Shown: in pieces, positions 1-64,000 of the stretch
Layout: each line of letters starts with the position of its first letter
Position numbering within the stretch: position 1 is the first letter of the stretch
NCBI GenBank assembly: GCA_024398835.1
Contig: JAKSIK010000004.1
Location: forward strand, 1-64,000
Length of the DNA stretch: 64,000 bases
Origin: Fibrobacter sp.
GTDB lineage: Bacteria; Fibrobacterota; Fibrobacteria; Fibrobacterales; Fibrobacteraceae
Direction: 5' to 3'
The notes under the pieces: model-generated
Told to the model about the DNA's origin: nothing
Database searches by the model: none
What the model saw: only the letters and a program-made list of their open reading frames with translations
Made by a program: the position numbers and the translations under genes

Positions 1-127
1 AACAGGCTTTGTCTAGGGCCTCTGCTTCGGATCCAACGACACCACGCCTTTTTTTATGCGCTGATTGTCGCCGCAAGTCCGCTTGAGGTTGCCCTAAAGG
101 ACTAAAAATTTTCAAAAAGGTAAAAAA

Positions 128-1213
128 ATGAAGATATTCCTTTCTGTTTTGGCAATAGCCGTTGTCTATGCGATGGCCGGCATCGCTAACGAGTCGAACC
201 CCCAATCCCACGCAGAAATAATTTCAGATTCAAGTCAGATAAAACCGGCATGCATCGCGCCAGACATCTATCCCTGTGATTTTCCCGACAATTTCACATG
301 GAGCATGAGGAGATATTATGGACTTACGCTTAATCCGCTGAATACGAAATGGGTCGAAACCGAGCCCTGCCATTACTCTTTCGAATTTTCTGTAAATGGA
401 CAGAAATATGGCAAAGACCGGGAAGACTATAGTTGTTCGGCAACGGCACAAGAAAATGAAAACATTCGCATCAAATGGATATCAGAATTTGGATATACCA
501 AACAAGAGGGGACTTTTGAAATCAGGCGAAAACTGAAAAATGGGATGCCGGAAGGCATTTCGAAAATTTATGATGATGACGATAACTTGTTGCAAATGCA
601 AACCTTTAAAAACGGGATCAGAAACGGCGATGAAAAAACATATTCAACCAAAGGCGTGTTGACTACGGTTCGCAGTTTTTCAAACAACGCTTTAGATTTG
701 ACCGAAATTGAATACGACGAATTCGGCAATAAGACATCTGAGGTGGTTTACAAAAAAGGGCTAATTGAAAGTTCTTCGGAATATGGTAGTTATAAAGGTA
801 AGGGCAGTCCAGACGTTCTTGCATGTACTGTTTTTCAATCCATGGGGAAGGTGGATCCTCAGCAGAATTGTTACGAATTGGTGAACATGATAAACGCGTG
901 TCGAAAGAAGAACGAGTCTAAACCATTTCTCAGTTCTACGACAACATTTAAAGATGGTCTAAAGCATGGCGTGGAACTTTTTTATTATAAGCCATGTGGG
1001 GACGATGGGACCCAAAGACCTCCTCATTCGGTTTACAAGGAGTCACCCTATGAAAAGGGGGTTCTGAATGGAATGGTCAAGGAGTTTTACCCTAACGGAA
1101 AGCTAAAGAGTACCGTCACCTATGAAGATGGCGATGCCGTTTCCGAAAAGAATTGTTACTCCATGAATGGAAAAGTCCAGAAAACTGGAACAGAAAAGAT
1201 GGAGTGCGATTAA
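128..1213 (+). CDS. Secreted MORN/YwqK-repeat protein
   Basis: This 361-residue protein begins with a signal peptide (hydrophobic stretch at residues 4-18, likely cleavage near AMAGIA) and is probably periplasmic or surface exposed. The middle and C-terminal parts contain degenerate repeats of the form NG..EG....Y....L, for example around residues 138-170 and 315-345 (KGVLNGMVKEFYPNGKLK). This pattern belongs to MORN-variant/YwqK-type proteins, which are common in the FCB group and have no single agreed role. Several cysteines could form disulfides. An A-rich AAAGG element precedes the ATG. The next gene begins 20 bp downstream on the same strand, so the two may be co-transcribed. The family call is moderately sure; the function is unknown. 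Confidence 0.6.
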   Translation: MKIFLSVLAIAVVYAMAGIANESNPQSHAEIISDSSQIKPACIAPDIYPCDFPDNFTWSMRRYYGLTLNPLNTKWVETEPCHYSFEFSVNGQKYGKDREDYSCSATAQENENIRIKWISEFGYTKQEGTFEIRRKLKNGMPEGISKIYDDDDNLLQMQTFKNGIRNGDEKTYSTKGVLTTVRSFSNNALDLTEIEYDEFGNKTSEVVYKKGLIESSSEYGSYKGKGSPDVLACTVFQSMGKVDPQQNCYELVNMINACRKKNESKPFLSSTTTFKDGLKHGVELFYYKPCGDDGTQRPPHSVYKESPYEKGVLNGMVKEFYPNGKLKSTVTYEDGDAVSEKNCYSMNGKVQKTGTEKMECD

Positions 1214-1233
1214 ATATTTCAAAGGAGTAAATA

Positions 1234-1797
1234 ATGAATTTAGACAAAGTAATAAACAAGACTGTAGAACGATATGAAAAAATATTGGATAACTACTATC
1301 CATCGTTTGGTTCTACCGGGTTTACAGAACGAAATCTAACTTTTAATTTTTGCAGCTGTTTCTACAATATAGCCGCTGAAAAAGATTTAGTTATATGGCA
1401 AGAAGTTCCGATAGAAAATAGTAAGTCCAATAAGAAAGAACACTTTGATTCTCTAATTATAAGTAGAAAAGCGAAAAAACTTTATCTAGTTGAAGCGAAA
1501 AGAATAAACAGCAAAAACAAAATTGATTCCGTTGAATCTGATTTGAAAAGAATAAGAAACAACTGGAAGAATATTAATATTGATGAGGAAACCAAAGGAT
1601 ATTCCAAACATGCAGTCATTATTGCAGACATATGGATTCCTCATAGTAATGAAAAGGCAAAAAAGGCCAAAGAATACTTATTAAAACAATTCAACAACAA
1701 ATTCAAAAACGCAATAATAAAAGAAGTAAAGAAGAAAAACGGTCCGCTTACAGAAAAAGAGCAATACTATATTCTCTGTTATGTTGAAGAATTGTAA
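1234..1797 (+). CDS. AT-rich PD-(D/E)XK-like protein
   Basis: A 187-residue cytoplasmic protein with no signal peptide or membrane segment. The stretch EHFDSLIIS (about residues 69-77) followed by LYLVEAKR (about 87-94) gives the spacing D...(V)EAK that is typical of the restriction-endonuclease-like PD-(D/E)XK fold, where the Asp, Glu and Lys bind metal and cleave DNA. The rest is Lys/Asn/Ile rich. A good Shine-Dalgarno (AAAGGAG) lies 8 bases before the ATG. Base composition is strikingly AT-rich compared with neighbouring genes, which suggests recent acquisition. It could be a solitary restriction-like or defence nuclease, but no methyltransferase or partner is visible, and the fold call rests on one motif. 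Confidence 0.5.
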   Translation: MNLDKVINKTVERYEKILDNYYPSFGSTGFTERNLTFNFCSCFYNIAAEKDLVIWQEVPIENSKSNKKEHFDSLIISRKAKKLYLVEAKRINSKNKIDSVESDLKRIRNNWKNINIDEETKGYSKHAVIIADIWIPHSNEKAKKAKEYLLKQFNNKFKNAIIKEVKKKNGPLTEKEQYYILCYVEEL

Positions 1798-2004
1798 ATT
1801 CAGAAAAATATTTCGGCATCTGCGTTAGGGATTGTGACCCCTTGGGGACAAGACTCGCGAAGCGAAGCTTGGTTCTGGGAGGTGAGCGGCAAGCGTAAGC
1901 GCAGCCGATTGCCCCCAGAATATAGCCCGACCGCACATATATGTGCGGGAACGCCCATAAGACCAATATGCGAAGTGGCCGACTTCTGCGCCCTCGTGAA
2001 GGAA

Positions 2005-2095
2005 AGCGTGCAAGCCAAGTGTCGCGACAAAATGCTTGCGCTACGCTATTTTGGCATGACCGAGGCGCAGCCGCAGACGCCAAAGGCGTCAAATC
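2005..2095 (+). repeat. Hairpin insertion element, copy 1
   Basis: About 91 bp inserted between the ThrS codons for VKE and YHDFGF. Order of parts: 5' motif GCGTGCAAGCCAAGTGTCGCG, variable stem CAAAAT/ATTTTG (2028-2033 with 2048-2053), then CATGACCGAG, then a conserved hairpin GACGCC-AAA-GGCGTC (2076-2090). The same order is seen in copies 2-4, while copy 5 has lost the last hairpin. Confidence 0.75.
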
Positions 2096-2149
2096 TACCA
2101 CGACTTCGGTTTCGATTCCATCGTGGTGAAGTTCTCCACCCGCTCGGAG

Positions 2150-2229
2150 TAGCGTACAAGCCGAATGCAGCGAAAACAAACTCGTTTGTTTTCATTGCTG
2201 AGGCGTAGCGCAGACGCCGCAGGCGTCCA
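2150..2229 (+). repeat. Hairpin insertion element, copy 2
   Basis: 80 bp inserted between the ThrS residues RSE and KRVGSDE. It starts with an in-frame TAG. The variable stem is GAAAACAAA/TTTGTTTTC (2172-2180 with 2185-2193) around a CTCG loop, and the conserved hairpin GACGCC-GCA-GGCGTC lies at 2213-2227. Removing exactly these 80 bases restores the synthetase frame. Confidence 0.8.
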
Positions 2230-2348
2230 AAGCGCGTGGGCTCCGACGAAATCTGGGACAAGGCTGAAGCCGCCCTCGCCGAAGCGACGAAGCTCGCCGG
2301 CCTCGACTACATCTTGAACCCGGGCGAAGGCGCCTTCTATGGTCCGAA

Positions 2349-2429
2349 AAGTGTGCAAAACGAGTGTCGCAGAAAAATGCTTGCATTTTTCTATGACCGA
2401 GTGCAGCCACGGACGCCATCGGCGTCAAG
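2349..2429 (+). repeat. Hairpin insertion element, copy 3
   Basis: 80 bp inserted inside the invariant ThrS sequence GAFYGPK-LEFTL; the exact end is ambiguous by one base. The variable stem is GAAAAATG/CATTTTTC around CTTG (2372-2391), followed by TATGACCGAG and the conserved GACGCC-ATC-GGCGTC hairpin at 2412-2426. Confidence 0.8.
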
Positions 2430-2543
2430 CTTGAATTCACCCTGAAGGATTCCCTCGGCCGTGATTGGCAGTGCGGTACCATCCAGGTGGACTTCAACCT
2501 CCCGCAGCGCCTCGGTGCCGAATATGTCGGCAAGGACAACCAG

Positions 2544-2624
2544 TAATGCGCAAGGCGAATCCAGCAAAAATACGCTTGCGTATTTTTATTGGTGAGCCGC
2601 AGCCATGGACGCCAAAGGCGTCAA
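2544..2624 (+). repeat. Hairpin insertion element, copy 4
   Basis: 81 bp inserted between ThrS residues DNQ and KHIPVM; it begins with an in-frame TAA. The variable stem is AAAAATACG/CGTATTTTT around CTTG (2566-2587). The conserved hairpin GACGCC-AAA-GGCGTC is at 2608-2622. Confidence 0.8.
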
Positions 2625-2699
2625 AAGCACATTCCGGTGATGCTCCACCGCGCAGCCGTCGGTTCCATCGAACGCTTCCTCGGCATCCTCATCGAAGAC

Positions 2700-2771
2700 A
2701 GATAGCAAGTCGAGAGTCGCGGTCAAACTTGTTTGACCATGACCGAGACGCCGCATCTGGGACGAAGTCAA
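2700..2771 (+). repeat. Hairpin insertion element, copy 5
   Basis: 72 bp inserted between ThrS residues IED and FMGDFP. The variable stem is GGTCAAA/TTTGACC around CTTG (2721-2738), followed directly by CATGACCGAG. The 3' hairpin is degenerate, with GACGCC present and its partner arm lost. Confidence 0.7.
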
Positions 2772-3093
2772 TTCATGGGCGATTTCCCGCTGTGGCTCGC
2801 ACCTGTGCAGGCCCGGGTGCTCCCGATTTCCGAGAAGTTCACGGAATACGCCCACAAGGTGGAACGCCGGCGTCCGCTGCGACATCGACGAATCCAACGA
2901 AAAGCTTGGCTACAAGTTCCGTCAGTGCGAACTTCAGAAGGTTCCGTACAAGATTATTGTCGGCGAGAAGGAAGCAACCGAAGGCGTCATCTCTGTCAAT
3001 AAGAGAAAGGAAGGCGACAAGGGCCAGATGACCGTCGCCCAGTTCCTCGAAATGACCGCAGAAGACCGCAAAGTTGTTCGCTAAGTATCACTT

Positions 3094-3128
3094 GGATTGC
3101 CACGGGGCTTCCGCCCCTCGCAATGACG
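3094..3128 (+). repeat. GGATTGCC...CGCAATGACG repeat
   Basis: A 35 bp unit, GGATTGCC followed by a GGGGC/GCCCC mini-hairpin and CGCAATGACG. It is one of a group of related intergenic units, also at 60484 and in the 62.58-62.84 kb cluster. It lies directly after the broken thrS and before its terminator. Confidence 0.55.
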
Positions 3129-3133
3129 ATTCA

Positions 3134-3163
3134 AAAAGCAGACTCGCAAGAGCCTGCTTTTTT
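3134..3163 (+). terminator. Intrinsic terminator after thrS remnant
   Basis: Stem AAAAGCAG with CTGCTTTT, extended inside by CTC/GAG around a GCAA loop, followed by a run of T. It sits 50 bp after the thrS stop and is probably the original thrS terminator. Confidence 0.75.
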
Positions 3164-3225
3164 GTTGTCCGCGAATCCAGCCACTCCCGCAAAAAAACTA
3201 CATTCAAAAAAAAAGTGGGATTGCT

Positions 3226-5523
3226 ATGAAAACGAACTCAAAAATTTTAGGGCTTGCGGCTGGTTTTGGCCTTATCGCCTCCGCCGCATACGCAGACATT
3301 TCCATCTCCGTTGACGCAAAGTCGGGAGTGACCCCCATCTCCCCCTACATCTTCGGGAGAAACATTGACCAGGTTGGAGACAAGGAAGAATCCGACCCGG
3401 ATAAAGCAGCCGAGGTTCTCGCTCAGGAAACCGCTTTCTACAAGGCGATGAGCGAATCTGGCATGCACATGCTTCGCGCAAATACAGGTAACAATGCGAC
3501 ACGCTATAACTGGCGCCGTAAACTGAGCGTTCATCCAGACTGGTACAACAACGTGGAAGTTCACGACTGGGACATGACCGCCAAGAAAATCCAGGAGAAC
3601 ATGCCTGGAGTAAATGCTCTGTATGCCTTCCAGCTCACGGACTATGCCGCAGCCACCCGAGACTACAATTTTCCCGACTGGGAGTTCTACATCAACCATG
3701 GAAACAAGTGGGCCAATCAAACACTGGACCTAGCTGGTGGCGGGCAGGTTTCGGATGATGGGCAGACCCTCATCAAAGCTGGCGACTACTCCCTCTACAA
3801 CATGAAATGGCCGGCAGACTCCACGGTAGCCATTCTGGACCACTGGAAAAACGATCTCAAGTATGACATGTCCCGCTTCCAGTACTGGAGCATGGATAAC
3901 GAGATGGAAATCTGGGCAAACACCCATAGCGACTTGCCGCTGCATGTGACAGGAGACTTTTTGGTGAAACGCTACGTGGATGTGGCGAAAAAAGCCCGCG
4001 CGGCCTGGCCAGATATCAAGTTGACAGGGCCGGTCGTTGCCAATGAATGGTACTGGTGCTCCATTGCTTATGGCGGAGGGAACTCCGGACGGATCAAAAA
4101 GGAAGCTACAGGCGAAAGCCGAGACTACTGCTGGCTTGAATACTTTATCAAGAAAGTGGCTGAGGAACAAAAGAAAAGCGGTCAACGTTTGATTGACGTC
4201 TTCGATATCCACTGGTATCCCGATGAGTCCTCATACGAGGACCAGGTGAACTGGCACAGGGTTTTCTTTGATACAACCTATGTCTATCCTGGCGCAAACA
4301 GTATTAAGCAGGTGAACGGTGGTTGGGACGAATCCATTAAAAAGGAATTCATCTTCAAGCGAATCAATGATTGGCTTGACCAGTATTTTGGAAAAGGGCA
4401 CGGCATTACACTCGCATTGACCGAAACGACCCTCGGTAAAACGGACGATGCCATGACAACCGCCGTGATTTACGCTTCATGGCTCGGAACCTTCATGGAT
4501 CATGGCGTGGAAATCTTTACTCCGTGGACATGGCATCCGGGCATGTACGAAACCGTCCATCTCTTCAGCCGCTATGGCTTTGAAAACCGCGTGGCATCCG
4601 TCTCCAGCAACGATTCGCTGGTTTCCGCCTACTCTTCTATAAACAGTTCCAAATCAGGAATGTCCATCATTCTGGTAAACCGAGCCCAATATACATCTCA
4701 GAAGGTGAACGTTAGCGTTTCCAATCTAGAAGGGCTTCTTGAAACTGCAAATGTCTTGACTTTGTCTGGCGTTAGCGGCGAGACCTTCGTTTCTCACACC
4801 CAGAACGCCCTCAAAAAGAGCACCGCTACCGTGAGCAATGGGAAAATCGCGCTCACCCTTCCGGCAAAGTCCATCACCGCGGTGGTGCTAGCAGCAAATG
4901 TCGCAGAAGAATCCTCCAGTTCCTCTGAAGCGCTTGCAAAATCGAGTTCCTCTGAAGAAATTGTGGAATCCAGCTCTTCTGAAATCTTCGCGGAATCCAG
5001 TTCCTCAAAGGACTTCGCAAAGTCCAGCTCTTCTGAAAAATTAGAATCAAGCTCTAGTAGAAGCGAGGTTTTCAGTTCTAGCGAAGGCTACTCCTCCTGT
5101 TCTTCCTCTGAAGAAATTGTGGAATCCAGCTCTTCTGAAGACTTCGCGGAATCCAGTTCCTCAAAGGACTTCGCAAAGTCCAGTTCATCAAAAAAGCATC
5201 CCTCAAGATTTGACGAAGACGATGATGAGGATTGGACCGACAACGAGGATTTCAACGAGGAAGAATCTGAAGGACTTCTCCCCAAAAACATACAAGGCAA
5301 CCCATTTATTTATAGGAATGGGAATCTCTGGTTCGTGAGCAATGCCGCGGGCACTGTCCGCTCCGTCCAGATATTTGACGGCCTCGGCACTCTAATGAAA
5401 TCCTTCAGCCAAATCGCCCGCGGGAATACCGCCCTCGCTACAGAAGGCCTCGCTCCCGGCGCTTACATTGTCCGCGTAAATTCCACAAACGGAATCATCA
5501 GCCAGCGGATACTGCTGAAGTAA
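3226..5523 (+). CDS. Secreted GH44 glucanase with poly-Ser linker
   Basis: A 765-residue secreted glycoside hydrolase family 44 protein; members cleave beta-1,4 glucans such as cellulose, xyloglucan or mannan. After a signal peptide (cleaved near AYADIS, residue ~23) the catalytic part opens with the family phrase ISPYIFGRN. The acid/base Glu lies in MDNEMEIW (~residue 227), the phrase RLIDVFDIHWYPDE is very close to characterised GH44 enzymes, and the nucleophile Glu is in LALTETTLG (~400). A beta-sandwich follows (~465-560), then a linker of Ser clusters separated by short acidic segments (~565-660), an Asp/Glu-rich patch, and a ~70-residue C-terminal sorting-type domain ending SQRILLK. The usual NEP of the acid/base motif is NEM here. 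The second GH44 gene at 54445-56442 keeps NEP. Confidence 0.85.
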   Translation: MKTNSKILGLAAGFGLIASAAYADISISVDAKSGVTPISPYIFGRNIDQVGDKEESDPDKAAEVLAQETAFYKAMSESGMHMLRANTGNNATRYNWRRKLSVHPDWYNNVEVHDWDMTAKKIQENMPGVNALYAFQLTDYAAATRDYNFPDWEFYINHGNKWANQTLDLAGGGQVSDDGQTLIKAGDYSLYNMKWPADSTVAILDHWKNDLKYDMSRFQYWSMDNEMEIWANTHSDLPLHVTGDFLVKRYVDVAKKARAAWPDIKLTGPVVANEWYWCSIAYGGGNSGRIKKEATGESRDYCWLEYFIKKVAEEQKKSGQRLIDVFDIHWYPDESSYEDQVNWHRVFFDTTYVYPGANSIKQVNGGWDESIKKEFIFKRINDWLDQYFGKGHGITLALTETTLGKTDDAMTTAVIYASWLGTFMDHGVEIFTPWTWHPGMYETVHLFSRYGFENRVASVSSNDSLVSAYSSINSSKSGMSIILVNRAQYTSQKVNVSVSNLEGLLETANVLTLSGVSGETFVSHTQNALKKSTATVSNGKIALTLPAKSITAVVLAANVAEESSSSSEALAKSSSSEEIVESSSSEIFAESSSSKDFAKSSSSEKLESSSSRSEVFSSSEGYSSCSSSEEIVESSSSEDFAESSSSKDFAKSSSSKKHPSRFDEDDDEDWTDNEDFNEEESEGLLPKNIQGNPFIYRNGNLWFVSNAAGTVRSVQIFDGLGTLMKSFSQIARGNTALATEGLAPGAYIVRVNSTNGIISQRILLK

Positions 5524-5557
5524 CTACAGCGACACCAACTACACGCAAAAAAATGCC

Positions 5558-5587
5558 GGCTCCCTCCCAAAAGGGAGCCTGATTTTT
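5558..5587. terminator. Bidirectional terminator, GH44 / NRPS
   Basis: Stem GGCTCCC (5558-5564) with GGGAGCC (5573-5579), followed by T-rich sequence on the plus side and preceded by A-rich sequence (5547-5553) that becomes a T run on the minus side. It serves both converging genes. Confidence 0.85.
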
Positions 5588-8500
5588 ACCCGAAGAAGTC
5601 CAAATCCTGGAGGGTTTCCACCATCTTTTCGAGGTATTCCTTGCTGATGAGCGGCCAAGCGAATCCCAAGCGGTAGAGGGCCTTCGTCGTGAAGGATGTG
5701 TCGGAGTGGATTTTCACGCGCACTTCGTACTTGACATCCCCTTCTTTAAGGCGGTCCGCGCTCATGTTGTCGGCCATGCTCTTCTCGGACTTGTTCAGGT
5801 AAACCACCAGGCTGGAAATGGAAGAGACGTCCTCCATTTCGTCCAGCATCTTCTTGAACCGTTCCTCGAATTCGCCCGTTTCCACAAGCTTGATGTTGTA
5901 ACCCTTGCGGTTCATGGTCTCCACCATGTAGCCGTACTGGATGATGTTGCAGTTCTTGGCGTGGAACACGGTGAATTCGTCCGGAGTGCCGGAGAGTAGC
6001 ACCACGGCGCGAGCCGCGGCATCAATGGGAGAAAACTCGATGCTCATGTTCATCAAGTCCACAGGATAGCAGCCGAGAACGCTGTAGCCCAGGAACTGCT
6101 TGAGGAAGCCGTTGTTATTGGCGTTGATTTGGAATTCACCATCGGCGTTGCGGGCCATGAGGTTTCCGAGGCGGATGATTTTTCCGCGGACACGGCCTCT
6201 GGAGGTGGCATCGATGAGCGCCTGTTCTGCCAGATACTTGGAATACACGTACTTGTTTTCCAGAGACTGGCCGATGTTCAGGTTACATTCCTTGAAGACG
6301 AAATCGTTAGGAATGTTTCCATTGATGGACTCGCCGCAAACACTGAGAGAAGAAATCTGCACCAGTTTTGCCGCGGAATGTTCCGCAATGGTGATGAGGC
6401 GTTCGACAGTTGTCAGGTTGTCGCGCTTCAAATCCTCCAGCTTGCCGAAGTGCTTCACGTTGGCGGCAGTGTTGATGATGGTATCGAAGTGGACGCCTGC
6501 AAGTTTTTCTTCCAGTTTTTCGTCTGTCAGTTCGCAGTCGATGACGGAGACGCGGGATTTGTCCTGCTTATCGTACCAATCCTCGAAATAGTAGGTCATG
6601 ATCATCTCGACGCGACTTTCCGCAGACTGATCTTTTTTGCCGCGGACGAGGCAGATGACCTTGCCATCAGTATTCTCCAGCAAATCCTTGAGAATATGGC
6701 TCCCCAGGAAGCCGGTAACGCCCGTAAGCAGTACATCGCCAACCCCATCATTCCGAATCTTCGGGAGGTTTGCATCCACGTTGTAGTCGAGAGAGGAGTA
6801 GTTGAACTTCGCCTTTTCCTCACCCGTGGGAGCAAAGATGTCCTCGCTATCATCATCGCCCTTGGAGACATAACGGGCAAGCATCTGAGGCGTTGGATTT
6901 TCGAACAAATTCTTGTAAACCACATCGAAGCCGGCCTTGTTCAGCTTCACCACCAGCTGCACTGCAGAAATGGAGGAACCGCCCACATTGAAGAAGTCAT
7001 CGTCGGCATAGACCTTGTCGAGGCAGAGAATCTCGTTGAAGATTTCGCAGATTTTGGCTTCCGTCTCGTTGGCGGGTTCGGCACCCTGCTTGAGGGAAGT
7101 CGGCGTGGGCTTCGGGAGTTTCCGCTTGTCCACCTTGCTGTTGGCATTCAGCGGAATTTCGTCAATCTGCATAGTCACCGCAGGCACCATATAGGGCGGC
7201 TTCGTGGCAGAAATAAACTCGTTCAGTTTTTCAACATCCAGAGTGCCATCGAACACCACGAAAGCAGCGATGAACTTGCCTCCGGAGGGGTTGTCGTAAG
7301 CCTGGACGGTGGCGTTTTTCACGCCCGGGAACTCGCGCACAATCTGCTCCACCTCGGTGAGTTCCACACGGAAGCCGCGAATCTTCACCTGACCATCGCG
7401 ACGGCCGATAAACTCGTAGTTACCGTCGGCAAGGAGACGCACCACATCGCCAGTACGATACATCCGCTGATAACGCGGGTCTGCGGAGAAGGGGTTGCGC
7501 ACAAAGGATTCCGCGGTCTTCTCGGGGCGGCCGAGATACTCGCGGCCCACCTGCGTGCCTGCAATGCAAAGTTCACCGCTAGCAAACGGAGGCAAGCGAT
7601 GGCCGTAGGCATCCATAATGTAGAGCTTGGTATTCAAGCCGGCAGAGCCAATAGGCTGCAGGGCGCTAGCATTTTGCACCTCGTAGCTTGCAATGTAAGC
7701 CAAGCATTCACTGGGGCCGTAGCCGTTGATAAACTTGAAACTCTTGGAAGGTTCGAAGGGAACCAGTTTCTCGCCACCCACCAAGAAACTCCGCAATGTC
7801 TTGCACTTGGAGGTTTGAGCAAACATACGTCCCACCTGGGTCGTCATGAAGCCCTGAGTGATGGAATTTTCAATATAGAATTCATCGATTTTTGTGAGGT
7901 CAAGGCGGATTTCGTCCGGAATCACGTAGAAGGTTCCGCCTGCCATCAGTGTGGCGAATACATCCATAACTCCTGCGTCAAAACCGAAGCTGGCGTAAGA
8001 GGCCACGCGGCTTTCTTCCGACATGTTCATGACGCGCTCGTGGTTGCGGAACATGTTCAGAAGGTTGTGGTGTTCCAGCACGCACCCCTTGGGAGTGCCC
8101 GTGGTGCCAGAGGTATAGATGATGATGAATGCGTCGCTGGGACGAACGTCTGCTGTGGGCTTTGCTGCCGGCAGTTTTTCGATTTCGTCAGTGAAGAGCA
8201 CTTCGCCGTCGTATTCCTCCAGAAGGTCACGGAGACTTCTATCCGCGATGAGGAATTTGGCCTTGCAGTCCTTCACCATGAAGTTCAGGCGTTCCTTCGG
8301 ATAAGTGGGATCCAAAGGCTGGTAGGCGGCTCCGGATTTTACCACACCCCAAGCCGTGATTGCCATGAAATCGTTACGCGGAATGAGGATAGAGACAAAG
8401 TCGTTGCGCTTTACACCCTTTGAAATGAGGTAGGCGGCCAATCGGTCCGTCAATTCGCCAAACTGGGCGTAAGTGTAGGCACGGTCTTTGAACTTGACCG

Positions 8501-11500
8501 CAAAATGTTCCGGATTCTTCGCCACGAGTCTCGAAAGGAGATCCACTGCGGTTTCATTCTCGTTGTAAGCGAATTCCGTATTGTTCCAGGAATCCATGAT
8601 GGCGAGGGTGGAACTGTCCGTCAGAGTCACGTCGCGAATTGAGGCGTTCTGGAGCATGGACTTCACGCAAGCCTCGAAGGCACTCACCAGGAACTTGCCA
8701 AAATCCTCGCTGAAGGAGGCTCGGTCAATGTCCAGAGAGTAGCGGAACTTGTCGAGAGCCTTGTCCACCTGCAAAACAATGGGAGCCTTTTCGCCAGAAA
8801 GCGGCAGAGAAATCAATTCAGCGGGAGCTGCACAGAATTCCTTAAACTCGAAATTGTCGCCCTGGTAGATGAACATCACATCTGCCTTCACGCCAAGTTC
8901 GCGGCTGATTTCCGAGAAGGAATAGAGGTCATTCGCCATGCTGTCCACCAGCTGTGTGCTGGTTTCAGACACCAGTTCAGCAACGGCACGCTCGCGGAGG
9001 TTGCAGTACACAGGCAAAGTCTTCACCAGCATGGCAACGCTGTTCTGCACGCGGGAATCGTTACGCCCGTTGTAGACGGTGGTGAACACCGGCTCGTCCG
9101 AACCGACATAGCGACCGAGAACAAGCCCGAAGGCGGAGCAGAGGAAGCCATTCACACTGACATGGTTCTTTTCGCAGTAGGCCTCCACCTGACTGCAAAG
9201 ATTTGCGGAACTATCGCGAGTCAGATTGCGGCAACCGTCTTCTGTAGCGATGGCGACATCACCATTGGGCAGGCAATCGGCATCCACGCCAGAGAGCAAA
9301 TTCCCGTAGAACTCCTTAGCCTTTCCGAGAGCATCTCCCTTGCGGAGTTTTTCCTCGTCGAAGGCGACATCGAAGCCCGTGTACTTCTCGGTTTCCAGAG
9401 TCTCGCCAGCATAAGCCTTGGAAATATCCTGCAACAAGTTTGCAACAGAAGTTCCGTCGCCAACAATGTGGTGAATATCCATGAAGAAGTAGTTCTCCTT
9501 GCCGCACACCAGTGCAACGCGGAACAGGAGGCCACCCGTCAGATTGAAGGGATGGACAAGACGTTTCTTCATGGCTGCATCCATTTCGCCATTGATGATT
9601 TCGATGTTGCTTTCATTCCAAGCTTCGCCATCCATGCGTTTCTGGCGCACGCGACCCTCTTCGTCCGTAAAGATGCGGAACTTCATGTACGGATGAGCGG
9701 CAACCGTCTTCACCACTGCAGATTTCAGCTTTGCCAAATCAATGGACTTGTCCAGCTTCAAAAGCACAGGAATGTTGTAAACAGTCTCGTTGGGCTGAGA
9801 AAGGCATTCGATGTAGATGCCCTCCTGAGTCTTGGTCAGCGGATAGTCTGCGAGAATTTCGCGGGTCTCCCCTGCATCTTCCTTCACGCGACCCTCAATC
9901 AAATCCGCCAGCTGTTCCACCGTCGGATTTGCCTTCAAATCACGGATGGTCATGGCCACGCCGAATGTCTCGGAGAGGGCAGCATTCACGCGAATGGAGG
10001 CGAGCGAGTTGAGACCCGCAGCATACAAGTCCGTATTGATGCCAAATTCATCAAAGCCAAGAATCTTCGCCACGACCTCGAACACGCGTTTCTGCATGTC
10101 GGTTTTCGGAGCCACCACATCCTCAAAGCGGATTTCAGGCTTCGGCAGCTTGCGTTTATCCACCTTGCCGTTGGCATTCAGCGGAATCTGCTCCAGCTGT
10201 ACAGTCACCGCAGGCACCATATAGGGCGGTTTTTCCGCGGCGATGAAGGCATTCAGTTTTTCCACATCCAGTTTGCCATCGCACACCACGAAGGCCGCGA
10301 TGAACTTGCCGCCAGCAGGATTGTCGTAAGCCTGAACCGTGGCATTTTTCACGCCCTCGAACTGGCGCACAATCTGCTCCACTTCCGTCAATTCCACACG
10401 GAAGCCACGAATCTTCACCTGACCGTCGCGACGTCCCACAAAGTCAATCTCACCCGTAGGCAGCAAGCGCACGATATCACCCGTGCGGTACATGCGCTGG
10501 TAATGCGGATCGCTGGAGAACGGATTCTGCACGAAAGATTCCGCAGTCTTTTCAGGGCGACCAAGATAACCGCGTCCCACCTGGGCGCCAGAAATGCACA
10601 ATTCGCCACAAGCACCCGCAGGCAACATGCGATTGAACTTGTCGACTACATACAACTTTGTATTGCCGCTGGGAATACCGACGGGCTGCAACGCCTTGCC
10701 ATCGGTCACCACATGATGGGCCACGTAGGCAATGGTTTCACTGGGGCCATAGCCATTGATAAAAGCAAAATTCTTTGGCGGATCAAAAGGCACCAGCTTT
10801 TCGCCGCCCACCAAGAAGTTCTTCAAAGAGGTGCACTTGGTCGATTGAGCAAACATTCGACCAACCTGGGTCGTCATAAAGCCTTGAGTGATGGAATTCT
10901 TCACATAGAATTCATCCATCTGAGCCAAATCCAAGCGAATTTCGTCTGGAATCACATAGAGTGAACCACCTGCCATGAAGGTGGTGAACACATCCATGAC
11001 GCCGGCATCAAAGCCAAAGCTGGCATAAGTGGCCACATGGGAATTTGCATCCAATCCCATGGTTTTGGCATGGTTGTAGTGGAAGCAGACGATGTTTCTG
11101 TGTTCCAGCACGCAGCCCTTGGGAGTGCCCGTAGTGCCGGAAGTGTAGATGATGACGATGGCATTGTCCGGCGCAATCTTCACATCCACAGGCGCTGTTG
11201 GAGCCGGCAATTTTTCAATCTTGTCCGTATACAGCACTTCGCCCGTATATTCGTCCAGGAGGTCGCGGAGGCTACGGTCTGCAATAAGAAGTTTCGCACC
11301 GCAGTCCTTCACCATGAAGTTCAGGCGTTCCTTCGGGTAGGTGGGATCCAAAGGTTGATATGCAGCACCAGACTTCACCACGCCCCAGGCTGTAATGGGC
11401 ATAAAATCGTTGCGGGGAATGAGCACGGATACAAAGTCGTCCTTCTTGAAACCTTTAGCAACAAGATAAGACGCTAATTTATCTGTAATGGCGTTAAATT

Positions 11501-14500
11501 CGCCATAAGTCCAGGTTTTGTCCTTGAAGGAGACGGCGACGCGTGACTGATCATCGCTTGCACGACGCAAAACATCCACCACATTCTCACTGCGGTCATA
11601 TTCCACATCCGTATCGTTCACACCATCCACAAAGGCGCTGGCCTTTGCAGAAATCAAATTCATATCGGAAAGTTTCTTCACAGAAAGCAAGCCATCCACA
11701 ATCTCTTCGTAGAGGCTGCCGAAACTTTCGATATTTTCACGGCTGTACTTTGCGCGTTTAAAGCTGAGGGTTACCTTGTAGCCAACCGCAGACTTCTTCA
11801 CCATCATATCCATGTTGGAAATAGCATCGATGGTATCCAAATCTTCCGTCAAAGCCATGCAGCCATTCAGCGTGAAATCATTCAGCATCTCGGACTGATA
11901 AACGAATTTCACATCGCCCGTAATGCCGTATTTTCCGGCAAGTGTCGCAAAGGAAGCGCTATCGTTACCCATGGTCTGGAACAAGTTGTTCTGGGCCTCA
12001 TTGAGGAACGTTCCCACCTCGGCATTTTCGTCAAACTCCATGTGGATGGGGAATGTGCGCACAAACATACCGATGGAATTATCCAGTTCATTCACATGGC
12101 GTCCATTGTTCACGCTGGCCACCAGGCTCTCATTCTGACCCGTATATTTTGCCAAGGCATAGCAGAAGGCAGAAAGCAGCAAAGTGTTTTCCGTAATGCC
12201 ATGACCGCGGGTGAACTGCTCCACCTTCTCGCGACTTGACTTCAGCACAAACTCAACAACATCGCGGCGCTCGCCCAAGGATTCCTCGGACTTATCGGGA
12301 ATGATATTGGAATCGCATTCCACACCACCCACATACTTGTCAAAGTACTCGTAGGCCTTCGCCACCTGCTCGCTCTTCTGCCGGGCGATTTCGTACGCAG
12401 AAACCTCAAACGGCGTCCAGCTTTCGGGAGCGATTTTCTCGCCATTGTAGGCCGTTGCAATCGCACGTTCGAACACCACGAGGGAAGTGCCGTCAAACAG
12501 AATGTGATGGATGTCGAAAAGCAGATGCACATGCTTCGGGGTCTTCACCACAACAGCACGCCAGAGGGCTCCGTCAGCGAAGGAGAAGGGCTTCACAAAA
12601 GAAGCCTTCATCTGCAGGAACTCGTCGTCACTCGTTTCCACAAATTCCACTTCCGGCAGTTTTTCCGCTGGCTTCATCATGGGCGTTCCATTCACCACGT
12701 CAATACGTGTGGCGAACGCCCGGAAATTCGCGACAGCCTTCGTCACCGCATCCTGAAGGCGGCGAGCGTCCACACTGCCCGCGGCAAAATCGAAAGCAAA
12801 AGGAATGTTGTACTTGCAACTGAATTCGTTTGCGATACCATCCAGATAGATGCCCATCTGGCTATCCGTCAGAGGCATGGTCTCCTGCACATCCAGCGCG
12901 ATGTTTTTACCCGTTGCGCCAACCTTCAGCGCCATGTTCCGCGGAGTGCGACCACTCATCACATCAACAAAGGTGAGTCCCAAAGCTTCACATTCCTTAA
13001 TCAAGACCATGGTCTTGATGGAATCGCCACCCAGAGTGAAGAAGTCGTCATCAATACCCACTTGCGGTACAGACAGGATCTTCTCGAACGCCTTACAAAT
13101 GGCAGCCTGCACCTCATTTTCCGGCGCCACAAACTGCTTCTGGAACAAACTAGCATCCGGTTCCTTCAGCGCCAAGCGATTCAATTTTCCGTTGGCATTG
13201 GTAGGCATCTTCTCCAGCTTCACAAAGAAGGCCGGCATCATGTAGGGCGGCAATTTTTCAGCAATGGTCTTCTTCAGCAAATCCAAATCTACCGCGCTCT
13301 TCTCGGTATAGTAGGCACAGAGATAGGTTTGGCTATACTTGTTCAAAAAATGCTGGACAGCAGCATCTGCCACTCCCGGGAAGTTGCGAATCACCGTCTC
13401 GATTTCGCCCGGCTCCACGCGCTGGCCATTGATTTTCACCATCCAGTCTTTACGGTTCAGGTAAAGCAGGTTTCCATCGGGCAATCGTTTGGCAATATCC
13501 CCCATGTGGAGAAGCAAATCCCAGCCATCGCGATCCTTGAACGGATTCGGCGTGAGGGTTTTCGCCGTAAGTTCCGGCATATTGAGGTATCCCGAAAAGC
13601 CATAGCCCGTCACGCAGACTTCACCTTCATCGCTTTCATTGCCATCTTCATCCAACAGGTAAATATTTATGCCCTCTACAGCTTTACCAATCGGGGTGGA
13701 CGGATAAGACTTGTCAATTTCAAAGAAGGAAACCGGCAATACTTCGGACTGGCCATACAAATTCACCAGGCGATAATTCTTCGGAGCGGTATCCACCACT
13801 TTTTCAGAACCCGTGAGAATAATTCGCATGTAGTTGCCCTTCACATTGAAGTAGCGGAGCATGCGGGGCGTAATCATGGCCACAGTCACTTTATTCTGGT
13901 ACAAAAATTCCGAAAGCTTCGAAGGGTCCTTCACATATTCTACGGGCGAGACCAAAATTGCAGCACCACAAGAAAGTGCACCCAGCATATCAAACAGCGT
14001 GATGCCAAAGGCAAAGGAGGAATTCTTCGCAAAAATGTCCTTATAGGTTCCATCCACACCTGTGCAGAGGCCATGGGCCGCAAAGCCCACACTCACCTGG
14101 GTATGTATGATTCCCTTGGGAACGCCTGTGGAGCCCGAGGTAAAGAGGATGTAGGCGTCATCCGTAGCCGCCGGCAGTTCCTTCAACTCAGCCGGTTTCG
14201 CCTTCATGGCATCTTCATAATCCTTCTTCACAAACAGCAATTTCGCTTCGCTGTTGGCAAGGACCTTATCAATGCGCTCCTTCGGATATTCCGTATCCTG
14301 AGGTATACAGACAATGCCGTACAAAAGGCAAGCCGTCATGGTCACCACGTAATCGTTGTTTCGTTCCATGAGGATGACGATGCGGTCACCCTTCTTGAGC
14401 CCTTTTTCAAAAAGATACCCCGCAACCTTTGCAGCACGCGCACCGAGTTCCGCGTAAGTGATATCTTCGACATTCACACCCTTGAGAAGAGCAAGACGAC

Positions 14501-14552
14501 TCCCATAATTTTTAATGGAATTGAGAAGCAACTGACTAATTGTTTTAGGCAT
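5586..14552 (-). CDS. Trimodular NRPS with terminal reductase (A-T-C-A-T-C-A-T-R)
   Basis: A 2988-residue nonribosomal peptide synthetase. Domain order: A1 (1-~480; FTSGSTGVPKG, NLYGQSE, NANGK), T1 (Ser ~508, LGGDSIK), C2 (HHILFDG ~684), A2 (FGFDAGVMDVF ~1184; NGYGPSE; NANGK), T2 (Ser ~1514, AAGLNSL), C3 (HHIVGDG ~1695), A3 (~2010-2490; NANSK), T3 (VGGSSIS ~2525) and a reductase (GVTGFLGSH ~2612; YVYSK ~2770). There is no thioesterase. R domains release the thioester with NAD(P)H as an aldehyde or alcohol, so a three-unit peptide aldehyde, or its cyclic imine, is the expected product type. The first module lacks a C domain, so it starts the chain. By manual alignment to the GrsA code, A2 and A3 both read DAMFLGGAYK (hydrophobic residue likely), while A1 reads GIFMITLPVK and lacks the Asp that binds an alpha-amino group. 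An AAGGA Shine-Dalgarno precedes the ATG. No phosphopantetheinyl transferase or exporter lies nearby. Confidence 0.93.
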   Translation of the reverse strand: MPKTISQLLLNSIKNYGSRLALLKGVNVEDITYAELGARAAKVAGYLFEKGLKKGDRIVILMERNNDYVVTMTACLLYGIVCIPQDTEYPKERIDKVLANSEAKLLFVKKDYEDAMKAKPAELKELPAATDDAYILFTSGSTGVPKGIIHTQVSVGFAAHGLCTGVDGTYKDIFAKNSSFAFGITLFDMLGALSCGAAILVSPVEYVKDPSKLSEFLYQNKVTVAMITPRMLRYFNVKGNYMRIILTGSEKVVDTAPKNYRLVNLYGQSEVLPVSFFEIDKSYPSTPIGKAVEGINIYLLDEDGNESDEGEVCVTGYGFSGYLNMPELTAKTLTPNPFKDRDGWDLLLHMGDIAKRLPDGNLLYLNRKDWMVKINGQRVEPGEIETVIRNFPGVADAAVQHFLNKYSQTYLCAYYTEKSAVDLDLLKKTIAEKLPPYMMPAFFVKLEKMPTNANGKLNRLALKEPDASLFQKQFVAPENEVQAAICKAFEKILSVPQVGIDDDFFTLGGDSIKTMVLIKECEALGLTFVDVMSGRTPRNMALKVGATGKNIALDVQETMPLTDSQMGIYLDGIANEFSCKYNIPFAFDFAAGSVDARRLQDAVTKAVANFRAFATRIDVVNGTPMMKPAEKLPEVEFVETSDDEFLQMKASFVKPFSFADGALWRAVVVKTPKHVHLLFDIHHILFDGTSLVVFERAIATAYNGEKIAPESWTPFEVSAYEIARQKSEQVAKAYEYFDKYVGGVECDSNIIPDKSEESLGERRDVVEFVLKSSREKVEQFTRGHGITENTLLLSAFCYALAKYTGQNESLVASVNNGRHVNELDNSIGMFVRTFPIHMEFDENAEVGTFLNEAQNNLFQTMGNDSASFATLAGKYGITGDVKFVYQSEMLNDFTLNGCMALTEDLDTIDAISNMDMMVKKSAVGYKVTLSFKRAKYSRENIESFGSLYEEIVDGLLSVKKLSDMNLISAKASAFVDGVNDTDVEYDRSENVVDVLRRASDDQSRVAVSFKDKTWTYGEFNAITDKLASYLVAKGFKKDDFVSVLIPRNDFMPITAWGVVKSGAAYQPLDPTYPKERLNFMVKDCGAKLLIADRSLRDLLDEYTGEVLYTDKIEKLPAPTAPVDVKIAPDNAIVIIYTSGTTGTPKGCVLEHRNIVCFHYNHAKTMGLDANSHVATYASFGFDAGVMDVFTTFMAGGSLYVIPDEIRLDLAQMDEFYVKNSITQGFMTTQVGRMFAQSTKCTSLKNFLVGGEKLVPFDPPKNFAFINGYGPSETIAYVAHHVVTDGKALQPVGIPSGNTKLYVVDKFNRMLPAGACGELCISGAQVGRGYLGRPEKTAESFVQNPFSSDPHYQRMYRTGDIVRLLPTGEIDFVGRRDGQVKIRGFRVELTEVEQIVRQFEGVKNATVQAYDNPAGGKFIAAFVVCDGKLDVEKLNAFIAAEKPPYMVPAVTVQLEQIPLNANGKVDKRKLPKPEIRFEDVVAPKTDMQKRVFEVVAKILGFDEFGINTDLYAAGLNSLASIRVNAALSETFGVAMTIRDLKANPTVEQLADLIEGRVKEDAGETREILADYPLTKTQEGIYIECLSQPNETVYNIPVLLKLDKSIDLAKLKSAVVKTVAAHPYMKFRIFTDEEGRVRQKRMDGEAWNESNIEIINGEMDAAMKKRLVHPFNLTGGLLFRVALVCGKENYFFMDIHHIVGDGTSVANLLQDISKAYAGETLETEKYTGFDVAFDEEKLRKGDALGKAKEFYGNLLSGVDADCLPNGDVAIATEDGCRNLTRDSSANLCSQVEAYCEKNHVSVNGFLCSAFGLVLGRYVGSDEPVFTTVYNGRNDSRVQNSVAMLVKTLPVYCNLRERAVAELVSETSTQLVDSMANDLYSFSEISRELGVKADVMFIYQGDNFEFKEFCAAPAELISLPLSGEKAPIVLQVDKALDKFRYSLDIDRASFSEDFGKFLVSAFEACVKSMLQNASIRDVTLTDSSTLAIMDSWNNTEFAYNENETAVDLLSRLVAKNPEHFAVKFKDRAYTYAQFGELTDRLAAYLISKGVKRNDFVSILIPRNDFMAITAWGVVKSGAAYQPLDPTYPKERLNFMVKDCKAKFLIADRSLRDLLEEYDGEVLFTDEIEKLPAAKPTADVRPSDAFIIIYTSGTTGTPKGCVLEHHNLLNMFRNHERVMNMSEESRVASYASFGFDAGVMDVFATLMAGGTFYVIPDEIRLDLTKIDEFYIENSITQGFMTTQVGRMFAQTSKCKTLRSFLVGGEKLVPFEPSKSFKFINGYGPSECLAYIASYEVQNASALQPIGSAGLNTKLYIMDAYGHRLPPFASGELCIAGTQVGREYLGRPEKTAESFVRNPFSADPRYQRMYRTGDVVRLLADGNYEFIGRRDGQVKIRGFRVELTEVEQIVREFPGVKNATVQAYDNPSGGKFIAAFVVFDGTLDVEKLNEFISATKPPYMVPAVTMQIDEIPLNANSKVDKRKLPKPTPTSLKQGAEPANETEAKICEIFNEILCLDKVYADDDFFNVGGSSISAVQLVVKLNKAGFDVVYKNLFENPTPQMLARYVSKGDDDSEDIFAPTGEEKAKFNYSSLDYNVDANLPKIRNDGVGDVLLTGVTGFLGSHILKDLLENTDGKVICLVRGKKDQSAESRVEMIMTYYFEDWYDKQDKSRVSVIDCELTDEKLEEKLAGVHFDTIINTAANVKHFGKLEDLKRDNLTTVERLITIAEHSAAKLVQISSLSVCGESINGNIPNDFVFKECNLNIGQSLENKYVYSKYLAEQALIDATSRGRVRGKIIRLGNLMARNADGEFQINANNNGFLKQFLGYSVLGCYPVDLMNMSIEFSPIDAAARAVVLLSGTPDEFTVFHAKNCNIIQYGYMVETMNRKGYNIKLVETGEFEERFKKMLDEMEDVSSISSLVVYLNKSEKSMADNMSADRLKEGDVKYEVRVKIHSDTSFTTKALYRLGFAWPLISKEYLEKMVETLQDLDFFG

Positions 14553-14703
14553 ATCTATAATCCTTGTATTTCACCTTGAAATCTATAAAAATTACCGCAA
14601 ATGGTTTTACAATCCGAATTAGAACGCTCTAACCGCGGGAGCCATGTAAATCAGGCCAAAAGTTTTCTAAATTTGCCCCCGAAAACAAATAATGGAGGCA
14701 AAA

Positions 14704-16164
14704 ATGGCACTTCAATTCTACAATACTGCATCACGCAAGAAAGAGGAATTCACTCTCCCCGAAGGCGTTCCCGCCGTGCGTATGTACTGTTGTGGCCCGA
14801 CGGTGTACCACTTCGCCCATATCGGGAACCTCCGCACCTACATTTTCGAAGACTTCCTGGTCCGTACGCTCAACTACTACGGCTACAAGGTGAACCACAT
14901 CGTGAACATCACGGACGTAGGCCACCTCACAAGCGACGCTGACTCTGGCGACGACAAGATGGAAAAGGGCGCTGCCCGCGAAGGCAAGTCCGTCTGGGAC
15001 ATCGCGAAGTTCTACACCGACGCCTTCATGAACGACTGGCACCGTCTGAACATCCAGGAACCGACCCGCTGGACTCCCGCCACGCAGCACATCCAGGAAC
15101 AGATTGATCTAGTGAAGACCCTGGAAGAAAAGGGCTACACCTACCGCACCAGCGACGGCATCTACTTCGACAGCCTCAAATTCCCGCGCTATGCGGACTT
15201 CGCGCGCCTCGACGTGGAAAACCTCCGCAAAGGTAGCCGCATCGACATGGGAGAAAAGCGCGCCGCGACAGACTTCGCGCTCTGGAAATTCAGCCCCACC
15301 GACAAGAAGCGCGCCATGGAATGGGACAGTCCGTGGGGTGTAGGTTTCCCTGGCTGGCACATCGAATGCTCTGCCATGGCCATGAAGTACAACGGCCCGA
15401 CTCTTGACATTCACTGCGGCGGTACGGACCACGTCCGCGTACACCACACGAACGAAATCGCCCAGAGCGAATGCGCTACCGGCAAGCCGTTCAGCCGTTT
15501 CTGGATGCACGGTGAATTTCTGCGTACCGCCAGCGAAGAAAAGCTGGAGGACGGCACCACGGCAACGACATTCGGCAAGATGAGTAAGAGCAGTGGCGAA
15601 TTCCTCACGGTGGATTTACTCGTGGACCGCGGCTTCAACCCGCTGGACTACCGATACTTCGCGCTCGGCAGCCACTACCGCAACTACCTGAACTTCACCT
15701 GGGAAGCCCTCGAAGGCGCCAAGGAAGCCCTCAAGAGCCTGCACAAGAAGACGGACGCCCTCATCGGAAAGGCTACCGAAATCACAAGCGAAAAGGCGAA
15801 GGCCTTCCAGGAAGACTTCAAGAACGCGATTGGCGACGACCTCAACATGCCCCGCGCTCTCGGCATTTTGAACACCATGCTCAAGAGCGATATCGACGAC
15901 GGCGAAAAGGCCGCCCTCGTGATGGACATGGACAAGATCTTCGGCTTAAAACTCGACGAACCGCGCAAGGATTACAAGAAGAAGGCCGAAGAAGGCGCCG
16001 CAGGCGTCGATGTCGCCAAGGTGGAAGAACTCCTCGCCCTCCGCAAGGAAGCCCGCGCGAACAAGAACTGGGCCGAAAGCGACCGCATCCGCGACGAACT
16101 TGCCGCCATGAACGTGGTCATCAAGGACTCGAAGGAAGGCACCACCTGGAGCATTAAAGAGTAA
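14704..16164 (+). CDS. cysS: Cysteinyl-tRNA synthetase
   Basis: Charges tRNA-Cys with cysteine in the cytoplasm; class Ia synthetase of 486 residues, a normal length. The N-terminal CCGPTVYHFAHIGNLR carries the zinc-binding Cys and the HIGH-type motif (here HIGN). WHIECSAMA holds the second zinc Cys with a downstream HCGG..H segment, and KMSKSSGEF is the KMSKS loop. An earlier in-frame ATG at 14692 is less likely, because the GGAGG Shine-Dalgarno overlaps it and is correctly spaced for the ATG at 14704. It is divergent from the NRPS gene with a ~150 bp gap. Nothing connects the two functionally. Confidence 0.96.
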   Translation: MALQFYNTASRKKEEFTLPEGVPAVRMYCCGPTVYHFAHIGNLRTYIFEDFLVRTLNYYGYKVNHIVNITDVGHLTSDADSGDDKMEKGAAREGKSVWDIAKFYTDAFMNDWHRLNIQEPTRWTPATQHIQEQIDLVKTLEEKGYTYRTSDGIYFDSLKFPRYADFARLDVENLRKGSRIDMGEKRAATDFALWKFSPTDKKRAMEWDSPWGVGFPGWHIECSAMAMKYNGPTLDIHCGGTDHVRVHHTNEIAQSECATGKPFSRFWMHGEFLRTASEEKLEDGTTATTFGKMSKSSGEFLTVDLLVDRGFNPLDYRYFALGSHYRNYLNFTWEALEGAKEALKSLHKKTDALIGKATEITSEKAKAFQEDFKNAIGDDLNMPRALGILNTMLKSDIDDGEKAALVMDMDKIFGLKLDEPRKDYKKKAEEGAAGVDVAKVEELLALRKEARANKNWAESDRIRDELAAMNVVIKDSKEGTTWSIKE

Positions 16165-16190
16165 TCAGTGGTTGAAACAAAATAATTTCT

Positions 16191-16222
16191 AAATCCGTTT
16201 GGTCTGCCCGAACGGATTTTTA
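16191..16222 (+). terminator. cysS terminator
   Basis: Stem AAATCCGTT (16191-16199) with AACGGATTT (16211-16219) and a T-rich tail. The tail runs straight into the TATATT promoter element of the next gene. Confidence 0.75.
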
Positions 16223-16233
16223 TATTAGCAGCA
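16221..16233 (+). promoter_or_regulatory. TATATT -10-like box, probable leaderless start
   Basis: TATATT at 16221-16226 lies only six bases before the ATG at 16233, so transcription would begin at or next to the start codon. No Shine-Dalgarno is present. Confidence 0.5.
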
Positions 16234-16868
16234 TGAAACTCAAACAATTTGTGGTAAACTGTTTCGGCGTCAACGCTTATGTTTTGAGCAACAACGCGGG
16301 AGATGCAATTCTCATCGACCCAAGCGTCAGCGTTCCGCGAGAACAAAAAGAGCTGGCTGACTACATCCAATTCGAAGGACTTACGGTCCGTCGGGTTCTG
16401 AACACTCATCTCCATCTGGATCACGTTCTCGGGAATGCATTTGTAGAACGGACCTTCAACGTGAAGGCAGAAGCCCACGAGGAAGACACCTTTTTCATGG
16501 ACATTCAGGAAGAACAAAGCCAGATGTTCGGCATTCCCTGTCCCGACCCCGCAGGCCCTATCGGCAACTACCTCGCCGAGGGCGATACAGTAGAAATTCC
16601 AGGCATCAAGCTCCACGTCTTCCATATCGCGGGACACTCTCCCGGAGGTCTCGCCTTCTACTGCGAGAATTTCAGTGGATGCCCCATACTTTTCTCCGGC
16701 GATAGCCTCTTTGCCGGCACCATCGGCCGCACGGACCTCTTCGAAGGCAGCGAGGAAGCCCTCATCACAAACATCAAGAACAAACTGCTGACCCTCCCGC
16801 CCGAAACCATCGTCTACCCGGGTCATGGCCTCCCCACCTCCATCGGCAAGGAACGCGAGAATTTCTAG
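16233..16868 (+). CDS. MBL-fold metallo-hydrolase (glyoxalase II-like)
   Basis: A 211-residue cytoplasmic metallo-beta-lactamase-fold enzyme. Metal ligands are visible in THLHLDH (~residues 58-64), in HIAGHSPGG (~130-138), in SGDSLFAGTIGRTDL (~157) and in the C-terminal YPGHGLPT (~196). This set and the short length resemble YcbL/glyoxalase II-like hydrolases, which cleave thioesters such as S-lactoylglutathione or related substrates. The true substrate cannot be read from the sequence. The following acyltransferase gene begins 8 bp after the stop, so both are probably in one transcript. Confidence 0.85.
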   Translation: MKLKQFVVNCFGVNAYVLSNNAGDAILIDPSVSVPREQKELADYIQFEGLTVRRVLNTHLHLDHVLGNAFVERTFNVKAEAHEEDTFFMDIQEEQSQMFGIPCPDPAGPIGNYLAEGDTVEIPGIKLHVFHIAGHSPGGLAFYCENFSGCPILFSGDSLFAGTIGRTDLFEGSEEALITNIKNKLLTLPPETIVYPGHGLPTSIGKERENF

Positions 16869-16876
16869 CCACCAGC

Positions 16877-18037
16877 ATGCCTCAAGCCACTTCCAATCGC
16901 ATCCAATGGATTGACGAATACAAAGGTTTCGTCCTGTTGCTGGTTTGCCTCTATCATCTGGAGCAATCCTTCGCGAACATCCAGATGGGAATGGAGCACC
17001 TGAGCGCCTTCCGCATGTCCGCCTTCTTCTTCATCAGCGGAGTCCTTTTCAGCACCCGACGTTTCCCCACCTTCAAAGGCTATTTTCTCCATAAGACGAA
17101 AGTACTGCTCCTCCCCTACATCACTTTGTCGCTCCTGTTTTTGGCCCTGGACCCCGTCATCTACAATTTTGACTGGTTCCCTCGCGCTCCCAAAATGTCC
17201 ATCATGAATATCCACCCCGTCATTAATGACGTCAAGGATTACATCTTCTGGAATCTGGCAAAAATATTCATCGCCGGGAAATCCTCCGTCGGCTCTGGCC
17301 CCATCTGGTTCGTCTTCACGCTGTATTCCATCAGTCTGCTATTTTACCTTGTACAAAAAATTACAAACAAATTATTCAACGGTCGCGACACCATTTCCCG
17401 AAACACTACCATTGCCCCTAAAATCTTCATTGCCATCGTCGCCTGCGCAAGCCTTGCCACTGGCTGGCTCCTCTATAAAAACCACATCCGCCTTCCCCTA
17501 GGCATTGAGCGCGACTTAACCACTCTCTTCTTCTTCGCCTGCGGCTATCTATGCAAAGGAATTTTGAATGCCGGCAACGCAACAATAGCCACATTTTACA
17601 AACAAATTCTCTTCGCCATCTTTTCCATTGTCGCCTTCGTCCTTTATGCCCTCATTGAGCCTGCCGACCCCAATTTCAGCATCATGAACAACGATTTGGG
17701 CAAAAACTTCTGGGTGTTTCTCGCCAGTTCCGCTTTCGGAATTTTGGGTTTGATTGGCATGTTTCAGATTTTCCTGCGCGTGCCCCTCGCCATCGTAAAA
17801 GGCATCCTCCGGAACATCTCCCGAAACGCCCTCATCATTCTCGCCGTCCACTGGTGGGTTCTGCTAGTGCTCCGCATCGTTTTCAAAACCAATTTGGACA
17901 AGCCCGGAATCGCCTACATCGCCCTCCCCATTGTCATAGCCGCAGTCATTGCAGCCATTCCCCTATTCCGCTGTAAGCTCTACAAACTATTGGGGAAAGA
18001 GAAAATCTCTGTCCGGGAAAGTCTTTCCTTGAAATAG
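16877..18037 (+). CDS. Membrane acyltransferase (acyltransferase 3 family)
   Basis: A 386-residue polytopic membrane protein with about ten hydrophobic helices. The N-terminus, IQWIDEYKGFVLLLVCLYH, matches the start of acyltransferase-3 (OafA/NolL/WecH type) proteins, where an Arg/Lys-rich first helix and a conserved His in helix 1 serve acyl transfer to sugars of surface polysaccharides or lipids. A loop with SVGSGPIWFV (~residues 138-147) fits the family's conserved second segment. The substrate is unknown. It follows the MBL hydrolase by 8 bp and has no glycan biosynthesis gene nearby, so context does not help. Confidence 0.75.
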   Translation: MPQATSNRIQWIDEYKGFVLLLVCLYHLEQSFANIQMGMEHLSAFRMSAFFFISGVLFSTRRFPTFKGYFLHKTKVLLLPYITLSLLFLALDPVIYNFDWFPRAPKMSIMNIHPVINDVKDYIFWNLAKIFIAGKSSVGSGPIWFVFTLYSISLLFYLVQKITNKLFNGRDTISRNTTIAPKIFIAIVACASLATGWLLYKNHIRLPLGIERDLTTLFFFACGYLCKGILNAGNATIATFYKQILFAIFSIVAFVLYALIEPADPNFSIMNNDLGKNFWVFLASSAFGILGLIGMFQIFLRVPLAIVKGILRNISRNALIILAVHWWVLLVLRIVFKTNLDKPGIAYIALPIVIAAVIAAIPLFRCKLYKLLGKEKISVRESLSLK

Positions 18038-18147
18038 AACCCGCGCGGCACTCCATAAAAACACAATCCGAACGGCAAAATGCGTCGCGATATACGAATA
18101 AATTAAAATGGGTTGGCTTGATAATGGCAGTTTCAGGCCCAGGAACG

Positions 18148-19050
18148 CTATCCCTGCAATAGTCCTTTAGCAATGATTTCCACCGCCTGGGCTGCAGTAT
18201 CCAAAGCCCGTTTGCCCCAACAAGTTCCCTCTCCTTCCAACAACTTAAAGAAGAACTTGTGTTCGTTATCGATGGCATCCACCAACTTCAGACTTTTATC
18301 CCAATCCGCACAGAGGGCCAAATCCGCATAGAATTTGGCTTCGGCGCCAGTTGCCGCATTCTTGAACAGCGCCTCGATGGCACGGATTTCCACATCGCTG
18401 ACACGGTTCACGTAGAATTCCGCTTTTACGCCGGCGTTAGTACCGCGGGCCACGCCGAGGGTCATTCGCGCCTCATCGCCGGATTCACTCTGCCAAAAGC
18501 TTTCCAGCTCCACATTCTTGAAGTCAAAGAGCATGAGGAAGAGGTAAACGTCGTGCACCATCATGTCGAGGGCGGCGCCCACATCCCGGCAGCGCTCAGC
18601 GTAGCCGTGCTCCCGCCGGAAAAACAGCCGCACCTCGGCCCCCTTCTGCTGCCGCAGATTCTCCAGAAATTGCCTCCGGAATTTCTGAAACGCCGGATTG
18701 AAGGATTCAGAATGACCCACCACCAGCGGGACTTTCGCCTCACGGCTCAAGCGCACCAGTTCCCAGGCGTCGCTGGCAGTTTCCGCCAAAGGCTTCTCCA
18801 CAAAAACGGGAACGCCTTTTTTCAGAAAATGCTGCACATACTCAAAATGTGTTTCCGCCGGAGAGGCTACCACGGCAAAGTCCACGGGCTCGGTGGCAAC
18901 TTTCAGTCCACCATTACTTATGGCTCCACTCCCAGGGTTCTGAGCCTTGTCAATAATTTGTACAAAATCCACACCGCGGGCTTCCAACCGGCTTTGGTGC
19001 CGCTTGCCCATAACGCCCTGGCCTACGAGAATCGCTTTCTTCAAACCCAT
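18148..19050 (-). CDS. Gfo/Idh/MocA family oxidoreductase
   Basis: A 300-residue predicted NAD(P)-dependent oxidoreductase. The N-terminal Rossmann motif is GQGVMGKRHQSRL (residues ~10-22). VEKPLAET (~94-101) is the hallmark EKP segment with its catalytic Lys, and a DVGAALDMMVHDVYL segment (~158) matches the family's active-site region. Enzymes of this group oxidise or reduce sugars, inositols and related compounds; the substrate here cannot be assigned. It is convergent with the acyltransferase gene, and its start lies ~200 bp from the small membrane protein gene on the other strand. Confidence 0.85.
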   Translation of the reverse strand: MGLKKAILVGQGVMGKRHQSRLEARGVDFVQIIDKAQNPGSGAISNGGLKVATEPVDFAVVASPAETHFEYVQHFLKKGVPVFVEKPLAETASDAWELVRLSREAKVPLVVGHSESFNPAFQKFRRQFLENLRQQKGAEVRLFFRREHGYAERCRDVGAALDMMVHDVYLFLMLFDFKNVELESFWQSESGDEARMTLGVARGTNAGVKAEFYVNRVSDVEIRAIEALFKNAATGAEAKFYADLALCADWDKSLKLVDAIDNEHKFFFKLLEGEGTCWGKRALDTAAQAVEIIAKGLLQG

Positions 19051-19093
19051 TTCAAAACCTGCTTACCAAATATAGCACCAGCTACGCTGAAAT

Positions 19094-19202
19094 AAATTAT
19101 GAATTATGAATGATGAATGATGAATTATATCGGACGAAGTACTGTGTCTGAGACGAATTCCGCATTCTGCATTCATCATTCTGCATTCATCATTCAGCAT
19201 TT
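19094..19202 (+). repeat. ATGAATG-heptad inverted repeat, copy 1
   Basis: Left arm AATTATGAATTATGAATGATG and on; right arm with CATTCTGCATTCATCATTC and on. The arms are inverted repeats built from imperfect seven-base units, with a ~35 bp centre containing GACGAAGTACTGTGTCTGAGAC. Related copies are at 33536 and 45003. Confidence 0.7.
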
Positions 19203-19234
19203 TTCCTCACAACCTTTTTTGATATGATAATTTC

Positions 19235-19248
19235 TATCTTACACCACA
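19235..19248 (+). promoter_or_regulatory. TATCTT -10-like box before small membrane protein
   Basis: TATCTT at 19235-19240 lies seven bases before the ATG at 19248, the same geometry as the other probable leaderless starts. It favours the internal ATG over the one at 19224. Confidence 0.35.
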
Positions 19249-19439
19249 TGTCCCTCCTGCTGTTCCTCATCTTTTTCGCCTGGTTCATAAGCGCCATCAT
19301 CCGTAAAAGGTTCTCTTACGGCAAGGCGGACTACGACTTTCACGAGCATCCGGTGCAGTACGTGCTGGTCTGCATCTTCATTCTCGCCATGGCGGCCCTC
19401 TGCATGTACCGCTTCCTTGTGGAAATGGAAATTCTCTAA
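19248..19439 (+). CDS. Small two-helix membrane protein
   Basis: A 63-residue protein (71 if the ATG at 19224 is used). Two hydrophobic helices (~1-16 and ~37-55) are joined by a charged loop RKRFSYGKADYDFHEHP. It is not recognised as a known family. It lies alone between a divergent oxidoreductase and the carboxyltransferase gene. Codon use resembles the neighbours, which supports it being real. Confidence 0.45.
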   Translation: MSLLLFLIFFAWFISAIIRKRFSYGKADYDFHEHPVQYVLVCIFILAMAALCMYRFLVEMEIL

Positions 19440-19507
19440 AGCCGCCGTTTTCCGCCAAATACCCCCAAAATCCCCTTTTTTCCGCTGAGCCAAAGCCAGT
19501 TTTTTTT

Positions 19508-19570
19508 ATATTTCCTCCGTATTTAAAAGTACAAGTAAACACGGGACTCTGTCCCATAAGGAAACACAAT
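19508..19570 (+). promoter_or_regulatory. Promoter and leader of carboxyltransferase gene
   Basis: A TATATT box at 19508-19513 is followed by a ~50 base leader with a small hairpin GGGAC-TCT-GTCCC (19544-19556), then the Shine-Dalgarno AAGGA and the ATG at 19571. The hairpin's role is unknown. Confidence 0.4.
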
Positions 19571-21142
19571 ATGAAGAAGATTCTGTTCCAAGATACTTCC
19601 TTCCGCGATGGCTTCCAGTCCATTTTTGGCGCCCGCGTGTTCATGAAGGACTTCATGCCGGCTGTTGAAGCAGCCTGCCATGCAGGTATCACACATTTTG
19701 AAGCTGGTGGCGGCGCTCGCTTCCAGGCTCTTTACCAGAACTGCGGTGAAGACGCTTTTGATATGATGGACGAATTCCGTCGCGTTGTGGGCCCCAAGGC
19801 TCGCCTCCAGACCCTCGCCCGCGGCATTAACGTGGTGGCTCTGGCACCCCAGCCCCGCGACATGATCAAGCTCCATGCCCAGATGTTCAAGAAGCACGGC
19901 ATGACCCGCATTCGTAACTTCGACGCTCTTAACGACGTGAACAACCTCATCTACTCCGGCAAGTGCATTACCGAAGCCGGTCTGGAACACGAAGTTGTGG
20001 TCACCATGATGGAACTTCCTCTGGGCTGCAAGGGCGCTCACGATCCTGACTTCTATGAACGCATCCTCCGCAACATTTTGGACGCCGGCGTTCCGTTCGC
20101 CTCCGTCTGCTTCAAGGACGCTTCCGGTACGGCCAACCCCTCCAAGGTGTACGAGACCTTCAAGCGCGCTCGTAAGCTCCTCGGCGACGATGCCGAACTC
20201 CGCATCCACAGCCATGACACCTGCGGTACTGGTGTGGCTCAGTACAAGGCCGCTATCGAAGGTGGCGCCAACGGTATCGACGTGGGCCGCAAGCCCCTCT
20301 CCGGTGGTACCGCTCAGCCGGACCTCTTCTCCATGTTCCATGCCTTGAAGGGCACCGACTACGTGCTCGCCCTCGGCGACGATGGCATCGTGGACGAAAA
20401 CGCCATTCCCAAGCTGATGGAAGCCAACAACGTGGCAGTTGAATGCCTCAAGGACTACAACTTCCCGCCCGAAGCCCGTCAGATTACTACCGACGTGATT
20501 TTCAGCCCCATGCCGGGTGGCGCTCTTACCGCCAACACCCTCATGATGCGCGAAACCAAGACCTTCCACCTGTTCCCGAAGGTTATCGAGAACATGAGCG
20601 AATGCGTCCGCCGCGGTGGCTTTGCCTCCTCCGTGACGCCGGTTTCCCAGTTCTACTTCCAGCAGGCTTACATGAACACCTTGAACCAAGCCGCAGGCCG
20701 CGACACGTGGTTCAAGATGACCGAAGGCTACGGCAAGATGCTCCTCGGCTACCAGGGCAAGACTCCTTGCGAACCGGATCCGGAACTCGTGAAGATTGCC
20801 GCCGACCAGCTCGGCATGAAGCCGTTCAAGGAAGCTCATCCTGGCATCCAGTGCGCCGAAGAAATTCTTGAACCGGGCATCCCGGCTGCAAAGAAGCTCC
20901 TCGAAGAAAACAACCTCCCGGTGACAGACGAAAACATCTTCATCGTGGGCTGCCTCCAGACGAAGGCCGGCAACAAGGGTATCGAATTCCTCAAGGGCAA
21001 CCGCCACATCGGCGTTCCCAAGAAGGACCCCAACGCCGCTCCTGCTGTGGACACCAAGAACATGAAGGCTCAGGGAACCAACACCTACCGCATCGCCCTC
21101 GGCAACCAGAGCTGGGACGTTCAGGTGAGCACCCTGAAGTAA
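19571..21142 (+). CDS. Biotin-dependent carboxyltransferase (OadA / 5S type), no biotin domain
   Basis: A 523-residue protein of the pyruvate-carboxyltransferase fold, as in oxaloacetate decarboxylase alpha and transcarboxylase 5S, which moves a carboxyl group between a keto acid and biotin. Seen: the N-terminal DTSFRDGFQS (usually D-T-x-x-R-D), FKDASGTANP (~180) with the Lys expected to be carbamylated, and HSHDTCGTG (~215) as the metal-binding HxH. The last ~25 residues (TYRIALGNQSWDVQV) look like the first strands before a biotinyl domain, but no AMKM biotinylation site follows, so the carrier must be another protein. A carboxyltransferase of the 12S/MmdA type is at 40569-42059. Codon bias is strong, suggesting high expression. 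The exact substrate is inference. Confidence 0.85.
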   Translation: MKKILFQDTSFRDGFQSIFGARVFMKDFMPAVEAACHAGITHFEAGGGARFQALYQNCGEDAFDMMDEFRRVVGPKARLQTLARGINVVALAPQPRDMIKLHAQMFKKHGMTRIRNFDALNDVNNLIYSGKCITEAGLEHEVVVTMMELPLGCKGAHDPDFYERILRNILDAGVPFASVCFKDASGTANPSKVYETFKRARKLLGDDAELRIHSHDTCGTGVAQYKAAIEGGANGIDVGRKPLSGGTAQPDLFSMFHALKGTDYVLALGDDGIVDENAIPKLMEANNVAVECLKDYNFPPEARQITTDVIFSPMPGGALTANTLMMRETKTFHLFPKVIENMSECVRRGGFASSVTPVSQFYFQQAYMNTLNQAAGRDTWFKMTEGYGKMLLGYQGKTPCEPDPELVKIAADQLGMKPFKEAHPGIQCAEEILEPGIPAAKKLLEENNLPVTDENIFIVGCLQTKAGNKGIEFLKGNRHIGVPKKDPNAAPAVDTKNMKAQGTNTYRIALGNQSWDVQVSTLK

Positions 21143-21191
21143 TCGCTAATTTGTTCTAAACGGGGCCCGCCCCGCCAAAGCAAAGATGCTT

Positions 21192-21225
21192 AAAAGACCT
21201 CGGAAAATTCCGAGGTCTTTTTTTT
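21192..21225 (+). terminator. Terminator of carboxyltransferase gene
   Basis: Near-perfect stem AAAGACCTCGG/CCGAGGTCTTT followed by eight T. Confidence 0.92.
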
Positions 21226-21241
21226 GCGCTATGAAGAAATT

Positions 21242-22036
21242 CTAGAAGACGAAAGTCTTCCCACCGTGAATCACAGGGCTCATCTGGGTAGAAAGCATCA
21301 AGCCCACCTGGAAACCGCTAGGATGATAGTAGCCCACATCGGTAGCATAAATCATCTTGGTCCAGTCGGAAGCCAGCATATAGGTTTCTTCCAACTTCAA
21401 ATTTCCCAGGCGGTTTTCAGAACCCAAGCCTACAGAAATCCAGGTGGCCGTCATCGGGTAGAAATCCATCTTTTCGTCCAGATTGTTGGCCCAGCCCAGT
21501 TTATCCAGGTCATCGCGAGCATCCTCATACTCGCCACCACCCTGATAGAACTGAATGCCGCCACCAAGGCCCAGCTGAACGCGGGAGCCCAGCTTGAAGT
21601 CAGCACCCAGAAGCACCTTCTCCTGGACATTCCAGAAGGAGTAGGAATCTTCACCGGCATCGCTCCTGAGCCAGGTTTCGTAGGAATCTACACAACGAGG
21701 AGTTTCGTCATCACAATTGAAATGCACCTTACCACCCTGGCCACCAACGGCACCCGTGATGAACAACGGCGAAAGACTACCGCCAAAACGATACATCAAG
21801 GCCACATCGCCACCGCCACCAAGGATATCATCCACATTGCGGCCTGTGGCTAGCGGAACAACGTAGCCTTCCGCAGAAACGGCAATGGTTCCTGTTTCAG
21901 AATCTGCACCTCGCGGCGTATGGAACGTAGGCACGGGATTTGCACCCAAAGACTGCAACCGGGCCTTATTGCAACCCGTCATCGTCAAAGCGAAAAACAC
22001 AGAAAGAATAGCGAAAAACACTCGCGACATTTTCAT
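21242..22036 (-). CDS. Outer-membrane lipoprotein of unknown function
   Basis: A 264-residue protein with a lipoprotein signal: MKMSRVFF, a hydrophobic core, then LTMTGC with Cys as lipidation site. The start at 22036 is chosen because GGAG lies directly upstream, while the longer open frame adds 30 residues without signal character. The remainder is rich in Gly and alternating hydrophobic residues (VALMYRFGG, RVQLGLGGGIQF, ISVGLGSENRLG), as expected for a small beta-barrel or surface beta protein. No family was recognised. It is convergent with the carboxyltransferase gene. Confidence 0.65.
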   Translation of the reverse strand: MKMSRVFFAILSVFFALTMTGCNKARLQSLGANPVPTFHTPRGADSETGTIAVSAEGYVVPLATGRNVDDILGGGGDVALMYRFGGSLSPLFITGAVGGQGGKVHFNCDDETPRCVDSYETWLRSDAGEDSYSFWNVQEKVLLGADFKLGSRVQLGLGGGIQFYQGGGEYEDARDDLDKLGWANNLDEKMDFYPMTATWISVGLGSENRLGNLKLEETYMLASDWTKMIYATDVGYYHPSGFQVGLMLSTQMSPVIHGGKTFVF

Positions 22037-22138
22037 TTTATTTTCTCCAATCTTAAAAGCGCCACTTTCAGTAACTAGCCTCCAGTGACGCCCCAAATAT
22101 ATGAATTTATTTAGAAAAAAGCCCACCTATTCAAATAT

Positions 22139-24655
22139 TTATTCCAAACGAATAGAGTGAATAATGCAGGTTTCATTTTTCTTCATCGCCTGCAAACTCA
22201 AGCGTGATGCGGAATAGGGCTGATTTGGATTCAATGCAACATTCACTAAATCACTCAAAGGTAATTTCTTGGTTACAAAGGAACCTTGCAAACTACCGTT
22301 TCCTAAATTCACACTTTTCTTCTTTTGGCCAAAGAAAATATCCGTCTGTTGACAAGTTCCGGGCCAGTATTCCACCACAAGATTTTTATAAGAATCCATG
22401 GAATACGTATTTCTTAAATCAAAATGAGCGCCATCTAGATAAGAACCAAAACTCATTTTCAAGCCAGAACCTATAGCATCAGAATAATCCTTCACTACAA
22501 CCGTATCAGACCAGGGAACAATCTGGTAGGAGGAATTAGGATACACATTCGCTTTAGGAATCGATGGATTTTTTTCACTATTCGCAATAGCGCTAGTAAC
22601 AATCCGTGGATTGGAGAGAGTCACTAAACCACCATTAGAATTTAATACCAGACGGAACCAGCGATAATTTGTCAATGCACTTGCCGCCGAAGGCATCTGC
22701 CAGCGAATAGTGTGGAACAAACCATCCTGCTGAATATTTTGTTCCGTCAACTGAATCTGGCCACCACCCCCTTTATAAGGTGTAAGCAACAATTCCGCTT
22801 TCATCCAATTACTCTTGGGAGATTCCACCTTTATATCTACCTCAAAAAGGCTGTTTGGAGTAATGCTTCCACCATTATCCAGAAGTGCAACGCGGTTCCA
22901 GCCCGCAGGCAAATTGAATACCACAGATGCATTTTTTTCAGATGCACCTATGTTGTAATCATAATATGCATAGCTAAAATTTCGTGCCTGCAAAATACCG
23001 CCATTCTTGATGAGTTCAGGCATTTTAGTCTGATCCATGCAACTAGTGTTAGGAGCAAACATTCCTCCTAATTTCGGATTGCGAAATGATTTTTTCGCGC
23101 TATCATAATCCACTTTGGCAACTTCACAAAGAACACGCCAAACATCCGTCTGCATACCCTTCAGCACTTTTTGATCTATTGAGGTTCCCTTTACTGGAGA
23201 TTCAATATGCCTTCCGCTAATAGATTCATTATACCGAGGATGTGTCGGATCTACTGCGTAAGCAGCTTTAGCCGAAGATTTTACACCAGGATTTTCGAAA
23301 GCAAACCCCGAGGAGTTCTGGCTAAAGGCACAATCCGACTTTATGGCCAAATCTCCACCGCACTGCATATCCATTGCACTTACCGTAGGAATAAAAGTGC
23401 TGTTCGTCTGATAAAGAGAATCCTCAGCCCACTTGCCATAAAAATCAAGCGAAGCTATACTAACGCCTGCCACTTTGACACTTTGTTCAAATCTATTCGG
23501 GATTGCCTCTACAACGCCCTCACGAAGAGCCTCGTACATGGTTTTCGCAAAAGGATAAGTACTTCCCTGAACAAAATCAAACTTTGTCACACCAGTCTTT
23601 TCTTTATCGGACACATCTCCCGGGAACTCATACATATGATTGTAAGCAAAAATCCCCGACGTATTATCCTTTGCATACATTTCACTCTGAGCACGCCCCC
23701 AAACGCTACCACCCTTTTCTGCATAACGATTCAGCTTGAAATAGGTGGAAGAATGTGGCGAATTTTTACCCTTTAACTGACCTTGAGCCACCAAAACCTG
23801 CGGGAAGCCCTTGTAGGCGGCTGCCTTTCGGTAATCTCCGAACAGAAAACGATCCGCTCCCATCTTGGGTTCGTATGTTCCATTACCGGCCTTGGTATCA
23901 TAAATCAACAAATCGCGAGCGCCAGGAGAAGAAACGAGGTCATTAAAGGCTTCCGCGGCAGCAACCCCAGCTTCACTAGCCCAAAAATCTATGGTCGCCA
24001 CAAGACCACGAGGCATTACGGCTCCCTGATGCGGAGAATCAAGCGACGCATACAAGCGAACCGGAGCATCGGAACTTTTGCGATCCTTATCATAAAGATA
24101 AGCGCCATAACGACCAAGAATACCTCCTTGACTAATCCCCAAGACAACAAATCCATCCTGATTCTTATTGGGGAATGGAATTTTGTCATTAGAATTCAAG
24201 TACTTGAGCAGCTCCGCAAAATTCGTGGAGTTTGTTTCAAGAGATGTTGTTACCGTCTGAGAAAACTGTACCAAAACAGGTGTATACCCCAAAGATGTAA
24301 GAATTTCTGGAATTCCAAATTCCTCCGTTTCCTTATAAAATTGAGACAGAGAACGTACCTCATCCGTACTCAGATGAATACCATCAATAATGAAGAACGG
24401 ACGCTCCAGATAAAACTTAAATGCAGTGGATTCCATTTCGGGAGGGTCTATCACTCTTATGCGAACAGAAGCCGCTTTTTTTATCTGGCTAATAGAAGAG
24501 GTAACTCCGAAACATGCGGGATGCTGTAAGTATTCCTCTGTCATGCACCCCTTCCCATCTTCAAAACCTGGAGTAAAGTACAGGTCCATATGAGCGGCCA
24601 TGGAGATGCCAAAGGCACCCAATGCGGCCAAAGCGATTTTAGGAATGAAATTCAT
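22139..24655 (-). CDS. Large secreted lipase/esterase-like protein
   Basis: An 838-residue protein with a signal peptide (residues 1-~20). Around residue 170, VLGISQGGILGRYGAYLY shows a nucleophile-elbow G-x-S-x-G, followed by LYASLDSPHQGA, as in alpha/beta hydrolases of the lipase class, where a partially folded peptide chain passes D-S-P-H-x-G. The C-terminal ~250 residues (WNRVALLDNGGSITPNSLFEVDIKV, RWFRLVLNSNGGLVTLSNPRI) look like beta-sandwich carbohydrate-binding or anchoring modules. Its ATG overlaps the stop of the upstream gene by one base, so the two proteins are translationally coupled and probably act together. It could be an esterase on plant-wall acetyl or feruloyl groups or on lipids; this is inference. 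Confidence 0.6.
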   Translation of the reverse strand: MNFIPKIALAALGAFGISMAAHMDLYFTPGFEDGKGCMTEEYLQHPACFGVTSSISQIKKAASVRIRVIDPPEMESTAFKFYLERPFFIIDGIHLSTDEVRSLSQFYKETEEFGIPEILTSLGYTPVLVQFSQTVTTSLETNSTNFAELLKYLNSNDKIPFPNKNQDGFVVLGISQGGILGRYGAYLYDKDRKSSDAPVRLYASLDSPHQGAVMPRGLVATIDFWASEAGVAAAEAFNDLVSSPGARDLLIYDTKAGNGTYEPKMGADRFLFGDYRKAAAYKGFPQVLVAQGQLKGKNSPHSSTYFKLNRYAEKGGSVWGRAQSEMYAKDNTSGIFAYNHMYEFPGDVSDKEKTGVTKFDFVQGSTYPFAKTMYEALREGVVEAIPNRFEQSVKVAGVSIASLDFYGKWAEDSLYQTNSTFIPTVSAMDMQCGGDLAIKSDCAFSQNSSGFAFENPGVKSSAKAAYAVDPTHPRYNESISGRHIESPVKGTSIDQKVLKGMQTDVWRVLCEVAKVDYDSAKKSFRNPKLGGMFAPNTSCMDQTKMPELIKNGGILQARNFSYAYYDYNIGASEKNASVVFNLPAGWNRVALLDNGGSITPNSLFEVDIKVESPKSNWMKAELLLTPYKGGGGQIQLTEQNIQQDGLFHTIRWQMPSAASALTNYRWFRLVLNSNGGLVTLSNPRIVTSAIANSEKNPSIPKANVYPNSSYQIVPWSDTVVVKDYSDAIGSGLKMSFGSYLDGAHFDLRNTYSMDSYKNLVVEYWPGTCQQTDIFFGQKKKSVNLGNGSLQGSFVTKKLPLSDLVNVALNPNQPYSASRLSLQAMKKNETCIIHSIRLE

Positions 24656-25956
24656 TATTTCACCTCCACAAAAAGATGTTGTTGAACGTTCAAGTTGCCC
24701 GAAGTAATTTTCACCTGCAATTCCTGAACGCCGGCAGAATCAAATTCAACCATGATTTCAGATTTCGGGTCCAGAGATTGGCACTTGCCCGACACGCAGA
24801 TTTCCACATGAGGCAGCGTTTTACGGGTTGTCACCGTGAAATAAGGGTCATAGACCAAACGGAACTTGGAGCCTGCGATATAGGAGGACGGAAGTCCTGC
24901 CAAAAGAAGACCTGAATCTTCCAGCACGTGAGTCGCACAAGCGGTATCGGCACAATAAGAAACCGCATAGTCCAAATCCGCCAACAATAGCGGCATCAAT
25001 GTATAATTGGAAAGCGCCGCCATCTCGTTTGCTTCATTGAAAACCTGTTTGGGATTGGCAATTACACCGTCCTTCAAGCGGTTGCGATCGATATAGAAGA
25101 GACTCTTGTACCAACCATCACGAGATGCCTTAGGCGTCAGCGTTTTTGCCTCCCGAAAATTCACAATCTGGTTGTGTTCGTTTTCCGAAAGCACAAAAGC
25201 CGCAGAAGTTTTCTGCTGCAGGCTAGAACGTTCCGCAATTTCATAATGGGCTGAGGTTGGGCGCACATAAGCACTATCGAAAAGTCCCTTCCGAATAGCA
25301 CTTGCCGGGTCCACATCAGCAAAGGAATATTCCGTTTGGAAAAGAGCGTCGCTATTTCCCATAGTTGCGGAATTGCCGCTCGTACCATTAGAACCACCCG
25401 CCGAACCGCCAACAGTTTCTATGCAACTGAGTTCAATATCGTCCACAAAGAAGTTGGTGTACTGGTTTGCAGGCACATCAAAAAGTCCAATGCCCACTTT
25501 ATCCACTTCAAAGGATTCATTCCCCATCAATTCCTGAACGGGGATGGTGAGCACTGCAGTTTTATTCGCCTCCAGTTCGTGGAAAGAAATATGGCCGGCG
25601 CCAGAATTGCCCGAAAGCCAGACGCCAAAATTTCCTTTTTGAGAAGAACGGGCCTTGATTTTGAGGGTGCCTCCATTGACCTTTACAGGCAGGGCATCAA
25701 AAACCAGGGAACCCGTCCAGTCACCGCGATAGTTCCGCATGCCCGAAAGCCGGATGTAAGGATTCTGCATGTTGTCAAAATCCCCCCAGTTAGTAGACCA
25801 TTCCGGAGCCTCCGGGAAAGACCGCGTGGATTCCTCCATACGGCCAGCGTAACTGCCGTCTTTATACAGCGTGAGTGTATTACATACCTGCGCATAGCCC
25901 GAAAGAGAAGCCAAAGCCCCCATCAAGGCGATACGCTTAAACATCCCGTAATTCAC
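24655..25956 (-). CDS. Secreted jelly-roll-like protein, partner of lipase-like protein
   Basis: About 433 residues, of unknown function. The start is taken as GTG at 25956, because GGAGG lies six bases upstream; the ATG at 25944 is 12 bases further on and the signal peptide (MFKRIALMGALASLSGYAQ) follows it either way. Residues ~30-190 (SWTGSLVFDALPVKVNGGTLKIKARS-type segments, VDDIELSC) suggest a carbohydrate-binding-like beta-sandwich. A Gly/Ser/Asn linker follows, then a C-terminal part with several Cys. Its TAA overlaps the ATG of the lipase-like gene (TAATG), which argues for coupled expression and a shared pathway. No enzymatic motif was seen. Confidence 0.55.
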   Translation of the reverse strand: MNYGMFKRIALMGALASLSGYAQVCNTLTLYKDGSYAGRMEESTRSFPEAPEWSTNWGDFDNMQNPYIRLSGMRNYRGDWTGSLVFDALPVKVNGGTLKIKARSSQKGNFGVWLSGNSGAGHISFHELEANKTAVLTIPVQELMGNESFEVDKVGIGLFDVPANQYTNFFVDDIELSCIETVGGSAGGSNGTSGNSATMGNSDALFQTEYSFADVDPASAIRKGLFDSAYVRPTSAHYEIAERSSLQQKTSAAFVLSENEHNQIVNFREAKTLTPKASRDGWYKSLFYIDRNRLKDGVIANPKQVFNEANEMAALSNYTLMPLLLADLDYAVSYCADTACATHVLEDSGLLLAGLPSSYIAGSKFRLVYDPYFTVTTRKTLPHVEICVSGKCQSLDPKSEIMVEFDSAGVQELQVKITSGNLNVQQHLFVEVK

Positions 25957-26210
25957 AGGATACCTCCAATATGATTTGGATTTAGTAAGATGGCCACTCG
26001 GCCACACGCCAAGATTTCAAACAAAAAAGCACACGACACGAAGGCCATGTGCAAATAAGAAGTTTAAAATCTGGGGCGAAATTTAGCTCGCCAATTTCAC
26101 GGCGTAAAGGGATTCCTCGCAAAAAAAATCATTTTGCAAACAACCGTTTCCTAAACCAACAAAAAATCCACAAATTCCCCATTTTTGCGTCATTTCTGCA
26201 CGTTTTTATG

Positions 26211-26223
26211 TATATTCGAAACA
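26211..26223 (+). promoter_or_regulatory. TATATT box, probable leaderless start of OLD nuclease
   Basis: TATATT at 26211-26216, six bases (CGAAAC) before the ATG at 26223, with no Shine-Dalgarno. The spacing is identical to that of the MBL gene. Confidence 0.5.
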
Positions 26224-28010
26224 TGCAGCAACCACAGGCTTTGAGACTATCGGAAATCACTATTGCCAATCTCCGCTCCATTCAGCGGCAGACGTTTCCC
26301 CTCAGTAGCATCACCGCCCTCATCGGCTACAACAACGCCGGCAAGACGAACATCCTGATGGGCATCCGCTGGCTGCTCTCCCCCTTCTCGCTGGACATCT
26401 CCTACTTCGACGACACCAACGTGCCCGTAGAGGTGGAAGGAGTGTTCGATGGCGTGAGCGATGCGGTCCTCACCCGCCTGGGCGAAGAGAAGGCCGCGCA
26501 AATCAAGCCCTTCCTCCTGAACGGCCGCATCCGCATCAAAAAGGTGCAGCGCGTTCCCGGAGAACCTGCCGAAAATATCGAGATATGGGTGTTCGTTCCC
26601 CCCAACCTGCGAAACGGCGCCTACGCCAAAAAGGATTGGGTCCGCGCCACGGAAGATTTCAAGCACGCCTTCAAGCGCATGTTCCCCGAGCCCATCGCCA
26701 TCTGGGATTTTGAAGGCAACCGCGCTTTCACCAAACTCCTCCACGAAATTTTCAAGCCCCTGGAACGCCGCTTCGGTGGCGAGATCAACGATCTCCTTCT
26801 CAAGTTCAACGATTTGTTAAATCCGAACAGCGAGAACCGCGCCGAAGAAATCCAAAGTTTTGACAGAGACGTTAATGACAAATTAAAGCCTCTCTTCCCC
26901 AGTGTTAAAGTGGAATTGGATGTGCCGGTTCCCACGCTGGAAACATTCCTCCAGGGTGCAAGCCTCAAGGTCATTGACGAAGATGACGGCTTTGAGCGGG
27001 ACATCAACCGCATGGGTGCCGGCTCCCAGCGCGCCATACAGATGGCGTTGGTGCGCTACCTTGCCGAAATCAAGAAGCACCACAACAACCATTACCTGAA
27101 CCGCACGCTCCTCCTCATCGATTCTCCAGAGCTGTACCTCCATCCCCAGGCGGTGGAACTGGTTCGCGTGGCGCTGAAGAATCTCTCCAACGAAGGCTAC
27201 CAGGTGGTCTACGCCACACACTCCGCCCAGATGATTACCAGCGAAGATGTGAGCACGTCGCTCCTCATCCGCAAGAACAAGGAACGCGGCACCTACATGC
27301 GTAAGCGCATGGAAGATGCGGTTCGACAGGTGGTGCAGGACGCACCTAGCCAGTTGCAGATGCTCTTCAGTCTGAGCAACAGCAACGAACTTCTCTTTGC
27401 GGATTACGTTCTTCTTACCGAGGGTAAAACCGAATGGCGGGTGTTGCCTGCGCTCTTCGAGCGCATCACAGGGCAAAGCTTCGCGCTCATCAAGTGTGCC
27501 CTGGTACGCCAAGGTGGCGTCAGCAACACCCGTAAGAGCATGCAGGTTCTCTCTGCCATGGACATGCCCACTCGGGCCATCGTGGATTTGGACTACGCAT
27601 TCACTACCGCCACCCGGGATGGCTTCCTGGACAATGACGATCCGGACCTCAAGTACTGCCGCGACCTGTTCCGGGAGTTGGCCTTCCACCACCACCTCCG
27701 GCTAGTGAACGGCATTCCCGTCAGCAAGCACTCCAACATCTCTGCCGCAAAAGCCTACGCCATGATGGCTGCCATGCCAGAAGCGGAGCGCGCCATCAAG
27801 AGCATCCACGCCAAACTCCGGAGCCAGGGCATCTGGGTCTGGACCCGTGGCGCCATCGAAGAGCACCTGGGTCTGGATGCAAAGAACGAAGCCGCCTGGA
27901 GCAAGTTCATCGAGCGGAGCCGGTCTCAAAAATTCACAAGCACACTTCCGGACTATCAAAGCGTAGAGGACCTCTGCCGCTGGATTCTGGAAGGCAGCCA
28001 AGAAAGCTAA
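26223..28010 (+). CDS. OLD-family ATP-dependent nuclease
   Basis: About 595 residues. The N-terminal ABC-type ATPase has Walker A GYNNAGKT (~35-42), a signature-like GAGSQRAIQMAL (~265), and Walker B-like LLLIDSPELYLHP (~300). The C-terminal half has a TOPRIM domain: LLTEGKTEW (~400) with the conserved Glu, and IVDLDYAF (~455) with the acidic pair. OLD proteins cut DNA with metal ions and act in phage exclusion or DNA repair; class 1 members stand alone, as here, whereas Gabija GajA comes with a helicase. A longer open frame upstream (from 26049) is rejected because it starts in AT-rich non-coding-looking DNA and the TATATT box sits before 26223. The gmk gene begins 9 bp downstream. Confidence 0.82.
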   Translation: MQQPQALRLSEITIANLRSIQRQTFPLSSITALIGYNNAGKTNILMGIRWLLSPFSLDISYFDDTNVPVEVEGVFDGVSDAVLTRLGEEKAAQIKPFLLNGRIRIKKVQRVPGEPAENIEIWVFVPPNLRNGAYAKKDWVRATEDFKHAFKRMFPEPIAIWDFEGNRAFTKLLHEIFKPLERRFGGEINDLLLKFNDLLNPNSENRAEEIQSFDRDVNDKLKPLFPSVKVELDVPVPTLETFLQGASLKVIDEDDGFERDINRMGAGSQRAIQMALVRYLAEIKKHHNNHYLNRTLLLIDSPELYLHPQAVELVRVALKNLSNEGYQVVYATHSAQMITSEDVSTSLLIRKNKERGTYMRKRMEDAVRQVVQDAPSQLQMLFSLSNSNELLFADYVLLTEGKTEWRVLPALFERITGQSFALIKCALVRQGGVSNTRKSMQVLSAMDMPTRAIVDLDYAFTTATRDGFLDNDDPDLKYCRDLFRELAFHHHLRLVNGIPVSKHSNISAAKAYAMMAAMPEAERAIKSIHAKLRSQGIWVWTRGAIEEHLGLDAKNEAAWSKFIERSRSQKFTSTLPDYQSVEDLCRWILEGSQES

Positions 28011-28019
28011 ATTTTGGCC

Positions 28020-28580
28020 ATGAACAACAAGCTTTTCGTCATGAGCGCCGCTAGCGGTGCCGGCAAGACCACCCTCAAAGACCTGGTCATCAAAGATTTC
28101 CCTGACATCAAGTACTCCATCTCCGCCACAACCCGCGCCCCGCGTGAGGGCGAAGTAGATGGAATCCACTACTTCTTCAAGACAAAGGAAGAATTCCAGA
28201 AGATGATTGCGGAAGACGCCCTGGTGGAGTGGAACGAGGTCCACGGGAACTTCTACGGCACGCCCAAGAGCTTCGTGGAGAAGACTCTCGCCGAAGGGAA
28301 CCGCGTCATTTTCGATTTGGACGTATTCGGCAAAGTCAATTTCGATAAAGTCTACCCTGACGCAACAGGCATCCTCATCCTCCCTCCTAACACCGAGGAA
28401 TTGGAACGTCGTCTCCGGGGTCGCGGTACGGATTCCGAGGAAGTCATCCAGCTCCGGCTAAAAAATGCCATCAAAGAGATGGAATTTGCCCAAAACAAGG
28501 GAAAATACGAGTACACCATCATCAACGACGATTTGCAGAAAGCCGCCGCTGAGCTACGCGCCATTTTGAGCATGAAATAA
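28020..28580 (+). CDS. gmk: Guanylate kinase
   Basis: Phosphorylates GMP to GDP with ATP in the cytoplasm. 186 residues, slightly short for the family (~200). The P-loop is SAASGAGKTT (residues ~9-18), the GMP-binding segment is ATTRAPREGEVDGIHYFF (~39-56), and the lid region RLRGRGTDSEE (~123) matches guanylate kinases. The start is the ATG at 28020; the TTG two codons upstream is less likely. TAAATT lies six bases before the ATG, so the gene may also have its own leaderless transcript besides read-through from the OLD gene. Confidence 0.93.
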   Translation: MNNKLFVMSAASGAGKTTLKDLVIKDFPDIKYSISATTRAPREGEVDGIHYFFKTKEEFQKMIAEDALVEWNEVHGNFYGTPKSFVEKTLAEGNRVIFDLDVFGKVNFDKVYPDATGILILPPNTEELERRLRGRGTDSEEVIQLRLKNAIKEMEFAQNKGKYEYTIINDDLQKAAAELRAILSMK

Positions 28581-28717
28581 AAAATTCCCGATAAAAGGTG
28601 AATTTTAAGGATAAGGCACCCAAACAGGCGGTTTTCGCATAAGCCCTTGCGTGCCACCAATTCATTTTGAACTATTTTTGTGAAGTAAATTATTAACAAT
28701 CCAAAAGGACAACCATT

Positions 28718-29434
28718 ATGATGAGAAAGATTCTGTTGGCAACCGTATTTGCCTCCGCAATGGTCTTTGCCGCTGAAGCCGCCGCTCCTGCTGCTGCGCC
28801 TGCCGCTGAAGCTGCCGCTCCTGCTGCTGCACCTGCTGCCGCTCCTGCTGCTGCACCTGCCGCCGCACCTGCCGCTGCTCCTGCCGCTGAAGCCGCCGCA
28901 CCTGCCGCTGCTCCTGCCGCTGAAGCCGCCGCTCCTGCCGCTGCACCTGCCGCTCCTGCCGCCGAAGCTGCCGCTCCCGCTGCTGCTCCTGCCGCTGAAG
29001 CCGCTGCACCTGCTGCCGCTCCTGCTGCCGACTCCGCTGCCGCTCCTGCCGCCGAAGCCGCTGCCGCTCCTGCTGCCGACTCCGCTGCCGCTCCTGCCGC
29101 CGAAGCCGCTGTTGCTCCTGCTGCCGACTCCGCTGCCGCTCCTGCCGCCGAAGCCGCCGTTGCTCCTGCTGCCGACTCCGCTGCCGCTCCTGCTGAAGTA
29201 CTGGAAGCCAAGGCTGAAGAAGCTCCTGTAGACAGTGCCGCGCTCGCTCAGTCCGAAGCTGACAAGAAGGCTGCCGAAGAAGAGGCTAAGGCTGAAGCCG
29301 CTGAACAGCAGCGCGCTGAAGGTGAAGCCACCGCTTCCGCCAAGACCACCATCATGGAAAACCCCTGGGAATTCCTCATTGTGTCTGCAGCATTCGTTGC
29401 TTCCGTTCTCGTAATTATCTTCACTGGGGACTGA
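28718..29434 (+). CDS. Ala/Pro-repeat envelope protein
   Basis: 238 residues: a signal-like N-terminus (MMRKILLATVFASAMVFA), then ~145 residues of AAPAA/AAEAA repeats, a charged Glu/Lys/Ala helix (~165-210), and one C-terminal membrane helix (FLIVSAAFVASVLVIIF). The repeats would form an extended, rigid rod across the periplasm, much like the Pro-rich spacer of TonB; this is inference. The DNA holds a 48 bp tandem repeat. A Shine-Dalgarno (AAAGGA) precedes the tandem ATG ATG. It stands alone with its own terminator. The antisense strand also has long open frames caused by the repeats. Confidence 0.65.
   Translation: MMRKILLATVFASAMVFAAEAAAPAAAPAAEAAAPAAAPAAAPAAAPAAAPAAAPAAEAAAPAAAPAAEAAAPAAAPAAPAAEAAAPAAAPAAEAAAPAAAPAADSAAAPAAEAAAAPAADSAAAPAAEAAVAPAADSAAAPAAEAAVAPAADSAAAPAEVLEAKAEEAPVDSAALAQSEADKKAAEEEAKAEAAEQQRAEGEATASAKTTIMENPWEFLIVSAAFVASVLVIIFTGD
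29018..29197 (+). repeat. 48 bp tandem repeat, ~3.7 copies
   Basis: Units at 29018-29065, 29066-29113, 29114-29161 and a partial one from 29162, each encoding APAADSAAAPAAEAA plus A or V. Copies differ by only a few bases, so the copy number may vary between strains. Confidence 0.8.
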
Positions 29435-29462
29435 TTCTAACAAACACCTAAGTTTGCAAAAG

Positions 29463-29489
29463 ACGCTTGGCCTAGCCAAGCGTTTTTTT
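29463..29489 (+). terminator. Terminator of Ala/Pro-repeat gene
   Basis: Stem ACGCTTGGC-CTA-GCCAAGCGT followed by T7. The rest of 29490-29714 shows no gene. Confidence 0.92.
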
Positions 29490-29714
29490 GATTTTCTTCA
29501 CGCAATCCCCTACCGGCGCAGTCCTACCGCACTGTCCTACTTAAAATCAAGCCCAAAACTCTACCAGCCAAAGGCAACCAACATCTGAGGAGCGGAACAC
29601 GCCGAACTCACTTTTTCTCTCTTATTTCGAGAACAATCTCTAACACCCCTAGCACAAAAAAAAGGCCGTAGCACTTCTTCGCCACAGCCTTTCCACATAT
29701 TCTCTTGCGATATC

Positions 29715-30218
29715 CTAACGAATCACGCCTTCAATGTCAATGGATTGGGTAGAGCCCTTAAAAGGCCATGAAACTTTTACCAAGGCACGCTTTGCATAGA
29801 CATGTTGCACCGTCTCGTATTGAGACTTTGCTTCAGCCGTATACTCTGCATCAGGAGAGAACGTGACCTCGGAGGTGTAAATGATTCTAGCTTTATTATT
29901 CTCAATTTTATCACCGCCTACAAACCTACCGCGATCCCAGAAAAGAGTGTCCTTTCTCTCACAACTCTTTCCTTCATCATCAGACTTCACACAATCTGCC
30001 AAGCCAGCGATTCCCACCGTACGAAGAGAATCCATAATATTCTGAGCCACTTCAACGGCACCATCACGACCGCGAATACGAAGCAGCGCCTCGCGGTTCC
30101 CCTTCTGCATATTCAGCAAAGCAAGGTACAAGAACCCAAGGACCAACGCCGCCACCAGGACTTCGGCAATGCCAAAGCCTCTCTTATACTTCATATTTTG
30201 AAAGCGGTTCAACATCAA
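29715..30218 (-). CDS. Pseudopilin, PilV/GspI-like
   Basis: 167 residues. The N-terminus has a type IV prepilin cleavage motif, KRG|FGIAEVLVAALVLGF, with Gly before the cut, Glu at +5 and a hydrophobic helix. The mature part is short and ends WPFKGSTQSIDIEGVIR, as expected for a minor pseudopilin. Such proteins start or cap a type II secretion or type IV pilus fibre. It lies 10 bp after the stop of the other pseudopilin gene, on the same strand, but no prepilin peptidase, ATPase or secretin gene is in the window. Confidence 0.75.
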   Translation of the reverse strand: MMLNRFQNMKYKRGFGIAEVLVAALVLGFLYLALLNMQKGNREALLRIRGRDGAVEVAQNIMDSLRTVGIAGLADCVKSDDEGKSCERKDTLFWDRGRFVGGDKIENNKARIIYTSEVTFSPDAEYTAEAKSQYETVQHVYAKRALVKVSWPFKGSTQSIDIEGVIR

Positions 30219-30227
30219 TTATATCCT

Positions 30228-30809
30228 TTAGGGTTCCATCCACGTCTGCGTGCCATCGTAGCTCAGCATATAGGTCAAGTTGTTTCGGGTGGCTGTTTTT
30301 ACAACAGCACCATAATGGCCCGTTTCTCCATAGCGAACATACCAACATCCCGTAGGAGCAGCGGACAAACCCAGCCTTGGTGAGAAGACCGAGGTACTCG
30401 TAAAATAATTTGCGGTCCCAGAACATTCTGCGGGGTCCTTCTCCGCCTTCACAAACTTGTTTTCAGAATCCAGCGTCATCTCGGCAACCTTATCCACCGA
30501 ATTGTTGCAACTGCCATTCACAGACTTGTACGCAGCTATCGTTTTCTTAGTGGTCTGGTCTACCTTCACACACAAAGGCATATTCAAGCGGTTGGCATCA
30601 TTGGCCACACGTTCCAAGAATGCAGCCGTATTCATAGCCGCATCCTTAATCCGGGTATTTCTCACCGCCTGCTGGAGATTAGCGACACCAAGGCCAGCCA
30701 AAACGCCCATGATGATTACCACCACCAAAACTTCAATCAGTGTAACACCACGCTTATCCATGGTGCTAAAGCTAGAAATTTTATGTTCTATGTTGTTGAT
30801 GGACATCAA
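30228..30809 (-). CDS. Pseudopilin, GspH/FimT-like
   Basis: 193 residues, or 177 if translation starts at the ATG at 30761 (MDKRG). The prepilin motif KRG|VTLIEVLVVVIIMGVLAGLG has Glu at +5. A mature globular part with four Cys follows (SCNN, CSGT, GCWY). The pattern fits GspH/FimT minor pseudopilins. It is the first gene of a two-gene unit with the PilV-like pseudopilin, and a TATATT element lies ~30 bp upstream (around 30839-30844). Confidence 0.75.
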   Translation of the reverse strand: MMSINNIEHKISSFSTMDKRGVTLIEVLVVVIIMGVLAGLGVANLQQAVRNTRIKDAAMNTAAFLERVANDANRLNMPLCVKVDQTTKKTIAAYKSVNGSCNNSVDKVAEMTLDSENKFVKAEKDPAECSGTANYFTSTSVFSPRLGLSAAPTGCWYVRYGETGHYGAVVKTATRNNLTYMLSYDGTQTWMEP

Positions 30810-30941
30810 GAAAAAACCTTTTTTGGCTACTCCACCCTAATATATACTTTTATTTACAAAAGGGGTAAAGTTTTGTTTACTTTTTTCTGTTTTTTCAGTC
30901 TTTTTTGAGAAAAAAGACCATTTTTGCGACTCATATTTTGG

Positions 30942-30954
30942 TAATTTTGGCACA
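30942..30954 (+). promoter_or_regulatory. TAATTT box, probable leaderless start of batD
   Basis: TAATTT at 30942-30947, six bases before the ATG at 30954; no Shine-Dalgarno. Confidence 0.35.
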
Positions 30955-32762
30955 TGAAGCGCATTCTGCCGATTATTGCCACTGTGGCCACAATGGTCAT
31001 CGCAAGTCCTTCCCTCCAACTGGACAGGGAACGGGTGGAAGCTGGCAAAAATTTCGGCCTCCAGTTGGTCGTCCCTCTACAAGAGATTCCCGAAAATAGA
31101 GGCGAATTGCAAATCGAGCCCAAAAACGGTTTCACCTTCTCTGGTTTAGACAGCACCGACCAAGTCATCCGTCCAGGTTTTGACGACATGTTCAACTCCT
31201 TCTTCGGAGGTGGCGGAAGGTCTTACAAGGCGCGCATCTACACCTTCAAACTAAAGGCTCCCAAAAAGACAGGGAATATCAATGTCGGTTCCATCACCTG
31301 GGTGATTGATGGCGAAAAACGCGTTATCAGCGGAAACATTCCCGTCAATGTGCAGAAGGCTTTTACCGACGACGCCGTAACTGTCAGCCTCTCCCCCAGC
31401 AAGAAGACCATTTATGAAGGCGAACAGTTCTACGTCACCCTCGGGTTCCATACCTACGAGCATTTTGAGGGTGGCTTGCAAGCAACGGACATGAACACGG
31501 GCAACGATTTCATTGTCCATCGCAGCGATTTGAGCAGTCTGGAATTCAAGCCCGTGGAAGGCGCCCGCCGTGAAATGCAGGCCAGCGCCAAGTTCGCCTG
31601 GCTAAGCCCCACCAAAAGCGGCAGCTTGAAAATTCCACCCTTCAAATTCAAGTACACCAAGCGGGGCGAGCCCAAAGTCGTTGAAGAAAGCAAGCAGATG
31701 GGTGGAATGTCCTTCACTAGCCGGAGCGTCAAGCAAGAATCCGTGGAAGCAGAAGCATCCACCCCCACCATCAACATCACTGTGAAGCCATTGCCTGCAG
31801 AAGGCAAGCCCGCAGACTTCTCTGGCATGGTGGGTGACTATAAGTTCAGCGCCGACTTCGATAAGACTTCCTTAACCGTTGGCGAAGCCATGACCCTCAC
31901 CGTGAACATCAGCGGCGATGGCACTCCAGGCACCATAACAGACCCCAAGTTCCCGGACTTCAGCGAATTCCGCTCCGTTCCGCCTGAAAATTCCATCAAC
32001 AAAAAAATCTCCGGCAGTAAGGTAATCACCTCCAAGCAAATCAAGGTGTTCCTCTACCCGAAAAAGAAGGGTGAATTCACCATTCCAGAAATTTCTTACT
32101 CTTGGTTCAATCCCGCAAAGAAGAAGTACGAGTCCGCAAAAGCTGGCCCCTGGAACATCATCGTGGAGAAGGGAGAAGCCTCTGCCGAAGCAGCATTCCA
32201 GAATCCTGTAGCAGGCCCTGCCGCCGTCCAAAAACAAGAAATTGAGAACTTGGGCACCGACATCCGCTTCATCCATAATGTGAACGAAGGTACTCAAAAT
32301 GCAGCGCCCCACCGCAGCATTCTCTACTGGATTTTATTCTTCAGTGCCATTCCCTTCTACTTCGTTTTAACTGCAGTTATCGCCAGCCGTCGCAAGCACA
32401 ACAGCAATGCAGCTCTAGTCCGCAAGGGCAAAGCCAACAAACTGCTGAAGGAAAAATTTGCAGCCGCCCAAAATGCCCTCCAGAAGCAGGATGGCAAGGT
32501 CTTCTTCGCCGCTCTGGAAACAGGTCTCATCGATTACCTCAGCAACCTCACCAATCTGGAATTCAAGGGTATGACCCGTAGCCAGATGAATCAGGAACTG
32601 GATATCCTCCAGGTAAGCGCAGACACCATTACCGCCATTGGTAATTGGTTGGACAAGTGCGCCTTTGTCCGATATGCCCCTGTGGATTCCTCCAACGAGG
32701 AACAGCGGCAGATGCTCGCCGATGTAGAAAAACTCTGCGAAAGCCTCGGGAGGTTAAAGTAA
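30954..32762 (+). CDS. batD: BatD-like periplasmic/membrane protein
   Basis: 602 residues: signal peptide (1-~17), several Ig-like beta domains of the oxygen-tolerance BatD family (repeated segments such as LSPSKKTIYEGEQFYVTLGF ~145 and FDKTSLTVGEAMTLTVNISG ~305), one membrane helix at ~460-480, and a cytoplasmic tail of ~110 residues. Bat proteins, together with MoxR and BatA/B, form an envelope-associated complex of uncertain role in stress tolerance. Only batD and batE are here, without moxR or batABC. The stop overlaps the ATG of batE (TAATG). Confidence 0.82.
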   Translation: MKRILPIIATVATMVIASPSLQLDRERVEAGKNFGLQLVVPLQEIPENRGELQIEPKNGFTFSGLDSTDQVIRPGFDDMFNSFFGGGGRSYKARIYTFKLKAPKKTGNINVGSITWVIDGEKRVISGNIPVNVQKAFTDDAVTVSLSPSKKTIYEGEQFYVTLGFHTYEHFEGGLQATDMNTGNDFIVHRSDLSSLEFKPVEGARREMQASAKFAWLSPTKSGSLKIPPFKFKYTKRGEPKVVEESKQMGGMSFTSRSVKQESVEAEASTPTINITVKPLPAEGKPADFSGMVGDYKFSADFDKTSLTVGEAMTLTVNISGDGTPGTITDPKFPDFSEFRSVPPENSINKKISGSKVITSKQIKVFLYPKKKGEFTIPEISYSWFNPAKKKYESAKAGPWNIIVEKGEASAEAAFQNPVAGPAAVQKQEIENLGTDIRFIHNVNEGTQNAAPHRSILYWILFFSAIPFYFVLTAVIASRRKHNSNAALVRKGKANKLLKEKFAAAQNALQKQDGKVFFAALETGLIDYLSNLTNLEFKGMTRSQMNQELDILQVSADTITAIGNWLDKCAFVRYAPVDSSNEEQRQMLADVEKLCESLGRLK

Positions 32763-33535
32763 TGAAATTCATGAACTCCCTCGCCATCGTATTCTGCGCT
32801 GCAATCGCATTTGCAAGTTCTGCAATTGCGGGCGAAACAAGCTGTGCAGGCATTGAAGCCGGCACCAAAGCATACAACGAAAGCGATTTTGAAAGAGCCA
32901 TCGACGAATGGCGCACCTGCGTGGATAACGGAATCGAAAATGCAGACCTTTTCTACAATCTGGGAAACGCTTATTTCCGCAACGGGAACCTGGGATTTTC
33001 CATTTTCTACTACAAGCAGGCGCTCCGCCTCAAGGCTAATGACGAAGATATGCAGCACAATCTGAACTTTGCGCAGGCCATGACGCGCGATAAAGTGGAA
33101 GAAGAGGAAGAAAATCCCATTCTCTCCACCTTGTTCCAGATGCATCACGCCTTAAGCCTCAAAACGCAACTCGCACTTTTGCTGATTCTCTTCTGGTGCG
33201 CAATTTTTATTGCCATCTACCGAAAATTCTCGTTCAACGAAAAGATGAAGAATGTGGGAATGGGAGCTATTTTCGTATTGACCTTGATATTCTGCGTCAT
33301 TGGAGCAAGCGCCGCCTACAAAATTTTCGTTCTCGAAACTGAAGTTACCGGAGTTGTTACGGCCAAAGATGCCGATGTCACTAGCGCTCCCGACAATAAG
33401 GCTCAGACACTCAACACGCTTTCCGAAGGTACTTCCTTCGAAGTTACCGGCGAGCAGGGGAACTTTGTGGAGATCCGACTGGGCGAAAAAATCCGCGGTT
33501 TCGTAAAGAAAAGCGACGTAGGAATCGTACAATAA
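32762..33535 (+). CDS. batE: BatE-like TPR and SH3 protein
   Basis: 257 residues: signal peptide (to ~24), two to three TPR units (YNESDFERAIDEW, LFYNLGNAYFRNGNLGFSIFYYKQAL; ~35-105), two membrane helices (~138-155 and ~165-185), and a C-terminal SH3-like domain (VTSAPDNKAQTLNTLSEGTSFEV...IRGFVKKSDVGIV; ~200-255). This matches BatE. The start is the ATG that overlaps the batD stop; the longer open frame from 32645 lies inside batD. Expression is likely coupled to batD. Confidence 0.82.
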   Translation: MKFMNSLAIVFCAAIAFASSAIAGETSCAGIEAGTKAYNESDFERAIDEWRTCVDNGIENADLFYNLGNAYFRNGNLGFSIFYYKQALRLKANDEDMQHNLNFAQAMTRDKVEEEEENPILSTLFQMHHALSLKTQLALLLILFWCAIFIAIYRKFSFNEKMKNVGMGAIFVLTLIFCVIGASAAYKIFVLETEVTGVVTAKDADVTSAPDNKAQTLNTLSEGTSFEVTGEQGNFVEIRLGEKIRGFVKKSDVGIVQ

Positions 33536-33655
<120 letters not shown>

Positions 33656-33657
<2 letters not shown>

Positions 33658-36600
33658 AGTCAAACCGCAGCATCAAAGCGATTTCAAACTGCAGTATCTG
33701 CCGCAGATGTGGCGTCTCATCGTCCAGCTTTTCATGAATCTGACGATATTCGATATAGCTACTCATAGACGCAATCTTATTGAATTCATAGCTTGCACTG
33801 GGGCGAATGAACCATTCATGGGTGCGCAAGGGCACCGTACGGTCCGTCAGACTCAACTTGGGCTTGTATGCCACAAAGGGTTCCGCATAATCGTCAAACT
33901 TCCACTGTTTGTAAACACCATCGGTACCGCTCTCCTTTTCCCATACCTTGTAACCAGGATCCGGGTCATACTCCTTACGGATGGTCTTATTATAATCATA
34001 ACCAGCAGTGAACTTCAAGTCAATATCATTATCCAGCTTAAAGTACCACTTCCAAATCTGGAATCCACGCTTGGTCTTTAACGGGTAAGAAATCGTCAAA
34101 TCATTTCCCACATTAATGGCGAAGTCATTATAGAGGGATGTATGAATCCATGGAGTTTCCCAGAAGTACTTCGTGGTATCCTTGGAATTGGCTACGGAAT
34201 CCGGCCAGCTGGGAAGCCCAATCACTTCTTCCTTAGGGCGCCTATCCGTAGATTCAATCTTCAGACGAACACTGTTTTCAATTCGCAAATTCTTCTGCGT
34301 CAAGAAGGTCACGCGAACCAGCGGGTTGAAATTCCATACCTCAGCCCAAGAATCTTCTGCGCTCTGGAAAGGCCGCACCGTAGTAGTCTTAGTGTAGTCA
34401 AAGCGGTGGGCGGTGCTTACGCTCTTGAAACGATTTAAGAAAGACACCCGCTGCGAGAAGTTAGGCACCGTGACGCCAATGCCAATCTTCGGCCACACCG
34501 TAGTAGTATCCAGATACAGCGGGTATTCTCGAGCCTGGGAAAAGTCTTCTTTCCACTGCAAATCTCCCGTAATTCCAATATCCCAGAAGGGCAGCGTAAT
34601 ACCCGTACCCACCTGAAGTTGTCTTGATACAGAATGTGTAAAGCTTCCCTGATAGACCAAAGTATCCACATGACGATTGCGGTATTCCGCAAACTGTTCA
34701 AAATCACTGCGCTCCGTAAGGCCCATATCGCCAGAAACAATATTCCACAGACCTCGATTGCGATATCCATTTCCAAGACCAAGACCATAGAGATAATACT
34801 GCAACGGCGTCACATGTTGTTCTTCATTGAGTTGCGCAAGCGTGAAGTTCTCGCCCACCGTGTTAGTGCTGGCACTCCAATTAAAGCGCACTTCATTCCA
34901 TTTAATTTTCTGTACCGCACGCGAAGCACCGTTATCTTTGCCAAACATATTCAAGAAATCAATAATCCTAAAGGAGGGTGAAAATTCAAAACGGTTCGTT
35001 TGGGAAATAGTCCAGTAATTCTTCTCGATACTAGTCTCGTCAAAGAAATCAAAATCGTCAGGAATCGTCTTCTGCTGGTTAAAGTCCGAAGTAAATGTGG
35101 TGTTGAACGGGATGAAGGGAATAATCAGAGGATTGAAACCAATCTTGAACTGCTGATTACGGCTTCGTTCGTTGCGAAGAATGCCATAAGAGCGTCCATA
35201 TTCTCGGTGGCCAACACTATCCACTTTGTAAAAATTGGTACTATCGTACAAAATTTCATACGAATCAGGGTTTTGCATATCTATAGCCATTTCCTTCCCT
35301 GATCCATCAACACGCGGAATAGTGTCGTAGGGAATTACAACCAAACTATCCCGAGAAACGTAAACCTTTCTGTCAGTATGATCATAATCAAAGATATAAT
35401 CGCTAGCAAAGACACCGCCCTCCTTGGAGGTAAAGAAGTTCTCCTTCACAAAGCCTTCCCTATCACCACCACCATACATATCACGAGAGATATTCAAGCT
35501 ATAGCTCGTAGAAAGGAAAGAGAGAATGTTCCAACGCATATTCAGTTTGTGATTCAAATCTGCAGTGTAGGTCACCACCTTGTCCACCTGAGGCTCCACA
35601 AAGTCCGGATCTCTATCCTGGTCCACATACCGCACATAGTTGAAATCAAAGAGGGTCAAGTCAAAAGTCTGAGGCCAGGGTTCAAATTCCACCTTGGCGT
35701 AATTTTTCGCAAAGACGTTGTCATACTTGTTCAGGCCTTCCATCGGTTTAATCTTAAATAGGCTAAATGTTCCAAGTTTATATTCCAAAATCGTATGGTA
35801 GGAATAGGTGGAGTCGGCACTTGTGGTAGCACGACCTTCAGACTCGTTGTATGAATAGCTGATGGCCGGGCGCTCCAACAGAATCTGGGACGCAATCTCC
35901 CCTATCCTGGAATCCGCCGCTTTATAATCCTTGCTATAGCTGATACTAAAATTCTTCTCCCGAACATAGGATTCATAGCCCTTGGACTCGGCATCCGCAC
36001 GCAATTCCTCTTCCTCATCATCTTCCGTCACCGAAAGTTCATTCTGGAACATATCCTTCGTCAAATCGCCAAAACTGCTCTTTTTCAAAAGCAAGTCATC
36101 CGTAGGCTTCATGTAGGGGCGCTTTGTGGTGCTGTTGTAGCCAATGTTCACCGGGATATGGAACCCGAGGCTGTCATTCAAGAACTTGTTCAAACTGATA
36201 TTGATATCGCCAGAGATGTCCAATTGGGAGGCAGCATCAGAAACTTTAGGCTTTGGAGACCCTCCCGTTGTAGAAAGCGTTGCAAAGTCACCATCCTGAT
36301 AGCGAATTGCACCAGAAAGCGAAATGAAATCTGCAAAATCAACTTGCGCAGAAGTTCTGGCGGCATAACCCCATTCCGTATCCATATCCGAAAGTCTGAA
36401 GTCATCTATCCAGAAGGTACCTTCCAAATCTGAAGGATCTGCGGAGGAATCCGCAATAATCACAAAACGCATCCAGTCAATATTTGTGACGGAAGGGTTA
36501 CCCACCAACTTAATTTGTTCCTCCCTATCACCGCCCAAATTCTTTACCACGGGTTCTACAAAAGGCGGATGGCGACCGCGTTTCATATCGGAAAAGTCCG

Positions 36601-39600
36601 AAATATTCATGGCAAAGGCATTGTCTAGCCAGTTGTGTTCATGGCAATCCTGCGTGCGCTCAGAAGCAGAGCATTCATACTTTACCGGACGGAAGCTCCA
36701 TTCGTAGTAATCGTTGGAGCCATCCAAAGAGCCTTCACCAAACTGAATGGCAAAACGCACCGGAACCTTGGACGCTTCGGTCTGGTAGTGAATTTCCATC
36801 TTGACAGACTTGTAAGAGGAAAGGTCCTTCACGTCCGTCTCAAAAATACGAGTCACTCCCACTTCCTGACCCGGAGACATGTTCTGGTAATCCAGCACCA
36901 AAGCCGTTTCCTTCAAAGGAGCGTTGGTATCTGTATCACGTTCTGTCTTGATGTTGGGAGACTTGGTGTATTTGTTGGAATTTTCCCTATTGTTAATGGT
37001 AGAGACCTTGACATAGCTGGTATCACGAGTATCCACCGATTCCGTCACTTCCACAGGAGAACCATTGACCTCAACAATCTGGGAATTTTCCGTAGAACTG
37101 GTCTTATAAAGATCCGCAACCGTCGTCTCTTCCCAGGAATTGCCCACAACCGCCAAATCCACAATCTGAATCTTGGCTTCAGCCACCCCTGGATTCAGTT
37201 TACCCACCCAAAGGCGCGTAAACAAGGCCTCTGCCAAAATAGATTTGTAATCACTACCTGTAGGAGAAACAATAGTGTCATACTGATTCAATGGAATCCG
37301 CCACTTACGCCAGCCATTTTTCAGTTCCTCAAAATTGGCAGGATCCGTATCAGACAAATCAATGCGATAGCGAACAAAACTGATATCCGTATCCAAAGAA
37401 CCATTGCGGTTAATATCCTCCGTATCATAGGCACGCTCGCCCGAGTTGTTCTCAGTACCATTGATATTGACCGGAGGATCGCTTTCATCATCCAAATCGT
37501 CATCGTAGTCATCCTGGGCAATATCCATGGTAGAAGCGTCTGAATTCAGTGTAGTGACCTTAGAAGACACGCATCCCGAAATACGGCAATCCCAAACCGT
37601 CCGAACTTCATCGCTACCAGAAAGTCCATCAATACCTTTATCATGCAACGCCGTAGTGGTGCCCAAATCGTTTTCGCCATCGTATGTCCCATTGGGTTCA
37701 GCACCATTGATGGAAATATCTTCACTCACCAAACCCAAATCAATGAAAATGGAACCCACATTACCACGAGCCACAATCTCAATGTATTTCATGTCGCTCA
37801 AATCCTGATAGTAGGAACTGTTGGGCCGCATAATGCCACCCCAGGAATTTCCTACCAGGTTATCGTTCGCCCGCAAGGTCATCTTCAGCACCGTCAAGTG
37901 CTGATTATCCACATCGGAGTTCCCTACACTGGGATAGATGTACTTGTACAACTCCGTATTATTGCTATGCCAAATGAACTCGCCCTTATGGCGGAAGTCT
38001 TGATCCGGAATATATGTCGGGAGGTTGGAAGCAACGCCGCCAGGAGGCGATGCCGGGTACCAAGATAGTCTAGAAAGTGGATAGTTCAAACCTGTCAAAG
38101 ATGTTTCAAAGTCTTCTACCAAAGCCTCATTGTCATCGCTAGTATTGGCATTGTGATGACTTGCGGCAAATTCCGCTTCAAAGCGCCAGTTAGATTTTGC
38201 GTTAGTTTCAATCCCAGGAATGGCATTCACCAAATCCGTCAGCACCTGTACGGTATCTTGCAAGCGAAGGTTCATTCCCCAAAGGACGCTAGAGAAGGGT
38301 TCGTTCCCTAAAGTAGGCGTTTTTGCAGTAGTACTCTGACTCTTGTACAAAGCGGTAACACCAAACAAAGAACCCGTTCCAAAACCATACCGTTCCAATG
38401 GCAATTCCGCACGAGCACCCAACAGCAATTTATTGTCTATCTCAAATAGCGGTTCGCATTCGAAGGTGACCTTTATTTCCTTATTGGGGTCCAAGGCTCG
38501 TTCGCTCAAAAGTTCAATCTGGCCCAACTCATAGTTCACTTCATAGTCTGTACCGCGAACAAGAACCGTAGAACCTGCCGTCAACTTTTCCGTACCAGGC
38601 GAAATATCCATACAAGAACCAGCACTTACAGAATAGCTGGAACTTGGGTCACGAACGCTAATGACGGAATTACGACGCTTTCCCACGGACTCAAAGTAGA
38701 AACGGCTGGTGAATCGTCCCAAGTTGTACACGGGAAGCGTATACATCTGGGCCATCGCTCCCGTGGAGTCCAAAAGTCTCAAAGGTTCCAGGCAGTTTTC
38801 CCGAGCCCGTTCCGCTGCCCGCGGGCCAGAGTAATCCTTCATGGGCTTACAAGGAAGCCACATTTCACCGGTATAATTTCCGCTGGCATCCTTCTTGAAT
38901 ATAGAAGCGTCATTGACCAGGGGAACACCCGTAGTTGAATCCGCCACACCCAAATCCTTCAGGAAGGTTCCCGTCGTTCCAGACTTATTCTTCATTCGCA
39001 GCACAAAACTACTGGAAGCTCCATCAGAAATACCCACAGAATACACATTACGAAGCATGAGCTTATCAATATCCGTCAATTCTGAAAGAGTTGCATCCCA
39101 CTGAATAAGCACCACCTTGGAGCCATCCCGAATGGTAGTCCCCGTACGCCCTGTACCATCGTTGCTCCAACTTGCGGCAAGCAACGTATTGCGATTCACT
39201 CCATTAATCTTGAGAATACCTGTTTTAGAATCATAAACGTAATCCGAGGAAGGAATCTCCACCATCCGTTCCACTTTCTTCTCAATGCGTTTTCCACTTG
39301 AAGTCACATATACTACCGTCAGATTGTCAATGACATCTTTAGAAGTATTCATGGCACTACGCTTATAGAGTTTTAAATTCGTTGCCGGATAACTGGAAGT
39401 GGTGCGACCCGCAATCGCGGCATTGATGTAATTGTCTCTCGCATCGTGATTCAAGAAGTAGTAACGGTAGGCCACGAACTGCTTGTCCAAAATCTGAAAT
39501 TCCGTAGTAGTTTCGCTAGCATTAATGGTGTACTCTTCCTGGCTGCCGCCATCCTGCGAGGCAATGGTAGTAAGACGCCAATCCCCCAACTTCCATTCCG

Positions 39601-40528
39601 CTTTAATACCGAACAATCCCTGATGGTTTTCGGAATAGCCCGTCAGTTCCGTACCCGTCAAAGATAGAGAGGTAGTACCCGCTTCCACACGCTGCAGAAT
39701 GTAATCTTCAAACTCGTCCTTGTAGGATTCTTCATAAACCACACGAACCTGGTTCTGGATGCCAAGACCACTTTCCACGTTGTTGATTTCCACCGTGATG
39801 TAAGGGCCAATCTTTCCCTTCACCATGAAACTGGGATCGTATGTCAAAGAAAGAGACGGAACAAGGCTAGTATTAGTACTTCCTTCCGCATCATCCTTCT
39901 CCCCATACCCCTTCAAACGAATATCCATGGTTCCCTGGAGCATGAGTTTAGGCTTATCAAAGCCAAAATCTTTCATCCAGGCAGGCATGGGAACAGGCAC
40001 AGAGATATCAAACATGGAGCCCATTTCTGGAGCTTCATAACCTGCATCCCGTTGTCCAACCAATCCGTTCAACCACAAATTCTTCCGGCCCACATCGTAC
40101 ATGTCCGACACATAATCCGCCAATTCAGGGTAGTGGGCCGTCCATACCGTGGTGGTATCTCTGGAAATTCCATTCACCCGTTTCTCGCTCACGTCCAGTT
40201 CACGGGTAGCCATGTCAATGTCGTGAGTGTACGCCTGCCCCTTGGTGGTTTTCATCAACCGTGGCGAGGCGCCAACGCCTCCAAAAGGCAACATGTTGTT
40301 TAACGGTGTTGCGGAAGGGGGCAATTCCATGTACTGGTAAGTAGGCTGCCATTCCGTCTCTGCCGGGTCCTGCGTTGCAGGTTCCCCACCAGCAGGATAT
40401 TCCGGCGGGTTAGACGCATTCGACCCCTCTTGAGACCATGTCAAAGAGGTTGCCAGGGAGAGAACCAGGCAAAACGCAATACGCCCAAAACGGGTCCTAT
40501 GTGAGAACCTTAAAAACAATAGGCACAA
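33656..40528 (-). CDS. sprA: SprA/Sov-like giant outer-membrane protein (type IX secretion)
   Basis: 2290 residues, close to the ~2400 of SprA, which forms the outer-membrane pore of the type IX secretion system. After a signal peptide (FCLVLSLATSLTWSQ) the early part has typical SprA phrases: MLQGTMDIRLKGYG (~205), VEAGTTSLSLTGTELTGYSENHQGLFGIK (~290), and repeated aromatic beta strands to the end, which finishes with an aromatic strand (IALMLRFD) as in beta-barrels. The start codon is uncertain: the open frame opens with TTG at 40528 and no ATG precedes the signal peptide. It would export proteins with C-terminal sorting domains such as the two GH44 enzymes. Homology was judged by eye. Confidence 0.7.
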
Positions 40529-40568
40529 AATACAAAATTAAGAACCTAAAAATGGGGATTTTTCCCAT

Positions 40569-42059
40569 TTAAAGGGGAATATTTCCATGGGATTTTTCGC
40601 CCTTGGAACAAGGCCTTTCCCTCAAGGATTCAAAGGCATTGGAAAGCCGCTCACGGGTGGTGGATAAGGGGATGATTTCGTCGATAGTACCATTAGCAAC
40701 GCCCGCCCGCGGATTCAGATATTTGTCCTCATACGCACGCGTTTTTTCTTGCAAGAATTTCTCCGGCTGGGCAGCCGCTTTCAGCTCCTTCTTGTAGAGA
40801 ATGCGAACGGCACCCTCGGCACCCATGACCGCAATCTGCGCCATAGGCCAGGCATAAACGTAGTCCGCCCCGATATTCTTGCTGTTCATTGCAACATACG
40901 CCCCACCGAAAGCTTTCCGCATCACGAGAGTCACTTTCGGCACTTTTGCCTCAGAGAATGCATAAAGAAGTTTCGCCCCATGGCGAATGATTCCCAGTTG
41001 TTCCTGCTTGCTTCCCGGCATGTAGCCCGGAACATCTACCAGAGATAGGAGCGGTATGTCAAATCCATCGCAAAAACGGACAAATCGAGCGGCCTTGTCC
41101 GAAGCGTCCACATCTAGGGCGCCAGCCATCCAGTTCGGCTGATTAGCCACAACGCCAATAACCGAGCCATCCAAGCGTAAGAGCCCCACGACCACATTCC
41201 TAGCGAAATTCTTCTGGATTTCAAAAAAACTTCCTTTATCTGCAAAAGCCGTAATGACATCTCGCACATCATAAGCCGTCTTCGGATTCGCAGGAACGAT
41301 TTTTTCAAGAGAGAGAGAGGCATCGACAGCCTCGCCCACAACTACCGCAGGCTTTTCACCAGAGTGCTGCGGCAAATACTGGAGCAAATTCCGCACGCCC
41401 TTCAAGCACGCCGCATCGTCGGAATAGACAACGCTCGCCACGCCAGAGGTAACTTCGTGAACCCGCGCCCCGCCTAAATCCTCAATGGAGATTTCCTCCC
41501 CGATGACCTCCTTCACGACGGCGGGGCCGGTGATGAACATCTGGCTCGTTTTCTCAGTCATGAAAATGAAGTCGCTAAGAGCCGGAGAATAGCAGGCACC
41601 GCCCGCACAGGGCCCGAGAATGCAGGCAATCTGAGGGATTACTCCGGAATTTTTCGTATGACGAAGGAATATACCGCCCGTAGCATCCAATGCGGCAACG
41701 CCTTCTTCAATGCGGGCTCCGCCACCATCGTAAATGGAGATGTAGGGAGCCTTTGCCGCTAGCGCCATATCCATGATGCGGCAAATCTTCTGAGCGTGAA
41801 TCGCGCCCAAAGTTCCTCCGCGAATGGTAAAATCCTGGGCAGAGATATAAGCAGCGCGGCCGTTAATTTTTCCGTAGCCCGTCACTACCCCATCGCCAAA
41901 CTTGGCATACTTTCCAGGGCCATCCGCAAAATCATCCACCTCCACAAACGTCCCTTCATCAAAGAGAATCTGGATGCGCTCCCAAACGGAGAGCTTTCCT
42001 AGGGAATGCTGCCGTTCCAGGCGCTTTGCGTCCATTTCTTTGTGAGGCTGATTCTGCAT
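40569..42059 (-). CDS. Acyl-CoA carboxyltransferase (MmdA / 12S / PccB type)
   Basis: 496 residues with both crotonase-like halves of biotin-dependent carboxyltransferases. Seen: GGTLGAIHAQKICRIMDMA and YISIYDGGGARIEEGVAAL (~110-130), a GPCAGGACYSPALSDF segment (~165), and in the C half DVPGYMPGSKQEQLGIIRHGAKLLYAF (~365) and KAFGGAYVAMNSK (~400). These hold the acyl-CoA and biotin oxyanion-hole glycines. Members are methylmalonyl-CoA decarboxylase alpha, transcarboxylase 12S and propionyl-CoA carboxylase beta, which move a carboxyl between biotin and propionyl/methylmalonyl-CoA. The 5S/OadA-type gene at 19571 could be its partner, and the biotin carrier is elsewhere. Its start lies 79 bp downstream of the AIPR gene on the same strand, behind that gene's terminator. 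Confidence 0.88.
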   Translation of the reverse strand: MQNQPHKEMDAKRLERQHSLGKLSVWERIQILFDEGTFVEVDDFADGPGKYAKFGDGVVTGYGKINGRAAYISAQDFTIRGGTLGAIHAQKICRIMDMALAAKAPYISIYDGGGARIEEGVAALDATGGIFLRHTKNSGVIPQIACILGPCAGGACYSPALSDFIFMTEKTSQMFITGPAVVKEVIGEEISIEDLGGARVHEVTSGVASVVYSDDAACLKGVRNLLQYLPQHSGEKPAVVVGEAVDASLSLEKIVPANPKTAYDVRDVITAFADKGSFFEIQKNFARNVVVGLLRLDGSVIGVVANQPNWMAGALDVDASDKAARFVRFCDGFDIPLLSLVDVPGYMPGSKQEQLGIIRHGAKLLYAFSEAKVPKVTLVMRKAFGGAYVAMNSKNIGADYVYAWPMAQIAVMGAEGAVRILYKKELKAAAQPEKFLQEKTRAYEDKYLNPRAGVANGTIDEIIPLSTTRERLSNAFESLRERPCSKGEKSHGNIPL

Positions 42060-42085
42060 AAATTCTAACCAGGCCTAAAAATAGA

Positions 42086-42116
42086 AAAGACGGCAGGGAA
42101 AACCCACCGTCTTTTT
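42086..42116 (-). terminator. Terminator of AIPR gene
   Basis: Stem AAAGACGG (42086-42093) with CCGTCTTT (42107-42114), inner GGG/CCC. Reading the minus strand it ends in a T-rich run. It also separates the AIPR gene from the carboxyltransferase gene. Confidence 0.75.
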
Positions 42117-42138
42117 CATAAAATCTCCCTTATGGGAA

Positions 42139-44031
42139 TTAGATGAAGGCTTCGATACCACCCACACACTTCTTCCAAGAGGAGTTCTTCTTCACCAGAA
42201 GTTCCAGCATCTTGTCATAAGTGGCTGTGTTGGAGAAGCCCTTCCACAAGCGACGTTCCACAGATTCACCAGAATCCTTGTCGATGGTGGTGATGGTGTC
42301 GTAGTAGGCCGGATTGTCCTTGAATTCGTTAATCAAGATGCCCTTCAAGTCTTCGTTATAAATCTTGGCTGCATACTTGAGGATGGATTCGTTGAAGTTG
42401 AGCTCGTTTTCAACAAGCCATTCGAAATCCTGGATAGGATCGCCATAGATGAGCCAGTGCTTAAGAGCAAGAGCCACAACCAAGTCCTTCACGGCACTGC
42501 GGAAGATGAACTTGTCTTCCAGGCGGCCATTGAAGGTAATCTTTGTCAGCGGGTTATCATCGTTAGCTTCGATGGAAACGCCCTTACCCGGGGTAACCTT
42601 GCGAATCTTGATGGGGAGACGACTGAGGAGCTGCCAAGCCTTCGTAAAGGCGATGGTCTTCCTAACGAAATCCTTTTCCTTATCGGGTGCCACGCGAACG
42701 AAGGCGCCAAAGCAACGCTGATAGAGGGTTTCCTTATCAAAGATGCAATCGCTACTGCGGCATTCGCTGAGTTTGCCATCCATCATAAAGAGGGTCTTGG
42801 CAAGTTCCGGGCGCATACGGACTTCAAGCTTACGGGTACGAGCTTTCAGGCGGACGCCATCCTTATAAACGTAGGTGAAGCCTTCTTCCTGATAGCGCTG
42901 CCAAATGAAGAACTGCAAATCGTCAGCAGCACGGAGGTGATAGCTGAACACCGGATTCTGGCGGTTGTTGGCCATGGTCACCTGGTTCAAGAAGTTGTCG
43001 GCACCAGGATAAGGCACCACAACCTTCACGAGAACCTGGGGGTTCACCGGCTTCTTGCTCTTCTTGGCATAGGTTTCATAAGTGAACAAGCTCTGAGCAC
43101 CGTTAATAATCTTCGGGCGTTCAATGACCAGCACCTTCTTGCCATCACGTTCCTTGGCACGAAGGTCATCGCCTGTAAGGGTCATGCCGTTATGAAGGAA
43201 CGGGAAATCTTCCACATTCACATTCTCATCATCGTTACGTTCCATGGTCTGGAAGGCATCGATAAGAGCGGCATTGGTATGAGTCAAATTGCCGAGATAG
43301 GTACGGATGTTGGAGCTGACGATAGCCATGTTGTGCTTTGTCTTGAGGCGTTTGCCAAGAGCCACATGGTAGTCAAAAATCGTGCGAATGGGGCAGAAAC
43401 CGAGGAACAGTTCGCCGTGATCGCTTGTCAAATGGAGGGGTTCGGAACCCATGACGATTTCAAGTTTGTCATCAGCAGAGCGAAGATCCTTGGTAAGGTC
43501 GTCATGTTCGGCAACGATATCGAGCTTGGCCTTCACATCATTCTTCCAGATGTTCAGCTTGCGGCGCATATCCTTGAGAGTGCGTTCCAGTTCGCTGTCG
43601 GTCACATCGCGGCTGCTGCGGGTACGGAGCACCGTAATCTGCAAAGTCTCCATGTAGGGGCGGCTTGCCGGAGTATCATCATCCTCTTCTTCCTCATCAT
43701 CGCTAATCTTGTTCACTGCCCAGGGGTCAGCTTCTTCACGGAGGGAAAGGAAGAACGGATTGGTAGGGTCACTGGTGCGGAAAACAGCAATCTGGAGCTG
43801 CTTCAAATCGGCATTCAGGTGAGCCACAACTTTTTCAAGAGGAGTATCTTCATCGAGGAATATGAAAAATTCCATGAATCCCTGAGAGTATTGGAAGCCG
43901 TGGAAGCATCCCGATTCGTCCAAATTGAGGTGCCGGAGGGCCTTGATACGGTCATTAGGATCGTTAGGATTTAAACTTAAAAGGCTAGCAACAAAGGCTA
44001 GGCGACGTTCCTGCGATTTTGTTAGTTCCAT
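42139..44031 (-). CDS. AIPR-family protein (abortive phage infection type)
   Basis: 630 residues, cytoplasmic. The central part shows the AIPR phrase ERPKIINGAQSLFTYE (~305), VKVVVPYPG..NFLNQVTMANNRQNPV (~340-365) and a following RAADDLQFFIWQRYQEEG. AIPR proteins were named after a lactococcal abortive infection system, and family members are found in phage defence loci and as solitary genes; the biochemical role is not settled. An acidic run (DDEEEEDDD, ~110) is notable. Base composition is normal, so recent transfer is not evident. The upstream region contains two inverted repeats that may be operators. Confidence 0.68.
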   Translation of the reverse strand: MELTKSQERRLAFVASLLSLNPNDPNDRIKALRHLNLDESGCFHGFQYSQGFMEFFIFLDEDTPLEKVVAHLNADLKQLQIAVFRTSDPTNPFFLSLREEADPWAVNKISDDEEEEDDDTPASRPYMETLQITVLRTRSSRDVTDSELERTLKDMRRKLNIWKNDVKAKLDIVAEHDDLTKDLRSADDKLEIVMGSEPLHLTSDHGELFLGFCPIRTIFDYHVALGKRLKTKHNMAIVSSNIRTYLGNLTHTNAALIDAFQTMERNDDENVNVEDFPFLHNGMTLTGDDLRAKERDGKKVLVIERPKIINGAQSLFTYETYAKKSKKPVNPQVLVKVVVPYPGADNFLNQVTMANNRQNPVFSYHLRAADDLQFFIWQRYQEEGFTYVYKDGVRLKARTRKLEVRMRPELAKTLFMMDGKLSECRSSDCIFDKETLYQRCFGAFVRVAPDKEKDFVRKTIAFTKAWQLLSRLPIKIRKVTPGKGVSIEANDDNPLTKITFNGRLEDKFIFRSAVKDLVVALALKHWLIYGDPIQDFEWLVENELNFNESILKYAAKIYNEDLKGILINEFKDNPAYYDTITTIDKDSGESVERRLWKGFSNTATYDKMLELLVKKNSSWKKCVGGIEAFI

Positions 44032-44109
44032 GTTTTCCTCGGTATATATTATATATCGTCACTAAAAATAGTTTCAATTACCCTATTTTGACCATAAAAA
44101 ATAGCAAAT

Positions 44110-44159
44110 CTTGAAAAAAATGTTTCAAAAAAGATACTTTAGGTGAACATCCGTTCACC
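44110..44159. promoter_or_regulatory. Two inverted repeats upstream of AIPR and LRR genes
   Basis: GGTGAAC-ATCC-GTTCACC (44142-44159) is a perfect inverted repeat. CTTGAAA...TTTCAAAAAAG (around 44110-44132) contains a TTGAAA/TTTCAA pair. Both lie in a very AT-rich gap between divergent genes and could bind a regulator; there is no T run to make the first a terminator. Confidence 0.45.
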
Positions 44160-44245
44160 AGGCCTTTAATTTTTGTCATTTTTCCCAATCCCCTACCCCA
44201 TACCCGTCTAAAAAAGCTATGATTAAAACAGACAAGGAGCGCCCT

Positions 44246-44998
44246 ATGAACCTGCTGGAAATCATCGAAAAAGCCAAATCCGAGAAATCAACCTCCCTGG
44301 ACCTTTCCGGGCAGGGACTTCGCATTTTGCCCCAGGAACTGTTCCAGCTAACTGCGCTCGAGGAACTGAATCTGGATAGGAACAAACTGGTGGAACTGCC
44401 CGAGGAAATCGGCCAGCTGAAAAACCTGAAGCATTTGTCCGCCAGTGAAAACGACCTGATGGAACTGCCGGACTCCATCGGAAACTTGACAAAGCTGGAA
44501 AATCTCTACCTAGGCTATAACAGCCTTTCCGAACTCCCCGCTACCGTCGGAAAGTTGAAGAACCTCCAGACCGTGAATATTGCAAAGAACCAGTTGCTGG
44601 ACCTTCCGAACGAAATCGGCAAGTGGGAGAAGGTGAACAAGCTCTCCCTCCACGACAACATGCTGGCAGAGATTCCAGTTTCCATCGGAAAGATGAAGAG
44701 CCTAGTGAAACTCTACCTGGACAACAACGATTTGGGAAGCATTCCGGCAAGCATCGGTCAACTGGAAAATCTGGAAATTCTCATGATTTCCGGCAACAGC
44801 CTTACAGACATTCCAAGCGAATTCAGCCAACTGAAAAAGCTGCGTGAACTAGTGCTGGATGCAAACAGCCTCTCTACCCTTCCTGAAAGCCTTGCCGATT
44901 GCGAAAGCCTCGCCACCATTTCTGTGGTGGAAAATCCTCTGGACGAAGGCATCCCCCGCGGGCTCCTGAGCAAGAAGAACTTGAAAATCGACCAGTAA
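44246..44998 (+). CDS. Cytoplasmic leucine-rich-repeat protein
   Basis: 250 residues made of about nine 23-residue leucine-rich repeats of the form LPxxIGxLxxLxxLxLxxNxL. There is no signal peptide, so it is probably cytoplasmic. LRR proteins bind other proteins, and no catalytic domain is attached. The start is set at 44246, because AAGGAG lies seven bases before this ATG; the ATG at 44219 has no such signal. Related intracellular LRR proteins are usually scaffolds, but the partner is unknown. Confidence 0.75.
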   Translation: MNLLEIIEKAKSEKSTSLDLSGQGLRILPQELFQLTALEELNLDRNKLVELPEEIGQLKNLKHLSASENDLMELPDSIGNLTKLENLYLGYNSLSELPATVGKLKNLQTVNIAKNQLLDLPNEIGKWEKVNKLSLHDNMLAEIPVSIGKMKSLVKLYLDNNDLGSIPASIGQLENLEILMISGNSLTDIPSEFSQLKKLRELVLDANSLSTLPESLADCESLATISVVENPLDEGIPRGLLSKKNLKIDQ

Positions 44999-45002
44999 GA
45001 TT

Positions 45003-45090
45003 AATGATGAATGCTAAATTATGAATGCTGAATGGTCCTCCGACAGAGATACAGCTGAATAATAAAAGCTACATGCGGAATAATGAATGA
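45003..45090 (+). repeat. ATGAATG-heptad inverted repeat, copy 3 (degenerate)
   Basis: Left arm ATGATGAATG...ATTATGAATGCTGAATG, centre CCTCCGACAGAGATACAGC. The right arm is not the expected inverted CATTCAT but another set of direct units, so this copy is decayed. It overlaps the first possible start of the following protease gene. Confidence 0.5.
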
Positions 45091-45107
45091 TAACGGTGCT
45101 ATGTAAA

Positions 45108-46415
45108 ATGGCTTCTTCTTTTAGAAGCATTTGTTATTTGTACATCTTTTTGCTGTTACTCACAAGTTGTAGCGATTTCTTTTCGCCCGTTAAAAGCACG
45201 GATTCTCCTACAGAATACCAGTTCAACTACTGGCTTTTGCAACGGGCATATCTATACGAAGACGAGCTAGGGAACCTTCCGGAAGAAGGGGACTCCGTAC
45301 AGGTACTATACGATGCCCTGTCAGACCCGTATACAAGATACGCTCCTCCATCTAAAAGCGAAGATGTGGAAATTTCCATCAACACAAGCTTTGTGCCCGG
45401 CGATGTAGGCATGGAATACCTGGAGTACTTCGTTGAAGGGTCTCCCGAAATATCTCCTATTCTCATTTATCGCGTTTATCCCAACAGTCCCGCAGCCAAG
45501 GCAGGAGTTCCACGATACGGAAGGATCTTAAGCGTCAATGGTGTACAACTGTTTGGCGAAGATGCCCGTTACCGCTACGATTCCGTTCTAACCCAAAATG
45601 CTGAATTGGAAATGAGAATCTTTTATGGAGATTCCATTAAGACCTATTCCATGACCAAAGAGGATGTTTACGCCCCTACTCTCTTTTTAGATACCGCCCA
45701 GGGAATCACTTTTATCACCATCACCGAATTTAAACTTACCACCGCAGACCAGGCAAACGGCACCCTAGGAGAACTGCGAACATACTTAGATTCCACAAAG
45801 AACGAGACAGGAACTCGTGTTCTTGATTTGCGAAACAATCCCGGAGGCCACATCAGCCAGTGCGTGGGAGCAGCAGACATGTTCATTCCCAAAGGAACGC
45901 TCTCTACTAGATATTACATCACCTTTGCCCCCGATGGAGAACGAACCATCAGGACCGTTTCCATGGAAGCAACAGCTGGAGATCCCGGCGAATCTGGAGA
46001 TTTCGTCATCCTGGATAATCATGCCAGCGCATCCTGTGCAGAGATATTCATTGCCGCGATGAAGGAAATTCGCCACACACCAATCATTGGAAGCACCACC
46101 TATGGCAAAGGAATCGGGCAATCTTCCTGGAAGACAATTGATGACGGACTCGCCATCATCACCAACCTAGAAATTCTAACTCCCTTGGGAAATACTTACC
46201 ACAAAAAAGGGATTGAGCCCGATTTAATATGCGCCAGTTCTCCTTCTAGACAATGCGCAATTGACTACCTGGGAAAATCGCAGAAAGATACTACAATAAA
46301 AGAAGCCCTTTCAAAGAAGAGTTTCCCTAAAGCCCCAATTGATTTTATAGAAGGTTCATATTTTTCTAAGAAAAAAACTTCCATTGGTGGAGCTATAGCC
46401 TACCCACTTGATTAA
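45108..46415 (+). CDS. S41-family protease, lipoprotein 1
   Basis: About 435 residues. Lipoprotein signal YLYIFLLLLTSC, so probably anchored in the periplasm or at the surface. A PDZ domain (ILIYRVYPNSPAAKAGVPRYGRILSVNG, ~residues 115-150) precedes the C-terminal processing-peptidase core: LDLRNNPGG (~240), NHASASCAEIF with the catalytic Ser (~305), and TTYGKGIGQ with the catalytic Lys (~335). The next gene is a diverged tandem copy. The start is uncertain (45087 or 45108); the later ATG is preferred because the earlier one lies in the repeat tail. Confidence 0.82.
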   Translation: MASSFRSICYLYIFLLLLTSCSDFFSPVKSTDSPTEYQFNYWLLQRAYLYEDELGNLPEEGDSVQVLYDALSDPYTRYAPPSKSEDVEISINTSFVPGDVGMEYLEYFVEGSPEISPILIYRVYPNSPAAKAGVPRYGRILSVNGVQLFGEDARYRYDSVLTQNAELEMRIFYGDSIKTYSMTKEDVYAPTLFLDTAQGITFITITEFKLTTADQANGTLGELRTYLDSTKNETGTRVLDLRNNPGGHISQCVGAADMFIPKGTLSTRYYITFAPDGERTIRTVSMEATAGDPGESGDFVILDNHASASCAEIFIAAMKEIRHTPIIGSTTYGKGIGQSSWKTIDDGLAIITNLEILTPLGNTYHKKGIEPDLICASSPSRQCAIDYLGKSQKDTTIKEALSKKSFPKAPIDFIEGSYFSKKKTSIGGAIAYPLD

Positions 46416-46446
46416 CGCTTAATTCTACAATAAGGATTTTGAATAA

Positions 46447-47835
46447 ATGCTGCATAAACTTTATCTACTTATCTGGTTTACCGCGCTCGCCGTTTTCGTT
46501 GCCTGCTCAGTGGATGACGCTGACGACGAAATCATTATGCCTGGCAATAACTCACGCTCCAACAGCAGTTCCTCTGAAAGCGAGGCCCTGGCTGATTCCG
46601 AGCTCACTTACAATTACTCTGCTCTAGCTCTGTATTACATTTATGCAAACGAAGAACTAGACTCTATTGGGGCGTACAAGAACAAGGGCGAAAAAAACGG
46701 TTATAGTCCCAACGAATACGAATTCCCCGACGTGTCCTACATGTTTGACCAAATGAAGGACGACTACACATCTTACTGGAGCCCCTACTACATGTATGCC
46801 ATCTATAGCTGGCTCACTGAAGCTGAGGCTTATGTGGGAATCGGAGCAGAGGCAAAAGCCTTTGGTGATACGCTGGTTGTAAGCCAGGTCTACCCCAAGA
46901 GCCCCAGCGAAAAGGCAGGGTTGTTGGTTGGCGATACTATTCTGTCTATCGACGGATCCATTCCCAAAACTCAGGAAGGCTTTGTAAAACTCATTGCCGG
47001 AAACGAAGGCGATGTTTTGGAAATGCTGGTAAAGCGAGATGAGGTCAACACCATCCGTATTACCGTAAGCGAATTTTTAATGCCAAGTGTATTTCTGGAT
47101 TACGAAGATAGCATCCCCGTTGTCCGCATTTCCGAATTCAAAGACGTTACTGTAAGCGACAGTGGCTCCTATGGGGAATGGATGAACATTTTAGACCAAA
47201 TTAAGGAAGAAAAATCTGTAATTGTAGATTTACGCGGTAATGGTGGCGGATCCATAGACCAATGCTTAAATATGGCTTCCGAATTTTTAAGTGAAAAAGA
47301 TACTCTGATTATTCAAGTTGAAGCCCACGGCGATGAAAATTTTGAATATCAGACAATTGACACCATACAAACCTATGCTGCAACAGACGGCATAGCCAAA
47401 GGGAAATACGTCGTATTTTTAGCAGACGGCAACTCGGCCAGCTGCTCAGAAGCAATGATGGCAGCGGTTGCAAGCAACATCAAATCCCCCATTGTAGGGG
47501 GCACCTCTTATGGGAAGGGGATTGGTCAGACTTATTTTGAAACTCCCGCAGGTGGCATTGCACGAACAACCAGCATTCAAATTTTTGACAAAGATTTTAA
47601 GAGCTACCACAAAGTGGGTTTTGTCCCTGATTTTGAAATCACAGATGCCAACAAAGCGCTTAACAAAGCCGTGGAACTCGCGAAGGAAGCTACATTCAAG
47701 AGAACTGCCGGATACGGGACAAAAAACACAGGGCACTTTGCCAACGCTCTAATGAAATCCGGCACAACCACAAAAAATGCCGCCCCACAAAAGGCAGACA
47801 TTCAAAGCGGAGCCTACCGGTTCCATCTAAAGTGA
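46447..47835 (+). CDS. S41-family protease, lipoprotein 2
   Basis: 462 residues with the same layout as the preceding gene: lipobox VFVAC near residue 19, a Ser/acidic linker, a PDZ domain (SQVYPKSPSEKAGLLVGDTILSIDG, ~140-165), VDLRGNGGG (~260), GNSASCSEAMM with the catalytic Ser (~325) and TSYGKGIGQ with the catalytic Lys (~355). It carries a ~45-residue extension after the protease core. The pair probably arose by duplication and may process exported proteins. A Shine-Dalgarno AAGGA lies 11 bases upstream. It converges with the M23 gene, with only two bases between the stop codons. Confidence 0.85.
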   Translation: MLHKLYLLIWFTALAVFVACSVDDADDEIIMPGNNSRSNSSSSESEALADSELTYNYSALALYYIYANEELDSIGAYKNKGEKNGYSPNEYEFPDVSYMFDQMKDDYTSYWSPYYMYAIYSWLTEAEAYVGIGAEAKAFGDTLVVSQVYPKSPSEKAGLLVGDTILSIDGSIPKTQEGFVKLIAGNEGDVLEMLVKRDEVNTIRITVSEFLMPSVFLDYEDSIPVVRISEFKDVTVSDSGSYGEWMNILDQIKEEKSVIVDLRGNGGGSIDQCLNMASEFLSEKDTLIIQVEAHGDENFEYQTIDTIQTYAATDGIAKGKYVVFLADGNSASCSEAMMAAVASNIKSPIVGGTSYGKGIGQTYFETPAGGIARTTSIQIFDKDFKSYHKVGFVPDFEITDANKALNKAVELAKEATFKRTAGYGTKNTGHFANALMKSGTTTKNAAPQKADIQSGAYRFHLK

Positions 47836-47837
47836 AT

Positions 47838-49154
47838 CTATTCCAAAACTAGTTGGCGGACCATCACATCCGTGGAGTCATTCACTTTTACTGCGGGCGC
47901 AGAAAGAGTACGCTCGATTTGCTTGCGGGCTTCTACAACTTGATTCTTGAGGCGAGCCAGACGTTTGCCCTCAAGCTTAGGCGTAGCAATCATAGTCTTG
48001 CTTAAAGGGTTAATCCAGGCACCTTGCGCATTCTTGAAGCCATAGTGCAAGTGAGGGCCTGTGCTGCGGCCTGTGGAACCCACTCGTCCAATAGCCTGGC
48101 CTGCCATGACCTTTGAGCCTACAGCCACACCGCGAGCAGAAAGATGCATGTACCAGCTCACGGTATTATCGCGATGTTTGATGGCGATTTTATTCCCGCT
48201 CAAATTGTCAAAACCGGAAACCGTCACCTGACCTTCTGCAACTGCATGAACGATTGTTCCCGTGGGAGCACCATAGTCCACACCATTATGATTGGTGCGT
48301 TTACCCGTAATAGGATGGACTCTTGAACCGAAAGAACTAGTAATGCGCAAATGTTCCAGAGGGTAGCGAAGACCATCAAACACCAAGGCATCGCCATCTT
48401 CAGTATAGTGCGCGTTGTAAGAACTCTTGGGGTCTTCATCCTCATAGCGGAACGCTTCATGATGGCCCACAATACGGCCATCAAATTCGGCATACACAAC
48501 CTTACCGCTGACCCAGGCATCCTTGTAGTAGGAATCCTCCAAAAGTATTCGGAACTTGTCGCCAGGGCGTGCCAGCGGGAAAGCCACCTTACATTGCAAA
48601 ACTCCACTTACAATGCCAATCATCCGGCGAGGAATGCCTACCTTGAACAAGATGCCATTCAAAGTACTCCCTTCCTCCAACCTACCTTCATAAATGGAAA
48701 GTTTTTTCACCACGGGTTTTTCGATGAGTGTATAAACATAGCCCGTATCTGAACGACTTACCAAATGGATAGTGATGGGATTCGGCGCATAGCGGAACAT
48801 CTGCACGCGGTCGTTGGAATCTAGACGTGCATAGAACGCCTCTCCCACCCGCAAATGAAATTCCACACTATCCTGCATGGCGAGGTAGACTTTTCCTAAA
48901 TCCTCTTCCCCATTTTTAACCCGAGCTTTCAAGCGGGAAAACACATGGAAAGGGCCTTCCCCAGCACGAACCGTATCGCTGATGACGCGGCCATTCAAGA
49001 CAAGGGCCTGCTTTTTTGCAAGTTCAACATTGAGGGAATCAAACTGCGCCTGCAATGTTTTTGCTTCGTTCTTTAAAGATTCAATCTGCTTTTCTTCACC
49101 ACAACCCGTAAAGAAAAGAGCCGCCAAGCCAATCAAAATCAAAAATTTATGCAT
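47838..49154 (-). CDS. M23 peptidase lipoprotein, cell-wall endopeptidase
   Basis: 438 residues. Lipoprotein signal MHKFLILIGLAALFFTGC, a short coiled coil (~25-50), a central beta region, and a C-terminal LytM/M23 domain: GSRVHPITGKRTNHNGVDYGAP (~275) with the His-x3-Asp zinc ligands, and GPHLHYGF (~370) with HxH. M23 enzymes cut peptidoglycan cross-bridges. All metal ligands are present, so it is probably active. The start is the ATG at 49154; the open frame upstream has no signal character. Confidence 0.87.
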   Translation of the reverse strand: MHKFLILIGLAALFFTGCGEEKQIESLKNEAKTLQAQFDSLNVELAKKQALVLNGRVISDTVRAGEGPFHVFSRLKARVKNGEEDLGKVYLAMQDSVEFHLRVGEAFYARLDSNDRVQMFRYAPNPITIHLVSRSDTGYVYTLIEKPVVKKLSIYEGRLEEGSTLNGILFKVGIPRRMIGIVSGVLQCKVAFPLARPGDKFRILLEDSYYKDAWVSGKVVYAEFDGRIVGHHEAFRYEDEDPKSSYNAHYTEDGDALVFDGLRYPLEHLRITSSFGSRVHPITGKRTNHNGVDYGAPTGTIVHAVAEGQVTVSGFDNLSGNKIAIKHRDNTVSWYMHLSARGVAVGSKVMAGQAIGRVGSTGRSTGPHLHYGFKNAQGAWINPLSKTMIATPKLEGKRLARLKNQVVEARKQIERTLSAPAVKVNDSTDVMVRQLVLE

Positions 49155-49180
49155 CTCATTGCAATTATAAAAATAAAAAA

Positions 49181-49203
49181 ACGCCTCGTTATTCACGAGG
49201 CGT
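49181..49203 (-). terminator. Terminator of FKBP gene
   Basis: Stem ACGCCTCGT (49181-49189) with ACGAGGCGT (49195-49203); on the minus strand it is followed by a T-rich run. It overlaps the region upstream of the M23 start. Confidence 0.88.
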
Positions 49204-49225
49204 CAATAATCAGGTTTTTAAACCA

Positions 49226-50014
49226 TTACTTGGCAGCAGCCTTAGGTGCAGCAGCAGGAGCTTCAGCAGGCTTCGGAGCTTCTGCGGCATGGGTATCCAA
49301 CAGTTCCATCTCGAAAACCAGGAGGCTGTTGCCCGGAATCTGCGGACCACGACCACGGGGACCATAACCCAAATCGCTAGGAATCCAAGCAGTGACCTTG
49401 CCACCCACCTTCATGAGTTTGAGCATTTCCGTCCAACCCGGAATCACAGCGCCGATGGGGAATTCCAGCGGTTCGCCGCGGTCCACGGAGCTATCGAACT
49501 TGGTGCCGTTCAGGAGAGTGCCCGTATAGTGAACCTTCACGACGTCGCCATCGGCAGGAGTTGCACCCGTGCCTTCGGTAATCACCTTGTACTGGAGGCC
49601 ACTTTCTGTGGTCACCACACCTTCAGCAGTCTTGTTTGTGGCAAGGAAGGCATCCTGGGCAGCCTTGTTTTCGGCAGCAGCAATGCTATCCTTCTTGGCC
49701 TTTTCCGCCTGACGGCTCTGAGAAAGGTCCGTCAGCGTCTGGAAGATGGTGGAATCGTTCATGAGGAACTTGGAGGAATCGCCCTTATAGCGCTCCACAA
49801 ATGCCTGGATGAAAAGATCCAAGTCCAAATCAATGGAATCACGAGTTACCAACTGGAAATGAGCCTGGTTGCCAAAATGGGAACCAAGTGCATAGCTGTA
49901 CTTGTCCTTTTCCGTCACCAGGGAAGACTTGGTCTTGAGACCCTGACCCATCTGGTCACAACCGGTGAGCATCAAGGCAAGAGCGCCTGCAGCAACAATC
50001 ATCTTTTTATTCAT
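49226..50014 (-). CDS. FKBP-type peptidyl-prolyl isomerase, lipoprotein
   Basis: 262 residues. The lipoprotein signal MNKKMIVAAGALALMLTGC shows export. The N-terminal ~100 residues are helical (FkpA-like dimerisation part), then comes an FKBP domain (GDVVKVHYTGTLLNGTKFDSS, ~145; GWTEMLKLMKVGGKVTAWIP, ~185; LLVFEMELLD) with the expected substrate-pocket residues. It ends in an Ala/Pro/Lys tail. It helps fold exported proteins. The start is set by AGAGG five bases before the ATG at 50014; the open frame upstream of it is not coding in character. Confidence 0.9.
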   Translation of the reverse strand: MNKKMIVAAGALALMLTGCDQMGQGLKTKSSLVTEKDKYSYALGSHFGNQAHFQLVTRDSIDLDLDLFIQAFVERYKGDSSKFLMNDSTIFQTLTDLSQSRQAEKAKKDSIAAAENKAAQDAFLATNKTAEGVVTTESGLQYKVITEGTGATPADGDVVKVHYTGTLLNGTKFDSSVDRGEPLEFPIGAVIPGWTEMLKLMKVGGKVTAWIPSDLGYGPRGRGPQIPGNSLLVFEMELLDTHAAEAPKPAEAPAAAPKAAAK

Positions 50015-50101
50015 TTGAACCTCTTTTTTAGTTAACGGCTTTAAGATAGCAAATCCCCTACAAATTAGCCAATACTTCTCATTTTTTCCGTTCGTTTTTC
50101 G

Positions 50102-50136
50102 TATATTATGCCCATAATCCGCCCTTATTTGGCGGA
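50102..50136 (+). promoter_or_regulatory. glmS promoter element and leader hairpin
   Basis: TATATT at 50102-50107, followed in the leader by TCCGCC (50118-50123) pairing with GGCGGA (50131-50136). The leader is ~50 bases, far too short for a glmS ribozyme. Confidence 0.45.
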
Positions 50137-50161
50137 CGTTGATTCTTTTCAAGGATTCCTT

Positions 50162-51991
50162 ATGTGCGGTATTGTTGGTTACATTGGTCAAAATGAGGCT
50201 CTCCCCATTCTCATCGGCGGTTTGAAGAAGTTGGAATACCGCGGTTACGATAGCTCGGGAGTTGCCACCATCGATAGTGGGAAGATTCATGTAGTCCGCG
50301 CCTCCGGAAAAATCAGCTGCCTTGAGGAAAAGCTGAAAGCCGATACTGCCAAAGGAACTGTAGGCATCGCGCACACCCGTTGGGCAACACACGGTGCCCC
50401 CACGGAATGCAATGCTCACCCTCATACCAGTTTTGATGGCAAAATTTCCATCGTCCACAACGGCATCATTGAAAACTACGCCTCCCTAAAGGCGAAACTC
50501 ATCTCCGACGGAGTGAAGTTCGCCTCTGAAACCGATACAGAAGTGGTGGCCCACCTTATTGCACGATTCTACACCGGAGATTTAAAGTCTGCCGTTCTCA
50601 AAGCGCTTGCTCAAATTGAAGGAACTTTTGGCCTTGGCGTCATTTGCAGTGATGAACCCGGAACCCTCATTGGCGCCCGCCGTGGAAGCCCCCTGATTCT
50701 TGGCATTGGAAACAACAGCGACTTTTTCCTGGCTAGCGACGTCTCCGCCATCATCAACCACACTCAGAAAGTGGTTTATCTGGATGACAATGATGTTGTG
50801 GTTATCAAGGATGGAGCCTACTCCATCATGAACATGAACAGCCACGAGGTTCAGCGCGAAGTCCAGGATGTGGAATTTGATGCGGAATCCATTGCCAAGG
50901 GTGGTTTTGCCCACTTCATGCTGAAGGAGATTTTTGAACAGCCCGAAGTGCTGAAAAATACCATGCGCGGTCGTCTCCTTACCGCTGAAGGAAACGCCAA
51001 ACTGGCGGGCCTTGACACCAACATCAAGGAACTGCGGAATATCAACCGCATCATCATCACCGCCTGCGGTACCAGCTACTACGCCGGTATGGTGGGCGAA
51101 TACATGATTGAAGATTTGGCAGGCGTTCCGGTGGAAGTGGAATACGCCTCCGAATTCCGCTACAGGAATCCCATCATCAAGCCGGGTACGCTGGTACTCG
51201 CCATCAGTCAATCCGGCGAAACCGCCGACACGCTCGCGGCCCTCAAGGAAGCTCAGCAAAAAGGGGCGACGGCTCTCGCCATTTGTAACGGCGTAGGTTC
51301 CACCATCGCCCGCACTAGCGACGGCGGTGTATATCTCCACGCGGGTCCTGAAATTGGAGTGGCCAGCACCAAGGCTTTCACCTCCCAGGTGACGGTTCTT
51401 GCCATGATTGCGCTTCTCCTCGGCCGGCAGCGCAGGCTCTCTTTTGAATCTGGAGCCGACATCGCGCGGGCTCTTCTGGATTTGCCGCAACTTGTGGAAC
51501 AAACGTTAAAGCTTTCTGACCACATTGCAGAAATTGCAAAGCAGTACGCCAACGCCGGAAACTTCCTCTACCTGGGACGCCACTTCAACTATCCTGTTGC
51601 CATGGAAGGCGCTTTGAAGCTGAAGGAAATCAGCTACATCCACGCCGAGGGCTACCCTGCCGCAGAAATGAAGCATGGCCCGATTGCGCTCATTGATGCA
51701 AACATGCCTGTAGTGGTGATTGCACCGAAAGACGCCCTCTTTGATAAGATTATCAGCAACGTCCGCGAAATCAAAGCTCGTGGTGGCCGCGTGATTGCCG
51801 TAACGACGGACGATTGCCACCCGCTGGATGAAATTGCAGACCATATCATCACCGTGCCCAAGACCATGCCCATGCTTATGCCCATTGTGACATGTGTGCC
51901 GCTGCAACTCCTCGCCTACCACATCGCCGTACTCCGCGGAAACGACGTGGACCAGCCGAGAAACCTGGCCAAGAGTGTGACAGTGGAATAA
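50162..51991 (+). CDS. glmS: Glutamine-fructose-6-phosphate aminotransferase
   Basis: Makes glucosamine-6-phosphate from fructose-6-phosphate and glutamine, the first step towards UDP-GlcNAc for peptidoglycan and lipid A. 609 residues, normal length. Starts MCGIVGYIGQ, where the Cys after Met is the amidotransferase nucleophile. The N half is the class II glutaminase (GYDSSGVA, HTRWATHG), and the C half has two SIS domains (CGTSYYAG, SQSGETADT, STKAFTSQV). The last residues (PRNLAKSVTVE) match the family. AAGGA precedes the ATG at 50162, which must be the real start because the Cys must be residue 2. Confidence 0.97.
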   Translation: MCGIVGYIGQNEALPILIGGLKKLEYRGYDSSGVATIDSGKIHVVRASGKISCLEEKLKADTAKGTVGIAHTRWATHGAPTECNAHPHTSFDGKISIVHNGIIENYASLKAKLISDGVKFASETDTEVVAHLIARFYTGDLKSAVLKALAQIEGTFGLGVICSDEPGTLIGARRGSPLILGIGNNSDFFLASDVSAIINHTQKVVYLDDNDVVVIKDGAYSIMNMNSHEVQREVQDVEFDAESIAKGGFAHFMLKEIFEQPEVLKNTMRGRLLTAEGNAKLAGLDTNIKELRNINRIIITACGTSYYAGMVGEYMIEDLAGVPVEVEYASEFRYRNPIIKPGTLVLAISQSGETADTLAALKEAQQKGATALAICNGVGSTIARTSDGGVYLHAGPEIGVASTKAFTSQVTVLAMIALLLGRQRRLSFESGADIARALLDLPQLVEQTLKLSDHIAEIAKQYANAGNFLYLGRHFNYPVAMEGALKLKEISYIHAEGYPAAEMKHGPIALIDANMPVVVIAPKDALFDKIISNVREIKARGGRVIAVTTDDCHPLDEIADHIITVPKTMPMLMPIVTCVPLQLLAYHIAVLRGNDVDQPRNLAKSVTVE

Positions 51992-52051
51992 AAACTAGGG
52001 AATGGCGCCAAGCACATTTAGGCGGAAAGTCTGCGCTAATTGAGGAAAATC

Positions 52052-52066
52052 TATATTAGGTATTGA
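52052..52066 (+). promoter_or_regulatory. TATATT box before scpA
   Basis: TATATT at 52052-52057, eight bases before the ATG at 52066, with no Shine-Dalgarno: a probable leaderless or nearly leaderless start. Confidence 0.45.
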
Positions 52067-53301
52067 TGGCAGAGATTCTTGAACAGGAAGATTACGAAGT
52101 CCGCATAGGTTCCTTCAATGGTCCTATGGATTTGTTGGTCTATCTCGTTCAAAAGAAAGAGATGTCTCTGGACCAGATTCCTATCGCAGATATCGCCGAC
52201 GACTTTCTGAATTATGTGAACCGGATTGGCGCTACAGACCTTTCTAAGGCCGGCGACTTTCTCTATATGGCGAGCCGCCTCATGGCCCTCAAGGTCCAAG
52301 AGCTTTTGCCCGCGGAAGAGCGTGACCCAGAACTGGTTGAGGAATATAACGCCGACCGCGAACAGCTCATGAAGGAGATGCTGGAATACCAGCGATTTAA
52401 GCAGGTGGCTGGCGGCCTTCAGGAAATGGAAGGCGAAAACTTCGGAACATTTTCCCGCGGGCGCATTGAGAAGGGCCAGAGCGATGAAGAAACTTTAGCA
52501 GACGCCAACATCTGGCAGCTGTTCCGCGCTTATCAAAAAAGCCTCAAGACGAAGATTTCAGAAACAGTCCACCATATCGAACTGGACTACGTGACCATTC
52601 AGGATAGGCAGCAAGCCATCAACAACTATCTGAACGCCAACGGCCGCGCCCTATTTGAAGATTTATTGGACAACGATTCCCACCCCATTGTGGCGGCCGT
52701 TACCTTCATGGCCCTTCTTGAAATGATCAAGACGGACGAACTGGTGTTCCGCCAGAGCGAACTTTTTGGCCCCATCTGGATTTACCGCAAGAAGAACAAC
52801 GCGGAATACGCCGAAGAAATGGCCCGCGAGACAGTATTCTTCAGCAAAGATCCCGAGGTGAAGCCGGGCCTGGTGGAGGAAATCCGGAACCAGGCCATTG
52901 CCCGCAGTAAGCAAGGGAGCGTAGGCGACATTGCGGCTGTTATGAAAGAAGCAGTGCTGTGGACCACCCGCGGCCAGGAAGTGACGGAAGATGTTTTGAA
53001 AGCCATGCTGGAAGGCCGCGAGGATTTGAGCGAGGTGCAAGAGAACCCTTATGCGGATTTAATTCAGGAAGCCAACGCAGCTAGTGCCACGACAGATTCT
53101 GTAGGAAATGCGTCATCGAACGCCGCAGGTGCTGCGTCAAAAGTTGAAAACGCTGCGGTAGCCCCCGCTCCAGAACCTGCGGCAACACCATCAACACAGC
53201 AAACCGCCGAGGATTCTGCTGAAAATTTCACAGAAGTTAATCCTGCCGAAGATTCTAATGAAGACGAAGAAGGCCCCGTAATCTACGGAGCCCAAGACTA
53301 A
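52066..53301 (+). CDS. scpA: Segregation and condensation protein A
   Basis: Kleisin subunit of the SMC-ScpAB condensin that organises and separates chromosomes. 411 residues, against ~250-280 normally. The N-terminal region YEVRIGSFNGPMDLLVYLVQKKEMSLDQIPIADIADDFL is characteristic, with the SMC-binding helices, and a winged-helix-like part ends near residue 250. The extra ~150 residues contain a helical segment and then an Ala/Pro/Thr/Glu-rich disordered tail. The usual neighbour scpB is not present. The start is the ATG at 52066, one codon after a TTG. Confidence 0.88.
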   Translation: MAEILEQEDYEVRIGSFNGPMDLLVYLVQKKEMSLDQIPIADIADDFLNYVNRIGATDLSKAGDFLYMASRLMALKVQELLPAEERDPELVEEYNADREQLMKEMLEYQRFKQVAGGLQEMEGENFGTFSRGRIEKGQSDEETLADANIWQLFRAYQKSLKTKISETVHHIELDYVTIQDRQQAINNYLNANGRALFEDLLDNDSHPIVAAVTFMALLEMIKTDELVFRQSELFGPIWIYRKKNNAEYAEEMARETVFFSKDPEVKPGLVEEIRNQAIARSKQGSVGDIAAVMKEAVLWTTRGQEVTEDVLKAMLEGREDLSEVQENPYADLIQEANAASATTDSVGNASSNAAGAASKVENAAVAPAPEPAATPSTQQTAEDSAENFTEVNPAEDSNEDEEGPVIYGAQD

Positions 53302-53317
53302 GCGACACCTATCTTTA

Positions 53318-53602
53318 TCAATCCCAATTGATGCTTGGCGGAGGGTCCTTCAAGTCCTTATTTTGTTTTGCTGCCTCAAACTTCTTGTCCAGAAGTTCCC
53401 GGCGATGTTTTTCCGCCTCTTTTGCAGCAGCGAATTTCGCTTCCAAATCCGAGCTGCGGGAACTTTGTTCCTTCAGAAAATCATCAAAGGATTTCACTTC
53501 CTTCTTGTATTCCTTATGACTCAGAACCTCGCCAGATTCCGCATCCACAACAATCTCGCCCTTGCACATGGGGCATTCGATGGTCAGAGTTTTTACAGCC
53601 AT
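53318..53602 (-). CDS. Small CPxC zinc-knuckle and coiled-coil protein
   Basis: 94 residues. It starts MAVKTLTIECPMCKGEIVVDAESGEV, a single CPxC knuckle followed by a beta hairpin, then a long charged helix (~30-85) likely to form a coiled coil, and a short DPPPSINWD end. Only two Cys are present, so a zinc site would need dimerisation. AGGAG lies before the ATG at 53602. The peptidase gene is directly upstream, 33 bp away on the same strand, and the two probably form a unit. Function unknown. Confidence 0.65.
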   Translation of the reverse strand: MAVKTLTIECPMCKGEIVVDAESGEVLSHKEYKKEVKSFDDFLKEQSSRSSDLEAKFAAAKEAEKHRRELLDKKFEAAKQNKDLKDPPPSINWD

Positions 53603-53635
53603 AAGTTCTCCTAGCAAGAAGGTTCATCGCGGCAA

Positions 53636-54349
53636 TTAATCGCGACGACCACCGATAAGGCCCGCGCGATATGCCCAATATAGCAGTTGCAGAATAGACG
53701 AGATTGCCGCAGCCACATAAGTAAGGCCTGCAGCGAACAAAACTCCGCTTACAGTATTGTATTCCCGACCCTGAGCCACCACTTCCATGCGGGCGAGGGC
53801 CTTTTTTGCCCTGGAAGAAGCGTCGAATTCCACCGGAACCGTAATGAGCGTGAAGAATGTGGCCAGCGCAAAAAGTAACACGCCAACAATAGCGATGGAA
53901 TAACCCAGGGCACGGCCAGCGCTCATCAAAATGATACCGAGAATCACAAGCCACGGGCCCAAATTGGAGCCCACATTTGCTGCCGGAACAATGAAGGAAC
54001 GAAGCCACAGCGGGAAATACCCTTGGGCATGCTGAATGGCGTGACCCACCTCATGGGCAGCAACGCCAGCAGCACTGGCATTCCGTCCGTAATAAACTTC
54101 TCTAGAAAGATTCAAAGTTTTATTTAACGGATTGTAATGGTCGGAAAGAAAACCCTGATGCATCAGGACTCTCACATCTGTAATACCCGCATCCATCAGA
54201 ATGGCTTTGGCCACATCGGCACCCGTAAGGCCACTGGAAATGTTCACCTTCTGGCCCGCCGCAAAACGCGATTTCACCAGCAGGGAAACACCGCCCGAAA
54301 GAGCTAGCGTCACCACCAAAATCATCATATATAAAGGATCAAACATCAT
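53636..54349 (-). CDS. Membrane zinc metallopeptidase (YugP-like)
   Basis: 237 residues of the putative neutral zinc metallopeptidase family. Membrane helix 1 is at ~3-20. The active site is AAHEVGHAIQHAQGYFPLWLRS (~95-115), with HEVGH binding zinc. Further helices are at ~115-165 and ~200-225. An NPLNKTLNLS segment before the active site is typical. The natural substrate of the family is not well defined, though roles in envelope quality control are likely. GAGGTGGAAG precedes the tandem ATG. The CPxC gene follows. Confidence 0.85.
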   Translation of the reverse strand: MMFDPLYMMILVVTLALSGGVSLLVKSRFAAGQKVNISSGLTGADVAKAILMDAGITDVRVLMHQGFLSDHYNPLNKTLNLSREVYYGRNASAAGVAAHEVGHAIQHAQGYFPLWLRSFIVPAANVGSNLGPWLVILGIILMSAGRALGYSIAIVGVLLFALATFFTLITVPVEFDASSRAKKALARMEVVAQGREYNTVSGVLFAAGLTYVAAAISSILQLLYWAYRAGLIGGRRD

Positions 54350-54380
54350 ACTTCCACCTCACTCACAAATGTATAAAAGA

Positions 54381-54402
54381 AACGGGCGTAAAAACACCCG
54401 TT
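54381..54402 (-). terminator. Terminator after second GH44
   Basis: Stem AACGGG (54381-54386) with CCCGTT (54397-54402). On the minus strand a TTTCTTTT stretch follows. It lies 43 bp after the GH44 stop. Confidence 0.65.
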
Positions 54403-54444
54403 CATCTTCCATTTTTGCATTTCAGCAGACGTAATCTGCCAATA

Positions 54445-56442
54445 TTATTTCAAAAGAATCTTCTGTGTAGAAATTCCTGTATTTGTGTGAAGCCGCACCA
54501 CATACTGGCCCGCGGTCATGCCTTCGGTGGCCAAGCGAACCTGGCCAACGGCGAGAGCGTTCATAGATTCAACATGCTGACCTAGAACACTCATTACATC
54601 CACAGAAATTATAAGCCCTTGGGAATTGTTTATGAACCAAGAATTACCATTCCTGTAGATGGATCTTTCAAGTTTTGACAGTTTTTGTGAAATTCCTTCA
54701 TTTATTTCAGAACTAGAACTGGATTCACAATATTCTGAAGACGAAGATTCCTCCACTTTTGGCGCAGTCAACTGCACTGCCATAATGGACTTGGCCGGAA
54801 GTGTGATGCTGAGTTTGTTATCTGCAATGTTTGCGGTTCCCTTTTTGAGGGCGTTGCTCGTGTGAGAAACGAAGGTTTCTCCAGAAAGGCCCGACAATGT
54901 GTATGTGGGCACTGCCTGCGGAATAGCATCAAAGTTTGCGATGGAGAGGTTCACATTCTGAGAATTGCCAGCCGAGCGGTTCACAAAAATCACCGTCATG
55001 GAATCTGCGCCATTAAAGGAACTGTACGCAGACACTAGGGAATCATTGCTGGAAACAGATTCTACGCGATTAGCGTGGCCATAGCGACTAAACAGATGGA
55101 GAACTTCGTACATGCCATCTTTCCAGACCCAGGGCGTAAAGATTTCCACTCCATTATCAGCGAAGGTTCCAAGCCAGGAGGCATAAATAAGGGCGTTGGT
55201 CATCTGGTCCCCTAAAAATTCCGTCTCCGTCAAGGCAAACTTCACGCCATGATTCTCACCCAAATATTCCTTCATCCAGTCATCAAGGCGCTTGAAAATG
55301 TATTCCTTCGTAACGGTTTCATCCCAATTTCCATTAACACCCTTCATTCCGTTGGTCCCTGGATAGTTGTAGGTGGTATCGTAAAACACACGATGAAGGT
55401 TCACCAAAGTTTCATAATCCGTTTCTGTGGGATACCAATGAATTTCCATCACATCCAGCAAACGCAGGCCCGACTTCTTCTGTGCTTCGCCAATTTTCTG
55501 AATGAAAAACTTTAACCAGCAAACCTTGTTTCCATTTCCATCCGTAACCCGGTCTGACTCTCGCTTTCCCGTATTGTTATTAAAATAAGACACGTTACAC
55601 CAAAGCCATTCATTTGCCGCCACAGGGCCAGAAATCTTAATCTCAGGGTAAATTTTACGAGCCTTGGAAGCCACTTCAATAAAACTGTCCACAATGGCAT
55701 TGGCCACCGCCGCTGGAGAACTGTAATCCTTGGGCATATCGTTATGACCTCCCGCCCAAATTTCCGGCTCGTTGTCCATGCTCCAATACTGGAACCGCTT
55801 CATGTCATACTTCAATTCATCACGCCAATACTTGAGGATTCCTACCGTAGAATCGGAGGGCCAAGGCTCAAGATAGTTCTCCCAACTTCCCGATTTAATG
55901 AGATTACCGTTTTCGTCCATCTCACCGCCGCCTGCCAAGTCGTAATCACGAAACTTGGAACTCGGCACACTGGGATGGGCCTGGGACCATTCCCATTCAT
56001 GATAATTGGCTTCCTTAGTCTTCGCCACATACCCCGAAAGCTGGAACCCGTACATGCCATCCACACCGGGCATATAATTCAACACCTTCTTGGCGGTAAT
56101 GTCCCAGTTGTGGTCGTAGACGTTGTTAATCCAGTCCGGATGGCTGCTCAGGTGTTTGCGCCAATTGTACTTGGTGGCATTGTTCCCCTGATTCAGGCGG
56201 AGCATGTGAATGCCTGCTTCGTTGATGCGGGCAATTTCCTTTTCTTCATTTGAAGTCAAATTGTAACTGGTATCCTGAATAATATCGTAAGTTCCCTGAA
56301 TGTTTCGCCCGAAGATGAATGGTGATATTTTCTTGACACCCGATTTGGCATCCACCGAGATATTGATGTCGGCAAAAACGGCAGCAGTTGCAAAGCCCAC
56401 TAAAAGAGCCGCACGAATAACGGCAGAAAAATTCATTTTCAT
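54445..56442 (-). CDS. Secreted GH44 glucanase, second copy
   Basis: About 665 residues, a paralogue of the gene at 3226. Signal peptide (MKMNFSAVIRAALLVGFATAAVFA), then DINISVDAKSGVKKISPFIFGRN. The acid/base motif YWSMDNEPEIWAG (~230) has the normal NEP, RLLDVMEIHWYPTE matches family members, and the nucleophile Glu is in FALTETEF (~410). A beta-sandwich follows, then a very short Ser linker (ESSSSEYCESSSSSE, ~580-594) and a C-terminal sorting-type domain ending STQKILLK. The start at 56442 is chosen because GGAG is five bases before ATGAAAATG. It differs from the other copy by a much shorter linker and by lacking the acidic patch. Confidence 0.85.
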   Translation of the reverse strand: MKMNFSAVIRAALLVGFATAAVFADINISVDAKSGVKKISPFIFGRNIQGTYDIIQDTSYNLTSNEEKEIARINEAGIHMLRLNQGNNATKYNWRKHLSSHPDWINNVYDHNWDITAKKVLNYMPGVDGMYGFQLSGYVAKTKEANYHEWEWSQAHPSVPSSKFRDYDLAGGGEMDENGNLIKSGSWENYLEPWPSDSTVGILKYWRDELKYDMKRFQYWSMDNEPEIWAGGHNDMPKDYSSPAAVANAIVDSFIEVASKARKIYPEIKISGPVAANEWLWCNVSYFNNNTGKRESDRVTDGNGNKVCWLKFFIQKIGEAQKKSGLRLLDVMEIHWYPTETDYETLVNLHRVFYDTTYNYPGTNGMKGVNGNWDETVTKEYIFKRLDDWMKEYLGENHGVKFALTETEFLGDQMTNALIYASWLGTFADNGVEIFTPWVWKDGMYEVLHLFSRYGHANRVESVSSNDSLVSAYSSFNGADSMTVIFVNRSAGNSQNVNLSIANFDAIPQAVPTYTLSGLSGETFVSHTSNALKKGTANIADNKLSITLPAKSIMAVQLTAPKVEESSSSEYCESSSSSEINEGISQKLSKLERSIYRNGNSWFINNSQGLIISVDVMSVLGQHVESMNALAVGQVRLATEGMTAGQYVVRLHTNTGISTQKILLK

Positions 56443-56556
56443 AAACACTCCAAAAAATCCCGCAGGCGAGAACCTACGGGATTAAATTTACTTTAATAAA
56501 ACAAATAGCGGAAAACGCACACGACGAACAGCCCCGACAATGGAGCCATACAATGT

Positions 56557-57732
56557 TTACAACGTGGCGTGGGCCGCAATCTCATAGATTGCCGTCACAT
56601 CTGCACGCTTCAGCGGCAAAAAGCCCCAGCCTTCGCCCGGATTCAGCTTATCCACCAGCGTGGGGATGTCTTCTTCCTTCGCGCCAAGTTCTGCGAAGTT
56701 GATGGGCATGCCGATGCTCTTGAGGAATTTGCGGAAGCAAGTGATGCCCGCGCGAGCGGTCACTTCGGGATTTTCGAAGTTCATCTGGCAACCCCATACA
56801 CGTGTAGCCACCTGAGCAAAACGCATCACGTTATGATGCATCACGTATTCCATCCAGGCCGGCATAATCACCGCAAGGCCCGCACCATGAGCGCAATCGT
56901 ACAGGCCGGAAAGTTCATGTTCAATGGCATGGCTGTTCCAGTCCTGACTGCGGCCACAACCAATGATATCGTTATGGCACACGGTACCCGCCCACATGAT
57001 GTTCGCGCGCGCCTCATAGTTGTTGGGGTCTGCAATCACCCGAGGACCTTCCTTAATCATGGTGAGGAGGATGGCTTCGCAAAGGCGGTCGCCCACTTCC
57101 ACTTCTGGCGTATTCGTGAAATAGCGTTCAAAAGTGTGGGCCATGATATCTGTGATGCCGCAAGCCGTCTGGTAAGGCGGAAGCGTGCAGGTAAGTGCAG
57201 GATTTTCAATCGCGAAACGGGGGCGCACCAGGTCCGTTCCAATATCGCGCTTGAGCCCCCCTTCCACCTTGGTCACCACGGAAGCGCCACTGCCTTCGGA
57301 ACCTGCAGCCGCAATAGTCAAAATCACGCCCACTGGGAGAGCGCGTTTGATTTCTGCCTTGCGGCAATAGAAGTCCCAGAAATCTCCATCATAAAGGCTA
57401 CCCACAGCAATAGCCTTGGAACTATCGATGGTAGAACCGCCACCCACTGCCAAAATAAAATCCACACCTTCCTTCTTTACCAGGTTGATGCCTTCATAAA
57501 TCTTCGTATCCTTGGGGTTGGGCTGCACGCCACCCAGTTCCACGCAGGGGACTCCAGCCTTGGCGAGGGAATCCTTCACCCGGGCAATGAGCCCGTTCTT
57601 CACCGCCGACTGGCTACCATAGTGAATCAGTACCTTGGTGCCGCCATACTTTTTCACCAAAGCACCGCATTCCAGTTCACGATCCTTACCAAAAACGAAC
57701 TCCGTCGGGCTGTAAAAGTTGAAAGATTCCAT
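56557..57732 (-). CDS. Iron-containing alcohol dehydrogenase (butanol dehydrogenase type)
   Basis: 391 residues, NAD(P)H-dependent group III alcohol dehydrogenase. The dinucleotide-binding GGGSTIDSSKAIAVG (~97) is typical. Metal ligands are in CGITDIMAHTFERYF (~195; Asp and His), and further His in HAIEHELSGLYDCAHGAGLAVIMPAW (~265-290). The length and overall sequence fit YugJ/BdhA-like enzymes, which reduce butyraldehyde and other aldehydes. In this organism it is likely to reduce fermentation aldehydes, or to serve detoxification. A Shine-Dalgarno GAGGA lies upstream of the ATG. Confidence 0.92.
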   Translation of the reverse strand: MESFNFYSPTEFVFGKDRELECGALVKKYGGTKVLIHYGSQSAVKNGLIARVKDSLAKAGVPCVELGGVQPNPKDTKIYEGINLVKKEGVDFILAVGGGSTIDSSKAIAVGSLYDGDFWDFYCRKAEIKRALPVGVILTIAAAGSEGSGASVVTKVEGGLKRDIGTDLVRPRFAIENPALTCTLPPYQTACGITDIMAHTFERYFTNTPEVEVGDRLCEAILLTMIKEGPRVIADPNNYEARANIMWAGTVCHNDIIGCGRSQDWNSHAIEHELSGLYDCAHGAGLAVIMPAWMEYVMHHNVMRFAQVATRVWGCQMNFENPEVTARAGITCFRKFLKSIGMPINFAELGAKEEDIPTLVDKLNPGEGWGFLPLKRADVTAIYEIAAHATL

Positions 57733-57941
57733 AAATAATCCTCATGTTTAAATTGTTACGGCGTTAAAATACAAGAAAATTGGATAAAACGGCTAAAAAT
57801 CACGAATTTTTTCGTTCACAAAGAGAACCAGCATCGCCGACTTCTCACCCAAGTCCAAGGTCTATAACTTGACAAAATGGGCAAAATTTGCTCTATTTGT
57901 TGCCACAAAATTGAAGTTCAACCTTTAACGGAGAATGCAGA

Positions 57942-58037
57942 ATGCCTTGCGGAAAGAAAAGAAAGCGCAGGAAGATTGCGACTCACAAGCGTAAAAAACG
58001 CCGTCGTCGTGACCGTCACAAAAAGAAACTTCGCTAA
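57942..58037 (+). CDS. AURKAIP1/COX24-type small ribosomal protein (bS22/mS38-like)
   Basis: A 31-residue, extremely basic protein starting MPCGKKRKRRKIATHKRK and ending KKKLR. Proteins of this length and pattern (xSGKKRKRHKxATHKRKKR) are annotated in Bacteroidetes and relatives as AURKAIP1/COX24 domain proteins, related to mitochondrial mS38 and mycobacterial bS22, which sit in the small ribosomal subunit. A GGAG lies 10 bases before the ATG. A strong terminator begins 48 bp after the stop, and no other gene shares the transcript. It is too short for many gene callers. The ribosomal location is inferred from the family. Confidence 0.85.
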   Translation: MPCGKKRKRRKIATHKRKKRRRRDRHKKKLR

Positions 58038-58084
58038 TCACCGTTAGCATTTTCTTGTGATTTTCCTGGAAAATTTTCCTAAAT

Positions 58085-58114
58085 GCGGAGTGTCCAAAGC
58101 ACTCCGCTTTTTTT
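58085..58114 (+). terminator. Terminator of the 31-residue gene
   Basis: Stem GCGGAGTG (58085-58092) with CACTCCGC (58100-58107), then seven T. Confidence 0.93.
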
Positions 58115-58194
58115 GCCCCATGCCCTCAACCGCGACATTTACCTCGCGCTGCTTGATTAAAACCTCGCCCATTTCGATTTAAACCTCCCGCCCC

Positions 58195-60387
58195 ATGACT
58201 CTCACCGGAACCATCAAAAGCGTCACCTTCCACAGCCCACAAAACGGTTTCACCGTGCTGCGGTTGACGGATAGTGCCTCCAAAAAGGTGGTGGTGGTCA
58301 CTGGCACCTTCCCCAACCTGGAACCCGGGGAAAACATCAAGGTGGAAGGGGAATGGGGCCGGCACCCGAAATTCGGGGAACAATTTCAAGCCTCAAGCTT
58401 CGCGTACCTCACCGACGATTCAGGCAGCATTACCGAATATCTGGCCAGCGGTCAGTTCCCGGGCGTAGGGCAGAAAACCGCCGAGAACATCGTGAAGATT
58501 TTCGGCGAAGATACGCTGGACGTTCTGGACAACCATCCGGAACTGTTCCGCAAAACAAAAATCAAGGGACTCACACCGAAGAAGGTGGAAGTTTTCCTCG
58601 CCCGCTGGCAAGAGGCCCGCCATAGCCGCGAGACCATGATGTTCCTCTACAATCACGAGATTGTAGGCAGTGTGGCAAGGCGGCTCTGGACCAAGTTCGG
58701 GCAGGCCACCATCGAGAAGATTACCGAGAACCCCTACATGCTCTGCGAAGAGGTCTGGGGAATCGGGTTCCTGAAGGCGGACGAAATTGCCCAGAAGGTG
58801 GGGTTCCCGAAAGATAGCCCGCTGCGGTTTGAGGCGGCCATCCTCTACACCCTGCAAGAGGCCTCCCAAAGCGACGGCCACACATTCCTGCCGCAAAACG
58901 CCCTGCTGGAACGGACCTGCAAAAACCTGCGGATTATTCTGGAAGATGACGATGCGGTAAATTGCCTGCAGGAACGCTTTGAGGGACTTTGCAAATGCGG
59001 GCGCATCAAGCGCGTGAACGAGGACTGTTTTTACCCGCGGCTCTTTAATGCGGAACAGCGCATCGCCGACAACCTGCTCTCTCGACTGCAGCAGAACGCC
59101 CTCCCTACCGAGGGCTTCGAGCACGAACTGATGGACTGGGAGCGGGAGCACCGCTTTGCCTTCGACCCCATCCAGCGGCAAGCCATCCAGATGGCCATCG
59201 CCTACCGCATCTCCATCATCACCGGAGGTCCGGGCACCGGAAAGACCACCATCCTCAAAGGCATCATCCATCTGGCGCAAAAGATGGGAGAGCGAATCAT
59301 GCTGGCAGCCCCCACAGGCCGTGCCGCCAAGCGCATGGGAAGCCTCTGCGACAATGAGGCGAGAACCATCCACCGCCTGCTGGAAGTCGACCCGCTAACG
59401 GGCAAGTTCCAGCGTGACGCCACCAACCAGCTGGAATGTGACCTCCTCATTGTGGACGAATTCAGCATGGTGGATACTTGGCTAGCGGACGCCCTGCTTG
59501 ATGCGGTTCCCTACCGGGCCCGCATCGTTCTGATAGGCGACGCGGACCAGCTCCCTAGTGTGGGGCCGGGAAACGTGCTCAACGATTTGCTCCGGTGTAA
59601 AAACATCCCCAGCACGCGGCTGCAGCACATCTTTAGGCAGGCCGGCGACAACGACATTGCAGACAAAGCCGCAAAAATCAATCAGGGTATCTCGCCTGCT
59701 CCGCTGGAAGGTAAGAACTTCCACTTTATGCCCTACGAAACGCCGGAAGAAGCCCGAGATTTGATTCAGAATCTACTCGCCCAAGGCATTCGCCAGAAAA
59801 TTCAGATCGACCCCAAGACGGAGCTGCAGATTCTGAGCCCCATGCGGAAGGGTCCTCTGGGAATTCTAGAGTTGAACACATTTTTGCAAGACCTTATCAA
59901 CCCCACCACAAACGCCGGGCGCGCAACCATGGCAGGCACGATGTCCGCGGCGCACACCACCGTCCGTCATAAAATCTGCGGCACGGAATGGAGCGAAGGG
60001 GACCGGGTCATGCAAATCCACAACAACTACGAAAAGAACGTTTTCAATGGCGACGTGGGTATTATATACAAAGTAAATGCCAACCTCAAACGGATTACCG
60101 TCTTCTACGAAGATAAAACCGTGGACTACGAGGGCGATGAAATCGAGGACTTATCCCTCGCCTACGCCTGCACCATCCACAAGAGCCAGGGCAGCGAATA
60201 CCCAGCCGTCATCGTGATTCTAGACAGCAGCCACTATGTGATGTTGCAGCGGAATCTGCTCTACACCGCCATCACCCGTGCCAAAGGACACGTGTGGATT
60301 CTATCCGCCCCAGGCGCATTCGCCACCGCTGTGCGGAACAGCCGCAGCACGCGCCGCTGGACCAGACTTACAGAACGACTTTCTTAA
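58195..60387 (+). CDS. recD2: RecD2-type DNA helicase
   Basis: A 730-residue 5'-3' superfamily 1B helicase of the RecD2 type, which acts without RecBC. The N-terminal ~180 residues hold an OB-like part (TGTIKSVTFHSPQNGFTVL) and helix-hairpin-helix units (FPGVGQKTAENIVKIFG; IKGLTPKKVE). Helicase motifs follow: GGPGTGKTT (motif I, ~345), DEFSMVDTWL (II, ~420), GDADQLPSVGPGNVL (III, ~447), TIHKSQGSEYPAV (~660) and LYTAITRAK (VI, ~690). Such enzymes unwind DNA ends during repair and stress. No Shine-Dalgarno is seen. Confidence 0.92.
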   Translation: MTLTGTIKSVTFHSPQNGFTVLRLTDSASKKVVVVTGTFPNLEPGENIKVEGEWGRHPKFGEQFQASSFAYLTDDSGSITEYLASGQFPGVGQKTAENIVKIFGEDTLDVLDNHPELFRKTKIKGLTPKKVEVFLARWQEARHSRETMMFLYNHEIVGSVARRLWTKFGQATIEKITENPYMLCEEVWGIGFLKADEIAQKVGFPKDSPLRFEAAILYTLQEASQSDGHTFLPQNALLERTCKNLRIILEDDDAVNCLQERFEGLCKCGRIKRVNEDCFYPRLFNAEQRIADNLLSRLQQNALPTEGFEHELMDWEREHRFAFDPIQRQAIQMAIAYRISIITGGPGTGKTTILKGIIHLAQKMGERIMLAAPTGRAAKRMGSLCDNEARTIHRLLEVDPLTGKFQRDATNQLECDLLIVDEFSMVDTWLADALLDAVPYRARIVLIGDADQLPSVGPGNVLNDLLRCKNIPSTRLQHIFRQAGDNDIADKAAKINQGISPAPLEGKNFHFMPYETPEEARDLIQNLLAQGIRQKIQIDPKTELQILSPMRKGPLGILELNTFLQDLINPTTNAGRATMAGTMSAAHTTVRHKICGTEWSEGDRVMQIHNNYEKNVFNGDVGIIYKVNANLKRITVFYEDKTVDYEGDEIEDLSLAYACTIHKSQGSEYPAVIVILDSSHYVMLQRNLLYTAITRAKGHVWILSAPGAFATAVRNSRSTRRWTRLTERLS

Positions 60388-60451
60388 AATTTTCTGCAGA
60401 AAAAACGCGATTTTTCGCCCGCGACATTCATCGCTCTAAATACAAAAAGAA

Positions 60452-60476
60452 GCCCGCGATTTCCTCGCGAGCTTTT
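60452..60476. terminator. Terminator between recD2 and ilvE
   Basis: Stem GCCCGCGA (60452-60459) with TCGCGAGC (60465-60472), one mismatch; T4 follows on the plus strand, and an A-rich run on the other side gives T5 on the minus strand. It may serve both converging genes. Confidence 0.6.
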
Positions 60477-60483
60477 CAAACAC

Positions 60484-60516
60484 GGATTGCCGCGGCCTAT
60501 AGGCCTCGCAATGGCG
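60484..60516 (+). repeat. GGATTGCCGCG...CGCAATGGCG repeat
   Basis: Degenerate unit of the GGATTGCC...CGCAATGACG type seen at 3094, with centre CGCGGCCTATAGGCC. It lies between the converging recD2 and ilvE genes. Confidence 0.5.
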
Positions 60517-60524
60517 TTTTCTAA

Positions 60525-61559
60525 TTAGAGATCGACGACCTCAGTCCAACCAAATGGATCGGGAGCTTCACCGAACTGGATTGCCGTGTAGGCTTCGTAG
60601 AGCTTGGTGCAAACCGGACCCGGATTCACGCCGTCGCCGTAGGTGAATTCCTTGCCAGCAACAGGATCCACAATCTTCTTAATCGGGGTAATCACAGCTG
60701 CAGTGCCGCATTCGGCAGTTTCAGAGAATTCGGCAAGTTCCTCGAAAGGCACCGGGCGCTTTTCCACCTTGTAGCCAAGATGTTCCGCCAACTGCTGGAG
60801 GCTCTTGTTGGTGATGGAAGGCAAAATGGATTCGGAAAGCGGAGTAACGTAGGTGTTGCCCTTGATGCCGAAGAAGTTGGCCGGGCCACATTCGTCGATG
60901 AACTTCTTTTCGCGGGCATCCAGATAGATGGTGCTGGAATAGCCCTTTTCCTTAGCTTCCTTAAGGGAGAGAAGGCTTGCAGCATAGTTGCCGCCCACCT
61001 TCACCGTACCCGTGCCCTGAGGAGCAGCACGGTCGAAGTTGCGGCTAATCATCATGTCCACAGGCTTGAAACCGGCCTTGAAGTAGGGACCGACGGGCAC
61101 AACGAACATGATAAGGAGATAATCGTCAGAAGGTTTCACACCCACTTCCGGGCTCATACCAATGAGGAGCGGACGGATGTAGAGGGTGGCACCAAAGCCA
61201 TAGGGCGGAATGAAGCGCTTGTTCAGTTTCACCACCTTGCGGGCCATCTCAGAGAAAAGTTCTACCGGAGGAGGAGCCATGAGCACGCGGTTTGCAGTGT
61301 TCTGCATGCGGCGGGCGTTTTCTTCCACGCGGAAAATGCGGACCTTGCCATCCTTGCCGGTGTATGCCTTCAGGCCTTCAAAGCCTTCCTGGCCGTAGTG
61401 CAAGCAGCTGGCTGCCATGTGGATGTTGATGTTGTTCTCAGAAGAGACCTCGATTTCACCCCACTTGCCGTTGTGATAGTAGCAGCGGACGTTGTAGTCC
61501 GTGTCGGTGTAACCAAAAGGAAGGGTCTTCCAATCCACATTATTCGTATCGATCTGCAT
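60525..61559 (-). CDS. ilvE: Branched-chain amino acid aminotransferase
   Basis: 344 residues, PLP-dependent fold type IV enzyme that makes or breaks down Val, Leu and Ile by transamination with glutamate/2-oxoglutarate. The sequence fits the eukaryote-like subgroup: LHYGQEGFEGLKAYTGKDG (~54-72), FRVEENARRM (~76), RPLLIGMSPEVGV (~127), and GTGTVKVGGNYAASL (~182-196), where the Lys binds PLP. Further on are DECGPANFFG and TAECGTAAVITPI. Length is normal. The start at 61559 has an AGAGG seven bases upstream, and this Shine-Dalgarno is part of a perfect palindrome. Confidence 0.95.
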   Translation of the reverse strand: MQIDTNNVDWKTLPFGYTDTDYNVRCYYHNGKWGEIEVSSENNINIHMAASCLHYGQEGFEGLKAYTGKDGKVRIFRVEENARRMQNTANRVLMAPPPVELFSEMARKVVKLNKRFIPPYGFGATLYIRPLLIGMSPEVGVKPSDDYLLIMFVVPVGPYFKAGFKPVDMMISRNFDRAAPQGTGTVKVGGNYAASLLSLKEAKEKGYSSTIYLDAREKKFIDECGPANFFGIKGNTYVTPLSESILPSITNKSLQQLAEHLGYKVEKRPVPFEELAEFSETAECGTAAVITPIKKIVDPVAGKEFTYGDGVNPGPVCTKLYEAYTAIQFGEAPDPFGWTEVVDL

Positions 61560-61566
61560 AATGAAA

Positions 61567-61579
61567 CCTCTATTAGAGG
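61567..61579 (-). promoter_or_regulatory. Palindrome covering ilvE Shine-Dalgarno
   Basis: CCTCTA-T-TAGAGG. On the minus strand the AGAGG at its downstream end is the ribosome-binding site. It could be an operator or a small stem that limits translation. Confidence 0.45.
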
Positions 61580-61733
61580 CGCCACACGGCGTCTTTTCGA
61601 GATAAAAATATAATTATTCGCGAAAAATGGCAAAAAGTAGGCGATTTTCGCCCCCAAAAAGCGTCTTAAGTATATGCGGGGTGAATTTCTGTCCCGCCGA
61701 TGCGGCACGCTGCCGCCAAAAGGGTTAAAAAAG

Positions 61734-62525
61734 ATGAAAAGATACGAAGACTTGGACATCACCGATAATTTCATGTTTTCGAAGGTGTTCAGCAACGAGG
61801 ACGTAGCGAAAGACTTTCTGCAAAGCGTCCTGAAGATTCAAATTGAGAAGATTTCTGTGGTGGGCGAGGCAACCACCCAGGAGGACCCGTTCCATAAGAG
61901 TGTGCGCTTTGATGTTGTGGCAAAAGACGATGTACCTGGCTCTGCTCGGTATTTCGACGTGGAGATGCAGATGGAGAATACGGGAGAACTCCCCAAGCGC
62001 GCACGTTACTATCAGAGTATGTGCGATTTGGACGCTCTCGGCAAGGGTGTAGACTACGACGAACTTCGTGAACAGTACATTTTGTTCATCTGTCCGACGG
62101 ATATTTTTGGCAGGGGGAAGGCAATTTATCGGTTTGAGAATCGTGAGACATCGGACCCGAATATTTTGATGGGCGACCTAACCTACAAAAATTACTATAT
62201 ATTTAAAAAGTACGGTGAAATCGAGGATAAATCCACCCGCGAGTACATGCAGTATTTTGCCACGCAGAAGCACGAATCCGAAAAGTTGAAGCGGATTCAG
62301 GAACTGGTGGAGAAGTACCGCAAGGACCCGATTACAAGGAAGGCTTACATGACTCTTGAACAGGAATTGAACATTCGGTACAAGAAAGGCGTAAAGGAAG
62401 GTCGTGCAGAAGGAGCGGACTTGAAAAATCGGCAGCTTGCCAAGGGTTTCCGTGATGACGGATTTCCTTTAGAGGCGATTGCCAAGCAAACGGGCCTCAC
62501 CAAGGAAGAAATCCTCGCGCTGTAA
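61734..62525 (+). CDS. Rpn-type PD-(D/E)XK nuclease (PDDEXK_2 family)
   Basis: About 263 residues of the recombination-promoting nuclease/putative transposase family. It starts KRYEDLDITDNFMFSKVFSNED, the typical opening. The active site reads VRFDVVAKD...RYFDVEMQM (~60-82), that is D-x(n)-E-x-Q, as in Rpn enzymes. The C-terminus has a helix-turn-helix-like ASFPLEAIAKQTGLTKEEILAL-type end. In E. coli RpnA is a DNA endonuclease that raises RecA-independent recombination; other members are phage-defence or mobile-element associated. The start is the ATG at 61734; the in-frame ATG at 61674 has no support. A cluster of repeats follows. Confidence 0.85.
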   Translation: MKRYEDLDITDNFMFSKVFSNEDVAKDFLQSVLKIQIEKISVVGEATTQEDPFHKSVRFDVVAKDDVPGSARYFDVEMQMENTGELPKRARYYQSMCDLDALGKGVDYDELREQYILFICPTDIFGRGKAIYRFENRETSDPNILMGDLTYKNYYIFKKYGEIEDKSTREYMQYFATQKHESEKLKRIQELVEKYRKDPITRKAYMTLEQELNIRYKKGVKEGRAEGADLKNRQLAKGFRDDGFPLEAIAKQTGLTKEEILAL

Positions 62526-62552
62526 GCGCCCCGCCCTCGCGTCATCTATTAA

Positions 62553-62576
62553 GCCACCTTTCGGGGTGGCATTTTT
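62553..62576 (+). terminator. Terminator of Rpn gene
   Basis: Stem GCCACC-TTTCGG-GGTGGC followed by ATTTTT. Confidence 0.82.
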
Positions 62577-62585
62577 CATACAAGA

Positions 62586-62835
62586 GATCGCCACAGGGCT
62601 CAAGCCCTTCGCGATGACATAGGGCGGGTTTTGCTTTGGATTCGCGACACTCGGCTTGCACGTCATTGCACTACGTGCCATGACCGCTTCAGTTGTCAAA
62701 TGCAATCCCGTAAACGGTCTTGCGCTTGACAACCTTGCACGTCATTGCGAACGTAGTGAAGCAATCCAAGACAGTTCTTCTTGGATCGCCACAGCAAGCG
62801 AGAGGATTGCTTCACCCCTGCGGGGTTCGCAATGA
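62586..62835 (+). repeat. Cluster of nested palindromic repeats
   Basis: Contains ATCGCCACAGGGCTCAAGC...GCGATGAC (62586-62619), a segment GACACTCGGCTTGCACGT (~62648-62665) that is the reverse complement of the 5' motif of the thrS-disrupting elements, GCACGT/ACGTGC then CATGACCG (~62659-62686), GTTGTCAA/TTGACAAC (~62693-62736), and CGTCATTGCGAACG...CGCAATGACG as an inverted pair (62742-62835). No gene is seen in 62526-62934. Confidence 0.65.
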
Positions 62836-62848
62836 CGTTTTTCATCAG

Positions 62849-62869
62849 GCAACCTGCGGGTTGCTTTTT
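62849..62869 (+). terminator. Hairpin with T run after repeat cluster
   Basis: Stem GCAACC-TGCG-GGTTGC followed by five T. No gene on the plus strand seems to need it. Confidence 0.55.
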
Positions 62870-62878
62870 AATACGAGA

Positions 62879-62909
62879 AAGGCTCCCCGCTTCATCAGCA
62901 GAGAGCCTT
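62879..62909 (-). terminator. Terminator of right-edge secreted protein gene
   Basis: AAGGCTC (62879-62885) with GAGCCTT (62903-62909); on the minus strand a TTTCT stretch follows. Confidence 0.55.
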
Positions 62910-62934
62910 GGTCGAAATTTAAGTGGTTAGGGGG

Positions 62935-64000
62935 TTACCAACCATGCTTACAATGAAGTGTTCCTCCGGTAACCGTAATCGTTTTACCCGAAGTACAGCT
63001 AACCCCTGTATCTTGGATGTTTGAAAGAGATTGCCAATCAAAACTCGTCCATTTCTCGGAACCATTTACAAATATTTTCTTTCCGCCTCCATTGGCGCCA
63101 CAAATAAGATTATTGCTATTGGAACAACTGAGAACATATGATTGTCCAACTTCAAAATCGTATGTGTTACCTCCAGTGAACGTTACCGTAATCGCTCCAC
63201 CGCCGCCACCGCCAGCAGAACTGCTGGATACCGCAGCGCTGCTGGAGCTTGTGGAACCACCGCCACCTGCGCAGGGGTTAGAAGCTGTAGACGTTTGAAC
63301 ATATGCCCAGCCAGCACTTATTTCAAGATACCACCCTCCATCAACCTTCGTTGCGGCATTATTCAAATGGTTCATACATCCCGTAGCATTGCCCCAACAT
63401 GGCTGAGTAGAAGATTGAGATTGACCATTTACCTTCCACGACCCATTAACCGACAATGTAGTTGCATCAGTAATGAACATACATCCGTAGAAGGAAGTTT
63501 GATTGACGCCACCAAGTTTGATATTGTCACATCCACTTGCGCAGAATTCCGTGCAACGGCACCCTTCTGCACTACTGCTAGAAGCGGCAGAGCTGCTGGA
63601 GACTGCAGAACTACTAGAAGACTTGGCAGAGCTGGAGCTTACGGCCACGGTAAGGGTTGCCTTACAGCTAGTCTCCGCACCATTCAGCCACACCACATAT
63701 TCACCAGCGGTATTGACATTCATTGTCCTGTCGCCATCGCTAACGCCGCTCGTAGGCCCTTCAACGGTGGTTCCATCCCGCTTAATCATATAAGAACACT
63801 TGCCGTTCTTACAGTTGTTCAGCTTATACCTGAACGTGGTGCTGTTCCCAGAGTTGATTGTGGAATTATCCAGACGACAATTGGTCATAGACGGCTGGTT
63901 CACCGTAATGCTTGCCGTGCAACGCTGTTCACCCGCAATTTTCATGGAGTAGGTTCCATTCTCCGTGAGGTAGAAGGTATTACTGCTCCAATCGTTGTTG
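62935..64000 (-). CDS. Secreted Cys-rich protein with Ser linkers (partial)
   Basis: The 3' end of a gene whose 5' end lies beyond the window: the frame stays open from 63945 to 64000 (codons ...TFYLTENGTYS before the first Met), so the ATG at 63945 is internal. Visible parts: an Ig-like domain repeat of the kind YKLNNCKNGKCSYM...VWLNGAETSCKATLTV, a Ser-rich linker (several SSSSA blocks), a Cys-rich module starting CRCTEFCASGCDNIKLGG, another Ser/Gly linker, and a final domain FTGGNTYDFEVGQSYVLSCSNSNNLI to the end. This is typical of surface or substrate-binding proteins of Fibrobacter. The Cys-rich module may be carbohydrate binding; this is inference. Confidence 0.7.
   Translation of the reverse strand, partial: NNDWSSNTFYLTENGTYSMKIAGEQRCTASITVNQPSMTNCRLDNSTINSGNSTTFRYKLNNCKNGKCSYMIKRDGTTVEGPTSGVSDGDRTMNVNTAGEYVVWLNGAETSCKATLTVAVSSSSAKSSSSSAVSSSSAASSSSAEGCRCTEFCASGCDNIKLGGVNQTSFYGCMFITDATTLSVNGSWKVNGQSQSSTQPCWGNATGCMNHLNNAATKVDGGWYLEISAGWAYVQTSTASNPCAGGGGSTSSSSAAVSSSSAGGGGGGAITVTFTGGNTYDFEVGQSYVLSCSNSNNLICGANGGGKKIFVNGSEKWTSFDWQSLSNIQDTGVSCTSGKTITVTGGTLHCKHGW

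Follow-up and report, generated by a model that had tools for sequence, protein, structure and literature searches.

What kind of compound a solitary nonribosomal peptide synthetase (NRPS) could supply to Fibrobacter, a genus of fibre degraders, is the question raised by one gene in the window analysed here, that is, the whole stretch of 64,000 nucleotides. A sequence-only reading had described this gene as a three-module synthetase with reductive release and had proposed a small, tripeptide-like product. In the current analysis, we favour, with moderate confidence, the reading that this single protein assembles an N-acylated dipeptide aldehyde of the ruminopeptin kind. This product type has already been described from the gut, and the window gene is an intact orphan within a widespread gut family.

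The synthetase gene and its surroundings

The NRPS gene reads on the minus strand from an ATG at 14552 to a stop codon at 5586, exactly the interval first proposed, and encodes 2988 amino acids without internal stops. Pfam matches on the protein comprise three AMP-binding, two Condensation, three PP-binding and one NAD_binding_4 domain, and the order A-T-C-A-T-C-A-T-R within this single protein, as originally read, was confirmed by the open reading frame, Pfam and domain HMMs. The features, all on the minus strand, are as follows.

14561..14565, minus strand: ribosome-binding site AAGGA, 8 bases 5' of the NRPS ATG (sequence read directly)
5586..14552, minus strand: whole NRPS gene, A-T-C-A-T-C-A-T-R (ORF, Pfam and domain HMMs)
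13158..14540, minus strand: A1, loading adenylation domain, residues 5-465, Gly in place of Asp235 (alignment to GrsA/1AMU)
12918..13121, minus strand: T1, carrier, Ser511 in LGGDS (507-511; motif search)
11649..12890, minus strand: C1, condensation, HHILFDG at residue 682 (Pfam, motif)
10143..11585, minus strand: A2, code DAMFLGGAYK (alignment to GrsA/1AMU)
9888..10100, minus strand: T2, carrier, Ser1516 in AGLNS (1512-1516; motif search)
8613..9851, minus strand: C2, condensation, HHIVGDG at residue 1694 (Pfam, motif)
7113..8555, minus strand: A3, code DAMFLGGAYK, near-copy of A2 (window identity, A-domain tree)
6867..7070, minus strand: T3, carrier, Ser2527 in VGGSS (2523-2527; motif search)
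5589..6755, minus strand: R, terminal thioester reductase, GVTGFLG at 2611, ISSLSV at 2733, YVYSK at 2768 (Pfam, motifs, alignment)
5547..5579, minus strand: hairpin GGCTCCCT...AGGGAGCC followed by TTTTTTT, the intrinsic terminator of the NRPS gene (sequence read directly)

The terminator hairpin is GC-rich and lies, with its T-run, directly 3' of the stop codon. The core motifs listed from the sequence (two HHxxxDG, three carrier Ser, GxTGFLG and YxxxK) are all intact and non-degenerate; inactive reductase or carrier domains, which the sequence-only reading had named as grounds for its own rejection, were not encountered. No thioesterase was found. Upstream lies a divergent cysS and downstream a convergent GH44 gene, and a Pfam scan of approximately 25 further window genes, extending up to the final few kilobases of the window, found no transporter, carrier-activating transferase or NRPS tailoring gene near the synthetase; the view that companion genes are lacking thus holds among the neighbouring genes scanned. 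Base composition gave no signal of recent foreign origin, as the G+C content of the NRPS gene (~0.49-0.54) is similar to that of its surroundings.

Several neighbours deserve mention in their own right. The GH44 enzyme (3226-5523 of the window) matches Por_Secre_tail, a type IX secretion (T9SS) family, and a SprA-type secretion protein of 2290 residues is encoded at 33656-40528 on the minus strand; together they point to type IX secretion in the window Fibrobacter. Two further proteins, an OLD-like ATPase/TOPRIM protein (26049-28010, plus strand) and an AIPR protein (42139-44031, minus strand), are of kinds linked to phage defence.

The starter adenylation domain and the first unit

In adenylation domains, Asp235 binds the alpha-amino group of the substrate. 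When the three A domains were aligned to GrsA, using a ruler segment checked against 1AMU, A2 and A3 were found to keep Asp235 and Lys517, whereas A1 carries Gly at position 235; its code reads GIFMLGLPVK, with mostly hydrophobic pocket residues and unsure assignments at positions 299-301. The same contrast was followed through 79 related loci from genomes, for which domain orders were determined and 237 A domains aligned. Asp235 is missing from every one of the 71 readable starter A domains of A-T-first proteins (Val 24, Ile 22, Ala 14, Leu 8, Gly 2, Ser 1; three further starters, outside the 71, were unreadable at this position), whereas the family's 157 A domains further downstream all keep it, as do the first A domains of the six C-A-T-first proteins (6/6). 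The motifs used for the family scan (RKDWMVK, in A1, and one from C2) bias the set toward the window A1 clade, but the within-protein contrast between starter and downstream A domains is unaffected by this bias. In an A-domain tree, a branch with support of 0.948 parts the starters, together with the A domains of mini A-T-C proteins, from the elongation A domains and GrsA. Because this contrast at position 235 is family-wide and the starters form a clade of their own, the first unit of the product would most likely not be an amino acid. The tripeptide-like product proposed from the sequence is therefore not supported, given the Gly at position 235 of A1, and an acyl-capped dipeptide is likelier.

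An A domain lacking Asp235 may nevertheless activate an amino acid: McyG, which has Val at this position, is listed as Phe-activating (PMC11253843). A true tripeptide aldehyde, with A1 activating an alpha-amino acid despite the missing Asp235, would also be allowed by the domain count, and the nearest solved relatives of A1 by sequence and fold (LgrA, TycA and GrsA) activate amino acids. Which solved structures come nearest, however, depends on the proteins that have been crystallised and not on the substrate, and a starter-downstream contrast that is complete across the family, with the starters in a separate clade, makes this alternative improbable. An AlphaFold2 model of A1-T1 is confident (pLDDT 90.5). 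A fold search with the A1 model, run to name its substrate, returned general A-domain hits headed by LgrA and GrsA and was uninformative, as was a search of the PDB with a profile of the starter A domains, which likewise returned general A-domain hits.

The residue at position 235 also brings other acids into consideration. Gly is found there in the A1 domain of EnSyn, which loads an alpha-hydroxy acid, and Ile in StsA, which loads a keto acid (PMC11253843), so that unit 1 could be an alpha-hydroxy or alpha-keto acid and the cap hydroxyacyl or ketoacyl instead of fatty acyl. We regard this as unlikely: module 1 has no ketoreductase domain, unlike keto-acid depsipeptide modules, and the characterised gut relative N-octanoyl-Met-Phe-H has a fatty acyl cap (PMC8518294). 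The lack of Asp235 in a starter A domain could serve as a sequence mark that may separate acyl-capped products from tripeptides in gut genome mining.

Elongation, reductive release and the predicted product

The two elongation A domains share an identical ten-residue code, DAMFLGGAYK. When modules 2 (residues ~1020-1470) and 3 (~2032-2480) were compared in 40-residue windows, identity within the A domain was mostly 57-95%, while the flanking C and T domains were mostly only 15-42% identical between modules. The two A domains are closest to one another and next to the A2 of a relative in the same genus, genome G026 (62.6% and 60.4% for A2 and A3, respectively), in which A3 carries a different code. 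Since the near-identity is confined to the A domain, it is most simply explained if a copy of A2 took the place of A3 within the gene, the exchange stopping at the A-domain borders, and we consider this probable. Such a sharply delimited natural swap of A domains in one gene would be of use to NRPS engineers. The code had no match among verified codes. Similar DAMF... codes are common at A2 across the family, and these, along with the pocket letters, suggest that the residue is likely hydrophobic. With A3 read as an A2 copy of identical code, the product would probably be an N-acyl-X-X aldehyde containing two identical amino acids.

The proposed mechanism is as follows. A1 would activate a hydrophobic carboxylic acid lacking the alpha-amino group, in the likeliest case a fatty or branched acid and possibly an aryl or hydroxy acid, and load it onto T1; C1 would couple this acyl unit to the amino acid placed on T2 by A2; and C2 would couple the T2 chain to the amino acid loaded onto T3 by A3, the same residue as that of A2 and probably hydrophobic. 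The R domain would then cleave the thioester with NAD(P)H to give a free C-terminal aldehyde. Aldehydes of this type react reversibly with the Ser or Cys in the active site of proteases.

Release by reduction, already proposed from the sequence, is supported by full-length alignment of the R domain with two solved NRPS R domains, 6vtj (7.7e-53) and that of AusA (4f6c; 1.8e-28), through the Rossmann, Ser/Thr and YxxxK regions. AusA R carries out a two-electron release that yields an aldehyde. An R domain acting twice (four electrons), as in myxochelin-type synthetases, would instead deliver an alcohol, and the protein does score against MxcG (NCBIfam, 821.9 bits), yet under the cut-off of 2300; the far poorer match of the R domain to the solved R domain of MxaA, which is of a different type (only 1e-14), than to AusA R and 6vtj leaves alcohol release rather unlikely. 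As for subsequent cyclisation, free-amine dipeptidyl aldehydes close to pyrazinones. An acylated N-terminus offers no free amine, so the pyrazinone and cyclic imine options of the sequence-only reading are unlikely for an acyl-capped product, which would not be expected to cyclise spontaneously.

The N-acylated dipeptide aldehyde places the enzyme among several known systems. Ruminopeptin-type synthetases of gut Ruminococcus, compared by description, resemble the window gene in reductive release, in the predicted acyl cap with two amino acids and in gut habitat, and uncultured Ruminococcus relatives have the same domain order; ruminopeptin itself has Leu-Glu and a Ruminococcus host, whereas the window NRPS has two identical codes, a Fibrobacter host and no companion cassette. 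Clostridium BGC0001686 (N-octanoyl-Met-Phe-H) and other gut C-A-T-C-A-T-R synthetases follow the same acylated dipeptide aldehyde logic with a terminal R domain. These C-A-T-C-A-T-R synthetases start with a condensation domain that accepts the acyl group, in contrast to the dedicated A-T pair that would load it here. AusA, whose R domain is of the same type, is the best named full-protein NCBIfam model for the window protein, although its 1337.9 bits fall far under the cut-off of 2500. It is dimodular, starts from an amino acid and makes pyrazinones; the window NRPS, with three modules and an A1 lacking Asp235, departs from this plan. In the Oaa systems for gut fatty acid amides (OaaA/OaaACP/OaaC), an A domain activates a non-amino acid and passes it to a C domain, as may the mini A-T-C proteins of the window genome that resemble them; the Oaa components are free-standing proteins that make a single amide without an R domain, whereas the window NRPS is one fused protein with canonical HHxxxDG motifs, from which the active-site motif of OaaC differs (PMC13142362).

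Gut peptide aldehydes are protease inhibitors, with activity reported against cathepsins and the proteasome (PMC8518294, PMC12327764). This class link upholds the part of the sequence-only reading that foresaw a protease inhibitor related to gut peptide aldehydes. By analogy with the reported class, we infer that the Fibrobacter compound would likewise serve in protease inhibition, just as the acyl nature of unit 1 and an aldehyde rather than an alcohol are inferred from the domains. Such a product would bring to a genus of fibre degraders a type of protease inhibitor that is known from Bacillota of the human gut. Our literature search on Fibrobacter NRPSs returned, as its most relevant match, work on fungal NRPSs.

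Maintenance in Fibrobacter and the wider gut family

Conservation in other Fibrobacter genomes had been suggested as a check, and a decayed copy in all related strains as grounds for rejection. Among 113 genomes of the order, full-length relatives (E <= 1e-150) occur in three: the window genome (2.1 Mb, 72% complete) and two of the same genus, the sister genome G028 (99% complete) and G026. G028 holds an intact syntenic copy that differs from the window protein at 24 residues, and the codon changes between the two number 175 synonymous and 24 non-synonymous; the gene is therefore kept by strong purifying selection. The relative in G026 is 41-42% identical, with the same domain order, and lies at a different site. 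While cysS is general in the genus, the NRPS and GH44 genes are both absent from the adjoining stretch in all six relatives examined (6/6). The gene is thus rare in the genus, intact and maintained by selection. No phosphopantetheinyl transferase turned up in the window genome, which is 72% complete; since the sister G028 has one, its absence is most likely an assembly gap.

The window enzyme is a member of a large gut family that is widespread in Bacillota and Bacteroidota, with many members from herbivores. In an R-domain tree, Bacillota, Bacteroidota and Fibrobacterota are intermixed, and the window and G026 types stand apart, the window branch being long (1.3) and its placement unsure. The two Fibrobacter gene types (window and sister; G026) may have been acquired separately or may represent old paralogues, and horizontal transfer of the gene is plausible, not proven. 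Some members carry one or two extra modules, with four or five A domains (L079, L081, L085, L086, L090, L125 and L133), and the family assembly line therefore varies in length.

Neighbouring genes were counted, with families assigned by Pfam, at the 40 loci flanked by 3.5 kb or more on each side. At least one of a MATE exporter (26 loci), a SpoIIE-type phosphatase with HATPase (25), a STAS protein (23) and a phosphopantetheinyl transferase (13) was found nearby at 36 of them. In G026, a SpoIIE-HATPase gene adjoins the synthetase, and the sister locus of the window gene (L065) has none of the four. The frequency of such neighbours, and their absence from the window lineage, could mean that the gene is an orphan remnant whose exporter and regulators are gone and whose active product is no longer made. 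Intact motifs, a ribosome-binding site and terminator of its own and strong purifying selection all argue against this, as do MATE-type genes elsewhere in the window genome that adjoin A-T-C genes, and we consider a remnant very improbable.

These A-T-C genes encode two 940-residue proteins in the window genome: one at L030:1243-4065 (minus strand, contig C43), adjoining a 569-residue MATE protein (Pfam), and one at L031:4616-7438 (plus strand, contig C1), adjoining a 569-residue protein like the MATE protein of L030. Their A domains lack Asp235 (Leu and Ala, respectively). Many Fibrobacter genomes have genes like these, whose products may be acyl amides.

An operon-like string 3' of one synthetase (L092:18922-24024) encodes a MATE protein with a weak HATPase tail, a triosephosphate-isomerase-like protein, a STAS protein and a SpoIIE-HATPase; similar strings occur at L074, L076, L083, L108, L121 and L140. 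In the one MATE protein tested, the C-terminal HATPase-like part was weak (E = 0.009). The literature searched contained no example of such partner-switch control of gut NRPS clusters. Speculatively, an Asp235-less A domain might be a dedicated acyl-loading module in two herbivore-gut lines, one making acyl dipeptide aldehydes and the other, beside MATE genes, A-T-C acyl amides, both under a SpoIIE/STAS/HATPase partner-switch cassette partly fused to the exporter; that the two lines together make up a single, unrecognised system of signalling or protease control across Bacillota, Bacteroidota and Fibrobacterota is an idea we hold only tentatively and think unlikely.

A separate cluster in the sister genome (G028:C77; L063, L027 and L028) combines two C-A-T-C-A-T-R synthetases with two MATE genes and also holds a 614-residue protein without a Pfam match.
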